Positions 1 through 64,000 of a stretch of 64,000 nt of DNA are shown here, piece after piece; positions within the stretch are counted from its first letter, which is position 1; every line of letters begins with the position of its first letter. The stretch spans positions 6,998,805-7,062,804 of the forward strand of contig OY365818.1 of the NCBI GenBank assembly GCA_959347315.1, in the 5' to 3' direction. The position numbers and the translations under genes are program-made. The stretch is from Bimastos eiseni (lineage: Eukaryota > Annelida > Clitellata > Crassiclitellata > Lumbricidae). The notes under the pieces were generated by a model. The model worked only from the letters and a program-made list of their open reading frames with translations. It made no database searches and was not told the origin of the DNA.

Positions 1-3000
1 TGTCACTGCTGGTGGATTTGTCTCTGTTTCAGTTACGTCAATGGGTGTTACAGATTCTGTCACTGCTGGTAGATTTGTCTCTGCTTCAGTTACGTCATTG
101 GGTGTTACAGATTCTGTCACTGCTGGTGGATTTGTCTCTGTTTCAGTTACGTCAATGGGTGTTTCAGATCCTGTAACTGCTGGTGGAATCGTCTCTGTTT
201 CAGTTACGTCAATGGGTGTTACAGATTCTGTCACTGCTGGTGGATTTGTCTCTGTTTCAGTTGCGTCATTGGGTGTTACAGATTCTGTAACTGCTTGTGG
301 ATTTGACTTTGTTTCAGTTACGTCAATGGGTGTCACAGATTCTGTAACCGCTGGTGGATTTGACTTTGTTTCAGTTACGTCAATGGGTGTCACAGATTCT
401 GTAACTTCTGGTGGGATCGTCTGTGTTTCAGTTACGTCAATGGGTGTTACAGATTCTGTCACTGCTGGTGGATTTGACTCTGTTTCAGTTACGTCAATGG
501 GTGTTACAGATTCTGTCACTGCTGGTGCATTTGTCTCTGTTTCAGTAACGTCAATGGGTGTTACAGATTCTGTCACTGCTGGTGGATTTGGCTTTGTTTC
601 AGTTACGTCAATGGGTGTCACAGATTCTGTCACTGCTTGTGCATTTGTCTCTGTTTCAGTAGCGTCAATGGGTGTTACAGATTCTGTCACTGCTGGTGGA
701 TTTGTCCCTGTTTCAGTTACGTCAATGGGTGTTACAGATTCTGTCACTGCTGGTGGATTTGTCTCTGTTTCAGTTACGTCAATGGGTGTTTCAGATTCTG
801 TAACTGCTGGGGGAATCGTCTCTGTTTTAGCTACGTCAATGGGTGTTACAGATTCTGTCACTGCTGGTGGATTTGTCTCGGTTTCAGTTACGTCAATGGG
901 TGCTACAGATTCTGTCACTGCTGGTAGATTTGTCTCTGCTTCAGTTACGTCATTGGGTGTTACAGATTCTGTAACTGCTGGTGGAATCGTCTCTGTTTCA
1001 GTTACGTCAATGGGTGTTACAGATTCTGTCACTGCTGGTGGATTTGTCTCTGCTTCAGTTGCGTCATTGGGTGTTACAGATTCTGTCACTGCTTGTAGAT
1101 TTGACTTTGTTTCAGTTACGTCAATGGGTGTTACAGATTCTGTAACTTCTGGTGGGATCGTCTGTGTTTCAGTTACGCCAATGGCTGTTGCAGATTCTGT
1201 CACTGCTGGTGGATTTGACTCTGTTTCAGTTACGTCAATGGGTGTTACAGATTCTGTCACTGCTGGTGCATTTGTCTCTGTTTCAGTAACGTCAATGGGT
1301 GTTACAGATTCTGTCACTGCTGGTGGATTTGGCTTTGTTTCAGTTACGTCAATGGGTGTCACAGATTCTGTCACTGCTTGTGCATTTGTCTCTGTTTCAG
1401 TAGCGTCAATGGGTGTTACAGATTCTGTCACTGCTGGTGGATTTGTCCCTGTTTTAGTTACGTCAATGGGTGTTACAGATTCTGTCACTGCTGGTGGATT
1501 TGTCTCTGTTTCAGTTACGTCAATGGGTGTTTCAGATTCTGTAACTGCTGGTGGAATCGTCTCTGTTTCAGCTACGTCAATGGGTGTTACAGATTCTGTC
1601 ACTGCTGGTGGATTTGTCTCTGTTTCAGTTACGTCAATAGGTGTTGCAGATTCTGTTACTTCCGGCGGATTTGTCTCGGTTTCATTTACGTCAATGGGTG
1701 TTACAGTTTCTGTCACTGCTGGTGGATTTGGCTTTGTTTCAGTTACGTCAATGGGTGTCACAGATTCTGTCACTGCTTGTGCATTTGTCTCTGTTTCAGT
1801 AGCGTCAATGGGTGTTACAGATTCTGTCACTGCTGGTGGATTTGTCCCTGTTTCAGTTACGTCAATGGGTGTTACAGATTCTGTCACTGCTGGTGGATTT
1901 GTCTCTGTTTCAGTTACGTCAATGGGTGTTTCAGATTCTGTAACTGCTGGTGGAATCGTCTCTGTTTCAGTTACGTCATTGGGTGTTACAGATTCTGTCA
2001 CTGCTGGTGGATTTGTCTCTGTTTCAGTTACGTCAATGGGTGTTACAGATTCTGCCACTGCTGGTGGATTTGACTCTGTTTCAGTTACGTCAATGGGTGT
2101 TACAGATTCTGTCATTGCTGGTGGATTTGACTCTGTTTCAGTTACGTCAATGGGTGTTACAGATTCTGTCACTGCTGGTGGATTTGTCTCTGTTTCAGTT
2201 ACGTCAATGGGTGTTACAGATTCTGTCATTGCTGGTGGATTTGACTCTGTTTCAGTTACGTCAATGGGTGTTACAGATTCTGTCACTGCTGGTGGATTTG
2301 TCTCTGTTTCAGTTACGTCAATAGGTGTTGCAGATTCTGTTACTTCCGGCGGATTTGTCTCGGTTTCATTTACGTCAATGGGTGTTACAGATTCTGTCAC
2401 TGCTGGTGGATTTGACTCTGTTTCAGTTACGTCAATGGGTGTTACAGATTCTGTCACTGCTGGTGGATTTGTCTCTGTTTCAGTTACGTCAATAGGTGTT
2501 GCAGATTCTGTTACTTCCGGCGGATTTGTCTCGGTTTCATTTACGTCAATGGGTGTTACAGATTCTGTCACTGCTGGTGGATTTGGCTTTGTTTCAGTTA
2601 CGTCAATGGGTGTTACAGATTCTGTCATTGCTGGTGGATTTGACTCTGTTTCAGTTACGTCAATGGGTGTTACAGATTCTGTCACTGCTGGTGGATTTGT
2701 CTCTGTTTCAGTTACGTCAATGGGTGTTACAGATTCTGTCATTGCTGGTGGATTTGACTCTGTTTCAGTTACGTCAATGGGTGTTACAGATTCTGTCACT
2801 GCTGGTGGATTTGGCTTTGTTTCAGTTACGTCAATGGGTGTTACAGATTCTGTCATTGCTGGTGGATTTGACTCTGTTTCAGTTACGTCAATGGGTGTTA
2901 CAGATTCTGTCATTGCTGGTGGATTTGACTCTGTTTCAGTTACGTCAATGGGTGTTACAGATTCTGTCACTGCTGGTGGATTTGTCTCTGTTTCAGTTAC

Positions 3001-6000
3001 GTCAATGGGTGTTACAGATTCTGTCATTGCTGGTGGATTTGACTCTGTTTCAGTTACGTCAATGGGTGTTACAGATTCTGTCACTGCTGGTGGATTTGTC
3101 TCTGTTTCAGTTACGTCAATAGGTGTTGCAGATTCTGTTACTTCCGGCGGATTTGTCTCGGTTTCATTTACGTCAATGGGTGTTACAGATTCTGTCACTG
3201 CTGGTGGATTTGACTCTGTTTCAGTTACGTCAATGGGTGTTACAGATTCTGTCACTGCTGGTGGATTTGTCTCTGTTTCAGTTACGTCAATGGGTGTTAC
3301 AGATTCTGTCATTGCTGGTGGATTTGACTCTGTTTCAGTTACGTCAATGGGTGTTACAGATTCTGTCACTGCTGGTGGATTTGTCTCTGTTTCAGTTACG
3401 TCAATGGGTGTTACAGATTCTGTCACTGCTGGTGGATTTGACTCTGTTTCAGTTACGTCAATGGGTGTTACAGATTCTGTCATTGCTGGTGGATTTGACT
3501 CTGTTTCAGTTACGTCAATGGGTGTTACAGATTCTGTCACTGCTGGTGGATTTGTCTCTGTTTCAGTTACGTCAATAGGTGTTGCAGATTCTGTTACTTC
3601 CGGCGGATTTGTCTCGGTTTCATTTACGTCAATGGGTGTTACAGATTCTGTCACTGCTGGTGGATTTGACTCTGTTTCAGTTACGTCAATGGGTGTTACA
3701 GATTCTGTCATTGCTGGTGGATTTGACTCTGTTTCATTTACGTCAATGGGTGTTACAGATTCTGTCACTGCTGGTGGATTTGGCTTTGTTTCAGTTACGT
3801 CAATGGGTGTTACAGATTCTGTCATTGCTGGTGGATTTGACTCTGTTTCAGTTACGTCAATGGGTGTTACAGATTCTGTCACTGCTGGTGGATTTGTCTC
3901 TGTTTCAGTTACGTCAATGGGTGTTACAGATTCTGTCATTGCTGGTGGATTTGACTCTGTTTCAGTTACGTCAATGGGTGTTACAGATTCTGTCATTGCT
4001 GGTGGATTTGACTCTGTTTCAGTTACGTCAATGGGTGTTACAGATTCTGTCACTGCTGGTGGATTTGTCTCTGTTTCAGTTACGTCAATGGGTGTTACAG
4101 ATTCTGTCATTGCTGGTGGATTTGACTCTGTTTCAGTTACGTCAATGGGTGTTACAGATTCTGTCACTGCTGGTGGATTTGTCTCTGTTTCAGTTACGTC
4201 AATAGGTGTTGCAGATTCTGTTACTTCCGGCGGATTTGTCTCGGTTTCATTTACGTCAATGGGTGTTACAGATTCTGTCACTGCTGGTGGATTTGACTCT
4301 GTTTCAGTTACGTCAATGGGTGTTACAGATTCTGTCACTGCTGGTGGATTTGTCTCTGTTTCAGTTACGTCAATAGGTGTTGCAGATTCTGTTACTTCCG
4401 GCGGATTTGTCTCGGTTTCATTTACGTCAATGGGTGTTACAGATTCTGTCACTGCTGGTGGATTTGGCTTTGTTTCAGTTACGTCAATAGGTGTCACAGA
4501 TTCTGTCACTGCTTGTGCATTTGTCTCTGTTTCAGTAGCGTCAATGGGTGTTACAGATTCTGTCACTGCTGGTGGATTTGTCCCTGTTTCAGTTGCGTCA
4601 ATGGGTGTTACAGATTCTGTGAATGCTGGTGGATTTGTCTCTGTTTCAGTTACGTCAATGGGTGTTTCAGATTCTGTAACTGCTGGTGGAATCGTCTCTG
4701 TTTCAGTTACGTCAATGGGTGTTACAGATTCTGTCACTGCTGGTGGATTGGACTCTGTTTCAGTTACGTCAATGGGTGTTACAGATTCTGTCACTGCTGG
4801 TGGATTTGACTCTGTTTCAGTTACGTCAATGGGTGTTACAGATTCTGTCACTGCTGGTGGATATGTCTCGGTTTCAGTTACGTCAATGGGTGTTACAGAT
4901 TCTGTCACTGCTGGTGGATTTGACTCTGTTTCAGTTACGTCAATGGGTGTTACAGATTCTGTCACTGCTTGTGCATTTGTCTCTGTTTCAGCTACGTCAA
5001 TGGGTGTTACAGATTCTGTCACTGCTGGTGGATTTGTCTCTGTTTCAGTTACGTCAATGGGTGTTTCAGATTCTGTCACTGCTGGTGGATTTGTCTCTGT
5101 TTCAGTTACGTCATTGGGTGTTATAGATTCTGTCACTGCTGGTGGATTTGTCTCTGTTTCAGTGACGTCATTGGGTGTCACAGATTCTGTCACTGCTGGT
5201 GTATTTGAATCTGTTTCAGTTACGTCAATGGGTGTTACAGATTCTGTCACTGCTGGTAGATTTGTCTCTGTTTCAGTTACGTCAATGGGTGTTACAGATT
5301 CTGTAACTGCTGGTGGATTTGTTTGTGTTTCAGTTACGTCATTAGGTGTTACAGATTCTGTCACTGCTGGTAGATTTGACTCTGTTTTAGTTGCGTCATT
5401 GGGTGTTACAGATTCTGTCACTGCTGGTGGATTTGTCTCTGTTTCAGTTACGTCAATGGGTGTTACAGATTCTGTCACTGCTGGTAGATTTGTCTCTGTT
5501 TCAGTTACGTCATTGGGTGTTACAGATTCTGTCACTGCTGGTGGATTTGTCTCTGTTTCAGTTACGTCAATGGGTGTTTCAGATCCTGTAACTGCTGGTG
5601 GAATCGTCTCTGTTTCAGTTACGTCAATGGGTGTTACAGATTCTGTCACTGCTGGTGGATTTGTCTCTGTTTCAGTTGCGTCATTGGGTGTTACAGATTC
5701 TGTCACTGCTTGTGGATTTGACTTTGTTTCAGTTACGTCAATGGGTGTCACAGATTCTGTAACCGCTGGTGGATTTGACTTTGTTTCAGTTACGTCAATG
5801 GGTGTCACAGATTCTGTAACTTCTGGTGGGATCGTCTGTGTTTCAGTTACGTCAATGGGTGTTACAGATTCTGTCACTGCTGGTGGATTTGTCTCTGTTT
5901 CAGTTACGTCAATGGGTGTTACAGATTCTGTCACTGCTGGTGGATTTGTCTCTGTTTCAGTTACGTCAATGGGTGTTTCAGATTCTGTAACTGCTGGTGG

Positions 6001-9000
6001 AATCGTCTCTGTTTCAGTTACGTCATTGGGTGTTACAGATTCTGTCACTGCTGGTGGATTTGTCTCTGTTTCAGTTACGTCAATGGGTGTTACAGATTCT
6101 GCCACTGCTGGTGGATTTGACTCTGTTTCAGTTACGTCAATGGGTGTTACAGATTCTGTCATTGCTGGTGGATTTGACTCTGTTTCAGTTACGTCAATGG
6201 GTGTTACAGATTCTGTCACTGCTGGTGGATTTGTCTCTGTTTCAGTTACGTCAATGGGTGTTACAGATTCTGCCACTGCTGGTGGATTTGACTCTGTTTC
6301 AGTTACGTCAATGGGTGTTACAGATTCTGTCATTGCTGGTGGATTTGACTCTGTTTCAGTTACGTCAATGGGTGTTACAGATTCTGTCACTGCTGGTGGA
6401 TTTGTCTCTGTTTCAGTTACGTCAATAGGTGTTGCAGATTCTGTTACTTCCGGCGGATTTGTCTCGGTTTCATTTACGTCAATGGGTGTTACAGATTCTG
6501 TCACTGCTGGTGGATTTGGCTTTGTTTCAGTTACGTCAATAGGTGTCACAGATTCTGTCACTGCTTGTGCATTTGTCTCTGTTTCAGTAGCGTCAATGGG
6601 TGTTACAGATTCTGTCACTGCTGGTGGATTTGTCCCTGTTTCAGTTGCGTCAATGGGTGTTACAGATTCTGTGAATGCTGGTGGATTTGTCTCTGTTTCA
6701 GTTACGTCAATGGGTGTTTCAGATTCTGTAACTGCTGGTGGAATCGTCTCTGTTTCAGTTACGTCAATGGGTGTTACAGATTCTGTCACTGCTGGTGGAT
6801 TGGACTCTGTTTCAGTTACGTCAATGGGTGTTACAGATTCTGTCACTGCTGGTGGATTTGACTCTGTTTCAGTTACGTCAATGGGTGTTACAGATTCTGT
6901 CACTGCTGGTGGATATGTCTCGGTTTCAGTTACGTCAATGGGTGTTACAGATTCTGTCACTGCTGGTGGATTTGACTCTGTTTCAGTTACGTCAATGGGT
7001 GTTACAGATTCTGTCACTGCTTGTGCATTTGTCTCTGTTTCAGCTACGTCAATGGGTGTTACAGATTCTGTCACTGCTGGTGGATTTGTCTCTGTTTCAG
7101 TTACGTCAATGGGTGTTTCAGATTCTGTCACTGCTGGTGGATTTGTCTCTGTTTCAGTTACGTCATTGGGTGTTATAGATTCTGTCACTGCTGGTGGATT
7201 TGTCTCTGTTTCAGTGACGTCATTGGGTGTCACAGATTCTGTCACTGCTGGTGTATTTGAATCTGTTTCAGTTACGTCAATGGGTGTTACAGATTCTGTC
7301 ACTGCTGGTAGATTTGTCTCTGTTTCAGTTACGTCAATGGGTGTTACAGATTCTGTAACTGCTGGTGGATTTGTTTGTGTTTCAGTTACGTCATTAGGTG
7401 TTACAGATTCTGTCACTGCTGGTAGATTTGACTCTGTTTTAGTTGCGTCATTGGGTGTTACAGATTCTGTCACTGCTGGTGGATTTGTCTCTGTTTCAGT
7501 TACGTCAATGGGTGTTACAGATTCTGTCACTGCTGGTAGATTTGTCTCTGTTTCAGTTACGTCATTGGGTGTTACAGATTCTGTCACTGCTGGTGGATTT
7601 GTCTCTGTTTCAGTTACGTCAATGGGTGTTTCAGATCCTGTAACTGCTGGTGGAATCGTCTCTGTTTCAGTTACGTCAATGGGTGTTACAGATTCTGTCA
7701 CTGCTGGTGGATTTGTCTCTGTTTCAGTTGCGTCATTGGGTGTTACAGATTCTGTCACTGCTTGTGGATTTGACTTTGTTTCAGTTACGTCAATGGGTGT
7801 CACAGATTCTGTAACCGCTGGTGGATTTGACTTTGTTTCAGTTACGTCAATGGGTGTCACAGATTCTGTAACTTCTGGTGGGATCGTCTGTGTTTCAGTT
7901 ACGTCAATGGGTGTTACAGATTCTGTCTCTGCTGGTGGATTTGACTCTGTTTCAGTTACGTCAATGGGTGTTACAGATTCTGTCACTGCTGGTGCATTTG
8001 TCTCTGTTTCAGTAACGTCAATGGGTGTTACAGATTCTGTCACTGCTGGTGGATTTGGCTTTGTTTCAGTTACGTCAATGGGTGTCACAGATTCTGTCAC
8101 TGCTTGTGCATTTGTCTCTGTTTCAGTAGCGTCAATGGGTGTTACAGATTCTGTAACTGCTGGTGGATTTGTCCCTGTTTCAGTTACGTCAATGGGTGTT
8201 ACAGATTCTGTCACTGCTGGTGGATTTGTCTCGGTTTCAGTTACGTCAATGGGTGTTTCAGATTCTGTAACTGCTGGGGGAATCGTCTCTGTTTCAGCTA
8301 CGTCAATGGGTGTTACAGATTCTGTAACTGCTGGTGGATTTGACTCTGTTTCAGTTACGTCAATGGGTGTTACAGATTCTGTCACTGCTGGTGGATTTGT
8401 CCCTGTTTGAGTTACGTCAATGGGTGTTACAGATTCTGTCACTGCTGGTGGATTTGTCTCTGTTTCAGTTACGTCAATGGGTGTTTCAGATTCTGTAACT
8501 GCTGGTGGAATCGTCTCTGTTTCAGTTACGTCAATGGGTGTTACAGATTCTGTCACTGCTGGTGGATTTGTCTCTGTTTCAGTTACGTCAATGGGTGTTA
8601 CAGATTCTGCCACTGCTGGTGGATTTGACTCTGTTTCAGTTACGTCAATGGGTGTTACAGATTCTGTCATTGCTGGTGGAATCGTCTCTGTTTCAGTTAC
8701 GTCAATGGGTGTTACAGATTCTGTCACTGCTGGTGGATTTGTCTCTGTTTCAGTTACGTCAATGGGTGTTACAGATTCTGCCACTGCTGGTGGATTTGAC
8801 TCTGTTTCAGTTACGTCAATGGGTGTTACAGATTCTGTCATTGCTGGTGGATTTGACTCTGTTTCAGTTACGTCAATGGGTGTTACAGATTCTGTCACTG
8901 CTGGTGGATTTGTCTCTGTTTCAGTTACGTCAATGGGTGTTACAGATTCTGTCACTGCTGGTGGATTTGTCTCTGTTTCAGTTACGTCAATGGGTGTTAC

Positions 9001-12000
9001 AGATTCTGCCACTGCTGGTGGATTTGACTCTGTTTCAGTTACGTCAATGGGTGTTACAGATTCTGTCATTGCTGGTGGATTGGACTCTGTTTCAGTTACG
9101 TCAATGGGTGTTACAGATTCTGTCACTGCTGGTGGATTTGGCTTTGTTTCAGTTACGTCAATAGGTGTCACAGATTCTGTCACTGCTTGTGCATTTGTCT
9201 CTGTTTCAGTAGCGTCAATGGGTGTTACAGATTCTGTCACTGCTGGTGGATTTGTCCCTGTTTCAGTTGCGTCAATGGGTGTTACAGATTCTGTCACTGC
9301 TGGTGGATTTGTCCCTGTTTCAGTTACGTCAATGGGTGTTACAGATTCTGTCACTGCTGGTGGATTTGTCTCTGTTTCAGTTACGTCAATGGGTGTTTCA
9401 GATTCTGTAACTGCTGGTGGAATCGTCTCTGTTTCAGTTACGTCAATGGGTGTTACAGATTCTGTCACTGCTGGTGGATTTGTCTCTGTTTCAGTTACGT
9501 CAATGGGTGTTACAGATTCTGCCACTGCTGGTGGATTTGACTCTGTTTCAGTTACGTCAATGGGTGTTACAGATTCTGTCACTGCTGGTGGATTTGACTC
9601 TGTTTCAGTTACGTCAATGGGTGTTACAGATTCTGTCACTGCTTGTGCATTTGTCTCTGTTTCAGGTACGTCAATGGGTGTTACAGATTCTGTCACTGCT
9701 GGTGGATTTGTCTCTGTTTCAGTTACGTCAATGGGTGTTTCAGATTCTGTCACTGCTGGTGGATTTGTCTCTGTTTCAGTTACGTCATTGGGTGTTACAG
9801 ATTCTGTCACTGCTGGTGGATTTGTCTCTGTTTCAGTGACGTCATTGGGTGTCACAGATTCTGTCACTGCTGGTGTATTTGAATCTGTTTCAGTTACGTC
9901 AATGGGTGTTACAGATTCTGTCACTGCTGGTAGATTTGTCTCTGTTTCAGTTACGTCAATGGGTGTTACAGATTCTGTAACTGCTGGTAGATTTGTCTCT
10001 GTTTCAGTTACGTCAATGGGTGTTACAGACTCTGTCACTGCTGGTGGATTTGGCTTTGTTTCAGTTACGTCAATGGGTGTCACAGATTCTGTCACTGCTT
10101 GTGCATTTGTCTCTGTTTCAGTAGCGTCAATGGGTGTTACAGATTCTGTCACTGCTGGTGCATTTGTCTCTGTTTCAGTAACGTCAATGGGTGTTACAGA
10201 TTCTGTCACTGCTGGTGGATTTGGCTTTGTTTCAGTTACGTCAATGGGTGTTTCAGATTCTGTAACTGCTGGGGGAATCGTCTCTGTTTCAGCTACGTCA
10301 ATGGGTGTTACAGATTCTGTAACTGCTGGTGGATTTGACTCTGTTTCAGTTACGTCAATGGGTGTTACAGATTCTGTCACTGCTGGTGGATTTGTCTCGG
10401 TTTCAGTTACGTCAATGGGTGTTACAGATTCTGTAACCGCTGGTGGATTTGACTTTGTTTCAGTTACGTCAATGGGTGTCACAGATTCTGTAACTTCTGG
10501 TGGGATCGTCTGTGTTTCAGTTACGTCATTGGGTGTTACAGATTCTGTCACTGCTGGTAGATTTGTCTCTGTTTCAGTTACGTCAATGGGTGTTACAGAC
10601 TCTGTCACTGCTGGTGGATTTGGCTTTGTTTCAGTTACGTCAATGGGTGTCACAGATTCTGTCACTGCTTGTGCATTTGTCTCTGTTTCAGTAGCGTCAA
10701 TGGGTGTTACAGATTCTGTCACTGCTGGTGGATTTGACTCTGTTTCAGTTACGTCAATGGGTGTTACAGATTCTGTCACTGCTGGTGGATTTGACTCTGT
10801 TTCAGTTACGTCAATAGGTGTTACAGATTCTGTCACTGCTGGTGCATATGTCTCTGTTTCAGTTGCGTCAATGGGTGTTACAGATTCTGTAACTGCTGGT
10901 GGATTCGACTCTGTTTTAGCTACGTCAATAGGCGTTACAGATTCTGTAACTGCCGGTGGGGTCGTCTCGGTTTCAGTTACGTCAATGCTTGTTACAGATT
11001 CTGTCACTGCTGGTGGATTTGACTCTGTTTCAGTTACGTCATTGGGTGTTACAGATTCTGTCACTGCTGGTGGATTTGTCTCTGTTTCAGTTTCGTCAAT
11101 GGGTGTTGCAGTTTCTGTCACTGCTGATGGATTTGACTCTGTTTCAGTTACGTCAATGGGTGTTACAGATTCTGTCACTGCTGGTAGATTTGACTCTGTT
11201 TCAGTTACGTCAATGGGTGTTACAGATTCTGTCACTTTTGGTAGGTTTGACTCTGTTTCAGTTACGTCAATTGGTGTTACAGATTCTGTCATTGCTGGTG
11301 GATTTGACTCTGTTTCAGTTACGTCAATAGGTGTTACAGATTCTGTCACTGCTGGTGCATTTGTCTCTGTTTCAGTTACGTCATTAGGTGTTGCAGTTTC
11401 TGTCACTGCTGATGGATTTGGCTCTGTTTCAGTTACGTCCATAGGTGTTACAGATTCTGTCACTGCTGGTGGATTTGTCTCTGTTTCAGTTACGTCATTG
11501 GGTGTTACAGATTCTGTCACTGCTGGTGGATTTGTCTCTGTTTCAGTTATGTCAATGGGTGTTACAGATTCTGTCACTGCTGGTAGATTTGTCTCTGCTT
11601 CAGTTACGCCATTGGGTGTTACAGATTCTGTCACTGCTGGTGGATTTGACTCTGTTTCAGTTTCGTCAATGGGTGTTACAGATTCTGTTACTGCTGGTAG
11701 ATTTGTCTCTGTTTCATTTACGTCAATGGGTGTTACAGATTCTGTCACTGCTGGTGGATTTGACTCTGTTTCAGTTACATCAATGGGTGTTACAGATTCT
11801 GTCACTGCTGGTGGATTTGTCTCTGTTTCAGTTACGTCAATAGGTGTTGCAGTTTCTGTCACTGCTGGTGGATTTGACTCTGTTTCAGTTACGTCAATGG
11901 GTGTTACAGATTCTGTCACTTCTGGTAGATTTGACTCTGTTTCAGTTACGTTAATGGGTGTTACAGATTCTGTCACTGCTGGTGGATTTGTCTCTGTTTC

Positions 12001-12465
12001 AGTTACGTCAATAGGTGTTACAGATTCTGTCACTGCTGGTGGATTTGTCTCTGTTTCAGTTACGTCAATGGGTGTTACAGATTCTGTCACTGCTGGTGGA
12101 TTTGACTCTGTTTCAGTTACGTCAATGGGTGTTACAGATTCTGTCACTGCTGGTGGATTTGACTCTGTTTCAGTTACGTCAATGGGTGTTACAGATTCTG
12201 TCACTGCTGGTGGATTTGTCTCTGTTTCAGTTACGTCAATAGGTTTTACAGATTCTGTCACTGCTGGTGGATTTGACTCTGTTTCAGTTATGTCAATAGG
12301 TGTTACAGATTCTGTCACTGCTGGTGGATTTGACTCTGTTTCAGTTACGTCAATAGGTGTTACAGATTCTGTAGCTGCTGGTGGATTTGACTTTGTTTCA
12401 GCTACGTCAACAGATGTTACAGATTCTGTCACTGCTGGTGGATTTGACTCTGTTTCAGTTGGGTC
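1..12465. repeat. 57-bp tandem array, 218 in-register units
   Basis: The anchor GTCAATGGG occurs at 37 and again in the last unit at 12463. The distance of 12,426 bp is exactly 218 x 57, so no net frame-changing indel exists. Units differ by point changes. The array continues past the left edge. The most diverged units are at the right end (about 10.8-12.46 kb), next to the start of the gene, as expected when array edges escape homogenisation. Confidence 0.97.
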
Positions 12466-12585
12466 AATGGGTGACGTAGTTGATTCACTTGTGTTTGTTG
12501 CTACTGCTACGTTCAGTCGAAAGACGGAGGAAGCTAAGGCGAGAACTGTCAATGCTCTTAACAATGAATCTGATCGTTTCTGCAT
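1..12585 (-). CDS. giant secreted mucin-like repeat protein, 5' part (runs off left edge)
   Basis: Reading the minus strand from the ATG at 12585-12583, the frame stays open to base 1: 4,195 codons without a stop. It begins MQKRSDSLLRALTVLALA, continues through a short hydrophobic stretch to about residue 25, then a TNTS sequon. This is a typical signal peptide, with A at -3 of the start codon. After about 40 residues the protein becomes 218 tandem 19-residue units with consensus TNPPAVTESVTPIDVTETE. Each unit carries about six Thr/Ser, three Pro and five acidic residues, almost no Lys or Arg, and no Cys. This composition is known from mucin PTS domains and secreted acidic glycoproteins, so dense O-glycosylation is likely. 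Unit variants are mild in this frame (TNLPAV, TNAPAV, TIPPAV, TNPPEV, NPPAMT). No in-frame TAA, TAG or TGA was found in any unit variant. The C-terminus and further exons lie outside the window. The exact function (mucus, adhesive, coat) is unknown. Confidence 0.82.
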   Translation of the reverse strand, partial: MQKRSDSLLRALTVLALASSVFRLNVAVATNTSESTTSPIDPTETESNPPAVTESVTSVDVAETKSNPPAATESVTPIDVTETESNPPAVTESVTPIDITETESNPPAVTESVKPIDVTETETNPPAVTESVTPIDVTETESNPPAVTESVTPIDVTETESNPPAVTESVTPIDVTETETNPPAVTESVTPIDVTETETNPPAVTESVTPINVTETESNLPEVTESVTPIDVTETESNPPAVTETATPIDVTETETNPPAVTESVTPIDVTETESNPPAVTESVTPIDVNETETNLPAVTESVTPIDETETESNPPAVTESVTPNGVTEAETNLPAVTESVTPIDITETETNPPAVTESVTPNDVTETETNPPAVTESVTPMDVTETEPNPSAVTETATPNDVTETETNAPAVTESVTPIDVTETESNPPAMTESVTPIDVTETESNLPKVTESVTPIDVTETESNLPAVTESVTPIDVTETESNPSAVTETATPIDETETETNPPAVTESVTPNDVTETESNPPAVTESVTSIDVTETETTPPAVTESVTPIDVAKTESNPPAVTESVTPIDATETETYAPAVTESVTPIDVTETESNPPAVTESVTPIDVTETESNPPAVTESVTPIDATETETNAQAVTESVTPIDVTETKPNPPAVTESVTPIDVTETETNLPAVTESVTPNDVTETQTIPPEVTESVTPIDVTETKSNPPAVTESVTPIDVTETETNPPAVTESVTPIDVTETESNPPAVTESVTPIDVAETETIPPAVTESETPIDVTETKPNPPAVTESVTPIDVTETETNAPAVTESVTPIDATETETNAQAVTESVTPIDVTETKPNPPAVTESVTPIDVTETETNLPAVTESVTPIDVTETETNLPAVTESVTPIDVTETDSNTPAVTESVTPNDVTETETNPPAVTESVTPNDVTETETNPPAVTESETPIDVTETETNPPAVTESVTPIDVPETETNAQAVTESVTPIDVTETESNPPAVTESVTPIDVTETESNPPAVAESVTPIDVTETETNPPAVTESVTPIDVTETETIPPAVTESETPIDVTETETNPPAVTESVTPIDVTETGTNPPAVTESVTPIDATETGTNPPAVTESVTPIDATETETNAQAVTESVTPIDVTETKPNPPAVTESVTPIDVTETESNPPAMTESVTPIDVTETESNPPAVAESVTPIDVTETETNPPAVTESVTPIDVTETETNPPAVTESVTPIDVTETESNPPAMTESVTPIDVTETESNPPAVAESVTPIDVTETETNPPAVTESVTPIDVTETETIPPAMTESVTPIDVTETESNPPAVAESVTPIDVTETETNPPAVTESVTPIDVTETETIPPAVTESETPIDVTETETNPPAVTESVTPIDVTQTGTNPPAVTESVTPIDVTETESNPPAVTESVTPIDVAETETIPPAVTESETPIDVTETETNPPAVTESVTPIDVTETGTNPPAVTESVTPIDATETETNAQAVTESVTPIDVTETKPNPPAVTESVTPIDVTETETNAPAVTESVTPIDVTETESNPPAETESVTPIDVTETQTIPPEVTESVTPIDVTETKSNPPAVTESVTPIDVTETKSNPQAVTESVTPNDATETETNPPAVTESVTPIDVTETETIPPAVTGSETPIDVTETETNPPAVTESVTPNDVTETETNLPAVTESVTPIDVTETETNPPAVTESVTPNDATKTESNLPAVTESVTPNDVTETQTNPPAVTESVTPIDVTETETNLPAVTESVTPIDVTETDSNTPAVTESVTPNDVTETETNPPAVTESITPNDVTETETNPPAVTESETPIDVTETETNPPAVTESVTPIDVAETETNAQAVTESVTPIDVTETESNPPAVTESVTPIDVTETETYPPAVTESVTPIDVTETESNPPAVTESVTPIDVTETESNPPAVTESVTPIDVTETETIPPAVTESETPIDVTETETNPPAFTESVTPIDATETGTNPPAVTESVTPIDATETETNAQAVTESVTPIDVTETKPNPPAVTESVTPIDVNETETNPPEVTESATPIDVTETETNPPAVTESVTPIDVTETESNPPAMTESVTPIDVTETESNPPAVAESVTPIDVTETETNPPAVTESVTPIDVTETESNPPAMTESVTPIDVTETESNPPAVAESVTPIDVTETETNPPAVTESVTPNDVTETETIPPAVTESETPIDVTETETNPPAVTESVTPIDVTETETNPPAVTESVTPIDVTETQTIPPEVTESVTPIDVTETKSNPPAVTESVTPIDVTETKSNPQAVTESVTPNDATETETNPPAVTESVTPIDVTETETIPPAVTGSETPIDVTETETNPPAVTESVTPNDVTETETNLPAVTESVTPIDVTETETNPPAVTESVTPNDATKTESNLPAVTESVTPNDVTETQTNPPAVTESVTPIDVTETETNLPAVTESVTPIDVTETDSNTPAVTESVTPNDVTETETNPPAVTESITPNDVTETETNPPAVTESETPIDVTETETNPPAVTESVTPIDVAETETNAQAVTESVTPIDVTETESNPPAVTESVTPIDVTETETYPPAVTESVTPIDVTETESNPPAVTESVTPIDVTETESNPPAVTESVTPIDVTETETIPPAVTESETPIDVTETETNPPAFTESVTPIDATETGTNPPAVTESVTPIDATETETNAQAVTESVTPIDVTETKPNPPAVTESVTPIDVNETETNPPEVTESATPIDVTETETNPPAVTESVTPIDVTETESNPPAVTESVTPIDVNETETNPPEVTESATPIDVTETETNPPAVTESVTPIDVTETESNPPAMTESVTPIDVTETETNPPAVTESVTPIDVTETESNPPAMTESVTPIDVTETESNPPAMTESVTPIDVTETETNPPAVTESVTPIDVTETESNPPAMTESVTPIDVTETKPNPPAVTESVTPIDVNETESNPPAMTESVTPIDVTETESNPPAVTESVTPIDVNETETNPPEVTESATPIDVTETETNPPAVTESVTPIDVTETESNPPAMTESVTPIDVTETESNPPAVTESVTPIDVTETETNPPAVTESVTPIDVTETESNPPAMTESVTPIDVTETETNPPAVTESVTPIDVTETESNPPAVTESVTPIDVNETETNPPEVTESATPIDVTETETNPPAVTESVTPIDVTETESNPPAMTESVTPIDVTETETNPPAVTESVTPIDVTETESNPPAMTESVTPIDVTETESNPPAMTESVTPIDVTETKPNPPAVTESVTPIDVTETESNPPAMTESVTPIDVTETETNPPAVTESVTPIDVTETESNPPAMTESVTPIDVTETKPNPPAVTESVTPIDVNETETNPPEVTESATPIDVTETETNPPAVTESVTPIDVTETESNPPAVTESVTPIDVNETETNPPEVTESATPIDVTETETNPPAVTESVTPIDVTETESNPPAMTESVTPIDVTETETNPPAVTESVTPIDVTETESNPPAMTESVTPIDVTETESNPPAVAESVTPIDVTETETNPPAVTESVTPNDVTETETIPPAVTESETPIDVTETETNPPAVTESVTPIDVTETGTNPPAVTESVTPIDATETETNAQAVTESVTPIDVTETKPNPPAVTETVTPIDVNETETNPPEVTESATPIDVTETETNPPAVTESVTPIDVAETETIPPAVTESETPIDVTETETNPPAVTESVTPIDVTKTGTNPPAVTESVTPIDATETETNAQAVTESVTPIDVTETKPNPPAVTESVTPIDVTETETNAPAVTESVTPIDVTETESNPPAVTESATAIGVTETQTIPPEVTESVTPIDVTETKSNLQAVTESVTPNDATEAETNPPAVTESVTPIDVTETETIPPAVTESVTPNDVTEAETNLPAVTESVAPIDVTETETNPPAVTESVTPIDVAKTETIPPAVTESETPIDVTETETNPPAVTESVTPIDVTETGTNPPAVTESVTPIDATETETNAQAVTESVTPIDVTETKPNPPAVTESVTPIDVTETETNAPAVTESVTPIDVTETESNPPAVTESVTPIDVTETQTIPPEVTESVTPIDVTETKSNPPAVTESVTPIDVTETKSNPQAVTESVTPNDATETETNPPAVTESVTPIDVTETETIPPAVTGSETPIDVTETETNPPAVTESVTPNDVTEAETNLPAVTESVTPIDVTETETNPPAVT
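4282..7927. repeat. higher-order duplication of 28 units (1,594 bp), 2,052-bp offset
   Basis: Bases 4282-5875 and 6334-7927 appear identical, offset by 2,052 bp (36 x 57). They share rare variants such as GTGAATGC, GGATATGTC and GTATTTGAATC. Looser higher-order copies exist at other multiples of 57: offset 741 bp (13 units) between about 500 and 1,240, 5,415 bp (95 units) between 161 and 5576, and 456-627 bp spacings of the CCGGCGG unit between 2.3 and 4.4 kb. This points to recent block duplication by unequal exchange. Confidence 0.88.
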
Positions 12586-13525
12586 TTTCCTTCTTTCCGT
12601 GAATTCGAGTTTTTGTTCGAATATTGTTTATCTCCTTGTACTAAATACAACTTTTTTGCATCAGCTTCTTTATGAAGGACCACTCAAAGCATTTCATTTC
12701 TAGCTTGCTGGAAAATCAGTTTATTTTGCATTTGCGAGTCATCTGTTACAATACACATATAGTTTTCGGTCAGTTGAACAAAAATTTCAAGTCATACTTG
12801 GAATTATTTTGAATACCCTACTCATTTATCACAACAACCTTAACAAGGTTGTTAATCTATTAAATGCATTTGTACTTAGATTTCTTTGGCATTAGATGCA
12901 GTACTACTTTAAATTTATGGAAATTAGGACTCAGATGCAGTTTCAATATCATATGTCTTAAGTCAAATTGTGTGTCATAAGTTTTAGATTATTACACAGT
13001 AGACGCTAGTTTGCTTGAACATTAGACCTACCGTTGTAGGAGGCAGGGTGGATAGGCATAATTATTCTGTACTCTAGAGTTAAGGATTCCTGAAGGCTCC
13101 GTAGACTCTAGAATTCGACATACCTAAGTACAAGGGTGGCGGGCAGGTTGGATTCTAGCAGAAATTTTTGCTCTAGACCAGAGTCAGAGATACCTGGGGG
13201 CACAATGGACTCTATACTGCAATTAAATTCATCACTATCATTCCACGCAATGAAGGGAGGCAAGAATTTAAGAGAATGCCATATGAGAACCGTTTAATAA
13301 TTTCAAAAGTAGGTTTACAAACATTAATTTTGTTTAACTTTATTGACCATTTGGTCAATGCTCTTATTATCGTTCGAGAAGTAATCAACAACAACGCATC
13401 TAGCAACACACCCTTGTGTTGTCTTGAGCAGATTGCACAGATCCACAACAATCTGTAACCAAACTATTCTGGGAATTAGAATATAACTCATTTCAGGGGC
13501 AGTCTTGATGAATAGACAGTGAGCT
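12586..13525. other. 5' flank of the mucin-like gene, no gene seen
   Basis: Directly upstream of the minus-strand start the sequence is purine-rich on the coding strand (GGAAAGAAGGAAA before ATG), which argues for a 5' UTR rather than a splice acceptor. A clear TATA box could not be fixed. The rest is AT-rich unique-looking sequence. Short opposite-strand ORFs at 13212-13458 lack domain features and are not called. Confidence 0.4.
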
Positions 13526-14473
13526 TATTTTAAGCACAAACTTCTCGGAATCTCTAAGTCTTCAGTCACTCTTTCGTGGTTCTGTATCGATAATCCGAAG
13601 GTTCGATAGTCCGAAGTTCGATAGTCCGAAGGTTCAATAGTCCGAAGGTTCGATAGTCCGAGGATTCGATAATCCGAAGAAAAGTTTCTGGTCCGAAGGT
13701 TCGATAGTTCGAAGGGTCGATAGTCCTAAGGTTCGATAGTCCGAAGGTGCTGCTGCTAGTTAAGATCTTCTCATCATCACCGCTTCCATTTAAACGAGGT
13801 AAATGTGTATTTTAGCGTATTGTTGTCTTGTGGTATTTTACAAAAAATCAAATAGCATATTTTATTAGTATGAACATTACTGCAGGTAACGTACTCAAGA
13901 AAAACGCAGAACCATCTCAAAACAGCTTAATTTACTGATTCAATCCAGCTACTACTTAAGAATAGGATCCCTTTCATCTATCCAGTTTCCATTTAGGTAT
14001 ATTTCTTCTAATCAATCGAGTTTTTGCATACACAGCCTTTCTATTCATCGATTACACTGGAAATCAATCCAGCGTCTACTTAAGCACGATATTTCCAACG
14101 ATCCAGCTTCCATTTTAGCATTATTTCTTTCGTCAACCCAATTACTACTTTTGCAATCATTTATTCGCCACTCAAAGTAGGAAAATTATCATTCATTAGG
14201 CCTACTCCAACTTCTATTTCAACAAGCTTCATTTTCATCCATATATATTGGTTGGAAATGCGCCATAGACATTCTCGTAGTAGCAACTGAAAGAATGAAT
14301 ACCCAATCGATGTCGGAGTATAGAATCTTCGGAGAAGCGAACCTTCGGACTATCGAACCTTAGGCACACTCGAGCTTACACTAATCTTTGGACTATCGAA
14401 CCTTTGGATTATCGAACGGACCCTATTTTAAACATAAATTTCTCGGAATCCCTAAGTCTTCAGTCACTCTTTC
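13526..14473. mobile_element. foldback-like element with tandem-repeat inverted arms and 50-bp flanking direct repeats
   Basis: About ten 15-16-bp units of the type GGTTCGATAGTCCGAA lie at 13586-13749. Inverted copies (TTCGGACTATCGAACC) lie at 14331-14417. The middle (13750-14330) has its own degenerate repeat around AATCCAGC and TACTTAAG. Outside the arms a roughly 50-bp segment containing TCGGAATC and AAGTCTTCAGTCACTCTTTC is directly repeated (13526-13575 and 14424-14473). Inverted arms made of about 15-bp tandem units are known from sea urchin TU foldback transposons. Assignment to that group is inference. Confidence 0.55.
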
Positions 14474-15013
14474 ATTTGGCATGAAATCATGAAAAATACA
14501 TCGGGTGTAGTCGTTGTCGCTTCCCGCCTTTTTAAAGCTTATTGTCAAGTTCCTGAGGGATCCTATGTACCTCAGAGCAGAAAGTATTATTAATAATAAT
14601 ATATATTTATTAATTTCAAATAAACAAGAACGCTGATAGATTACATGATATGCTAATTTAGATATAGTTTAACACTGGTCTTATTTAATTGTGTGGCTGT
14701 CCAACTGTTCAATTAGAAGTCGCCCCTAGGAATCTGAAGGCTGAGTTAGGATTATAGGTTCTGAATATCGATCCCGGGTACATGTGATCTTAGTGCCAGC
14801 GTGTTGACATTCAACTATTGCGCTTGCTGCCAATTTGAGGTCAAAATTTTGCAGATTCTCACCAATTTAACATAACGTGATGATCATTTGGTCTGTATCT
14901 GCTATCATAATGCCGAGCATATATCGAGGATCTTTTGCCTTCGATTTAGTTAATCCATAATCCATATCTATCGAGATTCTAAGTAATAGCATAGTTGCAA
15001 AACATTCACTTAC
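14474..15013. other. intergenic, AT-rich
   Basis: Contains a short (TAA/TTA) run near 14587-14615. No coding potential or RNA gene is visible. Confidence 0.4.
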
Positions 15014-15184
15014 CTCTGGGCGCTATGCTGTCTGCTGCTTCAGGTTCGACAAGCCGTTCGAGTACACTGTTACTAATCGACTGCAGTAGGATAGCAAGCG
15101 CCTTACTGAAAGGCGACCAAGTGTAACCTCTACTCAAGTAGCAACTTTTGAACCCATGCTTCAGGACTTGGCCAACTTCATAGG
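15014..15184 (-). CDS. orphan coding exon of an unrecognised gene
   Basis: On the minus strand an acceptor ending ATATACAG precedes 15184 and a strong donor GTAAGTGAAT follows 15014. Between them lie 171 bp open in one frame, beginning YEVGQVLKHGFKSCYLSRGY and ending EAADSIAPR. Both borders are phase 1, a symmetric 1-1 exon. No domain is recognised and no partner exons were found in the flanks. The mucin-like start codon 2.4 kb downstream has its own signal peptide, so joining the two is not required. It could be a chance ORF, but the good splice sites make a real exon plausible. Confidence 0.35.
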
Positions 15185-17680
15185 CTGTATATTGCAATAA
15201 TTATTGCTAGCATTCACTTGTATTTACATGTAAGTTGGGCGTTGGTTTCTTCCGATTTAGGCGGATAAGCTTCGATAAACAAATAAATTAAGTTTCGATT
15301 GTCTTAGTCAGGGTCATAATACGCACTCCATCATGGGCTATGAGCTGCTCAAACATTGTCAGAGCGCGGCAATCGCCAGTTAGAAGTCACGTCAAGTTGC
15401 ACTTGGGCTTAAAAGTAACAGGCAAATAATAATTTAGTGGTGCTTAGAAATCGGGCTGGGACAGTGTCGGCTCTACAGAGCGTGGGGTGAGAAGGGGCCA
15501 GTGCCCCACCGACTGAGTCAGTAGTCCCACTCGGTTGGAGGCTCAATATGAAACACACACTACACTAATATTTTCAATATAAAACAAGCACTACACTAAA
15601 GTTTCAATAGGAATACCGCACGTGGTTTGACACTTCTATCTAATTATGATGCACTCTCTGATTAGTTAGGATTGAATCTGCTGAACGCAGAGATGGTGAG
15701 TAGGCAAACGCCTAATGGAGAAACAGTCAATGATGAGTAAGCATTTTGAAGAAAGATAAGTCATAATTTTTAAATTGAGAATTAAATTACGTAGACGGTG
15801 GCTTAGAGCATTAAGCTTCTGGGAAATAAACCTCGATTAAACCCGTGATCAATATCCTATAGTAGGCGATACAATTTGAACAGCGTAAGCAATTCAGCCG
15901 TTCACGTCATTTATAATAGGCTATAATTATACGCCCTATATTATACACGTAACTGTATCGTAAATAACTGGATCGTATTGGGTCCATAAAAAAAATAAGG
16001 AGAGGGCAGAGATCATCCAGTCGGTCGCTATAATTATTATGAGAACATTAAACAATACACACCCCATGCTTGGGCGGAGGAAAATGGGAATAAGATGGTG
16101 AGCGGTAACTCTTTGGTGTGGTCCACTTGCATTTACTGAGCACCTCGGTTTCCCTTCTCACAGAGTGATTTCGAACTGCAGAACATGGGCTGGTCCATAA
16201 GGAGTGTACATTCAATGCAATAAACTAAAAGTTAACGGCTTTAATAAAGTGTGTGTAATAACATTTCTAAATATTGCTAACGACTGAAAAGCACTGTAGG
16301 CGCCCACTATAATATCAAATATAATTTCAATAAAGGCCTACTGTAGACTTACATATTTGATTGTATGCTTACATGTAGGCCTATGAATGCATGTTTTAAC
16401 GCATGATATCCGTGTTTATACGTAGACCTATTATTATTGTTATTATTATTATTATTAATATTATTGTTAGTAAACAATCTTTAATGACTATACAAATATT
16501 ATTATCATTATGATTATGATAATAATTACTATATTTGATTTATTATTATTATTACTATTATTATTATTATCATTTAGTAGAAGGTTTTATTGTTGCGGTG
16601 TCAAGCACACCAATGCCAACCGATGGTGTACCAAATTCCAACCCGATTGCCTGGCAAACGTCTAGAATATCAAACCGCTAAGACCCTTGACTTTGAAGCC
16701 ATAATGATTTAGTCCATAACGCATTGCGAATCTCTAAATTCTTCAGCGGCACCACTCAACAGCCGCGTTAGGCAGACCAGCTTATAAATATATATATATA
16801 TGTATATATATATGTACATTTTTTGACTGAGCCTATGTGAATTAACTATCAGTACCCGTTACTTATCATACATTATTTGCAGAAGAAACCTCGAGATTAC
16901 AATACAGCAGGCCTTCTGATTGGTGTGCGCTGTGAGAGGTGCCTTATAAATTTACAGATAGGCCTACAATACGAAAAAGTTACAATACAATATTATGCGA
17001 TATTGCCTACAGTTACATAGCAGCTTTTTTTAATGTGCTTTCAATTTCAAACACAGAGGCGCAGCTAGGGTATTTTGCACCCAGGAACAAACAACAGAAT
17101 CGGCGCCCCCTTTCCAATTTGTTTCACATATTTTCAAATATATCTAAAGGTCATTATATTTTGTGCATGACTGTCATAGATAGTCTACAAATAATTAATT
17201 TTTATTGATTTAACTGTCGCAACTTGTTCAATAAGGTTATCAAAATTTGTTTTTTACAATGTTTCTAGTTCGATACTGAGAAGAACAAGATTGCTGAGAC
17301 AAAATATATAGTAATCATAGTACCTGTTTTTTTTATTTTTCATATATAAGCTAAAATAGCCAATATTATCAAAATTGTATAGTTAATTTATTTTTATGCT
17401 ATGTTAAATGACGTTTAAGTAGAGACCTATTCTTTTAAATCTTTTGCATTTAAAAAATTTTAGCAGTAAATATTATTGAATGCTAATAGGCAACAATACT
17501 GTTTAAGAAAATCTTGCAATCTATGAAGGAAATCACTATACCAAGTGTGTGTACATATATCGAACCCATTACATGCTATTTTTAGTACATGAAGGAAACC
17601 ATTGTTCATTCCACCAACGGTCGGTGTGCTCGTTGTACATAGACCTACCTGAGTTGGCAGATAGATGCATGTGGAGCAGA
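15185..17680. other. intergenic with repeat debris
   Basis: Includes a MITE-like fragment near 15466-15545 (GGGCCAGTGCCCCACC, also seen near 34.1 kb), a (TTA)n microsatellite at 16430-16575, a TATATG dinucleotide run near 16785-16815, and a fragment starting CAGAGGCGCAGCTAGGG at about 17055 that resembles the left end of a hAT-type MITE. No gene seen. Confidence 0.45.
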
Positions 17681-17689
17681 AATCTTAAA

Positions 17690-17765
17690 ACAAGCTCTGT
17701 CCTTACGACGATTTGAATCCCTGACTTGACAGTCCGACACTCTAGTACTAGTCATACCTCCAGAT
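17690..17765 (-). mobile_element. tRNA-like SINE head (degenerate)
   Basis: On the minus strand ACTAGAGTGTCGGACTGTC followed by GGGATTCAAATC resembles a tRNA A-box/anticodon region and B-box. Pairing is poor, so it is not a functional tRNA. A tRNA-derived SINE or pseudogene is the best guess. Confidence 0.3.
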
Positions 17766-19214
17766 CATTTCCCTTACATTGCTGGTTCCAGAGCATATGA
17801 TATTAAGGAGGAGAAATCTTCTGCGGTCAAAAGTTTCGCTGCAATACAATCGAAAATGTTGCTTCTACGGTCAAACACACAACGTGGTAAACAAAATTAA
17901 TAATGCTTGACGACCTATGCAAACTGTTAAAAACACCTTAAAAATTTAATATGCGCCGTGGGTATCAGTTAAGGTCAGGGTGGGGATTGTGAGGGTCGGT
18001 TAGGTTCAGGCGCTGTGGGTCGCTTAGGGTCAGGGTAAGGTCTAGTGTCGTTTTTTATACAAATATGAAAAACTTTCGGCCGTAGAAGTTATTTTTCTGT
18101 GCCTTGAGAGGCCGAAATTTTGGTCGCAGAAACTCCACGCCATTGAAAAACATAGCAATACATAAACTGCAATTATTGGCATGAGCTCTCGTTGACCTGT
18201 AGGCCTAAGTCGTTTCAAACGAGCATTAATTATTCTATTCATAATAGAGAGATTCACGTTTCAGTTGGTGTGTGAATCATCGTCTTATATCGATGGCCAT
18301 TGGACAACATGAAATTTTCATTCTTCTTATCAACGAATCGTTCAACGCTTTTAAGTTCGAGCTGGTGATGGCAAGATAAAACATCCATCTTTTAAACATT
18401 TCTTGGATGAATTGCTTCATTCACAGACTCAAATCGAAGATCTCGAACGAATTGAGAGCTTTTGTATCAAGTCATTATACGACAACACCGAGTAATTAAG
18501 TCTGAGGAGATTGTGTTTGACAATAGGTTGTGTCTGCTGTTCTCAATTGTTCTGCGTCCGAGTTGCAGTGAGAGAACCGTCACCAACACGGAGAGATGGT
18601 AACATTGACTATAATTTGTTTACTCGCTCTTATTGTAAGGACGCATGCGGCGAATGGTTTGAACTTGTTTCTTCTAGGTTAGGAAATTTTGAGGATAATC
18701 TGGGCATAATACATATGCTTTCATTGTGTACAGCATGTATACAATACAATACATGTAGTGTATACATGTATACAATATATGTATACAATACATGTATAAA
18801 GGAATGTATGTCTATGTGCGTAATTATTTGCATAAATGGGTGCATGTGTATTTATCTATGCATTTAAGTGTGTACACTACTCGTAAGCTAAGCGCAGGGC
18901 ATCGGTTTATTCGCGAGCGCTGGTCGAGGTCATAATTAAACGGTCGCTATTATAAATAGCCTACGTTTATATTGATATATTTAACCTGAATGCTGCGAAC
19001 TTTGATCTGGTCCCGATACGTTCTACACAGCGCTATAAGAATTGAATTATTTACACTGTAAATGTACGCGTAAATGTAGCAGGCTGGTTGATTTCCTAGG
19101 GCCACTGGACGGTGGTAGGTGTAGGCGCTACTGCCCGAGTGTATACTTTCCTATTTGTGAATCTGACACAAAGACGTATGAAAGTGCGTGTCACATGCTA
19201 AGATCTGCATGCAC
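17766..19214. other. intergenic
   Basis: Contains a G-rich stretch with GGTTAGG/GGGTCAGGG words (17960-18045), a short repeat of TGTATACAATACATG (18735-18800) and, at 18880-18960, a minus-strand copy of the LINE 3'-end family containing AGCGCTCGCGAATAA. Short ORFs here show no domain signal. Confidence 0.4.
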
Positions 19215-19560
19215 GTGAGTAACAGACATTAACTTCAGTACCAGACATAAACTTCAGTACCAGACATAATTCTTAGTGCCAGACATAAACTTCAGAACCA
19301 CTGTACCAGACATAAACTTCTGTGCCAGACACAAACTTCAGTAGGGCCCATTAGCCATTAACTTCAGTACCAGACATAAACTTCAGTACCAGACATAAAC
19401 TTCAGTACCAGACATAAACTTCAGTACCAGACATGGACGTGAGTACCAGACATAAACTTTAGTACCGGACATAAACTTTAGTACCAGACATAAACTTTGG
19501 TACCAGAGTAACCAGACATAAATTTCAGTGCCGGACTGTAGCGTGGGTACCAGACATCGA
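19215..19560. repeat. 19-bp minisatellite (AGTACCAGACATAAACTTC)
   Basis: About 15 imperfect copies of the 19-bp unit, with local expansions such as ACCACTGTACC. Related words recur to about 19690. The minus-strand open frame over it (KFMSGTEVYVW repeats) is a by-product of a repeat that rarely makes stops. Confidence 0.9.
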
Positions 19561-21998
19561 CTCAAGTATACCATTACATTATATTTACTATTAACTGGTA
19601 AATAGTGTTCATTATATATTGATATATTAATGTGAGCGTCACACATGAACGTGAGTATGACACAGTAACGTGAGTAGGCCCCTACCAGACATTATCAAGC
19701 GATTTGAAGGCCTTTAAATTAAATATATTGTTATTATCAATTGGTTAAAATTAGAATTATTAACTGAAGTTTGCTGATCAATTTGACTCTGAGTTGGCTG
19801 TTAATTGTTTTGTCGATCAGCTAAGCGATATTAGTTATCCATTTCGTATTTCTACCTACCAAACCATACACATAGGCCTACAGATGTATGTAAGCCAAGC
19901 TTTCATGCATACTCGCATGCACACTTAATTTCCTATACATGCGAACCCCACACATCTTACTGATAATTCTACAATCTGCTTTAATTGAGAGTTTTGACTC
20001 TGTGCAAACCTTGGTTTCTTCGAATTGCAGACAAAATGTTCAAATATTGGCTGCCTACAGAGGAGAATGCCTTCCTATGTAAGTACATTGTAGGCTATTC
20101 TAACAGCAAACTGAAGCTACAGGCAATAGTAACCCAATGTAGGCCGATACTACTGCAATGGAATTACGAGAATGTGCTCATATTTTCATTTGACCATGCT
20201 TTCTGGCGGAACGCGCCAGAACGGCGTTCCGGCACCTTTTCCAATCACCAAATCATAGAAATAGTTGTAAAATATTTGTTGTCTAAAAACTCTGAAATTT
20301 TATATACAACTTTGCAATTTCAATTTTTGGCATTCTAACATTTATAAGTTGGCATAAGTTGACCTATTGATTGTGATCATTGTGTTTATAGGCCTAACAC
20401 TTATTTTATTTGGTAGCTAATTTCAGCGTCATTTCTTTCTACAATACAGCTGGGTTCAGGCGCATTTTTCTTGAAAAAGCACTGCATGTAGGCCTATTTT
20501 TAATTATAGCTCACGTATAAATTGAAATGAAGTTGTAGGCCTATTTGCAATGTGAAATTTATTCAGCGCCGAATTTAAGTTCAAAATGTCGATGAAATAA
20601 TTTTAAGATCCTCAGATTTCCATTATTATGCCTATTAAACTCTTTTATCTAATGGCCAGCAATCAGCCGAAATTACTGCTCAATTGTGAGTCAAAAACAT
20701 TGCTTAATCTAATCGTGAGCTTAATCTGTTTTAAATATCCAGAAATAGTCTATAGGCCAAGTTAGCCTTCAGGAATCGTTCTATAGATCAATTAATGCTG
20801 CCATGAATGACCGATGACCAGCTGGCATGACTAAAATTTGCAGTCATATTTGTCGTAGCGAATATGTTATGTTAACGTTTTTTTATTTGTGAATTTCAGG
20901 CGCAGTTCAAAACTGAGCACAAGCAATAAAGACCTGAGTGAATTCTACGAAAAACCCGAATAATTGTCCGACATTTTTTTGTGATCTCGACTTAAAACTC
21001 GGGACGACCTAACGCATTGGTTCCCCAGTCACTTAAATACACTCTGGTCCATAAATTGTTAATCTCCTCCACCTTTGTTTACATTCATTGAGATCGTCAA
21101 GGAACCTAATTCGGCAATTTCGAGATTTCATCAAGGAACACGTTTACAACAGTTCTGTCATAGAATATTCATTTCCTCAATCCCGAATTATAGTCGTATC
21201 CCAGACAGTGCTCATTTTTTGCGCTCCTGAGTAGGTTCTTGACGGGGAGCTTTATAAATGAATGAATGAAGGAAGGAATTAGTTCTCGCTTTTGTTAACT
21301 ATGAGGCTCGTATTGACATGGTTATATCTTTATAATGGTGATTTAGAACGTCAATGTTTATGTAGCCTTAGGCGAGGGAAAGAGTTATCAAGAATAGGCT
21401 ACATGATCGACGTGGAATAGATAGACTATGGCATGTACAAATGAAGCAATGCCCCAAACTGAAGAAAAGAGATATCTGATAAATACTTAAAGAGAAATAA
21501 TAACGAGGTCAAGAGTGGGTGTGACAGATGGTTGGAAAAATCGCCACGTTGTAGTGGAAGACACGAGAGTGAGGAATTAACATGTGCATTGAGTTTCATT
21601 CTTGTAAGATAATCTCTTCTGCGCCTTGTATGTACGACTGATGGGTGATTGAGAGTAATGTGTAATATGAACCAATTAAATAAATAAAAATCCTACAAAC
21701 TGGCAGTGCAGCTCAGACATCTGTCACCATCGCGTCACAATAATTTTTGAACACGACCTATATATTGGGTAAGTACTTTATTACATAGGCCTAGGAAGTC
21801 GTTGGTAAACACGTAAATCTCTCTTAAAAGCCCTCCCTTCTTCACATTGCATCATCGATAGCCAAACATCCAAGCAAACACTGCAAGAGTAGGCTAGCAG
21901 AAAGGTTGATTCCACCAATACGAACCCAATAAAAACAAAGCATCACATTCTCAGCATTTCCACTCAACAGTCACATTATTAATTAGAATTAGAATTTG
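19561..21998. other. intergenic with repeat fragments
   Basis: A GC-rich palindromic patch near 20205-20235 (GGAACG...CGTTCC) is like the inner part of hAT MITE ends. A LINE 3' tail is at 21225-21280. No gene was recognised. The ORF at 19985-20338 has no domain or splice support. Confidence 0.4.
21225..21280 (+). mobile_element. CR1/L2-like LINE 3' tail
   Basis: CTTGACGGGGAGCTTTATAAATGAATGAATGAAGG matches in layout the other 3' ends in the window, where a GC-rich stretch with GCGC or GAGC leads to TATAAA and a (GAAT)n tail. Confidence 0.45.
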
Positions 21999-22004
21999 TT
22001 TATT
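21999..22004 (-). terminator. possible polyadenylation signal of the C-type lectin gene
   Basis: AATAAA on the minus strand, about 226 bases after the stop codon at 22230-22232. It is the nearest canonical hexamer seen in the expected direction. Confidence 0.4.
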
Positions 22005-22229
22005 AAACACTCAGTTTCTTAGACATCAGCAAAGTCCCATGCAGCTTCTCAGAGTCTCCAAATAAACAGCAAAAATTCTAAAAAGGTAATGATGAATATA
22101 AAGCAATAAACGGAATTATAATCTAACCAAGACGACTAGCATGTTGCGAACGCATGCAGGCTGTAACCATAATTATAAACTCGCGTTTGTTCAGTTATCA
22201 AAGGCTGCAGGAGCGAACTGTTTTCTTAA

Positions 22230-25200
22230 CTATTGCTTCAATTCATCCAAGGCTTCATAGATGTGCGAGTTATCTGGATAGTCGTCGCCATCCGGTATTT
22301 CCGAGTAAATATTCGAGGACTTTGGTTTGTCGTTTTCCACTGGTGGCTTATCCATCTCTCCGTCCTTTGTTGCTCTTTCCAAATCCGACTCTCGTCGTAA
22401 TTCCATGTCGTAATCATACTCGTCGTACTCCTCGTCAGAATCAGAGTTCACAACGACATCCGGTTTCGGGCTGGACGCGAGTCTCGTTGTGACGTGGCCA
22501 TTGACGTCAGCGGCCACGTAGATGTTAGCAACGGCTCTAGGTCGGCCGGATTTTGACTCCTCGGTCGTTACGACATCGTCAACCGAACCTTTGCCCTTCC
22601 AGAAATTATCCTGTTTGTCTTCCGCTTCTCTGCGAAGTCTTTGCCTCCTAAAAATGTATTAGACCGCACAGTGATTGAAACTGAACACATTTGATATACT
22701 CTTAAAGTGCATATCAAAAGGTATAGTAGAATGAGTATGGAACAACAGTTTGTAAAGTTAACCCATGTATATGAAGTCCTAGCGACTTATTTTTTATTAA
22801 CAAAAATCATTCGGAACACTTTGTATATTATGGCCCACGCCCTCCAAGACAACCTTCTCGAAGGCGCTCCCAGTCAAAGTTCGGCGATTAAAACCGTTTT
22901 CAGATACTTGTAAAAGCTGTTTGCACAATCTACATAGCTAAGATATCACTCAGAGCTGATGGAAGGTTTTCTAGATAGACGGGCCAACGAGAAGGCACGA
23001 TATTGCATCTCTGATGTGCACACAAGGGAACTACAAGTTCAGCTCAAGACGTCGGACACAGATTTCTCCGAGCAGCAAAAACTTGAGGTGAGGCAACAAA
23101 ACGGTCAAACTAATGTGCTAACAGAGACGGATCCTCTAAATCAATCAAAAACAATGACTACAATAATGAGATACCGCTATTAAACAAATCTACAAGGACT
23201 ACGAGACTCAATCTGAAATTTTTTTAACTCAAAATTATTGTCTCTAGAGGGCGTATACGTCGCTAAAGCTTCGTCAAGCTTTCTCCGTGGTCGGTCCATC
23301 CACTTGGAATGGATTCCCGGTTGCTCTCTTGTCTTCCCCTTACAATGACCTTCCTACTCTTTGCAGGCTATTAGTCATTTCCTTTTAGCCATGGCTGGGA
23401 TGTGAGCACCTCTAAGTAGTCTTGCTTGAAGAGGTGCTAAATAAATTCTCGAAATGAATGAATGAATTATCGATCAGACAAACGAAATACATTAATTGTA
23501 GAATATCTTAGAAGAGTCCTCACCTTCTGTAGAGCGCAAAGTCGATGACAATGACCACTGTACCAATTAGAAGGCAGCCTAATGCCACTGCAATAATGGC
23601 TATAACAGACAATCAGAGCATGTCGGTAAAAAAACTCAATTTACAGGATAAATAAAACGGCGATTTAGCATTTGTATTGGGCAATAATGCCCTATAAGCA
23701 CTGCTGTACTGGAAATTGTGTTGAGCAGTTTATTTTGCATTGTATTGGGAATTGTATCGGGCACTGTCAGAGGCGGCAATCTCGTTTGACAGGTGGGGTA
23801 CACCCAATGAGAGGGGTAGCAAATGCGGGGGACACACGTATAACGTGTCCCCTCTCTATAAAAGGTGGGGGACTTGTCCCTCTGGACCCCTCGGGATCGC
23901 CGCCTCTGCGCGTTGTATTGGACATTATATTTTATGACGTCACATCTACTTGTCTAACTGGCTATTGATCAGGCCTGTGTATTCCACTGCGATTTTCGTT
24001 AAACAGTCAAACGCTTTTGGTGTAAGAGCGCCTTTTTGTTGCATATATATAGAGAAGCATTACTTCCATTTCTGATTCAGCCAGGCGGCCTAAAATAAAT
24101 AATTTTCTGACTGAATCTGCACAGTGCTAACAATTATCACAAACTTAATAAGCTTCCTTCGTATCGCAAAAATGACTTGCAGATAAACATAAATTATCAG
24201 TCAACATAATAGGCCTGTGAACATTTTAGCAATTGATATTTGCCGGTACGTCTTGGAGGTATTATTGTGGTAGTTTGGGTAGGTTATAAAATTTCCATTC
24301 TTAATTCCACGACTTGTGGCCTACGATGCGTAAGAGCTAATATAATGGCATTTGTCTGTAACCTGAGCCTCTCATCTTTTCATCACCGTCAACAGCTTTT
24401 TGTTCGCTTGCCACAGCGCGCACCTCGTCTAAAAGATATATAAACAAGAAATGTAATGTAGAATTTTGCAATGCACCTTATAAATCATAAGTCTATCTTA
24501 CAACTCAGGTAACGCAGCTGAAAATGAGATAGATAGGCATATTGTTAGACAGTGTAAGGTTCGGCAAGGTTAGCGCCTCCGATCTCGAGTTGCGCTATGT
24601 AAGTGTTCTGTTACAACTACAATTACAAAAGGCGACGTTAACTATAAGGTAAGGCAAAGTATGTTATTATAATATTATTAGTGCTAATTAGTAACCTATA
24701 TATAGCGTTTGTGTCCAACGCACAAGAGTTTCAAGACATCAACCGAAGGCACATCTAAATCAAACTACAATCAGGTATATATCCATAAGATCAGTGTGTA
24801 AGACGGAGAGACAGTCAATTGAGGATACGCCTTGAGTTTAAATGAAATGACATGAGCGATTAAACAGAACAGACATTCACAGGAAGATAGTTCCAAAATA
24901 TGGGTCAAGTAGCCGAAAAGTCATTTGCAAAGAACAATTCTTTTATGTATGACCAGAGAAGGATATTAAGATGATCTTGCTACAGTAACACAAGTCTGGT
25001 TTATAAGGACAGTTTCTATTTTCTAACCATTGTTGTGTAAGAGCTAAGATATTTTTTAACTGTGAGCCCCAATTTTAAATAAATCTCAACAGGAGGCCGA
25101 TACAACGCTGCACAGAGGTCACGTGCCCCTGTTTTAAAAGCACTATTATTACCGAAGTTCTAATTTTTCCTAGTGGTTTAAAATTGAAGTCTACTTTGGA

Positions 25201-28200
25201 GAACGTTAATAGGTATGTTTGTAAAAGCCATTTGTCCCTATGTAATCTGAATCAATAGTTTTATGTCTAATTTGTCTATCCCCTTCAGTTAGCTTCTCTT
25301 CATTAGGCCTACTCATTCTGTCTGTTTCATGCTCATATAATGTTCCTCGAGATGCTCTGGAACCATGTTCCTGTACTTCTACTGTTACAACCCACAGATG
25401 CCTCTAAGAAGTTCGTTAACATTCTTTCCTGCCTTAGAAATCCTTCTGTCCCTTACCGTGATTCCATGCTTGGTTGTGATCGTTAAAACCTTCATGTAAG
25501 CTGCTATCGGAATCCGGTAATTGGTGATTTACTGGGCTCGGTCTACGAGACAATAGCTGATTGCCTGAAGCAACACTTCTGGATACATTCGATTCTGTAG
25601 AAGAGAAACACTTAATCGTAAATCCTTCGCGTGTGGCACGGTGGCCAATTGGTTAGAGCGGTCGACTCTTAACGTGGAAAGTTTGGGTTCGATCTTTTTA
25701 TAGGAGTTACTGAGAAGGAACCTTGAGTAAGTCATTTGACCACAATCTGGCAGTAATTGCGCCTTCGAGGCGTGTGTACACTACTGAACTAATTGTAAGA
25801 AGGGCAATATAAAATAATAGTTACATTGTATTGTGTACCAATCCCTTGTGACTAGATCTGCGACTCATGCAGATCGGTTAGAAGAAGGAGCCTGTAAGGT
25901 TGCTTTCTATTTCTGATAGCTTCTAACTCATCGGTAACCGATGGCTTCCGCTAATCTCCAGACTCTAGCCCACACTCGTCACTCACTTACTCACACACTC
26001 ACTGCGTCACTCAGACACTCATCACTCACTAACTCACGCACTCACTAATTCGCCAATCCACTCATTCATTCAAACTTAGCAACTCACTTATTTACTCGCA
26101 CACCTATAATAGTTACTCACTCTTTATTGTATGGAAGCTTTTTCTAACACAATAAAAATTGACACTTCCTTAAGCTGCTGGTAATCCCCATTTCCTAATC
26201 TTTGGCGGCTAAGCCACTTCCCATCGAACGAATTGTTCTGTATTGCTCTTAATTGCTCTGTTCGTCGACTTTTTAATGGAAAATGTTCCAATGTTCAGAT
26301 TGCGAGTCCGTTCTGAATGCCATCGACCGACTGACGTCTTGGATATTACGATAAAGACGCATTAAAATAGATTAGATATTAGATAAGATTAGAATCTCAT
26401 CAGTAGACACGGGATGCATCGGCGCATTGCAGGATTTCTCACTTTAGCCTACGTCCCAAATTTAGACAAATTTGACCAAATACACCATTTGGACAAACGA
26501 TCATTACAATTAGTTCAGTAGTGCACACATCTTGCGAAATAGATCATCATGATAAATAGGCCATCTTGCCAAATAGACCAATTTGCCAAAAAGACCATCA
26601 TGCCAAATAGGCTATCTTGCAAAATAGACCATCGTGCCAAATAGACCACAGTGCCAAATAGATGAGTATATCGTGGAAATGGTCTTCGGCAAATGATCTT
26701 CACGATTCAATCTTCAATCTCGCTCACTCGTCCGTATAATGCTGTTCGCTACGCACTGCCCTATCTATCCATCAAATCGCGTATCGATCGACGGACGAAT
26801 AAGCTGGTCTCCCTGACGTGCCTTTTTCGGCGCTGAGAAATTTTCGAAGATCTACATTTCATTAAAGTATTCATATAGGCCAACTGGTGGCCTAGGTCCA
26901 ATAGATCCATGTAGAGATATAAACGGTGTATATGAATCGAATGTGTGTGCGTGTGTGTGTGCGTATTGATTTATCAGAAGAAGTTGGGTTCTGGATTCAA
27001 TAGGAATCGCTTGTAAGCCTCCTATGCAGTGCGGCTGTAACCTTCATATGCGAACCGTAAAATCATTTCATGCACAATTTAATCCCATGTCAGGAGTCAG
27101 ACAATTCGTCAGACAAATTATTGTTGTCCATTAATCCGCCCTAGATTTCTCAGGCACGATGGACTACAGAAAGTACATGTCAGTTAGCCATTGTGGGTGT
27201 AAAAGCACCAATGGTGCCACCCGCCTCAATACAGCTAAGTGACCAAGACAGACAGACAAACAGACAGACGGACGGACGGACGGAAGGAAGGAAGGACACA
27301 GACAGACGGACAGACCAAAACAGAGAATGAGACGAGGAATGAGACAGACGGAGACAGACAGAGTTAGTCAGTCGGTCTCTCACTGTATTCGCAGATAAAG
27401 CGGTAGTGCCATCTCGCGGTGTTACATAGCGTCTCGTGCCACCTCCAGTCGCCGCCCCCACGAACCATTCGCACGCAGTCGCGACGACTGTGCAAGAAAG
27501 CCCCAGGATGACCCTGACCCCAGTTGGTCCATTGCACGGGCTCATTCGTATCTGTAATCAGAACACAATCGGAACATGACGCCAACTGGTAAACAAACAG
27601 ATATATTTAATCATTTATTCACAATCGCCGAGGTAAAAAAATGGCGCTATATTAAGCGTTTCCGAAGGCCTTCACATAGACACCTGCACGGACGTACCAA
27701 ATTACGTGCATTATTTAGATTACTTTTAGATGGGAGTTTGTATCGCATTCCATGAGTACCGAAACATGATAAACTTATATTGAGGGTGAAGGTATGAGAC
27801 CTCTATAACCAAAATGAAGGATTCATAAATAGAAATAAAATAAAATAAATTATTAGGCAGCCAATAAAAAATAACGTACATGGCATACTACTCCTAGACA
27901 AGCACGCATGTCCGGTTACACAGAAGACTCGAGAGAGAGGACTCGAGTATGTTGAGCAGAAGCTCCACATGATTAAGGATAGCCATATCTATGTACTTTG
28001 AATGGTCCTGTCCGAATACTATCCGAAAAAAACTTAACTAAGGAAAAAACATAAGGCTCGCGGAGTCATAAATAAAGAAATCAGGAGCTATTTAAGCACA
28101 TTTCTACAATATTCTGCAATCTGAATAACACTAAATCTGAACATAAACAATTAAGAACGAGTCGACCTGAGTTCCTCAATTCAAGTCAATCTCGGAGACT

Positions 28201-31200
28201 GAAGAAAGACAACTTGGGAAATTCCCGCAACAAGATCGACTTTTAACACACTTCCTTGTGTGGCCGTATTCCATTCCGACCTTAACGATCCTTTTCCGCG
28301 CGTATTCGTATTCTCAGAATCCCTTATTTTTCCAACGAAGCAGCCTCAAAAACCTCTAAATCAACGTCCACCCAGATTCAACAAGAGCCCAAAAGAGAGT
28401 AAGAGAAAAAGCAGTCGCGCACAAAGGGCGACTACTGAGAATACTTCTTCGTATGCATGCATCATAAATTATAATTTTTATGTTAAAGTCCTTCGACAGA
28501 TGAGGTTATGAAAAGCGAGTGACATCCTCTCCTCTTCCACCTCCTCACATTCACCCTCTTACTCTGCTACTTCCTCTTTCCCTCCTCATACTCCTTCACT
28601 TCCTTCCATCATCCCCTCCATCTTCTTATGTTCCTCTTCCCTCCCCTCCCTCTTCCCTCCCCTCCCTCTTCCTCTCCGTCTCTCTCACTCTCCTCTTCCT
28701 CTTCCTCTCCCTGTCCAGCACCTGCCCTTCCCCTCTTCCTCTTCGTCTTCCTCTTTCTATCTCTCTCTCTCTCCATTCTGTCTCTCCCTCTCCCTCTCTT
28801 CTTCTCCTCTCCCTCTCTACTTCTCCTCTCCTCTCCCTCTCCATTGGCCTCTCTCACTCTCTCCTCGCCCTCCTCATCTCCCTCTCCCCAAACAATGCAA
28901 AGAAGCGTACAGAGTTCGTATCCTGTCCACTGCCATTCCATCTCAGAGGTGATGTCATGAAGTCCGATCCAGACGCCATTGTTGCGCCACCAGAGAGAGT
29001 TCAGACTCTCCACGATGAATTGATTGGTCTGAGGGTCATTGACCTTCACCAGACGACCTCCGTTCTATACAATTATCAACGCAAAGGACAGGCAACAACT
29101 TGAGTGCATATAATATTTATCCGTATAGGTGTACATTAAGTACATGCAATCAATTAATCAATCAATTAATCAATCAATCAATCAATCAATTAATTAATCA
29201 ATTAATTAATCGATTAATCAATCAATCAATTAATCAATCATTAACTAATCAATTAATATCGATCGATAGATCAATCAATCAAAAAAACTTAATACAGCGC
29301 CAATCATGAAATCTACTCAGTAACTATCCCAGTATGACTACGGCTAAATAGAACAGTTTCCAGTATTGAGTAGAATGCAGATGAGAAGGCTTGGGGCAGA
29401 AGGTGAAGCTCTTGGGGTGACCTGTTCCATGTGGTTGAATCCGCCATTGCATACACATACGCTATAACATATTCTGAATTCATATTAAGCAGAAAATAGC
29501 TTACGAAGCCATCAAATACCTATGTACATTGAATACATAAACATGCGCTTTGCACATAAACGAACTTTGAACTCATATCAAACAGAGCATTTTTCAAGCC
29601 TTCAACTTCGCTATACTAACTTAACTGAAGTATCTTCGGAATGCAATGCATGATCATCGCATGTTTTGTCCGTCGTTGCCTTCAGCTATAGCTCAAAATC
29701 ATCCACATTGCTTTTTAAGATTCTTATTGTAAATTATGAACATAACGGATTCATATTGGTGTTATAGTTTCACGATGTCAACTCCTCCCATAGATGGAGA
29801 AATCCTATCTGGAATCCCCCTTCGCCCTACCTTCCTCGCCTTTTCAACTCCAAACACCATCCACCTTAGCTGTCTCTCTGTCAGCCTGCCTGACTCTCTG
29901 GATTTTGACCCCTGCCTATAGATTCTGATTTGATCAAGCGCCTGTGAATAAGCTGGTTCCCGCGACTTGGCTTTTGTGGGCGCTGTATAAATGCACGGAT
30001 TACGATTACTATAAGCCTATTCGTAGTTTTTTGTTGCTTAATAATTAGGCCAAGCGTACGTCTGATATATGATTGTATTTTGAGTACAATACTTGGACCA
30101 ATGCCAGCAGCCCAGCATCAACAATCGGTTTTAACAAGATAAGCCTAGCCGGCTGTGTGAAGTCATTCACCACACATGCTTAACATTATCATCCGGTCTG
30201 TTTTTGAATGGGTTAGTAGCTATTTAACGACACTGTTTCATAGCGTAGACCTCCTTTTTATCAAGGCTTGGGACTGGCGCTACAAGAGTACGAATAGTGG
30301 CGGAATTGAGTTCATCGACCGAGAATATTTATAACGGGTTCGTCCTTAGTACACTCGATCAAGCGCCTCTTTATCTCATACTATAGTATACGACCTGAGT
30401 GTATTCGAAGAATAAATCGAGCGATTTCTACGCACGGTGATGTATCCATAAAGATGTGAAATGACAGCTTTTGGCAAAGTCTGAGACTCGTTCAGAACAT
30501 TGGCAGTTATTTAATGGCGCAGTAAAAACCACAAAGTTACAACCCAACAACCAGACGTAGGCCTATACGCTGGGAGCGTCTCCGATTAGACATGTTGAGG
30601 GGTCGCTATACGAGTGTTGAATGAAAGAATGAATGAATGAACATGAAGAAGAACGACCATAGACTACAGATCGCGTTTAAAGGAACCCAGTGAAGCAGCC
30701 ATGAGTATGAGGTGTATACCACTTCCGTTTTAACTCGTGAGTTTCATATGATTACGGAGCTTTACCAGAAGGCAGTAATCCCTGGCCTGCTGCCAATATT
30801 TCTCCTGAGAGACAAACTGGTAACAGGTTCCATGAAAGAGTTTTACAGTCGTCGTGTGGGGCAAATTGTTCGGACATTTCGTTGAGACCTCGTCGTCCTG
30901 ACCAAAGGCGGACGATCCCACTGCAAAATATATACAAGAAGAAATCGAATACAATTGAAAGGAATAGAAATGACAGTTAACGAGCGGTGTCCAGGGGCGT
31001 CAATTCCTCCCTGGGTGATGGAGGCAAACCTCCGGTTCCAAGTGCCAGAAAGGCAAGATATTCATTCCCTCACTAAGACGCAAAAATGCTCCTATACCTG
31101 AAATTTGGGGCATTTGCCTCCGGACTCCCCTACCGCCCTATCTAGAAGCCCCTGGCTGTGTCGATAATTATTAGCCTATTCAATTACTGGAAAAATCTGA

Positions 31201-32366
31201 TAGTTTTGGTGACGGTCAAGGTCATTCACTAATTCACCCATCCGCTCACTCATTCAATCCACCGTCTCACCCATTCACTCACCCTCTCTGACCAGCCATG
31301 GTTTCAACATCAGTACGCCACAGCGATATCTCAAGACAAGCCCTTCAGACTTGACGCAGCGCTAGTGAATAAGCTGATACTCGGCGTTTAGCTTTCAAGT
31401 ACTGCTTCATTACCTTTCAAATTAAATTTCATTTTAATTGCCTCTTGTCTTTAACTTTACATTCCGAGCCCGAGACCTGGATAACACACGAAAGTCTCAG
31501 ATATGACAGGAAATGCCAGAAAATTATATTCCGGCTAATTGGACAATTAGCATAGAAGGGAATTTTATTGTTTACTCGTGGACAAAAGCAATTATCATGC
31601 GTCACAAAAATAGGCGTCAACGCAATAAAATTATTCAAGTAATTATATAAAAGCCTTTGCAATTCCAAACACCGCGTGGGATGTATCTCGGGGGCAACAT
31701 AAAGTGGCTCCTATTTTGAATGGTAAGATTGCACCTCGCTTCAGAAGAATGGATTGATCATTACAATTTTTTAGAAGTCCTTAGTGTTCTGTACTGAAAC
31801 CCACACGCATCGTATAACTTTAGACCATTTCAACTCAACGTGCTATGCAGGCCTACAAAAACTTAGAATGTCGCTTTTATTGGAAATCTGATTTTCTTAT
31901 CGTCATCATTCCTACTGGAGTAACGGAAATGGTTGGGGCGATGAACACGATGGCGATGGCAACGAAGATATGGTCCAGGACGAAAACGACGCGACGGTAT
32001 TGATGACGATGACGTCGAAGGGTAGGAGGAGGAATAGCAAAAGGATGGTAGTGGTTATGATTTTAATGATTATGATGATTATGATGATTATGATGATTAT
32101 GATGATGGTGATGATGATGCTGCTGGTGATGAATGATAATGATGATGAGGATGATAATGACGACCACAACGACTATTATGATGACGACGATGATGGTGAT
32201 GGTGGTAGAATAACGACGACGACGATGATGATGATGATCACGATGATAACGATAATGATGAATTGATGATGAAAATTATGTTGACTGTGGTGTAGGCTTT
32301 GCACAATCGTGTAGTCAAAGGTCACTCACCAGCCAAAACTGCGAGCAGTGAGTAAATTCTCTTCAT
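22230..32366 (-). CDS. type I C-type lectin-like receptor with ITAM-like tail (6 exons)
   Basis: Exons in coding order are 32366-32330, 30920-30766, 29064-28911, 27551-27384, 23599-23524 and 22647-22230. All have GT-AG borders and matching phases (1, 0, 1, 1, 2), 335 residues in all. Residues 1-19 are a signal peptide (MKRIYSLLAVLAVGSSAFG). Residues 28-170 form a C-type lectin domain: CYQF, YWQQARDYC, WIGLHD, EWQWTG, VQWTNWG, RDCVRM, RFICEY. The EPN/QPD position reads GHP and the WND triplet is absent (DWRWHETLC), so canonical Ca2+/sugar binding is doubtful. Residues 172-195 are a transmembrane helix (IIAVALGCLLIGTVVIVI), followed by the stop-transfer RRRQRLRR. The roughly 140-residue acidic cytoplasmic tail ends with YSEI (Y311), 12 residues, then YEAL (Y327), an ITAM spacing. 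A plasma-membrane recognition receptor that signals through phosphotyrosine is the likely role. Ligand and homologue are unknown. Confidence 0.85.
23243..23466 (+). mobile_element. CR1/L2-like LINE, 3' end of ORF2 plus tail
   Basis: Frame 23275-23388 reads QAFSVVGPSTWNGFPVALL and ends at TAG. This is the conserved C-terminal signature of CR1/L2-clade reverse transcriptases (FSVxGPxxWNxLP). A short 3' UTR with GAGCACCTCTAAGTAG and AATAAATTCTC leads to an ATGAATGAATGAA tail. It sits in intron 5 of the lectin gene, opposite strand, and is 5'-truncated. Confidence 0.8.
23768..23908. mobile_element. MITE with hAT-like ends
   Basis: Ends are CAGAGGCGG at the left and CCGCCTCTG at the right, followed inward by complementary GATC/CG-rich bases. 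The flanking 8-mers GGCACTGT and CGCGTTGT agree at only 5 of 8 bases, so the target duplication is decayed or absent. An internal palindrome GGGGACACACGTATAACGTG occurs in the middle. It lies in intron 4 of the lectin gene. Confidence 0.55.
23909..25629. other. lectin intron 4, left part
   Basis: No exon or RNA gene is recognised. Several palindromic AT stretches and TAGGCCTAC-type words are present. Short ORFs lack features. Confidence 0.4.
25630..25835 (+). mobile_element. tRNA-derived SINE
   Basis: The head contains an A-box-like GGCCAATTGGTTAGAGCGG and a B-box-like GGGTTCGATC at tRNA spacing. The body GAACCTTGAGTAAGTCATTTG is also present at 61482-61503 in another copy. The cloverleaf is too poor for a functional tRNA. 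It lies in lectin intron 4. Confidence 0.65.
25985..26110. repeat. degenerate (CACTCACT)n stretch
   Basis: A run of TCACTCACTT/ACACACTCACT-type words with interruptions. Simple-sequence origin. Confidence 0.6.
26465..26665. repeat. 17-bp minisatellite (CATCTTGCCAAATAGAC)
   Basis: About eight clear copies between 26527 and 26663, with weaker related words (GACAAATTTGACCAAATA) to the left. The overlapping minus-strand ORF is a repeat artefact. Confidence 0.85.
26790..26860 (+). mobile_element. LINE 3'-end family fragment
   Basis: CGAATAAGCTGGTCTCCCTGACGTGCC followed by GGCGCTGAGAAATTTT matches the copies at 29.9 and 42.9 kb. Confidence 0.5.
27243..27365. repeat. GACA/GACG/GGAA microsatellite
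   Basis: Runs of GACAGACAGACG, GACGGACGGACGG and GGAAGGAAGG, then GAGACAGACAGAG. It begins 20 bp downstream of the donor of lectin exon 4, inside intron 4. Confidence 0.85.
28515..28895. repeat. 380-bp polypyrimidine tract (polypurine on gene strand)
   Basis: Nearly pure C/T on the plus strand (CTCCCTCTCCCT, CTTCCTCTTCC). On the lectin gene strand this is a purine tract that begins about 15 bases after the donor of exon 3 (GTACGC at 28910-28905). The long Ser/Leu/Pro and Glu/Arg ORFs over it are low-complexity artefacts. Confidence 0.9.
29145..29285. repeat. (AATC/TTAATCAA)n microsatellite
   Basis: About 140 bp of ATCAATCAATTAATCAATTA-type sequence with many short perfect palindromes. It lies in lectin intron 2. 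Confidence 0.9.
29790..30020 (+). mobile_element. LINE 3' end (family shared with 42.9 kb)
   Basis: Reads CCTTTTCAACTCC..., CAGCCTGCCTGACTC, then CAAGCGCCTGTGAATAAGCT, GGTTCCCGCGACTTGGCTTT, GGGCGCTGTATAAATG and GATTACGATTAC. The same order of blocks recurs at 42840-43015, and shorter pieces near 31355, 41045 and, inverted, near 18.9, 33.26 and 46.43 kb. The decayed coding part precedes the tail. The final (GATTAC)n is typical of LINE tails. Confidence 0.65.
30222..30312 (+). repeat. dispersed repeat A copy (TTAACGACACTGT...GGCTTGGGACTGGC)
   Basis: Shares TTTAACGACACTGT, GTAGACCTCCT and AAGGCTTGGGACTGGCGCTA with copies at 45.6, 45.7, 48.8, 51.0, 54.3 and 55.3 kb. Confidence 0.6.
30560..30645 (+). 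mobile_element. CR1/L2-like LINE 3' tail
   Basis: GGGAGCGTCTCCGATTAGAC, GGGGTCGCTATACGAG and then a (GAAT)n tail. Same layout as 61.7 kb (GGGAGCGCCTCTAAGTAGTC, GAGTCGCTATAAA, tail). Confidence 0.6.
30992..31154. mobile_element. hAT-like MITE with near-perfect 8-bp TSD
   Basis: 163 bp with ends CAGGGGCGT and AAGCCCCTG. Flanks GCGGTGTC (left) and GCTGTGTC (right) match at 7 of 8 bases, the TSD length of the hAT superfamily. It has internal inverted GGAGGCAAACCTCCGG / GCATTTGCCTCCGG blocks. It lies in lectin intron 1 with no coding capacity. Confidence 0.75.
31350..31435 (+). mobile_element. LINE 3'-end family fragment
   Basis: GACGCAGCGCTAGTGAATAAGC, with TTTCAAGTACTGCTTC, matches 41.04 kb (GACGCAGCGCTCGTGAATAGGC...TTTTCAAGTGG). 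Confidence 0.55.
32058..32270. repeat. (GATGAT)n / GACGAC simple repeat
   Basis: About 200 bp of ATGATTATGATG, GATGATGATG and ACGACGACGATG. It lies 60 bp downstream of the donor of lectin exon 1. Confidence 0.9.
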
Positions 32367-32370
32367 CCTG

Positions 32371-33645
32371 TCAAATCTTAAATCTCGATACTGTCGTATC
32401 CGAGATACGATTAAATGTCTTCAAGTCGCAGCATAGTATCAGTCTATATTCCACAGCGCGTTTCTACGTAGTCTAACGAACACGCTGGAAAGAAACACTA
32501 GCAAAACACTCCCACTAGGTCAACGTTACCCTTAAGCTCCAAACCACGAACGCTGCTGCTGTACGACGCGTTAAAGAATTATAAACGACAGCCCTACATG
32601 TCATTTACTCGGCCTAATGGAACAGACCGACAAAGAAACAACTGGGAAGGTGGAGTAAAGGGTGTTGTTGATGCCTGAGGTACCACACTCAATGCTAACC
32701 GCTTACTAAAGTATACGGGCCAGCAGGCACTGCGCTCAGAGCCGCGTAGGCTTAATGTTCCGACAGTCTGCAAGATAGACAGCCGCCCGCGTGGCTATTG
32801 TAGTCGCCTGCTCTCAAGCTATCAGCACAGTGTACACGTTCAGCGATAGCCCCGTTTATACAGGATACTTATCGGTCGCTCACAAACACGAGCGATGGAC
32901 CATCCATAAAAATCCCTGGAGGCCACTCTAGTTGGTGTATGGGATGCTCAGCTGTTAGGGTAACCGATTAGGAGTTGAACTCTAACCGGGATTCAGACCT
33001 CAAACTTGGTTCAATAACTGTGTTTACCATTCAGTGACTTCTAAATAATGCGCTTGGGATTAATGGGGAAAACATTGACAGCTGCGGATTCTACTCAAGC
33101 GGGCTGCGTTTGTGAAGTATCATACTGATTCACACATGATAAATAAATTTAAAGATAAATAGAGTTGAATGCAAGCGGTACGTAGGTAACGTAGCTGTAT
33201 AATCGTAATCGTAATCTCCAAACTTCTAAGACGCAACTTGAAAGCCAAGAACAGGGTACCAGCCTATTCACGAGCGCTATAATGCCTACATCTACGTCTA
33301 CATTTAATACCAACGCTGTAAACACAATACAATGGTTTTAAATTGGTTCAGAAAACCTGCGATCTGTGTAAAAAAAGCACTGCAAATTAACCTGGAACAT
33401 GCCCTATAGATCTATCTACCTCTTAAATGTTGTGATGATGTCCACTGAGACAGTACTATCGTCCAAACTATTTCAGAAGTCTACAACTTTTACACTGAAG
33501 AAATTAGGCCAATACGCTTATATTCCTGTTGATAGCAATCAAATTAAGGTGGGCTCCACTTCTCTCCTGTCGCATTACTGCCTCCCGTAATGTCGCTAGC
33601 CTGGCAAATTATCTTCTATCTTGTCTCAAGTTTTGTGATCCGTCT
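32371..33645. other. 5' flank of the lectin gene
   Basis: Upstream of the lectin start codon on the minus strand. Presumed promoter, but no element can be fixed. A minus-strand LINE 3'-end fragment (TATTCACGAGCGCTATAATG) lies at 33258-33290. No other gene seen. Confidence 0.4.
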
Positions 33646-33649
33646 GCTA

Positions 33650-33901
33650 TAAATGGGATTAATTTAATGTTGTTGTAAGGCGCTAAAACAACTTATGTTG
33701 ACGTCAATGGACTTTGTTGTCACAAGATGTCGTTACACTGTGGCTGCATTTATCTCCATGAATCCCAATCGATAATAAATGGGATTAATTTAATGTTGTT
33801 GTAAGGCGCTAAAACAACTTATGTTGACGTCAATGGACGTTGTTGTCACAAGATGGCGTTACACTGTGGCTGCATTTATTTCCATGAATCCCAATCGATA
33901 A
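33650..33901. repeat. 126-bp direct tandem duplication abutting tRNA-Arg
   Basis: Two copies (33650-33775 and 33776-33901), nearly identical, each running from TAAATGGGATTAATTT to CATGAATCCCAATCGATAA. The second copy ends about 7 bases before the tRNA-Arg gene, so the duplicated unit includes its 5' flank but not the tRNA. Confidence 0.93.
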
Positions 33902-33907
33902 TACCAA

Positions 33908-33980
33908 GGGCCTGTGGCGCAATGGATAACGCGTCTGACTACGGATCAGAAGATTCCAGGTTCGACTCCTGGCAGGCTCG
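33908..33980 (+). tRNA. tRNA-Arg (ACG)
   Basis: 73 bases, complete cloverleaf: acceptor GGGCCTG/CAGGCTC with discriminator G, D-loop CGCAATGGATAAC, anticodon stem TCTGA/TCAGA with loop CTACGGA, T-arm CCAGGTTCGACTCCTGG. TTTT follows within ten bases as a Pol III terminator. Almost identical to vertebrate tRNA-Arg-ACG. Confidence 0.97.
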
Positions 33981-34060
33981 AAATGTTTTGAAGACATCGC
34001 AGACCGATTGCCGTTTGCATGTTGCACTCGCCAAAAATTCCTACAGTTGTTAGCGGACAT

Positions 34061-34227
34061 CAGTGGTGGCTGTTCAGGGAAGGTCAGAAGGATCAGTGCC
34101 CCACCCGGTGACCTCCAAATTTCAGTCCACTTTCAGTTTTGAAAAACTGGACAACCAACTGGCCGCTGTGTCAGGTTCCCGGCCCCTCCGTGGCCACCTC
34201 TGTTGGAACAGTCTAGAACCACCACTG
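34061..34227. mobile_element. MITE with CAGTGGTGG ends
   Basis: Ends CAGTGGTGG and CCACCACTG. Internal GATCAGTGCCCCACC and CCCGGCCCCTCCGTGG are similar to 57.2-57.4 kb and in part to 15.5 kb. No flanking duplication was found (GCGGACAT versus ACGCTAAA), so the ends are provisional. Confidence 0.55.
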
Positions 34228-34343
34228 ACGCTAAAGTGAGATCCTTGGGACTGCCCGAAATATGACTGTTGATGTCGTCAGGTAGTAACTCTCCTTTATG
34301 ACATTTCCGGGTTTCATTAGTCGGGTAGCTAAGATATAAACGA

Positions 34344-34414
34344 GCATCGGTGGTTCAGTGGTAGAATGCTCGCCTGCCACGCGGGCGGCCCGGGTTCGAT
34401 TCCCGGCCGATGCA
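34344..34414 (+). tRNA. tRNA-Gly (GCC)
   Basis: 71 bases. Acceptor GCATCGG/CCGATGC with A73, A-box TGGTTCAGTGG, anticodon loop CTGCCAC, T-arm CCGGGTTCGATTCCCGG. TTTT follows at 34417. Confidence 0.97.
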
Positions 34415-34655
34415 CATTTTGAACATTCATGCCAACGCACAGTTGTCAGTTAACTTCTGAAGTTCTGACTAACTGTGAACATGGCTTTTGCGGTCGTTCT
34501 TGTGCTGTAACTTTTGGTGCAGTATCTGTAGAGACCCTTCATAGAAGTCAATAAAGTACGTAAAGAAGAGAATCACCAGTGAATGTTGCTACAGCGTGCC
34601 ACAATAACCGTCATAGGAGAGTCAAGGTCCGTTGACTACCACACGTTGTCGTCTT

Positions 34656-34726
34656 GCATCGGTGGTTCAGTGGTAGAATGCTCGCCTGCCACGCGGGCGG
34701 CCCGGGTTCGATTCCCGGCCGATGCA
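34656..34726 (+). tRNA. tRNA-Gly (GCC), second copy
   Basis: Identical in all stems to the copy at 34344, 312 bp downstream. Followed by CATTTTATG, giving a Pol III T-stretch. Flanks differ beyond about ten bases. Confidence 0.97.
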
Positions 34727-36190
34727 CATTTTATGTCAGGTGGCTCAACATTAACTAAGAAGAGGAAATTGTATTTTTTTCTTTAGTCCCAAGAAAGGCT
34801 GAAGAACAGAGCGCTCAGCCACTGCCAATATGATATTTCTTTATAAAAGGTTCTTATGTGAGTTCCTAAGTCAACACAACTAATTTCAGCACAGAATAAC
34901 CTACAAATTCCGATATTATATCGGAAACCGATGTTATATTATATTTATTATATCTAGGCCTGTTTGCTTTCGAGACATGAAGGCTTTAACACTTCACAGA
35001 GAATGATACGTAGGACAAGAAGGATTAGAAGCAGAGTAGAGCGGTGTTAGAGACGCCAGACCGATGGTGTACCTGGAAAAAGGCTGACCAAAGTATTCAA
35101 AGCGGCAGAGATGTCAGAGGCAGAAGTCATTATGGTGGGTGAAGGCAGAGACCAGCCTTCTGTTGGTCTTCAGAGAAGTACGTGGGCTAGGATTACTGCA
35201 GGGTGTTGTTTAATGGATCAAGACTGCTGGGTGTTGAGGAGTGAGTTGGAGGGAGAGATAGTAGTTGGACAGGGTATGGACTATTCTTTCAGTTAATTTA
35301 TTACAGAAGCGAGAGACTGATTATGGGACGTTAGTTAGATGGATTTCCTTGTCAATGGACAATGGTTGCTCTGTTGTGCATGGAAGAGTCGAGAAAAAAC
35401 TATTTAAAGACCACAGGGAGGCTGGCAGTAAAGAGTGAGAGATTGCTGATTTTGGTTATAAGGCCTACAGAAACAAGGATCGATTACGATGACTATTAAT
35501 TCATCGATAACATAATTAATCATTGTTTAGTACGACTACTCGCTACATTGTTTGCTTCATTGATTGTAGGCCTACTAACACCTTGAGCTTTGCCTTACGG
35601 AATGCGTCATTGGTCAAAGTGCCTCATTTGACGATATGTAGTTCATGATAAAATAATCCACGATGCCATACAAATTGTAGAGCGTTTAATAGTGTTATTT
35701 GTAGAATGTCTCAAAATAAACTGGTGACGGTTTATCTGTTCACGTAAGTTCATTGTTTTGCATTTAATCTTGTTCTTTGTTCTAATGCGCAAGAAATTAT
35801 TATACACTGCATTGGAATGACTGTGTTTAAGAACGAAAGTGTGAGTGTGATGCCCTATGTACGAAAACTGAGAGCGAAACCATTAAATTTTAAGTGGCAG
35901 TCGCATTTGCATGCAAATCATATTACCCAATGAGTGGTTACGTTAATCGTCCTTTGTATATCAGTATCCTGACAAGGACGATTTGTAATTATAATTAATT
36001 GAAAATCTGTTATCGTGCCTTGTATGACAGATGTATTATTTACAAACAACTATAACTAATCATAAATGCAGGTTGGTTAGGCATTCATTTAAGATTTGAG
36101 ACATAGAACCGGAGCATGTGCTAAATTTTGAGGAACGTGTAATGATAGTTTGCAATTTTTATTTTTATTTTGCTTTTGCTGTTCATTTAG
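34727..36190. other. intergenic between tRNA-Gly and the membrane-protein gene
   Basis: No confident gene. The short ORF near 35111-35296 and the purine-rich text before it may be retroelement debris, but no motif is clear. Upstream of 36190 a T-rich stretch ending TTCATTTAG looks like a splice acceptor, suggesting a 5' UTR intron for the next gene. Confidence 0.35.
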
Positions 36191-36223
36191 GCATGCTTGC
36201 TTGAACAGCAACTGAATTCAGTC

Positions 36224-39200
36224 ATGGATGGTCTAATGAACAGTGTCGAACCGTTGTGGAATTTTCTTATTTCCATGATCTGGAGACTTTGGATTTGTTA
36301 TGCAGTTATTGTCTTTGTGCTCGTTAAGTGTGGAGTTAGTCCTTCATCAAATGCAGACAGCAAGAGCCGTGTCGCCAAGGTAACATTACAATGTTTCTTA
36401 TCTTCCATAAACAGTTTTTGAATTTGAGCCATACACTGCCGATACCTTCGCTCATTTGGTAATGGTGAACTTCTGGTTCCCTATGATAGTGCCTCAACTA
36501 GGCAGCGGCGGGCATTCTCAATTGTTGGCCCCTATCATGGGCAGTTGGTGTTTAATCCTATTACGATGAGCTGCAGTGGTTAAATTTAGCCGGATCTCTC
36601 TGGATCTCTCCTAATCTGAGAACCGGAACCTCAAATTTGAGATCCCCACCGCCTCAACCATGAGATCTGCCACCCAACAGATGATATTTATCACCTAAAA
36701 TTTCCTAAGATTTGCCACTTAACCTGACTTAGGTTTAAGTTTTTACTTTTTAAATATGTGGAGATCCGGCACTTCTGGATGCGAAATTTAACCACTGATG
36801 AGCTGCATAGGTTTTCCAATACATCTTATCACACGCTTGCTCTTAAAGGGTTAATGTGGGAGAGCGCTTCCTCTATTTTGGTTTATTGTTTTTTTTCAGA
36901 TTAGTCGGTCAGCACCCGTCAGGAAGATAATAAAATCTGCCAAAAAGTTGATGAGAGGGGACAGACTGGATGATGCCTGTGCAATACTGAACCAAGATAC
37001 TCTCTTGTCGGAAGAAGCGTTTGAAAATAACGGAGCGGAATTGCGTGAAAAGCGGTTCTTGGCTGGACGCTTACACGAAATCAGAGCACTGTGTCTTTAT
37101 CGAAAGGTAATCTACGTTTATGATGATACCTGGAGATGGTAGGATTATTTCCATAAAAACACTTGCTTCCAACAGGTCAATATAGTAATATTCATCTATT
37201 GAAAAAAGACATATTGTTGACACACTGCAACCCTTTGCATTTCTAGGCTATAACCAGAGGTGGGTAAATAATCAATTAGCTAATCGATTGGATACAATAT
37301 TTTTTGCTAATTATGATTCTAATCAATTCAACTGGCTGTTTGTCTAGCTTTAGCTGTTTGTGTAAGTTTGACATAGCAGGTCAGAAGCAGAGGAATGGCA
37401 TTCTTGTTCCTGTGCTGATTGTTAGAAGATGAAGTTGCTAGCACTTCCAGGGCCGTGCCGAGCTTTAATTGTGCCCTGTGCTTAGATAATTGCGCCCTGT
37501 GCAAGGCATCAATTTGGCGCCCACAGATTTAAAAAATAGTGCATAATAAGTTATTCCATCCTCAAATTTGCACCCTTTCCGCATTTGCGCCTTGGGCCTA
37601 GGCCCCGCTGGTCCCCCCTAGTTACGGCCCTGAGCACTTCACGCCCTTGGTAGCTAGTCGAGGTTGGCGTAAGAGCTTGATATTAATACACATTTGTTCG
37701 TAAATGAGTTCTGTAAAATAGTTGAATACTAAAGGTTAGATACACTCATTTAAGCCCTTATTTAAGATAAATAACTATTTTATATTGAATATAGTATCAC
37801 TTGTGTTTGTCTTTAAGGGAGATGTCATGGACAGTATGGTCGAGATGGATAGAGGTACGTTTTCATCTTGACTAACATTTATCAGATTCACTTTGATTGC
37901 AAGTTCTTCTTCTTTTGATTCTTTGCCTTTCTAGGCAGGTTCGTACGTCAAATGTCGCCATTCGTCACAACTTCCCGCTCTCTCCCGCTCTCCCTCTCTC
38001 CCTCTCTCCCTCTCTCCCTCTCTCCCTCTCCCCCTCTCCCCCTCTCCCCCTCTCCCTCTCTCCCTCTCTCCCTCTCTCTCTCTCCCCCTCTCTCCCTCTC
38101 TCCCTCTCTCCCTCTCTCCCTCAACTTTCTGTAACCCTCATTCAAGTCCAGTAACATAATCCTTGGTCTTAATTTATTCTTAGTTTATTCAGATTTTTGT
38201 AGCTGATTTTTGTTTGATACAGTTGAGTAGTTCAAAACTTCATGTTCTATTCATGGTTGCTTTCAGGTTGTTGTGTTGTAACTTGTACAGGCAATTTTAT
38301 TGAAATTCGTCCATTTATTGCTTTACTAATTTTTTTTTGAACTCCTAGGTCTTGCTGTGGTCAAGAATCCTGACTCCCAGCTGATGACATCTGCAAACAA
38401 TTGCTTCCAGCTTTTTCACAAATGGTGCTGTGAGAACTTTGATGATTTCCGACAGGTGCAATATAATTTACTCTCGTTGTTTTGAGGCTTTTTTCTTTTT
38501 TGTAAAGTTACTTTTATAAGCACTTTGTAATGTAAGTTATTATGCACAAATATACTCTTGTTTACTATAAAGTCCTCTTGAAGGTCAAGAATCGGATGAG
38601 AGTGTTATAGAAATATTGCTAGATTACAATTAAAATATAATAAAACTTGCAACAAACTGTAAGAAAACCACCAATCAGACATATATGCCTGGATTACTTC
38701 AAGAATTTAAATCTCGGACTGCCAAGGTCCATGCATGGGACCTTTAATGGCAGAGCCCATTTTAATGGGTAGCGATGGTGAAGGATATCACCCAATCAAT
38801 ATATTGAAAAATGTGGAGGGTCAAGGCCATGCGGTCGCTATTAAACACGTTTGCATTTACATACTCATTTGCAGGACATGTAACTAAGAATTTGACCATA
38901 TTCTGGACATATGCTAAAGGAACTGATCGTTATTCTTAATAGGACATTGTAATCTACTTTCAAGATAAGAGAAAGCGCCTGGAAACAGAGGCGCTTCAGA
39001 ACGTTGCTAACACGAGTCTGTTAATGGAGTCAATTCATTGTCTCATCTTGTCAGACTTTTTGGTAAGACGTGAAATCCTAGACGCAGAGGAGTCGACCAA
39101 ATCAAAGAAACTCTGCCAGCAGTTCTATTGTTTCCTGAATTCCGAGGTATGTGGAAGCCAGGGTTTTTTGGCTTCTAAAATAATCTGAGATTACATTATT

Positions 39201-40455
39201 TGGTAACGATAATTATTAGTTCCAATTAAATATGGTACTAATAATTATCGTTACCAAATAATGTTGAATAAGGTTAAATGTGCGGGTTCATATTTTTTGA
39301 TAATGATTTTATGTAATAGCTAACTAGTTAAGTTTCGTACTAAATGTTAATGTATTTTTGTACCTAACCGGCTGTAACTACCAATTTATTGTAAGGGTGA
39401 CCCTGATTACAGAACTTTTGTGTCTTTCAAGGGTTTCTTTTAGCCCATATTGACTCTTGACAAATTATCAAGTTTTGTACCTGTGCTAGTTATTTTTTAG
39501 CAATAAAGAAACACTTGATTATGGTTATGGAATTAATATTTGTTAAGCTAGTGTGTCTACTCAATTTTGTAGAGTTTACCTTCAGTCATCATTCTCATAG
39601 AATAATTACGGATTTTCAATGAATTAAATTTCTTTTGTTTCTGTGTATTTAATGTTTGTTGATACACATGTTTATGATATAAGCTGATTATGTTGCTGTG
39701 TTCTGTAGCCTTAATACATGATCGTTGGTTATGTCATTAAGAATTCATTTCTATTGTTCAACCTATTCCCCGATTATTGTATTATATGATTCGTGTTAGA
39801 ATTCGGCATGTTATAGAAATGTGTATCTAAGTTGCCTATAGACCCAGAGCTTGCAGAGTTTTAAAAATCGTAAAAATTTGTTTCCTTTTGTGAAACCTGT
39901 TTTCCGAGACCACATTACAAGCCATGCGAGTTTTGGAATAACGTAATTAAGCCGGTACCGTTTTTGCCTCAGGTTGGAAGAAGCGGCAGTGTTGAAATAC
40001 AAGTTGACTTATTGAACGGCTATTTGTCCCTTGGATTCTCCATTTGCTACCCAGCCCCTAAGACTCTAATTAAAATGAACTTTTAAATATATCTTGGTTG
40101 GAAACAACGAACTATTGATTGATTGATTGATTAGGTTGATTAATATACAGGTAGATGCTTTCATTTGCAGGATGGTGATGGTCATATTCTGAACTCTATA
40201 AGTTCTGCGACAGAACCTTTTGATCCTCAGAAATCAGCAAATGAAACGGAATTTGAAGATTTAGTCAAAGAAACTGAGGAAATACCAACTCACACATGGG
40301 ATCATGATATCTCAGAAGGTCCCATACTCAGACAGCGGTTTGAAGACACGTTGAAGCTGAAGATGGAAGAGAAAGGATCTTGTGAAATAGAAAAATTGTC
40401 AAATGAATTAAAACATTTTAATGCGATGTTTGAAGCATACACTGTTGCACATTGA
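36224..40455 (+). CDS. unrecognised membrane-anchored helical (TPR-like) protein, 6 exons
   Basis: Coding exons are 36224-36379, 36900-37106, 37818-37854, 38349-38455, 38943-39146 and 40171-40455. Every border is GT-AG, phases 0, 0, 1, 0, 0, giving 331 residues. An in-frame ATG at 36197 after a possible acceptor at 36190 would add nine residues. The ATG at 36224 has G at -3 and G at +4. Residues 10-38 contain one hydrophobic segment (LWICYAVIVFVLVKCG), probably an N-terminal anchor. Residues 60-240 are helical with TPR-like pairs (DRLDDACAIL, HEIRALCLYRKGD, NNCFQLFHKWC). The last 90 residues are acidic and hydrophilic and end in EAYTVAH. I do not recognise the family. The consistent phases and codon-like sequence leave little doubt that the gene is real. 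Topology suggests a cytosol-facing helical domain on an internal membrane. Confidence 0.83.
36574..36797. mobile_element. hAT-like MITE with perfect 8-bp TSD ATGAGCTG
   Basis: 224 bp with long inverted ends CAGTGGTTAAATTTAGC and GCGAAATTTAACCACTG. The flanks are exactly ATGAGCTG on both sides (36566-36573 and 36798-36805). Non-coding, within intron 1 of the membrane-protein gene. Confidence 0.9.
37448..37632. mobile_element. hAT-like MITE with perfect 8-bp TSD AGCACTTC
   Basis: 185 bp with ends CAGGGCCGTGCC and GTTACGGCCCTG, flanked by AGCACTTC at 37440-37447 and 37633-37640. Internally it shares AATAAGTTATTCCATCC and TTGCGCC blocks with the copy at 52290. It lies in intron 2. Confidence 0.93.
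37975..38122. repeat. (CTCTCC)n microsatellite
   Basis: About 145 bp of CTCCCTCT and CCCCTCTC units in intron 3 of the membrane-protein gene. ORFs on both strands here are artefacts. Confidence 0.93.
39194..39263. repeat. perfect 27-bp inverted repeat, 16-nt loop
   Basis: The left arm 39194-39220 begins CATTATTTGGTAACG. The right arm 39237-39263 is its exact reverse complement (CGTTACCAAATAATG). It lies in intron 5, 48 bp after the donor. It may be a young tiny palindromic MITE or a structural element. Confidence 0.92.
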
Positions 40456-41735
40456 TTGTATGGAACCGATTCTGGATTATGTGGATCGTGTAGTCATGAA
40501 CGTATGAATATTTCTGGTAGCCCAGAGGTGGAAGGAGGTCCACATTGATTAGAAACATGACAAATGAATGAAAATAGTTTGAATCGAGACATGATTACTT
40601 GACTTTCTTACTCGTTGCTTATGAGGGTGTAGATTTTAAAGTGAAGTTGAATTGAAAGAGTAAGATTGAATGGTGTATAATTTGTCTCCGTCACCACTTC
40701 CAGGTTCCACGGACTGTTGAAAGGTGACACTTTTATTTTGGAGCCGTCTTTAGAAACTTTGAGTAGCATTGGTCCAGAAGTTTACCGATCATTGAACAGA
40801 GCCACAAAATAACCAAGTTTGAGATTTGTTCATGACCCTAATTAAATATTTAGAGTTTGCCAGAAGTGAAAACTGGAGTCTTCCGATTTGTAAACTTTTG
40901 TTTAACTAATTAATTAGATTCATTAGTAGAACAGTAATTATTATGACAATGTGAAACCCTTTTCTGAAAATTTTGGTTCTGTATTATGGACCTGGTTCAT
41001 CCCTATCTAGGTGATGTAGGCGATGCTCTTACTATCATTTGGACAACCCCTCTGATTTGACGCAGCGCTCGTGAATAGGCTGGTGCTCTGCACTTGGTTT
41101 TCAAGTGGAACTTTCAAAGTTTGGAGATTATGATTACTACATAGTGGTAGTGGTAGTTTAGTGGGTGATTATGTTATGTTGATGCCAAGGAAAATGACCT
41201 TGATGGTGATAATGAGGAGGACACTTGATTGTAGTGATAAAGTTTAGTCACAGATGACCGGGTGTTTTTAACGGATCAAATTGTAAAGAAACTCTTTCTG
41301 CAATATGATCAAGCTATTCCATAGACACGTCAAAACATTTACTTCGAGATTGGCGTGGAAGCTGACGTTTGCTTGGGCTTTCCAGATTTATAAGGAAGAC
41401 TCCAAATGGATCATTCCTATCATTTATTTTCTGAAGGTATGATTACTTAACACTTTCTAAGCGAGATTTAATCGCCGACTGGTTTTGTTGTGACTATTGA
41501 TTTTTTTTTTTCATTCTAAACTGGACTCTGAACTGTTGCTGATTTTATTGGTTTTGAATGTCGACTTGTAATTGTTTCTATTATAAGAAGCAAACTATGG
41601 ATATACATTTTTCTTCGTGAAACTGGATATATATTTGCTGCTAGTGTTTTGTTCTGAAATAAAACAAAGTCTGTTGGCTTAATGAGTGTAGATTCTAGTT
41701 TTAGTAGACACTTTTAAAGACTATCTTCTTGGTTT
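40456..41735 (+). other. 3' UTR / downstream flank of the membrane-protein gene
   Basis: Starts after the TGA at 40453-40455. AATAAA occurs at 41658-41663 and ATTAAA near 40842. Either could be the polyadenylation signal. A LINE 3'-end fragment (CAGCGCTCGTGAATAGGCTG) at 41040-41145 lies inside, which would make a long UTR unusual. Confidence 0.4.
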
Positions 41736-41999
41736 GTGGTCACTGGCTCTACATTACTGTGGTTCCAGTTCTACTTGTCTTCCAGATCCATCCTTCTCTG
41801 TCATAGCCTCCAGCCAATGTTCCCAACCCCCCTCTCTCTTGTGTCGGTCAAGCCACCGTCCTGGGTACACTTCATCCTCTGTACCACGCCATTAAGCCAT
41901 CTCATTGAATGCTCTTCTATTGACCACCGTTTGTACACAGTATACAGACGTCGCCAAACTCTGCTATGTATCCTTTTCCAGGCAACGTATTACTTCTAG
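41736..41999 (+). pseudogene. decayed LINE reverse transcriptase fragment
   Basis: The frame reads VTGSTLLWFQFYLSSRS, then with shifts SWVHFILCTTPLSHLI and SSIDHRLYTVYRRRQT. These correspond to the conserved CR1/L2 RT blocks that normally read LxWFxSYLxxR, PQGSVLGPxLF and HxYADDTQ. The catalytic YADD is destroyed (YTVYRR) and the frame is shifted between blocks, so it is dead. Confidence 0.75.
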
Positions 42000-42280
42000 G
42001 GGTCTATACTTGCATGCAATATTTAAGATTTTCTTGTTGGCGTCGCGGTCAATGAAAAGTCAGCTGTGATTGGACGTAAGAAATGAGCCTCAGAGTATAG
42101 ATATGAGCGTTCTTTTTTTAGAAGTAATATGTTGCCCTTTTCCCCACTGGTTCATATGGTTAAATGTAACTTGGCTACATTTTGTGCCAGTTATGAAGAA
42201 ACTAAATCGGCGTGAACGCGTGAAATTTGATGGCTGCGAACGTTTCGAAAAGGCGGACAGCTATTGTTGTTTAAAAGACA

Positions 42281-42351
42281 GCATCTATGGTTCAGTGGTA
42301 GAATGCTCGCCTGCCACGCGGGAAGCCCGGGTTCGATTCCCGGCAGATACA
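42281..42351 (+). pseudogene. tRNA-Gly (GCC) degenerate copy
   Basis: 71 bases with intact A-box, anticodon loop CTGCCAC and T-arm, but acceptor GCATCTA faces CAGATAC, giving mismatches at pairs 2-71 and 7-66. A T7 run follows at 42354. Probably a pseudogene, although transcription cannot be excluded. Confidence 0.8.
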
Positions 42352-42534
42352 AATTTTTTTAAAGACCGTTACTTTCGGCTTGAAATGTTGATGTGTGTTA
42401 TGGGAACACATCGAGCATCAGTCGCTATTATTGTACGATCTTTACGCTGCCACCCTGCTCTTGTCTTGGCTTTCGAAGTCTGGAGATTACTACGCTTTAG
42501 AAAATGGTGTGTGTAAAGGGTGTGAATATTTACA

Positions 42535-42615
42535 GGCCTGGCTTAGGCTTACTCAGTAGGGAGAGCGTTAGACTGAAGGACTAAGGTCTCTGGTCCCTGT
42601 TGAACTAACAATTAC
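42535..42615 (+). pseudogene. tRNA-Phe-like pseudogene or SINE head
   Basis: CTCAGTAGGGAGAGCGTTAG, ACTGAAGGACTAAGGTC and TCTGGTCCCTGTTGAAC follow the order of tRNA-Phe (GAA), but the T-arm and acceptor do not pair. Continues into GCGCTATGTAAATAG, as in a SINE body. Confidence 0.5.
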
Positions 42616-42819
42616 CTCACTCTAATAGCGCTATGTAAATAGACAGCTATAAATAGATCTTATAGCGCTCTATGAATAGGGATCGGAGGGCGGCAGAGAC
42701 ACTCGAGGCATGTAAGGAGAAACGGTAAGAAGGCGTGTTTTTGACTAATAAATGATTTGAGCAACACTACTCTTGCTATCTTCCCACAGGTCTTTCACTC
42801 ACAACTGAAAACACTGCTC

Positions 42820-43018
42820 TTTCGCAAATCCTATCCTGATTCCTTATCCTCTCCTCTCTCTTCCCCGCCTTTTCAACGCAGTCTGCCAGCCTGACTCAGA
42901 AGTCTGGATGTTGACCTCTTGTCAATCAAGTCTGTTTTGAGTAAGCGCCTGTGAATAAGCTGGTTCCCGTGACTTCACTTTTGTGGGCGCTGTAGAAATG
43001 TTGAGATTAGAGTTTGGG
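42820..43018 (+). mobile_element. LINE 3' end (family shared with 29.9 kb)
   Basis: Contains CCGCCTTTTCAACGC, GCCAGCCTGACTCAG, GAGTAAGCGCCTGTGAATAAGCT, GGTTCCCGTGACTTC, TTTTGTGGGCGCTGTAGAAATG and GATTAGAG, in the same order as at 29790-30020. Confidence 0.65.
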
Positions 43019-43225
43019 CAGAACAAAAATTGTCCGATGTGCTGTAATAATACGCGTTTCATCTGACATTGGCAGATATCAGCCGTTGTCGTCGAAGCTG
43101 TTGCACTGTAGTTAATCGCCTCCACGTAGTGCAATGGTCGCAATCTTAATTATCAGGAAATTACGCCATTTCTCGTTATCTCGCTCTCATGTCGTGAAGG
43201 CGTTTTAACGCTCAATTTGTGTTAA

Positions 43226-43297
43226 GACTCCGTGGCGCAACGGTAGCGCGTCTGACTCCAGATCAGAAGGTTGCGTGTTCAAATCACGTCGGGGTCA
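43226..43297 (+). tRNA. tRNA-Trp (CCA)
   Basis: 72 bases. Acceptor GACTCCG/CGGGGTC with one G-T pair and A73, D-arm GGCGCAACGGTAGCGC, anticodon stem TCTGA/TCAGA with loop CTCCAGA, T-loop TTCAAAT. TTTT follows at 43301. Near-identical to vertebrate tRNA-Trp. Confidence 0.97.
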
Positions 43298-43794
43298 ACG
43301 TTTTAATGATACGGTTCATTGAGCCGTGGAAGACGTCCCATCTTTGAAGAAGAATAGCAAAGAAAACCTTTTCAAGCTGCCTGCTACATGTGGCGGAACA
43401 ATAAACACTTGAGCATTTTCTGCAGAAAAGTAATTCGTTAAACGCGGCCATTAGTTAGGCTTATGCTGTTAGCCGGCCTACTACGATTATTAGAGTTCAG
43501 TTGGAAAAGCGTTAGGTCGAAGATTTGAACGTCCCCGAGGACTGGGAAAGCACCTGAGGGGAGTTCATTTAGTTTGCCTCTTTCAGACCTGAAATTTTAC
43601 ATAGTTAGCTTAATTAAGCCAAGATTTACATCGACGGGGTAAAGTTTTTATCGTCGTGGTAGCACTGTTTGGACGGGAAAAAATAAATTCTATAGACTGT
43701 CATTCATTTTGAGGTCCTCTTTCGTTGCATGAACTGAATGCTTTTCAGAGCGATCTCACTACATAAAATCACGCAAGAGTAATTTCTCATAATG

Positions 43795-43865
43795 TGCATC
43801 GGCCGGGAATCGAACCCGGGCCGCCCGCGTGGCAGGCGAGCATTCTACCACTGAACCACCGATGC
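43795..43865 (-). tRNA. tRNA-Gly (GCC), minus strand
   Basis: Reverse complement matches the two plus-strand copies base for base in all stems (GCATCGG...CCGATGC, A73). The first TTTT on the gene strand is about 30 bases downstream, later than in the plus copies. Confidence 0.96.
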
Positions 43866-44224
43866 CTGCTGACGATTTCTGCCATCAAGCTTTTCGAAAC
43901 ATGTCACAGCAAACAACATGTAGGCCACTTGCGTTCTGATTATATTTGTACCGGTGTAGGCCCTACGTGAGCTCATTTCGAACAAATTCGCCTCATTCTC
44001 ATTTCTCCATTAGGCTTACTGCCAACGCAAAAACCAATTGCAGAGTAAAACTTATGAACTGCTTCTAGGTCCTATAGCTTAAGTTTTTGGTTGTTGAAGA
44101 ATAAAAACGAAAGGTGGTACTTTACATCGAACTGCTGCGATATATCACTATCTAATGTCTCGTGTTTTAGGGTCACAGCGGTCATTTAATCGAATCCTTG
44201 GTTTATTGGAGCTAACTCCGATGC

Positions 44225-44312
44225 CGATTCGCAGGCGAGTGGCTACTGTCTAAGGACGCAGCGTGACTTCAGATAAGTAGGTTGTGTAATCAAATCAACT
44301 CTCGATCATCGC
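44225..44312 (+). pseudogene. tRNA-Trp-like relic
   Basis: TGACTTCAGATAAGTAGGTT followed by GTGTAATCAAATCAA parallels tRNA-Trp (TGACTCCAGATCAGAAGGTT, GTGTTCAAATCA). Stems are broken. Confidence 0.4.
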
Positions 44313-44456
44313 TTGAGAGCTAAGTAAGTGAGGCGTTGTTCTTAAGAAGAATATTATTTTCATTTTGTGACAAATTCATAAGGTTAATATTGTCCTAAGC
44401 GTGCAAACAAGCATACAATATTTCACCGCACTTTGTATGAGATTATTAAAACATTT

Positions 44457-44529
44457 CGAGCCTGCCAGGAGTCGAACCTGGAATCTTCTGATCCGTAGTC
44501 AGACGCGTTATCCATTGCGCCACAGGCCC
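44457..44529 (-). tRNA. tRNA-Arg (ACG), minus strand
   Basis: Identical to the plus-strand gene at 33908 over all 73 bases. Even the 3' flank (AAATGTTTT) is shared, so the two loci derive from a recent inverted duplication or gene conversion. TTTT follows within nine bases. Confidence 0.97.
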
Positions 44530-45570
44530 TCGATATTTGCACAGACTTACGTGAATATGTTATGGGCAGTAGGCAGCAAAGGTGTTCTTTCACCTCAGTC
44601 TATGACCCGGTCGGAGTTATCTGAACTTCTTTGCGCGAAAGACTACTATCTTAATCTCTCACACTCTACTGGCAGATCTAATGGTCTTCAAGCACTCTCT
44701 CGTCACTGCTCTTCTGAGAAAAGCATATATATCTTGTCAACGAAAACCTAGTCAATTACCGATTAATCTCAAATCATTTCTTGTTAACTAAGATTGGATA
44801 GTCAACTGAACGAATTGTCTTTGCCCGGCAAAACGACAGCACCTCGAGATCTGTTCAAACTCACGTTTCAATTCCCACCAATCTGGCTTCGCAAAACGCA
44901 GCGTTCACAGACAACAGAGACTTGACTTGCCTCAAGGCACACTTATGCCTAAAATGGTAGCCTAACTGCCTCAGCCATCAGCAAGTGTCCTGCCTCTGTC
45001 AGTCTGTCTCCGTCGCATTCGACACTATCGATCGACTTTATTCCTCGTTTGGCCACTTTCGTATGTACCTATTGCTCCAATCCTATAGCCTGTCTTTCTG
45101 TTCCCTTTGCAGTCGTTTGGTGTCCCAGGAGTAGAACCAGGATAGGACCGCTTGACGAGCTTGGCTTTACAGCACAGAAGCGGTGAAATTATGAGTCGAA
45201 AAATATGAGCACATTGCCGGAGATTTTTTGGCAATTAAATTTGTTCAGGCGTATACTAAAGATGACAGATTCTCAAACCACAATGTCATAGCCTGAGGAA
45301 GCTAGCTATAGGCTTATATTATATGCCCTACCGCGCTATCTCGCGCTTTATATAGCACCACTTTCCTTTTCTGACCATATAACTTACCAACACCGTATTC
45401 CTTACCTCACCACACCTTTTTTAAACTATTCTGCGCGCCCTATTTATAACGCTTTATCGTAAAGAGAAAATGCCTCAAACTTGTTTTTCTGGTGACCTGC
45501 CCGCATTGCATCTTGCTGATGAGCTTGCTGTTAAATGGTTCGGTACATGAGCTAAATAAATAATACGGCT
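44530..45570. other. intergenic
   Basis: No coding exon recognised. A tRNA-like text at 45115-45180 (minus: GGTTCTACTCCTGGGACACC) has a B-box but no convincing stems. Confidence 0.4.
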
Positions 45571-45828
45571 TTAAACTCCTTCGCTGCAAGAACTCAGGCA
45601 GTGCCAGTCCCAAGCCTGGATAAGGGAGTAGGGCGACGCTAATGATCCTTGTTATCACACAGTGTCGTTAAACTGCAACAACCACCACCAGAAACTGTTT
45701 TAAACTCCTTCGCTGCAACAACGCAGCTAGTGCCAGTCCCAAGCCTGGATAAGGGAGGAGGGCGGCGCGAATGATCTATGTAATCACACAGTATCGTTAA
45801 ACTGCCACTACCACCACCAGAAAAGTTC
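45571..45828 (-). repeat. dispersed repeat A, tandem pair (129-bp unit)
   Basis: Two copies start TTAAACTCCTTCGCTGCAA at 45571 and 45700. On the minus strand each reads TTTAACGACACTGTG, AATGAT, GTCGCCCT, CTTATCCAGGCTTGGGACTG, GCACT. The same series recurs dispersed at 30.2, 48.8, 51.0, 54.3 and 55.3 kb. Confidence 0.85.
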
Positions 45829-46491
45829 TGAGTAGGTCAGTAGGCATATATGCGTTGACTGTTTCCCGTCCAATTGAAGTAAACGTTTGAATGCATCCCA
45901 TAGGACATTATAGAACACCAATAAACGCTACAAGCACAATCTGATTCTAGTAACTAGATAATCAATTCAAACGGTTCCTTTTAGAAATATATCTGCATAT
46001 GTATTGTGTATTGAGGCCTTTTATGGTATATATATACCTTATAAGGCCTAAATACGTAATATATATGCAGATAATTAAGTGCATAATTGCATATGCATAA
46101 TATGCAATTATGCGCATGCATTATATCTATGATCTATCTATTTGTACATACATGTATAGACCTCCTGTATCTTTATAATTCTAGAGCATAAAATTCAAGT
46201 GAGTATGTCGGTCTCTGTTATTTTTGGATATACATTGTTATACAGTGTATTATCACTTGTTGTTTCTACGATGATGTAAGTAGTTCAACTTTTTGTCTAA
46301 TTCATTTACCAAAGTTACCCATCCTCGAATTACTCCGTCCTTAGGCCTTCACGTATATGTATATAGACCAGCGTTTCCAGCTAATCTTGAATTGGCTACT
46401 ACTAAATTAGCTACTCTTAGGCTAATCGCAGGGCACCAGCTTATTCACTAGCGCCGCGTCGTGTCCAGAGCGTAGATACCAGAACAGAAAA
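45829..46491. other. AT-rich flank with palindromes
   Basis: Holds a perfect 14-bp inverted repeat GCATAATTGCATAT/ATATGCAATTATGC (46081-46113, 5-nt spacer) and TATATA runs. An inverted LINE 3'-end fragment (GCACCAGCTTATTCACTAGCGC) is at 46425-46460. Confidence 0.5.
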
Positions 46492-46881
46492 TCACCGATA
46501 CCAGACCAGCATCCTAGGAGGGAAATCCTTCAGCTCGTTTTCCCTGCATGACACCGACACAGTCTGACCTTTCTCAGGTTCATCATCATCAGCGTCCTCT
46601 CGGTTCAACCGCTTCGAAGTACAACAACAGGAACACAACCACAGGAACATGGCAACGATGGTAGCCGTGGTTCCTACAGCCACGTAGATGTATCCCAGTC
46701 GACACAACTGGCTCTTCGGGTACTTTGCCACGTAGAGAATTATCATCAGTAGCCCGCTCATCGTAAGGAGAAGGCCTGGAATGCCCAGTATCTGGGCTCC
46801 TAGAGGGACCGCTGGCAACGTGCAGCGTGAACGATACTTCTTGACTTCTGGTGGATGGAAAATTGATAGAGACTTCTTCAT
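46492..46881 (-). CDS. two-transmembrane protein ORF/exon
   Basis: 129 codons from the ATG at 46881. An alternative acceptor TTTCCATCCACCAG would start the exon at 46847, phase 1. Residues about 28-52 (LGIPGLLLTMSGLLMIILYVA) and 63-88 (YIYVAVGTTATIVAMFLWL) are two hydrophobic helices with a 10-residue loop, followed by CSCCCTSKR and a charged acidic tail EDADDDEPEKGQ ending in LVWYR. The cysteine run just after helix 2 could be palmitoylated. The N-terminus is probably cytosolic. No family recognised. The ORF at 50.2 kb has the same layout, so the two may be paralogues. If spliced, the phase-1 donor at 53517 fits this acceptor. Confidence 0.6.
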   Translation of the reverse strand: MKKSLSIFHPPEVKKYRSRCTLPAVPLGAQILGIPGLLLTMSGLLMIILYVAKYPKSQLCRLGYIYVAVGTTATIVAMFLWLCSCCCTSKRLNREDADDDEPEKGQTVSVSCRENELKDFPPRMLVWYR

Positions 46882-46918
46882 GTCTACAACATATTCGCAT
46901 AATTATAGGAACCGGTCG

Positions 46919-47160
46919 ATAATGATGATGATGATGATGATGATAATAATAATAATAATATTAATAATAATAATATAACATCATTTGTCTACTTATTAAT
47001 TAACGAATTAATTAATTAATTAATTACTTAATAAATAAATGATTTGATGAACTGATTAACAGACGAATAAACGAATAAAAAATTGAAATAAAAAATGAAT
47101 TGATGTATTAGTTAATTAATAAATAGTACAATATAATTAATAAACTCACTTAATAAATAC
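46919..47160. repeat. (GAT)n/(AAT)n microsatellite and AT-rich tail
   Basis: ATGATGATGATGATGAT, then AATAATAATAAT, then TTAATTAATTAATTA and AATAAATAAATGA. It begins 38 bp upstream of the start codon of the two-TM ORF. Confidence 0.9.
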
Positions 47161-48200
47161 ACAGTTAAGTAAGTTTACTGCTCTATGATGGACCACCATC
47201 ATCATCATCGATTACCACCGTAACACCATGATGTCTCCACGGTTTCCTCTTCCTGGATTTTGACCTGGTGACGAAACAGAACGAGAAGATTGGCTATTGC
47301 GTGTATACACGACTCGATTTGGTATTGCGCCACTGTTAGTTTGTCTCCCTGACTTTTATCGGAGCATTGAAATTTTCCAAGATTTTAATTGTGCGTTATC
47401 GATCTATCGTGTCTTGGCAAAATCAGTTTATAGCGAAGAGCAGACCGATGCCTTTAACATTGCAAGCGTACGGTTATCCAAAGGTATCCGAAACGATCGA
47501 TTCAAATGATATCCAGAGTCATAATTCGTGTAGGCAACCCAACTACTCATTCAGGCCTACTTACGATCACACTGATTCAATTGCTTGCCGCCTCGTCAAA
47601 TCACTCAAGAACTCAACCGAAGAAGTTTTAGGGGTATTTGACAGTTTGATTGGAACCATGAGTGACCATTATTATAGATTTGCGCAACGTAATTTATTAT
47701 CAAATAAAAGGCCTACGGTAACGTAGATAGATAAACAGAGTTTGCGGTAATTGCTAGAAGTTCCTCTTTCAATCATTAGCTTTGTTTCTTACCTCCAGAT
47801 ATCGAGTGTAGACCAACTCCAAAAGTCATCAATATACTGTGATTTTCACACTGTGACTTTTTGATTGCAGACGAAATTCAACACATGACATTTCCATAAA
47901 GCGTATTCAATTTTAGGAAGTAGACGGTCGTTTTGAACTGTCTGACTTGTTTATGAACCTCTTTATAGCCCGGTATAGATATTATAAGCGCGCCTAATGG
48001 TCGGCCTAATAGCGGACGACTTTTATGAAAGCAGCCGGTTCGGTGCGGAAAACCTGCCATGCACTGAAAAATATCGAGGGCGGTTTGAACCAGCTTTAAC
48101 CACGCAGTTGGATGTAGGACTACAGGATCGTTTGTCAAACTTCTCAGCACGGATGACTGGTTTATAGTTGCGCTGAAGCATTGAAAGGTTTTGTCCATCT
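47161..48200. other. intergenic, nothing recognised
   Basis: Overlapping short ORFs at 47297-47726 (plus) and 47878-48198 (minus) have no domain, signal or splice support. Confidence 0.35.
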
Positions 48201-48530
48201 TTTTCAGTAGTGGATGGGCTGAGAAGGTTCTTGAAGGGACAGTTTATGAATGAATAAATAAATAAATAAATGGAATGAGTGAGTGAGTGAGTGAATTACT
48301 GAATGACGATGTGAATGAATAAATTTAATAATAAATGGGTAAATGAATAAAGTAGAAAGAGAAAGGAAGAAAGAAAGAACTATAAGCATGACTGAATGAA
48401 AGAATGAATGAAATTAAGTGATTGTATGAATGAGTTAAATGAATGACTGAATGAATGCATGAATAAAAGAAAGAAAGAAAGCATGAATAAATGTGTGAAT
48501 GAATGAATTAAGTGAATGTCTGAATAAATA
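48201..48530. repeat. (GAAT)n-rich stretch after LINE-like tail
   Basis: GGTTCTTGAAGGGACAGTTTATGAATG is followed by 280 bp of degenerate GAATGAAT, GAAAGAAA and AATAAATAAAT units, an over-expanded LINE tail. Confidence 0.75.
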
Positions 48531-48784
48531 ATTATTAAGGGCTTAGTGAGGAAGCGCGTGTAGAGAGGCAGTCGAGATGGGGCTGAAATTAAGCAAATTT
48601 TTCGCTTTTAAAACGAGTGTAGAGTTTGAGAATTGGGCGTAGATTCTGCACTTTGTCTCCCCCCAATTCGCAGTAGGCCTCTGGTGTTCCCGTTGTAATC
48701 GTAGTCATCGAGTCAAATGACTAGCATTGAGAATGCTCAGAGACTTGAAGTGCAAATGCGATTATGGTGACAATCGCAGTAGTT

Positions 48785-48885
48785 TCAGTTGAACAACACT
48801 GTGTAATGATAGAGATAATTATTGCGTCGCCCTCCTTCTTTATCCAGTTTTGGGACTAGCTCTATCAAGCAGTTGATTAGTTGTA
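48785..48885 (+). repeat. dispersed repeat A copy
   Basis: AACAACACTGTGTAATGATAG, TTGCGTCGCCCTCCTTCTTT and ATCCAGTTTTGGGACTAGC match the family. Confidence 0.6.
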
Positions 48886-49720
48886 GCCATTGGAGTTGGC
48901 GTCTAGGTTATTATGTTGTAGCTCTACACCAAGTAGTTGCACTTTGGCCCCGATAAAACCATCTATGGACTTTAAAATAGGTGCATATTCACATCGCTAT
49001 TCGCAACACGTAAGACCAAAGGTGTCAATAGTGTGGAAATGGTGCAGGGATCTCAGAAAGGGCCTTACAAACAGTTGAATCAGGCTTTGAAAAAGTGGCT
49101 CTGGTATGCATTATCAATATAAAACATCGCAGAAAACTCATAACGCCTTAGAATGACAGATTAGACATTTTATTCTCAATTGTGTGGTCTTTAGTAATAG
49201 TCAATGTTCCGCGGGCCAGAAATATTTTGTCGGCAAGCCAGAAATGGCCCGAAGGGGACGGCTCTTTGACACCCCTGCAATAGACCCACCCACCCCACAT
49301 AGTCTACAGAGTTTATTACCACACTCTACATTGGTCAGAGCGTAGGGTGCGTCTGATGCACCCCTGTGGGTTACTTGTGAGCGGGAGGTCGCGGTTCGCT
49401 TCCTGATGTTGGCCTGTTATAAGAGACACAGATCTCAGGCTATCACGGTCCCAACACGGAAACCCTAAATGGCGTGGTGTCCATTCAAACGAGTAGCGAT
49501 GGTGAAGGATCTCGCCAGATCAGCTCATTGGAGAAATCAGAAAGGTCGGAACCATACGGTTGCTATATAAAACATATGCGTTAACATTTCCTGTCCACAT
49601 CAAACAATGTATTAGCGCACTGAGGTAAAACAGGAGAAAAAAATACAAGTCCTGAATATGTGCAGATGTGTCTACATTTCCTCTCTGTTCATTGTGCGCA
49701 CGCATAGTCACTGCATATTT
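48886..49720. other. intergenic
   Basis: A tRNA-like text (GGTCAGAGCGTAGGGTGCG...GGTCGCGGTTCGCTTCC, 49335-49402) may be a decayed SINE. No gene seen. Confidence 0.35.
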
Positions 49721-49722
49721 AC

Positions 49723-49842
<120 letters not shown>

Positions 49843-50173
49843 GTGTGTGTGTTACTACATGCTGCCTGAGAGGCTGGCAGATTCAGACACATCTGCAAAT
49901 GATGCGACTATATTATGTGACGTAAATGACATATTGTTTCAATGACGAAGTTTGTATACGCAAATACAAATATAAAAAATGCACAATACACACGCGTGCA
50001 TATGTACACACAATTGTACACAGTGCGTCCTTGTACAGTGTATCCTTGTAGATACACTTATGCATAAATGTACAAACATATACATATAATGAAATGTATT
50101 TCTGCATATTTGAATATTAACATATGCATAAATTATTATACTTTTGAACACACCATCTCCATTACAATCAGAT

Positions 50174-50587
50174 TTAGATGCGCAGGAACTGAGTCGACTC
50201 TGTTCCGTGTCTTGCATCTGCTGCAACTTCACCGCCTCCACCACCACCAGCAGCAGCAGCAGCCTCCAGCTGAGAGTATCTTCTCGTTCGCCTTCTCCCG
50301 AAGATGCCATCGTGCTTCGAAACGCAGATGTGGCAAATGACGCCGACGATGACGAGCCCTATCCCGAGGCCGGTGATGGCCAGTAAGACGGCCAGTGTAG
50401 GGGTCGTCCAGACGTAGTCCGGTTGGAAGATTAGGGAGATGGTCAGACCGATCGACAGGGTCAGCAGGATGAAGATGCCGTACATCAGTAACATCGGAAT
50501 GAGATCCCGCAATTCCGTCGTGCAACTCCAGCAGCAGAGGGGCGACTGTAGTTGCCTGGAGGGTGGTTCCGCACGAGTGATCTTCAT
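50174..50587 (-). CDS. two-transmembrane protein ORF, poly-Ala/poly-Gly tail
   Basis: The frame is open from 50758. The ATG at 50587 (A at -3) gives 137 residues and fits the conserved part best. Residues about 32-54 (MLLMYGIFILLTLSIGLTISLIF) and 61-84 (TPTLAVLLAITGLGIGLVIVGVI) are hydrophobic helices separated by a short loop, flanked by cysteines (PLCCWSC before, CHIC after). The tail has a basic cluster GRRRTRR, then YSQLEAAAAAGGGGGG, coded by a GCx/GGx triplet repeat, and ends TQFLRI. Possible acceptors upstream (TTCTCCACGGAG, TTATTGAAAG) leave the 5' structure open. Layout parallels the 46.5-kb ORF. Family unknown. Confidence 0.6.
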   Translation of the reverse strand: MKITRAEPPSRQLQSPLCCWSCTTELRDLIPMLLMYGIFILLTLSIGLTISLIFQPDYVWTTPTLAVLLAITGLGIGLVIVGVICHICVSKHDGIFGRRRTRRYSQLEAAAAAGGGGGGEVAADARHGTESTQFLRI

Positions 50588-50994
50588 AGTCGGTCTCTGC
50601 CACTCCGTGGAGAAAGGTAATTGGCACGGAACGATGTACGGCTCAAACCTTTCAATAACATTGATGAAAAAACCGTAGATAGTGAACGCTTGTAGATACC
50701 TAATATTATGTTGACGGGAGCTAGTGAACTTTAATATATTTAGGCTGTGCAAACACATCGTGGTCTAACGATCAGTATTTTGCCCGATGATCACTCATTT
50801 CAGGTCACCCTTATTATAATAGTCTGTGAGGAAGGCAACGGGAAATCACCTCACTCTTCTCATCCCCGGGTGGCCAATGGACCTGCCTTCGGGCAGAGCA
50901 TCATCATCTTATTATAGTATATCCTATTCTTGGAAATGGTCATGTTTTACAGATGAATCTTGTCGCCCCTCATGTATCATGTATCCTGCCAGTA

Positions 50995-51105
50995 GTTTCC
51001 GTTTAACGATGCTGGTGTTAATAACACAGGTCATTGGCGTCATCCACCTCCTTCATGCAGGCTTGGGATTGGCACTTTCAGAGTTCGAGCGGGGGCGATG
51101 TAAGG
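50995..51105 (+). repeat. dispersed repeat A copy
   Basis: CGTTTAACGATGCTGGTGTT, GGTCATTGGCGTCATCCACC, TTCATGCAGGCTTGGGATTG and GCACTTTCAGAGTTCGAGC align to the family consensus. Confidence 0.6.
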
Positions 51106-51529
51106 CTCATCAGTATGAGGTTCATTATGAGGTTCTATACAGCGTTCCTTCAAGACAATCTGCTCAGAGACTCAGTGGTGCTCCCGATATAATCCTGGTG
51201 AAACGGAAGAGTATTAAGGTGGAGAGGAATGTTAGTGCACAGAAATAGCAGTGCATTATCTATCACTTAACGCACCTATACCAACCCACAACGGTGTGTA
51301 ATACTGTGTATATATTCTAGTTAATATATTTTATATTTTCGTTTAATTGCAAATTAACAAAGCGCGGTATGATTACAAACGACCTATGAGCGAATAATGA
51401 CGAATTATTACAGGAATCGATTAACCGTCGGCAGCCAAGCAGAGGGCTATTAACAGTATACTTAGAATTCAGCCAGCGCCGCCGCCTAGCGACAAAAGGA
51501 CTAGCCAACCTTACGGGGATACGGGTTTA

Positions 51530-51592
51530 GAACTCAGTTCCTCAGCTCTGACCTCATCTAGCCAGTATCTTTGCCCTCACTAGTTCCTGTTA
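51530..51592. repeat. local repeat B, copy 1 (copy 2 at 52122-52185)
   Basis: CTGACCTCATCTAGCCAGTA...CTCACTAGTTCCTGT matches CTGACCTCATCCAGCTAGCA...CTCAAGAGTTCCTGC 593 bp to the right. The reverse complement has a GAGTTCTAAAC B-box-like word, so a tRNA-derived SINE is possible. Confidence 0.6.
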
Positions 51593-51647
51593 TCATAACT
51601 GTGATTGCAATTCAGACAATTTGTATTGAGTGCCTGACAGAGCAACA

Positions 51648-51800
51648 TATTAAGCAGATTTTCAGATGTTTCCTTTTAACACGTGCTGACTTTTGGCCGC
51701 ATGATCACGTATGGAAATAGAGTTCTCTACGTCTCTGTCTTCTTATAATAATCATATTATATGCGTTGGCAAACAGACGATGCGACACTGAACAAGAATA
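51648..51800. repeat. duplicated noncoding block C, copy 1
   Basis: About 150 bp matching 53093-53245: TTTTCAGATGTTTCCTTTTA/TTTTCAGCTGTTTCCTTTTA, GGCCGCATGATCACGTATGG/GGCCGCATGATTACGCATGG, ATATGCGTTG/ATATGCGTTG, ACTGAACAAGAA/ACTGAACAAGAA in the same order and spacing. Confidence 0.85.
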
Positions 51801-52289
51801 TTCTGGACTTGAACATAGCAGATTCTGCTTATGCAAGTATGTATACAGTGCGGATCGTTCACTATCAGTTGTAATATATCAGGCAGTGAGGATAAGAACT
51901 TGTCAAAATGAAGAGGCTACTCCTCTTCATAACAAGTCTGAAATGCGTCATACATACTACCCACCCACATAATTACATGCTGATCTCCCCCTTACAGAAC
52001 CTTACAGGTTTTTTATTCAGAAAGAACATGAGCGATCAACTCTGATGCGAAGTGAGCAAATATAGGTTTTCTATTAATCTGATCCTGGGGCATGTTGTTG
52101 TGAGGAGTCGAAGCCTACTTCGCCCAAACTGACCTCATCCAGCTAGCATCTATGCTCTCAAGAGTTCCTGCTGTGGGCTATAAATAGTTCCTATGTGCAA
52201 CACAACATTTATACCTTCGCTTTTTAAAATCATCTTATAACATCGTATTTTACTAATTATATTTAAAGACGGAATGTTGAAGAGACAGG

Positions 52290-52465
52290 CAGGGCCGTGC
52301 CGATTTATAATTGCGCCCTGTGCCTAACATCAATCTGGCGTCCCCACATTATGGAAAATAGTGCATTTTATGGAATAATAAGTTATTCCATCCAGAAATT
52401 TGCGTCCTTTCCACATTCGCACCATGGGCCACGGCCACGCTGGCCCCCACCTCGGTACGGCCCTG
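52290..52465. mobile_element. hAT-like MITE with perfect 8-bp TSD GAGACAGG
   Basis: 176 bp, ends CAGGGCCGTGCCG and CGGTACGGCCCTG, flanked by GAGACAGG at 52282-52289 and 52466-52473. Sister copy of the element at 37448. Confidence 0.93.
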
Positions 52466-53092
52466 GAGACAGGCCCTGTTAAAGGATGCTGAAGATGCAC
52501 ACCTTTTGAAGAAAACAAAGGCTCTATTTGAGGTCACACATAACAGTTAATATCCAAGACAATTTTAAAGAAGCACTGGGCCCGAGGTCCGAAAAAGCTG
52601 GGTAGGCCGCCTTGCTCTAATCTGTAAAGAGGATACGCCTATCCGCAAACGACCTGATAAGGTAAGTTTTATAACCAGAGTAATCTGCACAGAGGTCGTG
52701 ATTTGAAGTAAAACCACTTCAAGACAGCATACAAAGCGACTGGTGAATAGATTCATCTGTTGACACAATCGATGCAACCAATTCTCGATATATTCTAATT
52801 TTTGAGTTAGCGAAGCAGCTTACTGATACGTGAAGATTAGGCGGCAGAAGGTTTTCAGTAACTTTCCGCTATTAAACAGCATCACAACGTAAATTAAACC
52901 TCTTTAGAAATGATCATAGATCTGACATCGGCCTAATACTGTCAAATGCCTGCATGGCGTCATAGCAACGAGGCTTAAAACAATGACATCAGTTGGTTTT
53001 TAAGACGCAGATGGTGACGTCATAATTGCACAAAAACGTGCATATTCACGGCATCGTCGCAATAGAGTCTCCAAGATAAAATACACAGCTAC

Positions 53093-53245
53093 ATATTAAT
53101 TAGATTTTCAGCTGTTTCCTTTTAGCACACGATTACGTTGGCCGCATGATTACGCATGGAATGATAATACTCTCGTCGTCTGTCGAAATTACTATATGCG
53201 TTGACATACAGGAAAGGCAATACTGAACAAGAAAATATCCCCACT
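53093..53245. repeat. duplicated noncoding block C, copy 2
   Basis: See the copy at 51648. Offset about 1.45 kb, direct orientation, estimated 75-80% similar by eye. Confidence 0.85.
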
Positions 53246-53350
53246 AGAACGACAAAAAATGGAACTTGTCGCAATTCGTCGTCGTGCTTTTAACAGTCAT
53301 CGAAGTTCGTGAGTGCCGGTCTGCAGTTTAGGCTGAATCACTCACTGCTT

Positions 53351-54088
53351 TCAAGCCAATTCAATACGACTGAAAGCGCTCGCTTGTCTCTGAAGACTGA
53401 TAGCAAACAGTCGATCGGCCACCTGCCTCGCGTGTCCGACGGCCGCTCTGTTTTTGTCGAAGTGAACATATCTCAGTCGATATACTGGCATGGCTGATTT
53501 TTTTCGATCTGACATACCCAACCGAGCCGGGTCATCGCTGGCCGTTGTTACCGACCTCTGATCGTCGATTCGATTCTGCTGAAGGTTACTAACTCCGTTT
53601 CGCATCGGGCAATCTCGCTCTGCGTCGGAGAACGGCGCGTGACCGTCATGAGTGTCCAATGCGACAGTGTTGTCTTCGTCATCCATCAGATGAAGGCTCG
53701 GTAAGACAACGGTTATCAATCGTTTCGGTCGAATGATTTCCGCAGTAACCAGGTTTTCGCTCGCATCGCCACCTCCGTTTGTACTTGTTGCCTCCCTGGA
53801 ACATTTGCAAGGAGGGACTCTTAAGTCAGCAACTGGCTGACTATACTCCAAGTTTCTTGGTGTATCACTGTTGCGTCGACGTCGGTTGAACTCATATGCA
53901 GTGGGCATGCGTTTCGAAAGATGTGAACCTGTTCGCTCGTGTGTCTTGGCGGAAGACACATGGAAGCCAATGGTGTGCGGTCGCTTTGAACCGACAGAGC
54001 TCACGTCGAATGGGTTGGACACGAAGGGACCGGGTCCAGCGAGTTGGTAGAATGAGCGAACCCGTTGCAGTCTCAATTTCTCTGCCAT
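53351..54088 (-). CDS. 245-codon ORF, likely first coding exon of an unrecognised protein
   Basis: ATG at 54088-54086 in good context (TTTAAATGG), five bases after an acceptor-like TTTGTTACAG, so a 5' UTR intron is likely. The frame reads MAEKLRLQRVRSFYQLAGPG, with a hydrophilic, Ser/Arg-rich, probably disordered sequence: a basic patch NRRRRNSD, CKCSREATS, and EIIRPKRLITVVLPSLHLM near the middle. A strong donor GTATGT at 53517-53512 would end the exon after codon 190 in phase 1, with the remaining 54 codons then intronic. That phase fits the acceptor at 46847 of the two-TM ORF (joining ARL to EVKKYRS). If unspliced, it is a 245-residue soluble protein. No domain is recognised. Confidence 0.5.
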   Translation of the reverse strand: MAEKLRLQRVRSFYQLAGPGPFVSNPFDVSSVGSKRPHTIGFHVSSAKTHERTGSHLSKRMPTAYEFNRRRRNSDTPRNLEYSQPVADLRVPPCKCSREATSTNGGGDASENLVTAEIIRPKRLITVVLPSLHLMDDEDNTVALDTHDGHAPFSDAERDCPMRNGVSNLQQNRIDDQRSVTTASDDPARLGMSDRKKSAMPVYRLRYVHFDKNRAAVGHARQVADRLFAISLQRQASAFSRIELA

Positions 54089-54093
54089 TTAAA

Positions 54094-55284
54094 CTGTAAC
54101 AAATTAAATAGGTTTGTCAGTAAATAAATATTTGTTTACTGTACACAACTGAGACGTACTATTAGGCCTACTGAATAATTTTGGACAAGCTTAGTATACT
54201 ATCAATCTGCAACGTAGGCATAATAAATAATAACCCAGGCATGTTAGCAAGATGCACTGACCCTCCAAATCCGACTCATGCATAGCGTCACTGTCAAGGT
54301 TAGGTTAGTTGCAACATAACGACACTGTGATGACATAGATCATTAGCGTCGCCCTCCTCCTATTTCCAGACTTGGGACTGGCACGGTCTAATTGCAAACA
54401 GTGACGGGGTTGCCAGTATCAAAAACAAAGCTCAAATACAGACCCGGCTAAGCAAGTGATAAAATGTCTATGTGCTTATAATCTTACTTATGATGAATTG
54501 GCTGTAACGCCTGTTCCTAAGACTTACTTGTAAACTTAATAATTTTGCTAAACTAGGACAGGAAACCCACACGACTGTTTCCAATCACATTTCTTCAGTT
54601 CGCTGCAGCATTTCGATATTTTATTATATTGATCATTTAAAATTAATCACAGCTTTGTTTCGTTTCAATACCCACATCAATATGTTGATTTAGACTGCTA
54701 ATATCAGAGCTGGGCCTACCTGCATAGATTATGTAATAAGATCGCAATATGTGAGTCTTGCTGTGTCGCTCTGAAGTCCAGGGACTTGTGTAGTCAATTA
54801 TGTTGTACACAATAATGAACAGCAAGCTCTTCTCAACTTGCAGCACAAGTTACTGCAAAGCAAATGCACCGCGAGGCTTGGCTTAAATTCGTCTGCGCTT
54901 ACAACAGAGTTCACGGGCTCATGGACGAAAGCCGTGGTTTGACAAGTGTCGCACTTCTGTATAATTGAATATCAATTGGACCTCGCAAGGACTCAGTTAT
55001 GCGGGCAGAATCTGTTGGCATCTGATGCGGTTTGCACGAAATGCCTACATGCGAATTCCGTAGGTTTTGCATCTGTTTTAATTGAATACAAAGTTCAAAT
55101 GAAATGAACCGTCTTCAGCTATATGTACTTCAGAGGCATTTAATTCACTTTGACTACATTAAATGACCAAGCTACGGTGATTGATCTAGATCTTGCTGGT
55201 TTGAGTTTCTCCAATGAACTAAGCTAACTGTTATTCGTTAAGTCAATATAACCATCTATTGATGAGGTCAGGTGTCATGACCAC
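54094..55284. other. intergenic with repeat A copy
   Basis: A repeat A copy at 54312-54410 (AACGACACTGTGATGACATAG, ATTAGCGTCGCCCTCCTCCT, GACTTGGGACTGGCACGG). The rest is AT-rich with no gene. The part next to 54093 is the presumed promoter or 5' UTR intron of the minus-strand ORF. Confidence 0.5.
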
Positions 55285-55370
55285 AACAAAAGCGATAAGC
55301 GTCGCCCTCCTTCTTTATCCATGCTTGAGACTGGCGCAACCAGAGTGCGAGCAGTGAGCAGTATTGATTG
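55285..55370 (+). repeat. dispersed repeat A copy
   Basis: AAGCGTCGCCCTCCTTCTTT, ATCCATGCTTGAGACTGGCG and GAGTGCGAGCAGTGAGCAG. Confidence 0.6.
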
Positions 55371-55842
55371 CTTGGGTTGGCACAATGTTTGTTCCTCTGA
55401 ATATATGGCAACTTTTAACGACTGGACAAACACTATAGACGCCCCCAGACATGGCAAAACAAGGATCATCAAATCTGGTCTTGTAGATCTGTATTTATAT
55501 ATAGCCACACACGAAAAGATAGAAACTAATGGAGGAAAGCAATAAATTTTGATAGCATGTTCATGGGCTTGAGGTTGGACCCATATATGATCTCTTATCG
55601 GGTACCAAATAGGAATATGGGTACTGTGTGGAATCCGTGTTGGTATACGATACGATATATACGTTACATACGATATACGCCGACAGAGCAATAGGGGTTG
55701 TTGAAAAATTTGGTCATGCAGCGATGTTTACCGATAAAGGGAGCTGATATTATGATTCAAAGTGTTGACAGAAACCCGAAAAATTCAATTTTACAAACGT
55801 GACGGCAACCTTAAATTGCCACACGCACACAACTACATACAA

Positions 55843-56026
55843 GACCACTTACACATACAGACACAGACACACAAATCCACTTACACATACAGACACAGAC
55901 ACACAAATCCACTTACACATACAGACACAGACACACATTATATGTACAGTATAAACGTAACGTGTGTGTGTGTGTGTGTGTCTGTGTCTGTATGTGTAAG
56001 TGGATTTGTGTGTAGTTGTGTGTATA
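55843..56026. repeat. 32-bp tandem repeat with inverted copy (hairpin)
   Basis: CCACTTACACATACAGACAC recurs three times at 32-bp spacing (55847-55937). After a short AT spacer and a (GT)n run its reverse complement follows (GTGTCTGTATGTGTAAGTGG, 55982-56001). Arms of about 38 bp pair almost perfectly. Confidence 0.9.
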
Positions 56027-57210
56027 TGTATGGTAGCTATAATATTTCACGATCTTGGCCATAATAACGTGTCGTTATTGAACACTTACTGATTTTTGGA
56101 AAAGGACTTGAAACAGGTGTGATGTCCGCTCTTTGCAGTGGACTGTGGAGGGACTGTGGAGGGAATATCCTGTTCTAGAGATCAAGGGTCGTTCGAGAGT
56201 GCAGCCTACTACTGAAGGCGACTTTTAGAACAATATTATAGGGCTCGTCTTTAAAGTGATAAAAATCAATCACTGTTAAGTGCGTGTTGGACACGCGTTC
56301 GCTATCTTATCATTGCGCTGACTTAATTGCTTTTCTCACATGGGATCACTTGAACTCAATTGCCGTCTGGACACGATCAGACTTCTTAAACCCAATAAAA
56401 CGAGATTAATTCGTTATCATAAGATCAATTTACTTGTAACTCGTTACAAGAGTAGGTAGTATTCGACCTCTGAACGGATTGCGTGAGATAAACCGTCTCG
56501 ATAACGGACGGTCACGTTTTGTTAGGCTTTGTTAGGCCTAGCAATTCGTTTCGGAAAACATACGATAACCACATGCTTACTATAGACCTAAGAATTGAAG
56601 CCAGTTATGCAAATGCGTGCAACAACCAGCCTTTGATAATTATAAGAAATCATCGATTAGTAATGTTATTCCGCACCAGAGAGTGTGTAGACAGGATTGA
56701 AACTGGCATTCGTTCTTGAGTTGGATAACGAGGTAGCTAGCAAGAGTCGTAATCGTGATCTCGCGAATTGTATGCGGCGTCCAAATATTTAACTTGAAAA
56801 GAAACCAACAGTCTAAATATGCCTAATATATGTACACTCTATTTGACGAACTTTAGCGTTATTACTCGTGTAATGTGATTGCAATGAATTATACTGGTGT
56901 GGCTAACCTGGCCAATTCTTTCCCGACTTCTGTAGTATTTGTTTACGTGATACACTCAATACTGGCGCATCGTAAAGCAGAAATTCTGAGATGTTGAATT
57001 CTGGGTAATATTATATTCTCTGGTATATGATTGCAATAATCTGAATGATTTAAGGATGTGAAGAACAATGATCTGAAAGATAGTCTTAAGACTGCATCTG
57101 ATAATTTAAACGATCTGAAGAAACAAAGAAATGTTGAGGCACAACTTGAAGGCGAACATTTACAACACATTTTTAAAAACGGTATCACATTCACCTAAGT
57201 AAAAAAGCAG
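56027..57210. other. intergenic, nothing recognised
   Basis: Contains GATCTGA-type short repeats at 57040-57120. No splice-supported ORF. Confidence 0.35.
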
Positions 57211-57405
57211 CAGAGGGGTAGCGGCTCTTGACTTATGCAGAATGGGCCATGAGGGGGCCGGGAAACCCGACCGAGGGCCCAGCTGGATATCTGGTTTCGT
57301 CAATACTGAAAGTAAACTAACATTTAGAGGGCCCACCGAGTTGCCATAAAATCAGTTGGTGGGACACTGGCTCCCTCTCGAGCCACCCCTGTAGAACCAC
57401 CACTG
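57211..57405. mobile_element. MITE related to the 34.1-kb copy
   Basis: Left end CAGAGGGGTAGCGGCTC and right-end words GAGCCACCCCTG and GAACCACCACTG. Internal GGGGCCGGGAAACCCGACC and TTGGTGGGACACTGGCTCCC parallel the 34061 and 15466 sequences. No clear TSD. Confidence 0.5.
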
Positions 57406-60236
57406 TAGCAGATTAATTGTGACATTGAAACACACAAGTCTTCGCAAGATAAGCTGGTTAACATAACAACATCGATAAATCAAACACAGTCTTTCCATCC
57501 CATGCAGTCAATCGTAGATATTTCTGTTGCACATAAATAAATCAACACAAAAAAGCTTAAATTAAATAATAATGCCTACAGATGTACACACTTGTGAAAG
57601 GAGATGTCAGATTCATCTGTAAACGTTTGAATAAATACAAAAACACAAATAAGAACCTTTAGCATTGGAAACAAATCTGAGGCACAGTAAATGTACTCAA
57701 GCACTTAAAAGAAGTTTCAATCAAATAAAGCCTGCAGGACAATCAAGTTTTAGATAAATCACTAAATTTTATTAATAAATGCAAGCATAGTGATTCCCTA
57801 TTTAGATCGCGTGGTACACAAATTCCAGTCTACGGGCAAAGCTGGTATCAGCAACTTGTTGGGGTTGAACTGTACAGAGCGAGTTTCACATATAACTAAA
57901 CAGCTTTGCTAAAATCAGTTTACTTTCAAATGGCGGGCTTCCCATCGTTGAACAAATAACAACTTCAAGAATCAATTGCAGTTCAGCGCATACCGTGAAG
58001 GTTAAGTTGAACGAGATCTATGCTGAGTGAAATACCAATCGCTGAGATCCTCAAACAATTACAAAGATATCAGCAAGCACACGCAGAAATCCGAAACCAG
58101 TTTCCGGTACAAATGAACGTGGCTTAGTATATCCAGGCACGTTTCCGTTAAGAGACTATACATTATATTTTATGGATAGGCGTAGGCACAATGGTCGCAG
58201 ACACAATAGATCGACAACTGTTTTACCAGACAATATTCTACTACAGCAGCTGTGATGGGCTCTTACAACTACCGAATCGACTAACTACTTGCTGTACCTA
58301 CTCTCAAAATTATGGCTAACAAGTAGCTAGAACTACTTTTGATGACAAGAGAAGCTACAGAGTATTTAAACACCACTTTTGCAATAATCACAACTACTAT
58401 TATTGTTAACTACTTTTCAGATGTTCCACAGTTCTTACCAATTAACACATATTTACGCAATCTTCAGCGCATCTGACGGACGAATAACTGATTAAATAAT
58501 AATTTATAAGATACGCTTTAGGCTGTAATCTAGGTACACCTGCGTTATCACACTTAAATATTTCTAGCCACGTAGGCCCAAGTTAAACTTCTCCAATTAT
58601 TGTCTAGAGCGAAATGCTATCAGCAAAAGGCGTTGAAGTCTGGCAGAACTATCACACACTCACAGCTCAATTGCCATAGTTAATCAGATTTTCAATTTAT
58701 GTCAGTGTAATTCCAGACAAAAATAGTATTTTTAGACGTAACCACAGTCACAATAGTCAATAACTATCGATGAATACAGTTAAGATGACACTTGAAAAAA
58801 ACAATGCAAAGTCACAAATGAAGAAATTCCTAGTTAAAGTAGGAACTGCAAAACGACAAAGAAGAAGTTGGTTATTCAGTTACAATCAATTAACCAGACA
58901 TATATGAAGACTCGGAAGTAAATTATATTCTAACATCAACATTTAAAAATCCAGATCCCATGCTTTTGCATTGGTAAGTAATAAACTGGTCTAGCACTTC
59001 ATTCTTTTTAAAATCTCCTGCTTGCAGTCAAGAGCTCCGCCAATAAACTTAATGCAAAACCTTTGGCGAAATCAAGCCAACAGTTGTAAGTGTTGTAAGC
59101 ATTCATGTAGCGGTCAAAATCTTTACAGCACCGTACAACGCGATGAACTCTCTGTTTGTATACGGTTTTCACACCGCGACTTAAACGGTGCTTTGTACAG
59201 CTGACAAGTCCAAATGTAATCGACTGCTGTACTTACGTCTAACTAATATAAACATAGATCATTGTCGCGAAAAAGTAATAAAAACAATTACCGAACGAAC
59301 GATCCTTGAACGCAGCTCTCCAACGACAAACCCGTGCAGTAGTTCAAAGTCTCGAAAACGCGTCCTCAAGGTGCTGTTCATCGCACGCTAAGTGCTATGG
59401 CTCGACGTTTATAACGCATGCGGTCGCACGACTACAAGAAATACTAGCACATAAGTCTTCACATCGTCTTTATGTCTGGTCGACTGAAGTGTCCGTAAAG
59501 CGAGTCATTTCGAGACCAGGTCACCAGTCCTTGCACGCCTTCATCGCCCCTCCAGTGTTAATCGATTCTCTCCGGCTACCAATGTATCGTTGTCCATGTT
59601 ACACGCGAAATACGATTTCATCGAACTTTGGTGGAAATCAAGGTCTCTGAAAGAGATGTGATGTAAAGCAGATGTAAAATAAAACTCCTGTATAGTAAAA
59701 GTAAGGGTCTCCATGACTCGTTGCTAAACTTATTAGTTTAATGTTCGTCTTGTCGATAAATTGGTTGAGTTTAATTTATCGAGTCTTGTCAATCGGAGTT
59801 CCTCTCAGCGATTATCTAGCGAGGCGCTATATAAATTGTAGATTCACTAAAGATGCAATAAAACACACCATAGATACACTAATAGACGATGAAAATCCAA
59901 TATGATGATGTAGGTCTATGATAACTCTCCACCTGTGGTCCAACCACAGAGTTTATCAAGTCTAAGTCATCCTTCATTAGTCGCGGGCACGTGGGTACGT
60001 TCTTGAAGACGCGCTATAAAAATACTCATAATCAACGTTACAACGAATCAATGAACGAATAGAGGAATGAATGAATGAATGAAGATGAGCTGATGGAGTC
60101 GGATGAATCTCATGTAATATACGGAATATAGCTATCCATCGCTGATGCTAAGGCAGGAAGCTCTTCTGAATTTGAGAAAAAAAGTTAATCGAGGTTAAGA
60201 ATTAGTGCATAGAGTTGTGGTTCTTATAAAACTTAC
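57406..60236. other. downstream of collagen exons: likely intron, last exon and 3' UTR
   Basis: The exon at 60237 ends in a donor, so at least one more exon must lie here on the minus strand, but I could not identify it. 57.5-58.9 kb is A/T-rich and resembles 3' UTR. A LINE-like tail with (GAAT)n is at 59985-60090. The plus-strand ORF at 59306-59650 has no support. Confidence 0.4.
59985..60090 (+). mobile_element. LINE 3' tail
   Basis: TCGCGGGCACGTGGGTACGT, TCTTGAAGACGCGCTATAAAAA, then GAATGAATGAATGAATGAAG. Confidence 0.5.
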
Positions 60237-62614
60237 CTCGTGCCGTGCAACTTTCCATCCACATCCAGGTAACGGCAAACCATCAGGGCCCATTGGGCAG
60301 GGTGCGTCTAATCCAGGAACTCCCTTTATGAACACCAGAACCGGTTACAAGTAGGCACATGTACATGTGTATTTTGCACACCTATGTCTCAACAAAACTT
60401 GTAGTAATTTGGTATGCGTTCTTCAATGAGGCAACATGCATGTAGTAAGTACGACTGTCTATAGGCCTATCAGTACACGTAAGATGGCGCATTTTAAATA
60501 CCTCATTAACGCCTGCACCTTTGGCTATCCAACGCAGTAAGGCATGCTACCTTCAAGAGAAAAAGAAGGAGGAGAGAGATAGGAGAGAGATAGGAGAGAA
60601 AGGGAGTGAGAAAACGAGGGAGAGGAGAGAGAGGGAAGCTGGGAGAGACAAGAAGAAATAGAGAGAGAGAGAGAGAGAGAGAGAGAGGTGTAGAGAGTCA
60701 AAGACGAAAACAGCAGTACGTAAATGTACTAAGATGATGAGCGTCGCTGTGATAAACCAATCATTCGAAAGAGATTACCTTGCAACTCCTTGCAGCAGGT
60801 ATTTTATATCGCTTATTTACCTCTACTGCTCCAACCAGTGGGTTAAAGACCAGACCTTTCGATCTTGATTTGCTCTGTGTCACTCCTGATGTATATTTCC
60901 AATGTGGCGCTAAATAGATGTGTATTTACGATAACGATTACTGATATAAAATCCATGTCTATGTATCTCTTTACCTGTTCCCCTTTTTCTCCTTTAGATC
61001 CCTTCTTCCCTCCTTTACCTCTTGGTCCTTTTTCTCCTTGGTGCCCTTTGGAACCCTGGGAACCCTAAAACGTTACATAAAAAGTATACAACCAGGAAGA
61101 AGTAAGCTGGAAAAAAGTTCTGAATATTAGTGTTGTTTTAGAATTGTAGTTCTATAGTTTCCAGTGCATTTATCTCTATCAAATTCAATTCCCGACAAGT
61201 GGCATAAATGTGTTGCTAACTGTAAACTTTCTAATTCGGTTAATGCAACTGGTCTGACAACTTCCCGATCATCCTCAAATCAACTCGCAGACGACACACT
61301 GCGTCGGCTATGCAACAGACATTGTAACCACGAAAACTTCACTCAACAAAACGCTATTTGGCTGTGTTTTGTGGGGCATGGCGGCGAATTGGTTCGAGCG
61401 CCTGGTCTGTAACGCGGAGTGTAGGCCTACGGGTTCGAACTTTCCCGGTTAATTACTGTGTACGGACCTTGAGCAAGTCCTTCACTCAAAAAAATGATCT
61501 ATGACGTCAATGTCTTGTCGTTTGGTCTTGTGTGAACTTAGTGTGAATTTATGAACTGCGAAATGAGAGCAACATCAAGTGCAGTTGTGTTGCATTGTTA
61601 GGGCTAGGGAAGGCTGTACTGGTAGGCCCCTCGATTTGCAATGGCCTCCCATTGACGCTTCGCTCCCTTCCTAGAAACCCCTTTTAGGCATTCCTCTCTC
61701 ATCTTAGACGACTTTATTTGGAAGCGTTGAGACTGGGAGCGCCTCTAAGTAGTCACCTTGAAGAGTCGCTATAAAAAAATTCTCCTGAATGAATGATGAA
61801 TGAACGAATGAACTAACGAACGAACGAACGAAAGAACGAACAAATGAATTAGTGAATTAATTAATTGTGCAATTTCTGTCCGTAATGATAAATCCTAAAT
61901 CGGATACGGTTGCGAAGAATCCGTGAAGAACCGTGCTACCGAAAACGATACTAAAGACAATAGGAATAAAGGCAAGACCGCGATATTGTTTGCTAATATG
62001 GTAGATATGTTCCTTACCACTGGTCCTGGTATTCCCTGAAATATCACATCATAAGAGTTATTGCAACTGCAAGTTTTATTGTTGTATGAGGGCATTTTTC
62101 AAGAAAAACCTCATAAACGGCGCTAAATATAGTTAGGCCTATATATAAATTTTAACGCAGCACAAAGCTGAAACTTATTGCTCAAACAGTCTCACGTTAT
62201 TACAAACGATCAAAAATTGATATTATATATTAAAATAACTAAAAAAAACTTATATTGATAAATTGAATATTTGAAAATCTTTATTACTTGTGAAAGTTTG
62301 TGTAATTTACCAGCTTCTAAGTAACCATATGAGGCTTCTGATTACAGTTACGAGTCACCGTCTTATAAATAGGTGTCTTCAATTAATATACTTTCAGATG
62401 AAGAATGTAGTGGGCGTATTAGGCGATTTAAACTGCAGTAGGCCCTATAGTCTAACTGCCTGAAACAGTACGAAGCACTATCGTACGAACAAGGAATCGA
62501 GGCCAATTCTGAGACATTAGAACAACTGGAAGAGGGGCTTACCATCGAGCCTGGTTCGCCATATCGACCTGTCTCTCCTTTGTCTCCTTTCGGACCTGAA
62601 TTTCCAGGTGGACC
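60237..62614 (-). CDS. collagen-like gene, 3' exons (partial)
   Basis: Four phase-0 exons on the minus strand: 62614-62543 (72 bp; [24 protein letters not shown]), 62035-62018 (18 bp; GIP GPV), 61064-60975 (90 bp; ten perfect triplets from GSQ to GEQ) and 60323-60237 (87 bp; [15 protein letters not shown], then LPLPGCGWK and VARHE). Each starts with a Gly codon after AG and ends before GTAAG or GTAAA. The first three are multiples of 9 bp, as in metazoan collagen genes. The last carries two cysteines around the end of the triple helix and leaves Gly-X-Y register, a C-terminal telopeptide-like junction, with a donor leading to a further exon not found. Product: secreted extracellular-matrix triple-helical protein. 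The type cannot be fixed from this fragment. The 5' part is beyond the right edge or in unrecognised short exons. Confidence 0.85.
60555..60690. repeat. GAGA-rich purine tract
   Basis: AAAAGAAGGAGGAGAGAGAT, GGGAGAGGAGAGAGAGGG and (GA)n. It is in the collagen intron between the 90- and 87-bp exons. Confidence 0.9.
61376..61510 (+). mobile_element. tRNA-derived SINE
   Basis: A-box-like TGGCGGCGAATTGGTTCGAG, B-box GGGTTCGAAC, and body GGACCTTGAGCAAGTCCTTC matching the copy at 25630. In a collagen intron. Confidence 0.65.
61620..61860 (+). mobile_element. CR1/L2-like LINE 3' end
   Basis: AATGGCCTCCCATTGACGCT (decayed WNxLP region), CATTCCTCTCTCATC, GGGAGCGCCTCTAAGTAGTC, GAGTCGCTATAAA, then GAATGAATGATGAATGAACG expanding to (GAAC)n. 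In a collagen intron. Confidence 0.75.
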
Positions 62615-64000
62615 CTGTGAAAATCAATAACAGTAATAATTATTAGAGTCTATTCCTAGCCAGTTGCACAAGGATATGTTGACAACGATTATGTCATAGA
62701 TCTATAATCTAGCCAATTAATATGGGAACTGCTGGCGACTGCGATATCTCGTGTAAGAAGCGCAAACTGATGGGAAGAAACACTGAAATAAGTAAACAAT
62801 GCGAATTGGAAAATGCGAATCAACGCGAAAGCGAAAATAATAGCAATGAGCAATGTTAAAGTTGATTCCACAAAATCGTCAACTTCTTGCTCTTTGCCGA
62901 TCATTCTATATAGGCTGTTAACAATCCTAATAACATCGGATGATTAAGATTAAGAAATCACAAATACAAAAACTCGAGGATATACCATCTTGCGATCAAC
63001 AGCTCATTTACAGACATTCATCAGAATCAGATAATAGGTTAGGCTGGGTTTCAAGGTGGTTATGGCGAATGGTATAGCCTTTGAGTGACTCAAAAGATAC
63101 CTGCATAATTCATTCATTGATTCAGAGGGTCCATGTAGTGCCCCTTCAAAATAACCTATACTCAGAGACGCTCCCAGACCAAACCCGGCGATAAAGAATC
63201 GCTCTCAGAAGTTTGCAAAAGATTCCTGCAGAGTTTATAAGCTAAAGAGCAAACAGATCCGGTGTAAGGTAGGATATGAATTCCTAAACATTTATGCCAT
63301 AATAATTTTCGGCCTTTCATGATGAATTTTTGTCTATTGCTGCTTTCAATTTACGAAGTTTGACAACGATATTCTGTTTGATTGTGGTTGTTCTTTGTTG
63401 TAAAATCTATCTTGAAGCAGCGCTATGATAAAGGGCCCTATAAGAACATACAAGAACACGAATATCTTCCATAACAACTATAAGGGCAGATCTGTGTGTT
63501 CTTTAACATCGGGACTATTCATGCAACTTCAACAAGCACTTGTAATCTATTCTTTTGCACAGGTGCTTGACAAGAACGATCTTTCACTAAACATCTGGCG
63601 CTCCATAGGTGCTTCCAATGAAGAAAGGTGTGTAAAATTACATACATGTAGGCCTACAATAAGGACGTTAAACAATATTACAGTAAAAATCTTTGTAAAA
63701 ACTTCACTTCAGGTTTATTATTGCCATCTGCATATGACAGCTGAGTCTGAAAACGAGTGAAAATAATGTTTTTCGACAGAAGCTGTTCAGTTCACGCATG
63801 CATTCGCAATCGAAGCGATCACCCTACTAGCGTAGGCTACAAAAGCTACCACACACATTACAACGATTCCACTTGCAACAAAGCATTCATCGGCCGCAAG
63901 AAAGCTGAAAGCTGCCCATGCGACTTCGAAAGTACGGAATAAAAAGGATGCAACACGCGTCTATATCTACGTAAAACAAAAGCAGGCCATCGCAAATCAT
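62615..64000. other. right end: collagen intron, no exon recognised
   Basis: No further Gly-X-Y exon seen on the minus strand. Short ORFs at 63425-63942 (plus) show no domain. A LINE-like phrase without a tail lies near 63090-63250. Confidence 0.4.

Follow-up and report, generated by a model that had tools for sequence, protein, structure and literature searches.

The tandem array at the left end of the window, the 64,000-nucleotide stretch of DNA analysed here (C13:6998805-7062804), is very probably the predicted coding first exon of a giant membrane-anchored mucin gene, g1, which is one of five paralogues (g1 to g5) with unrelated repeats. The window comes from a 29.5-Mb contig in an assembly of 660 Mb and 118 contigs, and its base 1 is genome base 6998805. 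The minus-strand frame had earlier been described as running off the edge of the DNA; this edge is where the window was cut, and the contig continues leftward. When the contig was followed to the left for a stop or a next exon, as had been proposed, the frame was found to stay open to 8,400 codons and to end in a donor with predicted exons beyond. Since the coding tests from within the array were weak, the long frame was not counted as proof, and the status of g1 as a gene rests on the DNA beyond the edge, namely the frame of 8,400 codons and the conserved downstream exons.

The repeat array and its reading frame

The frame inside the window was reproduced as given by the sequence-only reading: from the ATG at 12585 it is stop-free to base 1, a distance of 4,195 codons, and TAA is found in frame 15 codons upstream of the ATG. 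A 46-residue N-terminus comes first and is followed, without any change of register, by 218 complete 57-bp units and the first 21 bases of another (Table 1), and TRF gave 218.8 copies with 0% indels for the array in the window. The earlier count of 218 repeats stood with respect to the units in register, but the exact sequence TNPPAVTESVTPIDVTETE is present in only 32 of the 218. Among the 218 units, 68 variants were counted at the protein level and 89 at the DNA level, and the mean DNA identity to the consensus was 95.5%.

Table 1. Predicted features of g1 and first exons of its four paralogues. Ranges written with two dots count from window base 1; the others are positions on contig C13.
Feature	Position	Strand	Basis or remark
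Start codon and predicted signal peptide (29 residues, MQKRSDSLLRALTVLALASSVFRLNVAVA)	12499..12585	-	Crude rule; DNA around the ATG resembles the g3 start
Degenerate, shortened first repeat, TNTSESTTSPIDPTETE (51 nt vs 57)	12448..12498	-	
Units 1-218 of the 57-bp/19-aa repeat, consensus TNPPAVTESVTPIDVTETE	22..12447	-	TRF and register count
Beginning of unit 219; array goes on past the window	1..21	-	
Window part of predicted exon A (12,585 of 25,201 nt, about half)	1..12585	-	
g1 exon A (predicted)	C13:7011389-6986189 (left of window: 6986189-6998804)	-	Open frame to donor
g1 exon B (predicted)	C13:6985348-6985194	-	Place, phase, alignment; found only with its own sequence
g1 exon C (predicted)	C13:6983264-6983200	-	g4 and g5 queries (E 0.003, 4e-4); moderate
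g1 exon D (predicted)	C13:6982601-6982420	-	blastp; weak
g1 exon E (predicted)	C13:6981560-6981392	-	blastp; weak
g1 exon F (predicted)	C13:6980391-6980230	-	g3, g4, and g5 queries, E 3e-14 (g3) to 1.2e-9; strong
g2 exon A (predicted)	6967217-6963794	-	
g3 exon A (predicted)	6949495-6946717	-	
g4 exon A (predicted)	C13:6918007-6929536	-	3,843 codons; about 71% Thr+Ser+Pro; 19-residue repeat unrelated to that of g1
g5 exon A (predicted)	6898830-6898398	-	144 codons

The acidic, mucin-like composition rich in Thr, Ser, and Pro was confirmed for the visible part of the protein. After residue 30, this part comprises 4,165 residues (434 kDa, pI 4.05, net charge -830) with 31% Thr+Ser, 15% Pro, and about 20% Asp+Glu, and it contains no Arg, Cys, Trp, or His. 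The N-terminus passes a crude signal-peptide rule, which called for a basic n-region, a hydrophobic core at least as strong as this one, and small residues at -3/-1. The match is modest evidence when taken alone because, among the 160 other ATG frames of the window (at least 46 codons, outside the array), 7 satisfy this rule as well. An AlphaFold model of ten units gave low-confidence strands (mean pLDDT 56.8, pTM 0.39), by which a possible solenoid fold of the repeats is neither shown nor excluded. A promoter scan and an alignment of the upstream DNA to the repeat produced nothing above chance. Two stretches of a 16-bp minisatellite (TCGATAGTCCGAAGGT type) lie just upstream of g1, at window positions 13587-13748 and 14313-14417.

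With the extension past the window, predicted exon A reaches 25,201 nt, or 8,400 codons without a stop, in agreement with the very large protein originally proposed. The 19-residue repeat comprises 422 units, all in register, with 120 DNA variants, 94 protein variants, and 60 exact units, and is followed by about 20 diverged units of a second, 14-residue, Ser/Thr-rich repeat, QSTESPVSTTTGTT. The exon closes at the phase-1 donor TCA|GTAAGA; it has 32% Thr+Ser, with 2,650 Thr/Ser after residue 30. The other frames of the 422-unit array carry 1,039 and 877 stops in the sense direction and 169, 4, and 186 in the antisense direction. A plus-strand gene was rejected on account of these stops, which occur in every antisense frame (4 at best). 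The minus strand, which had been named as the gene strand, is supported; the predicted downstream exons and the four paralogues all lie on it. In the second repeat domain the sense frame has 0 stops against 3.6 expected among the unit variants, and one antisense frame is also stop-free (0.9 expected). Exact duplications of blocks of 38 and 27 units were observed within the array. They suggest recent copying of blocks, so that the precise number of units may vary with the assembly.

A run of 4,195 open codons is not sufficient to establish a gene, since among random 57-mers with the array's composition 95% are open in one or more of the six frames (2.46 on average). Variants in the sense frame were counted as 20 synonymous, 46 nonsynonymous, and 0 stop, against 18.8, 46.3, and 0.9 expected, and N/S inside the repeats was 0.93 of expectation, which is near neutral. 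Radical changes and the loss of Thr/Ser were marginally low (P 0.065 and 0.076); the retention of Thr/Ser and of charge among the array variants was not significant and not above chance. The frequency of open frames in random units, the near-neutral substitutions, and the seven other frames passing the signal-peptide rule favor a noncoding minisatellite, in which the 57-bp unit would be open by chance and would adjoin a chance signal-peptide-like stretch. This explanation was nevertheless deemed extremely improbable, as all 422 of 422 units are in register, the frame carries on through a second PTS repeat of unrelated sequence, and related genes with the same build are found in the neighborhood.

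Downstream exons and the five-gene cluster

The exons downstream of exon A were revealed by comparison of translated segments left of the window. For g1 their predicted products are a stretch resembling SEA, a module with 10 cysteines, a transmembrane helix, and a tail that is basic. The blastp matches of exons D and E had E values of 0.002 with g4 and of 0.006 and 0.007 with g2 and g3. Exon F encodes GIVGAVLLGLIIAVVILGV, followed by KPHKK, and at least one additional tail exon common to g1, g2, and g3 lies beyond the modelled exon F. The predicted junction phases in g1 are 1 (A/B), 0 (B/C), 2 (C/D), 1 (D/E), and 2 (E/F). The splice sites were selected manually among the candidates, with preference for a conserved position and phase, and part of the agreement in phase therefore reflects this choice. 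For the acceptor of exon E, g2 and g4 each have a better-scoring candidate in a different phase, and g3 has a better-scoring alternative that is also in phase 1; three exon C acceptors end in AAG, and the exon D donor of g2 is weak or uncertain.

A tblastn search with the C-termini of g1, g3, g4, and g5 against 6838805-7092804 (6,000 N within the 224 kb of it counted) yielded five minus-strand genes at E<=0.05 and no more. The genes g2 to g5 lie within about 130 kb after g1, with exons B to F ordered as in g1, matching predicted intron phases, and all exons on the minus strand. The donor of exon A is in phase 1 and that of exon E in phase 2 in all five genes. Exon C is 65 nt long in four genes and 71 nt in g4, and exon D is 182, 182, 182, and 188 nt long in g1, g3, g4, and g5, respectively. 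For exons E+F, dN/dS was 0.15 to 0.48 in 8 of 10 pairs (g1/g3 0.15, g1/g4 0.19, g2/g4 0.23, g4/g5 0.24, g3/g5 0.26, g3/g4 0.29, g2/g5 0.32, and g2/g3 0.48), with g1/g2 and g1/g5 saturated; most of these values were obtained at a dS of 1.3 to 2.6, and dS was <1 only in g2/g3 (0.48) and g4/g5 (0.24). Between -19 and +87, the start DNA of g1 and g3 is similar, with a score of 36 where the highest among 60 shuffles was 30, and the other six of the 7 gene pairs tested do not beat shuffles in this region.

The repeat period is 19 residues in g1, 28 in g2, 39 in g3, and 19 in g4, with none evident in g5. No 6-residue word is common to the PTS parts in 9 of 10 gene pairs, and the remaining pair, g4/g5, has two such words, pure Ser/Thr. 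With Thr+Ser at 32 to 57% in exon A of g1 to g4 and at 33% in g5, all five qualify as PTS domains as these are defined in the excerpt of PMC1552070; Pro reaches only 3% in g2 and 6% in g3. In these comparisons the anchors are conserved across the paralogues and the rods are not.

No convincing relative was found in Pfam (first 400 residues), viral contigs, PDB, phages, or one protein search (residues 1-200), which is compatible with the lineage-specific repeat suggested earlier but does not prove it. A match to yeast NSP1 (E=7.8e-8) was judged compositional. The same holds for a metagenome protein, P0001 (E=1.3e-6, 39% identity over 60% of the query), which was the single match at E<=0.001 among 7,991 candidates scored. 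No such invertebrate cluster was seen in the titles and abstract starts among the literature matches listed (e.g., the best 8 of 14,549).

Several other features were noted in and near the window. Seven tRNA genes (four Gly-GCC, two Arg-ACG, and one Trp-CCA; two on the minus strand) are located at window positions 33908-44529, adjoined by a 126-bp tandem duplication at 33649-33903. On the minus strand, an open frame at 22233-22658 closes with the tyrosine-rich tail NIYSEIPDGDDYPDNSHIYEALDELKQ and resembles a receptor at its cytoplasmic end, with no Pfam family above the cut-off, and a 245-residue ATG frame at 53354-54088 has a sub-threshold GoLoco match (E=0.0051). Two exon-like minus-strand frames with hydrophobic helices, at 46495-46902 and 50177-50764, perhaps belong to one membrane protein gene; a homologue search with the latter found none. 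Collagen-like Gly-X-Y exons lie right of the window on the minus strand (C13:7071393-7073914).

The predicted membrane anchor

The protein had been taken to be secreted. This part of the earlier interpretation was found to be unsupported because the model predicts a membrane anchor: in the phase-matched predicted exons a transmembrane helix precedes Lys/Arg, an arrangement common to the four neighboring genes. By hydropathy alone, a single helix was recognized in all five genes, with a Kyte-Doolittle mean of 2.8 to 3.1 over 19 residues ahead of the Lys/Arg. A secreted, unanchored mucin would result if exon A were unspliced or otherwise spliced and ended at the in-exon stop after ...SLEIYSFISLYFIFLV. 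This stop lies in the same frame 19 codons past the donor, 12.67 kb left of the window, and some of the g1 anchor exons match those of the paralogues weakly. Secreted splice forms exist for membrane mucins, which was also counted in favor of this form. Against it, the phase-1 donor TCA|GTAAGA precedes the stop and has an equivalent in all five genes, and the relationship of the g1 helix exon to its counterparts in the other genes is clear. The secreted form was deemed very unlikely, and the membrane-anchored form is preferred.

The stretch encoded by exons B to D resembles a SEA domain, although this is suggestive only. The curated Pfam cut-off for SEA was not reached: g3 alone was reported, with E=3e-4 and 21.3 bits vs 26.4, and Pfam SEA gave no row for the C-termini of g1, g4, and g5 or the B-D part of g2. 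When a four-sequence family profile was compared with PDB, the SEA domain of ADGRF1 ranked first (E=0.0058) and 1ivz third (E=0.24). With a five-sequence B-D profile, the values were 0.05 for ADGRF1 and 0.1 for 1ivz, with the unrelated CsaA between them at 0.093. The entry 1ivz (mouse 1110008I14RIK) is presumably a SEA domain of the MUC16 type. Gly-Ser is the self-cleavage point of SEA domains, and within the SEA-like stretch it is present in g1 alone of the five genes, where KNGSINAEYNV resembles RNGSIVAGYEV of ADGRF1. The likeness to the ADGRF1 and 1ivz domains is limited by the weak scores and by the lack of the Gly-Ser pair in 4 of the 5 paralogues.

Exons E and F encode 10 cysteines, which do not vary among the four genes aligned and also occur in g2. 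In our reading this module may be EGF-like; no Pfam EGF family was above the cut-off, and only Pvs28_EGF appeared, in one of four C-termini (E=0.0084). Neither a VWD nor a cystine-knot domain was reported by Pfam for the modelled C-termini or for residues 1-400 of g1. The CBT2 domains of Drosophila Muc68E, which we take to be chitin-binding, were likewise not found by Pfam here.

Taken together, g1 likely works like a membrane mucin of the SEA/EGF/TM type, a class in which its membership is not proven. The same anchor could in principle carry an acidic, little-glycosylated rod with a non-mucin function, such as ion or mineral binding or the stalk of a receptor or sensor. Consistent with this are the Asp+Glu content of about 20% and net charge of -830 in the visible part, the low Pro in exon A of g2 and g3, and matches to Mid2, a cell-wall sensor family, that were below the cut-off in all four C-termini (best E=0.012). 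A non-mucin function was considered very unlikely given the 32% Thr+Ser with Pro nearby in g1, the Thr+Ser+Pro content of g4, and the resemblance of the build to SEA/EGF/TM mucins.

Known mucins and the proposed role of the cluster

A close likeness in build is to the human MUC3 cluster at 7q22, which the excerpt of PMC9578598 describes as the neighboring membrane-mucin genes MUC3A, MUC3B, MUC12, and MUC17. According to the same excerpt, the MUC3 genes have a giant PTS exon 2 (15,873 bp in MUC3A and 39,267 bp in MUC3B) followed by small SEA, transmembrane, and tail exons, and divergence is greater in the PTS exon than at the ends (PMC9578598). The present cluster likewise has adjacent genes with one giant 5' PTS exon and then small exons. 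It belongs to another lineage, and its SEA matches are sub-threshold; the likeness is one of build, with no claim of orthology. It differs further in the strongly acidic 19-aa repeat of g1 (Glu/Asp about 20%) and in paralogues that have no common repeat words, bar the two Ser/Thr words of one pair.

Among invertebrate mucins, Drosophila Muc68E is described in the excerpt of PMC4938639 as having a signal peptide and homogenised, fast-evolving repeats with expansions and contractions and the acidic motif P[ED][ED][ST][ST][ST]. In its homogenised acidic repeats and its putative signal peptide g1 is similar; Muc68E differs by its three CBT2 domains (PMC4938639), and the present genes have a predicted transmembrane helix. 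Mucin repeats are described as in-frame, exonic, and gaining or losing copies in the excerpts of PMC4997351 and PMC12776774, and this holds for both MUC7 and g1. The retention of Thr/Ser that the excerpt of PMC4997351 gives for MUC7 was not seen in the g1 array.

In the proposed model, the signal peptide would route the chain into the secretory pathway, and the Thr/Ser of the repeats would be O-glycosylated to give a stiff, highly acidic rod. The SEA-like, cysteine-rich stalk and the transmembrane helix would keep this rod at the cell surface, where it could form a charged glycocalyx or barrier. The array would evolve by unequal exchange, as suggested by the exact duplication of as many as 38 units in one block, and the anchor would be maintained. 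Since the arrays turn over in this way and the anchor does not, each paralogue would have grown its own rod. The cluster can then be viewed, somewhat tentatively, as a natural swap experiment: one SEA/Cys/TM anchor in five genes may bear independently grown, unrelated glycan rods (19, 28, 39, and 19 residues, and one short repeat-less arm), with the strongly acidic rod of g1 reaching 8,400 codons and the g1 anchor alone keeping a Gly-Ser self-cleavage site for shedding.

A satellite-like gene of this kind becomes recognizable through the short, conserved exons downstream of it. The rapid evolution of mucin repeats makes them difficult to compare between species; with five related anchors and unrelated repeats, one of them short and non-repetitive, the birth and growth of the rods would be readable here against a fixed background.
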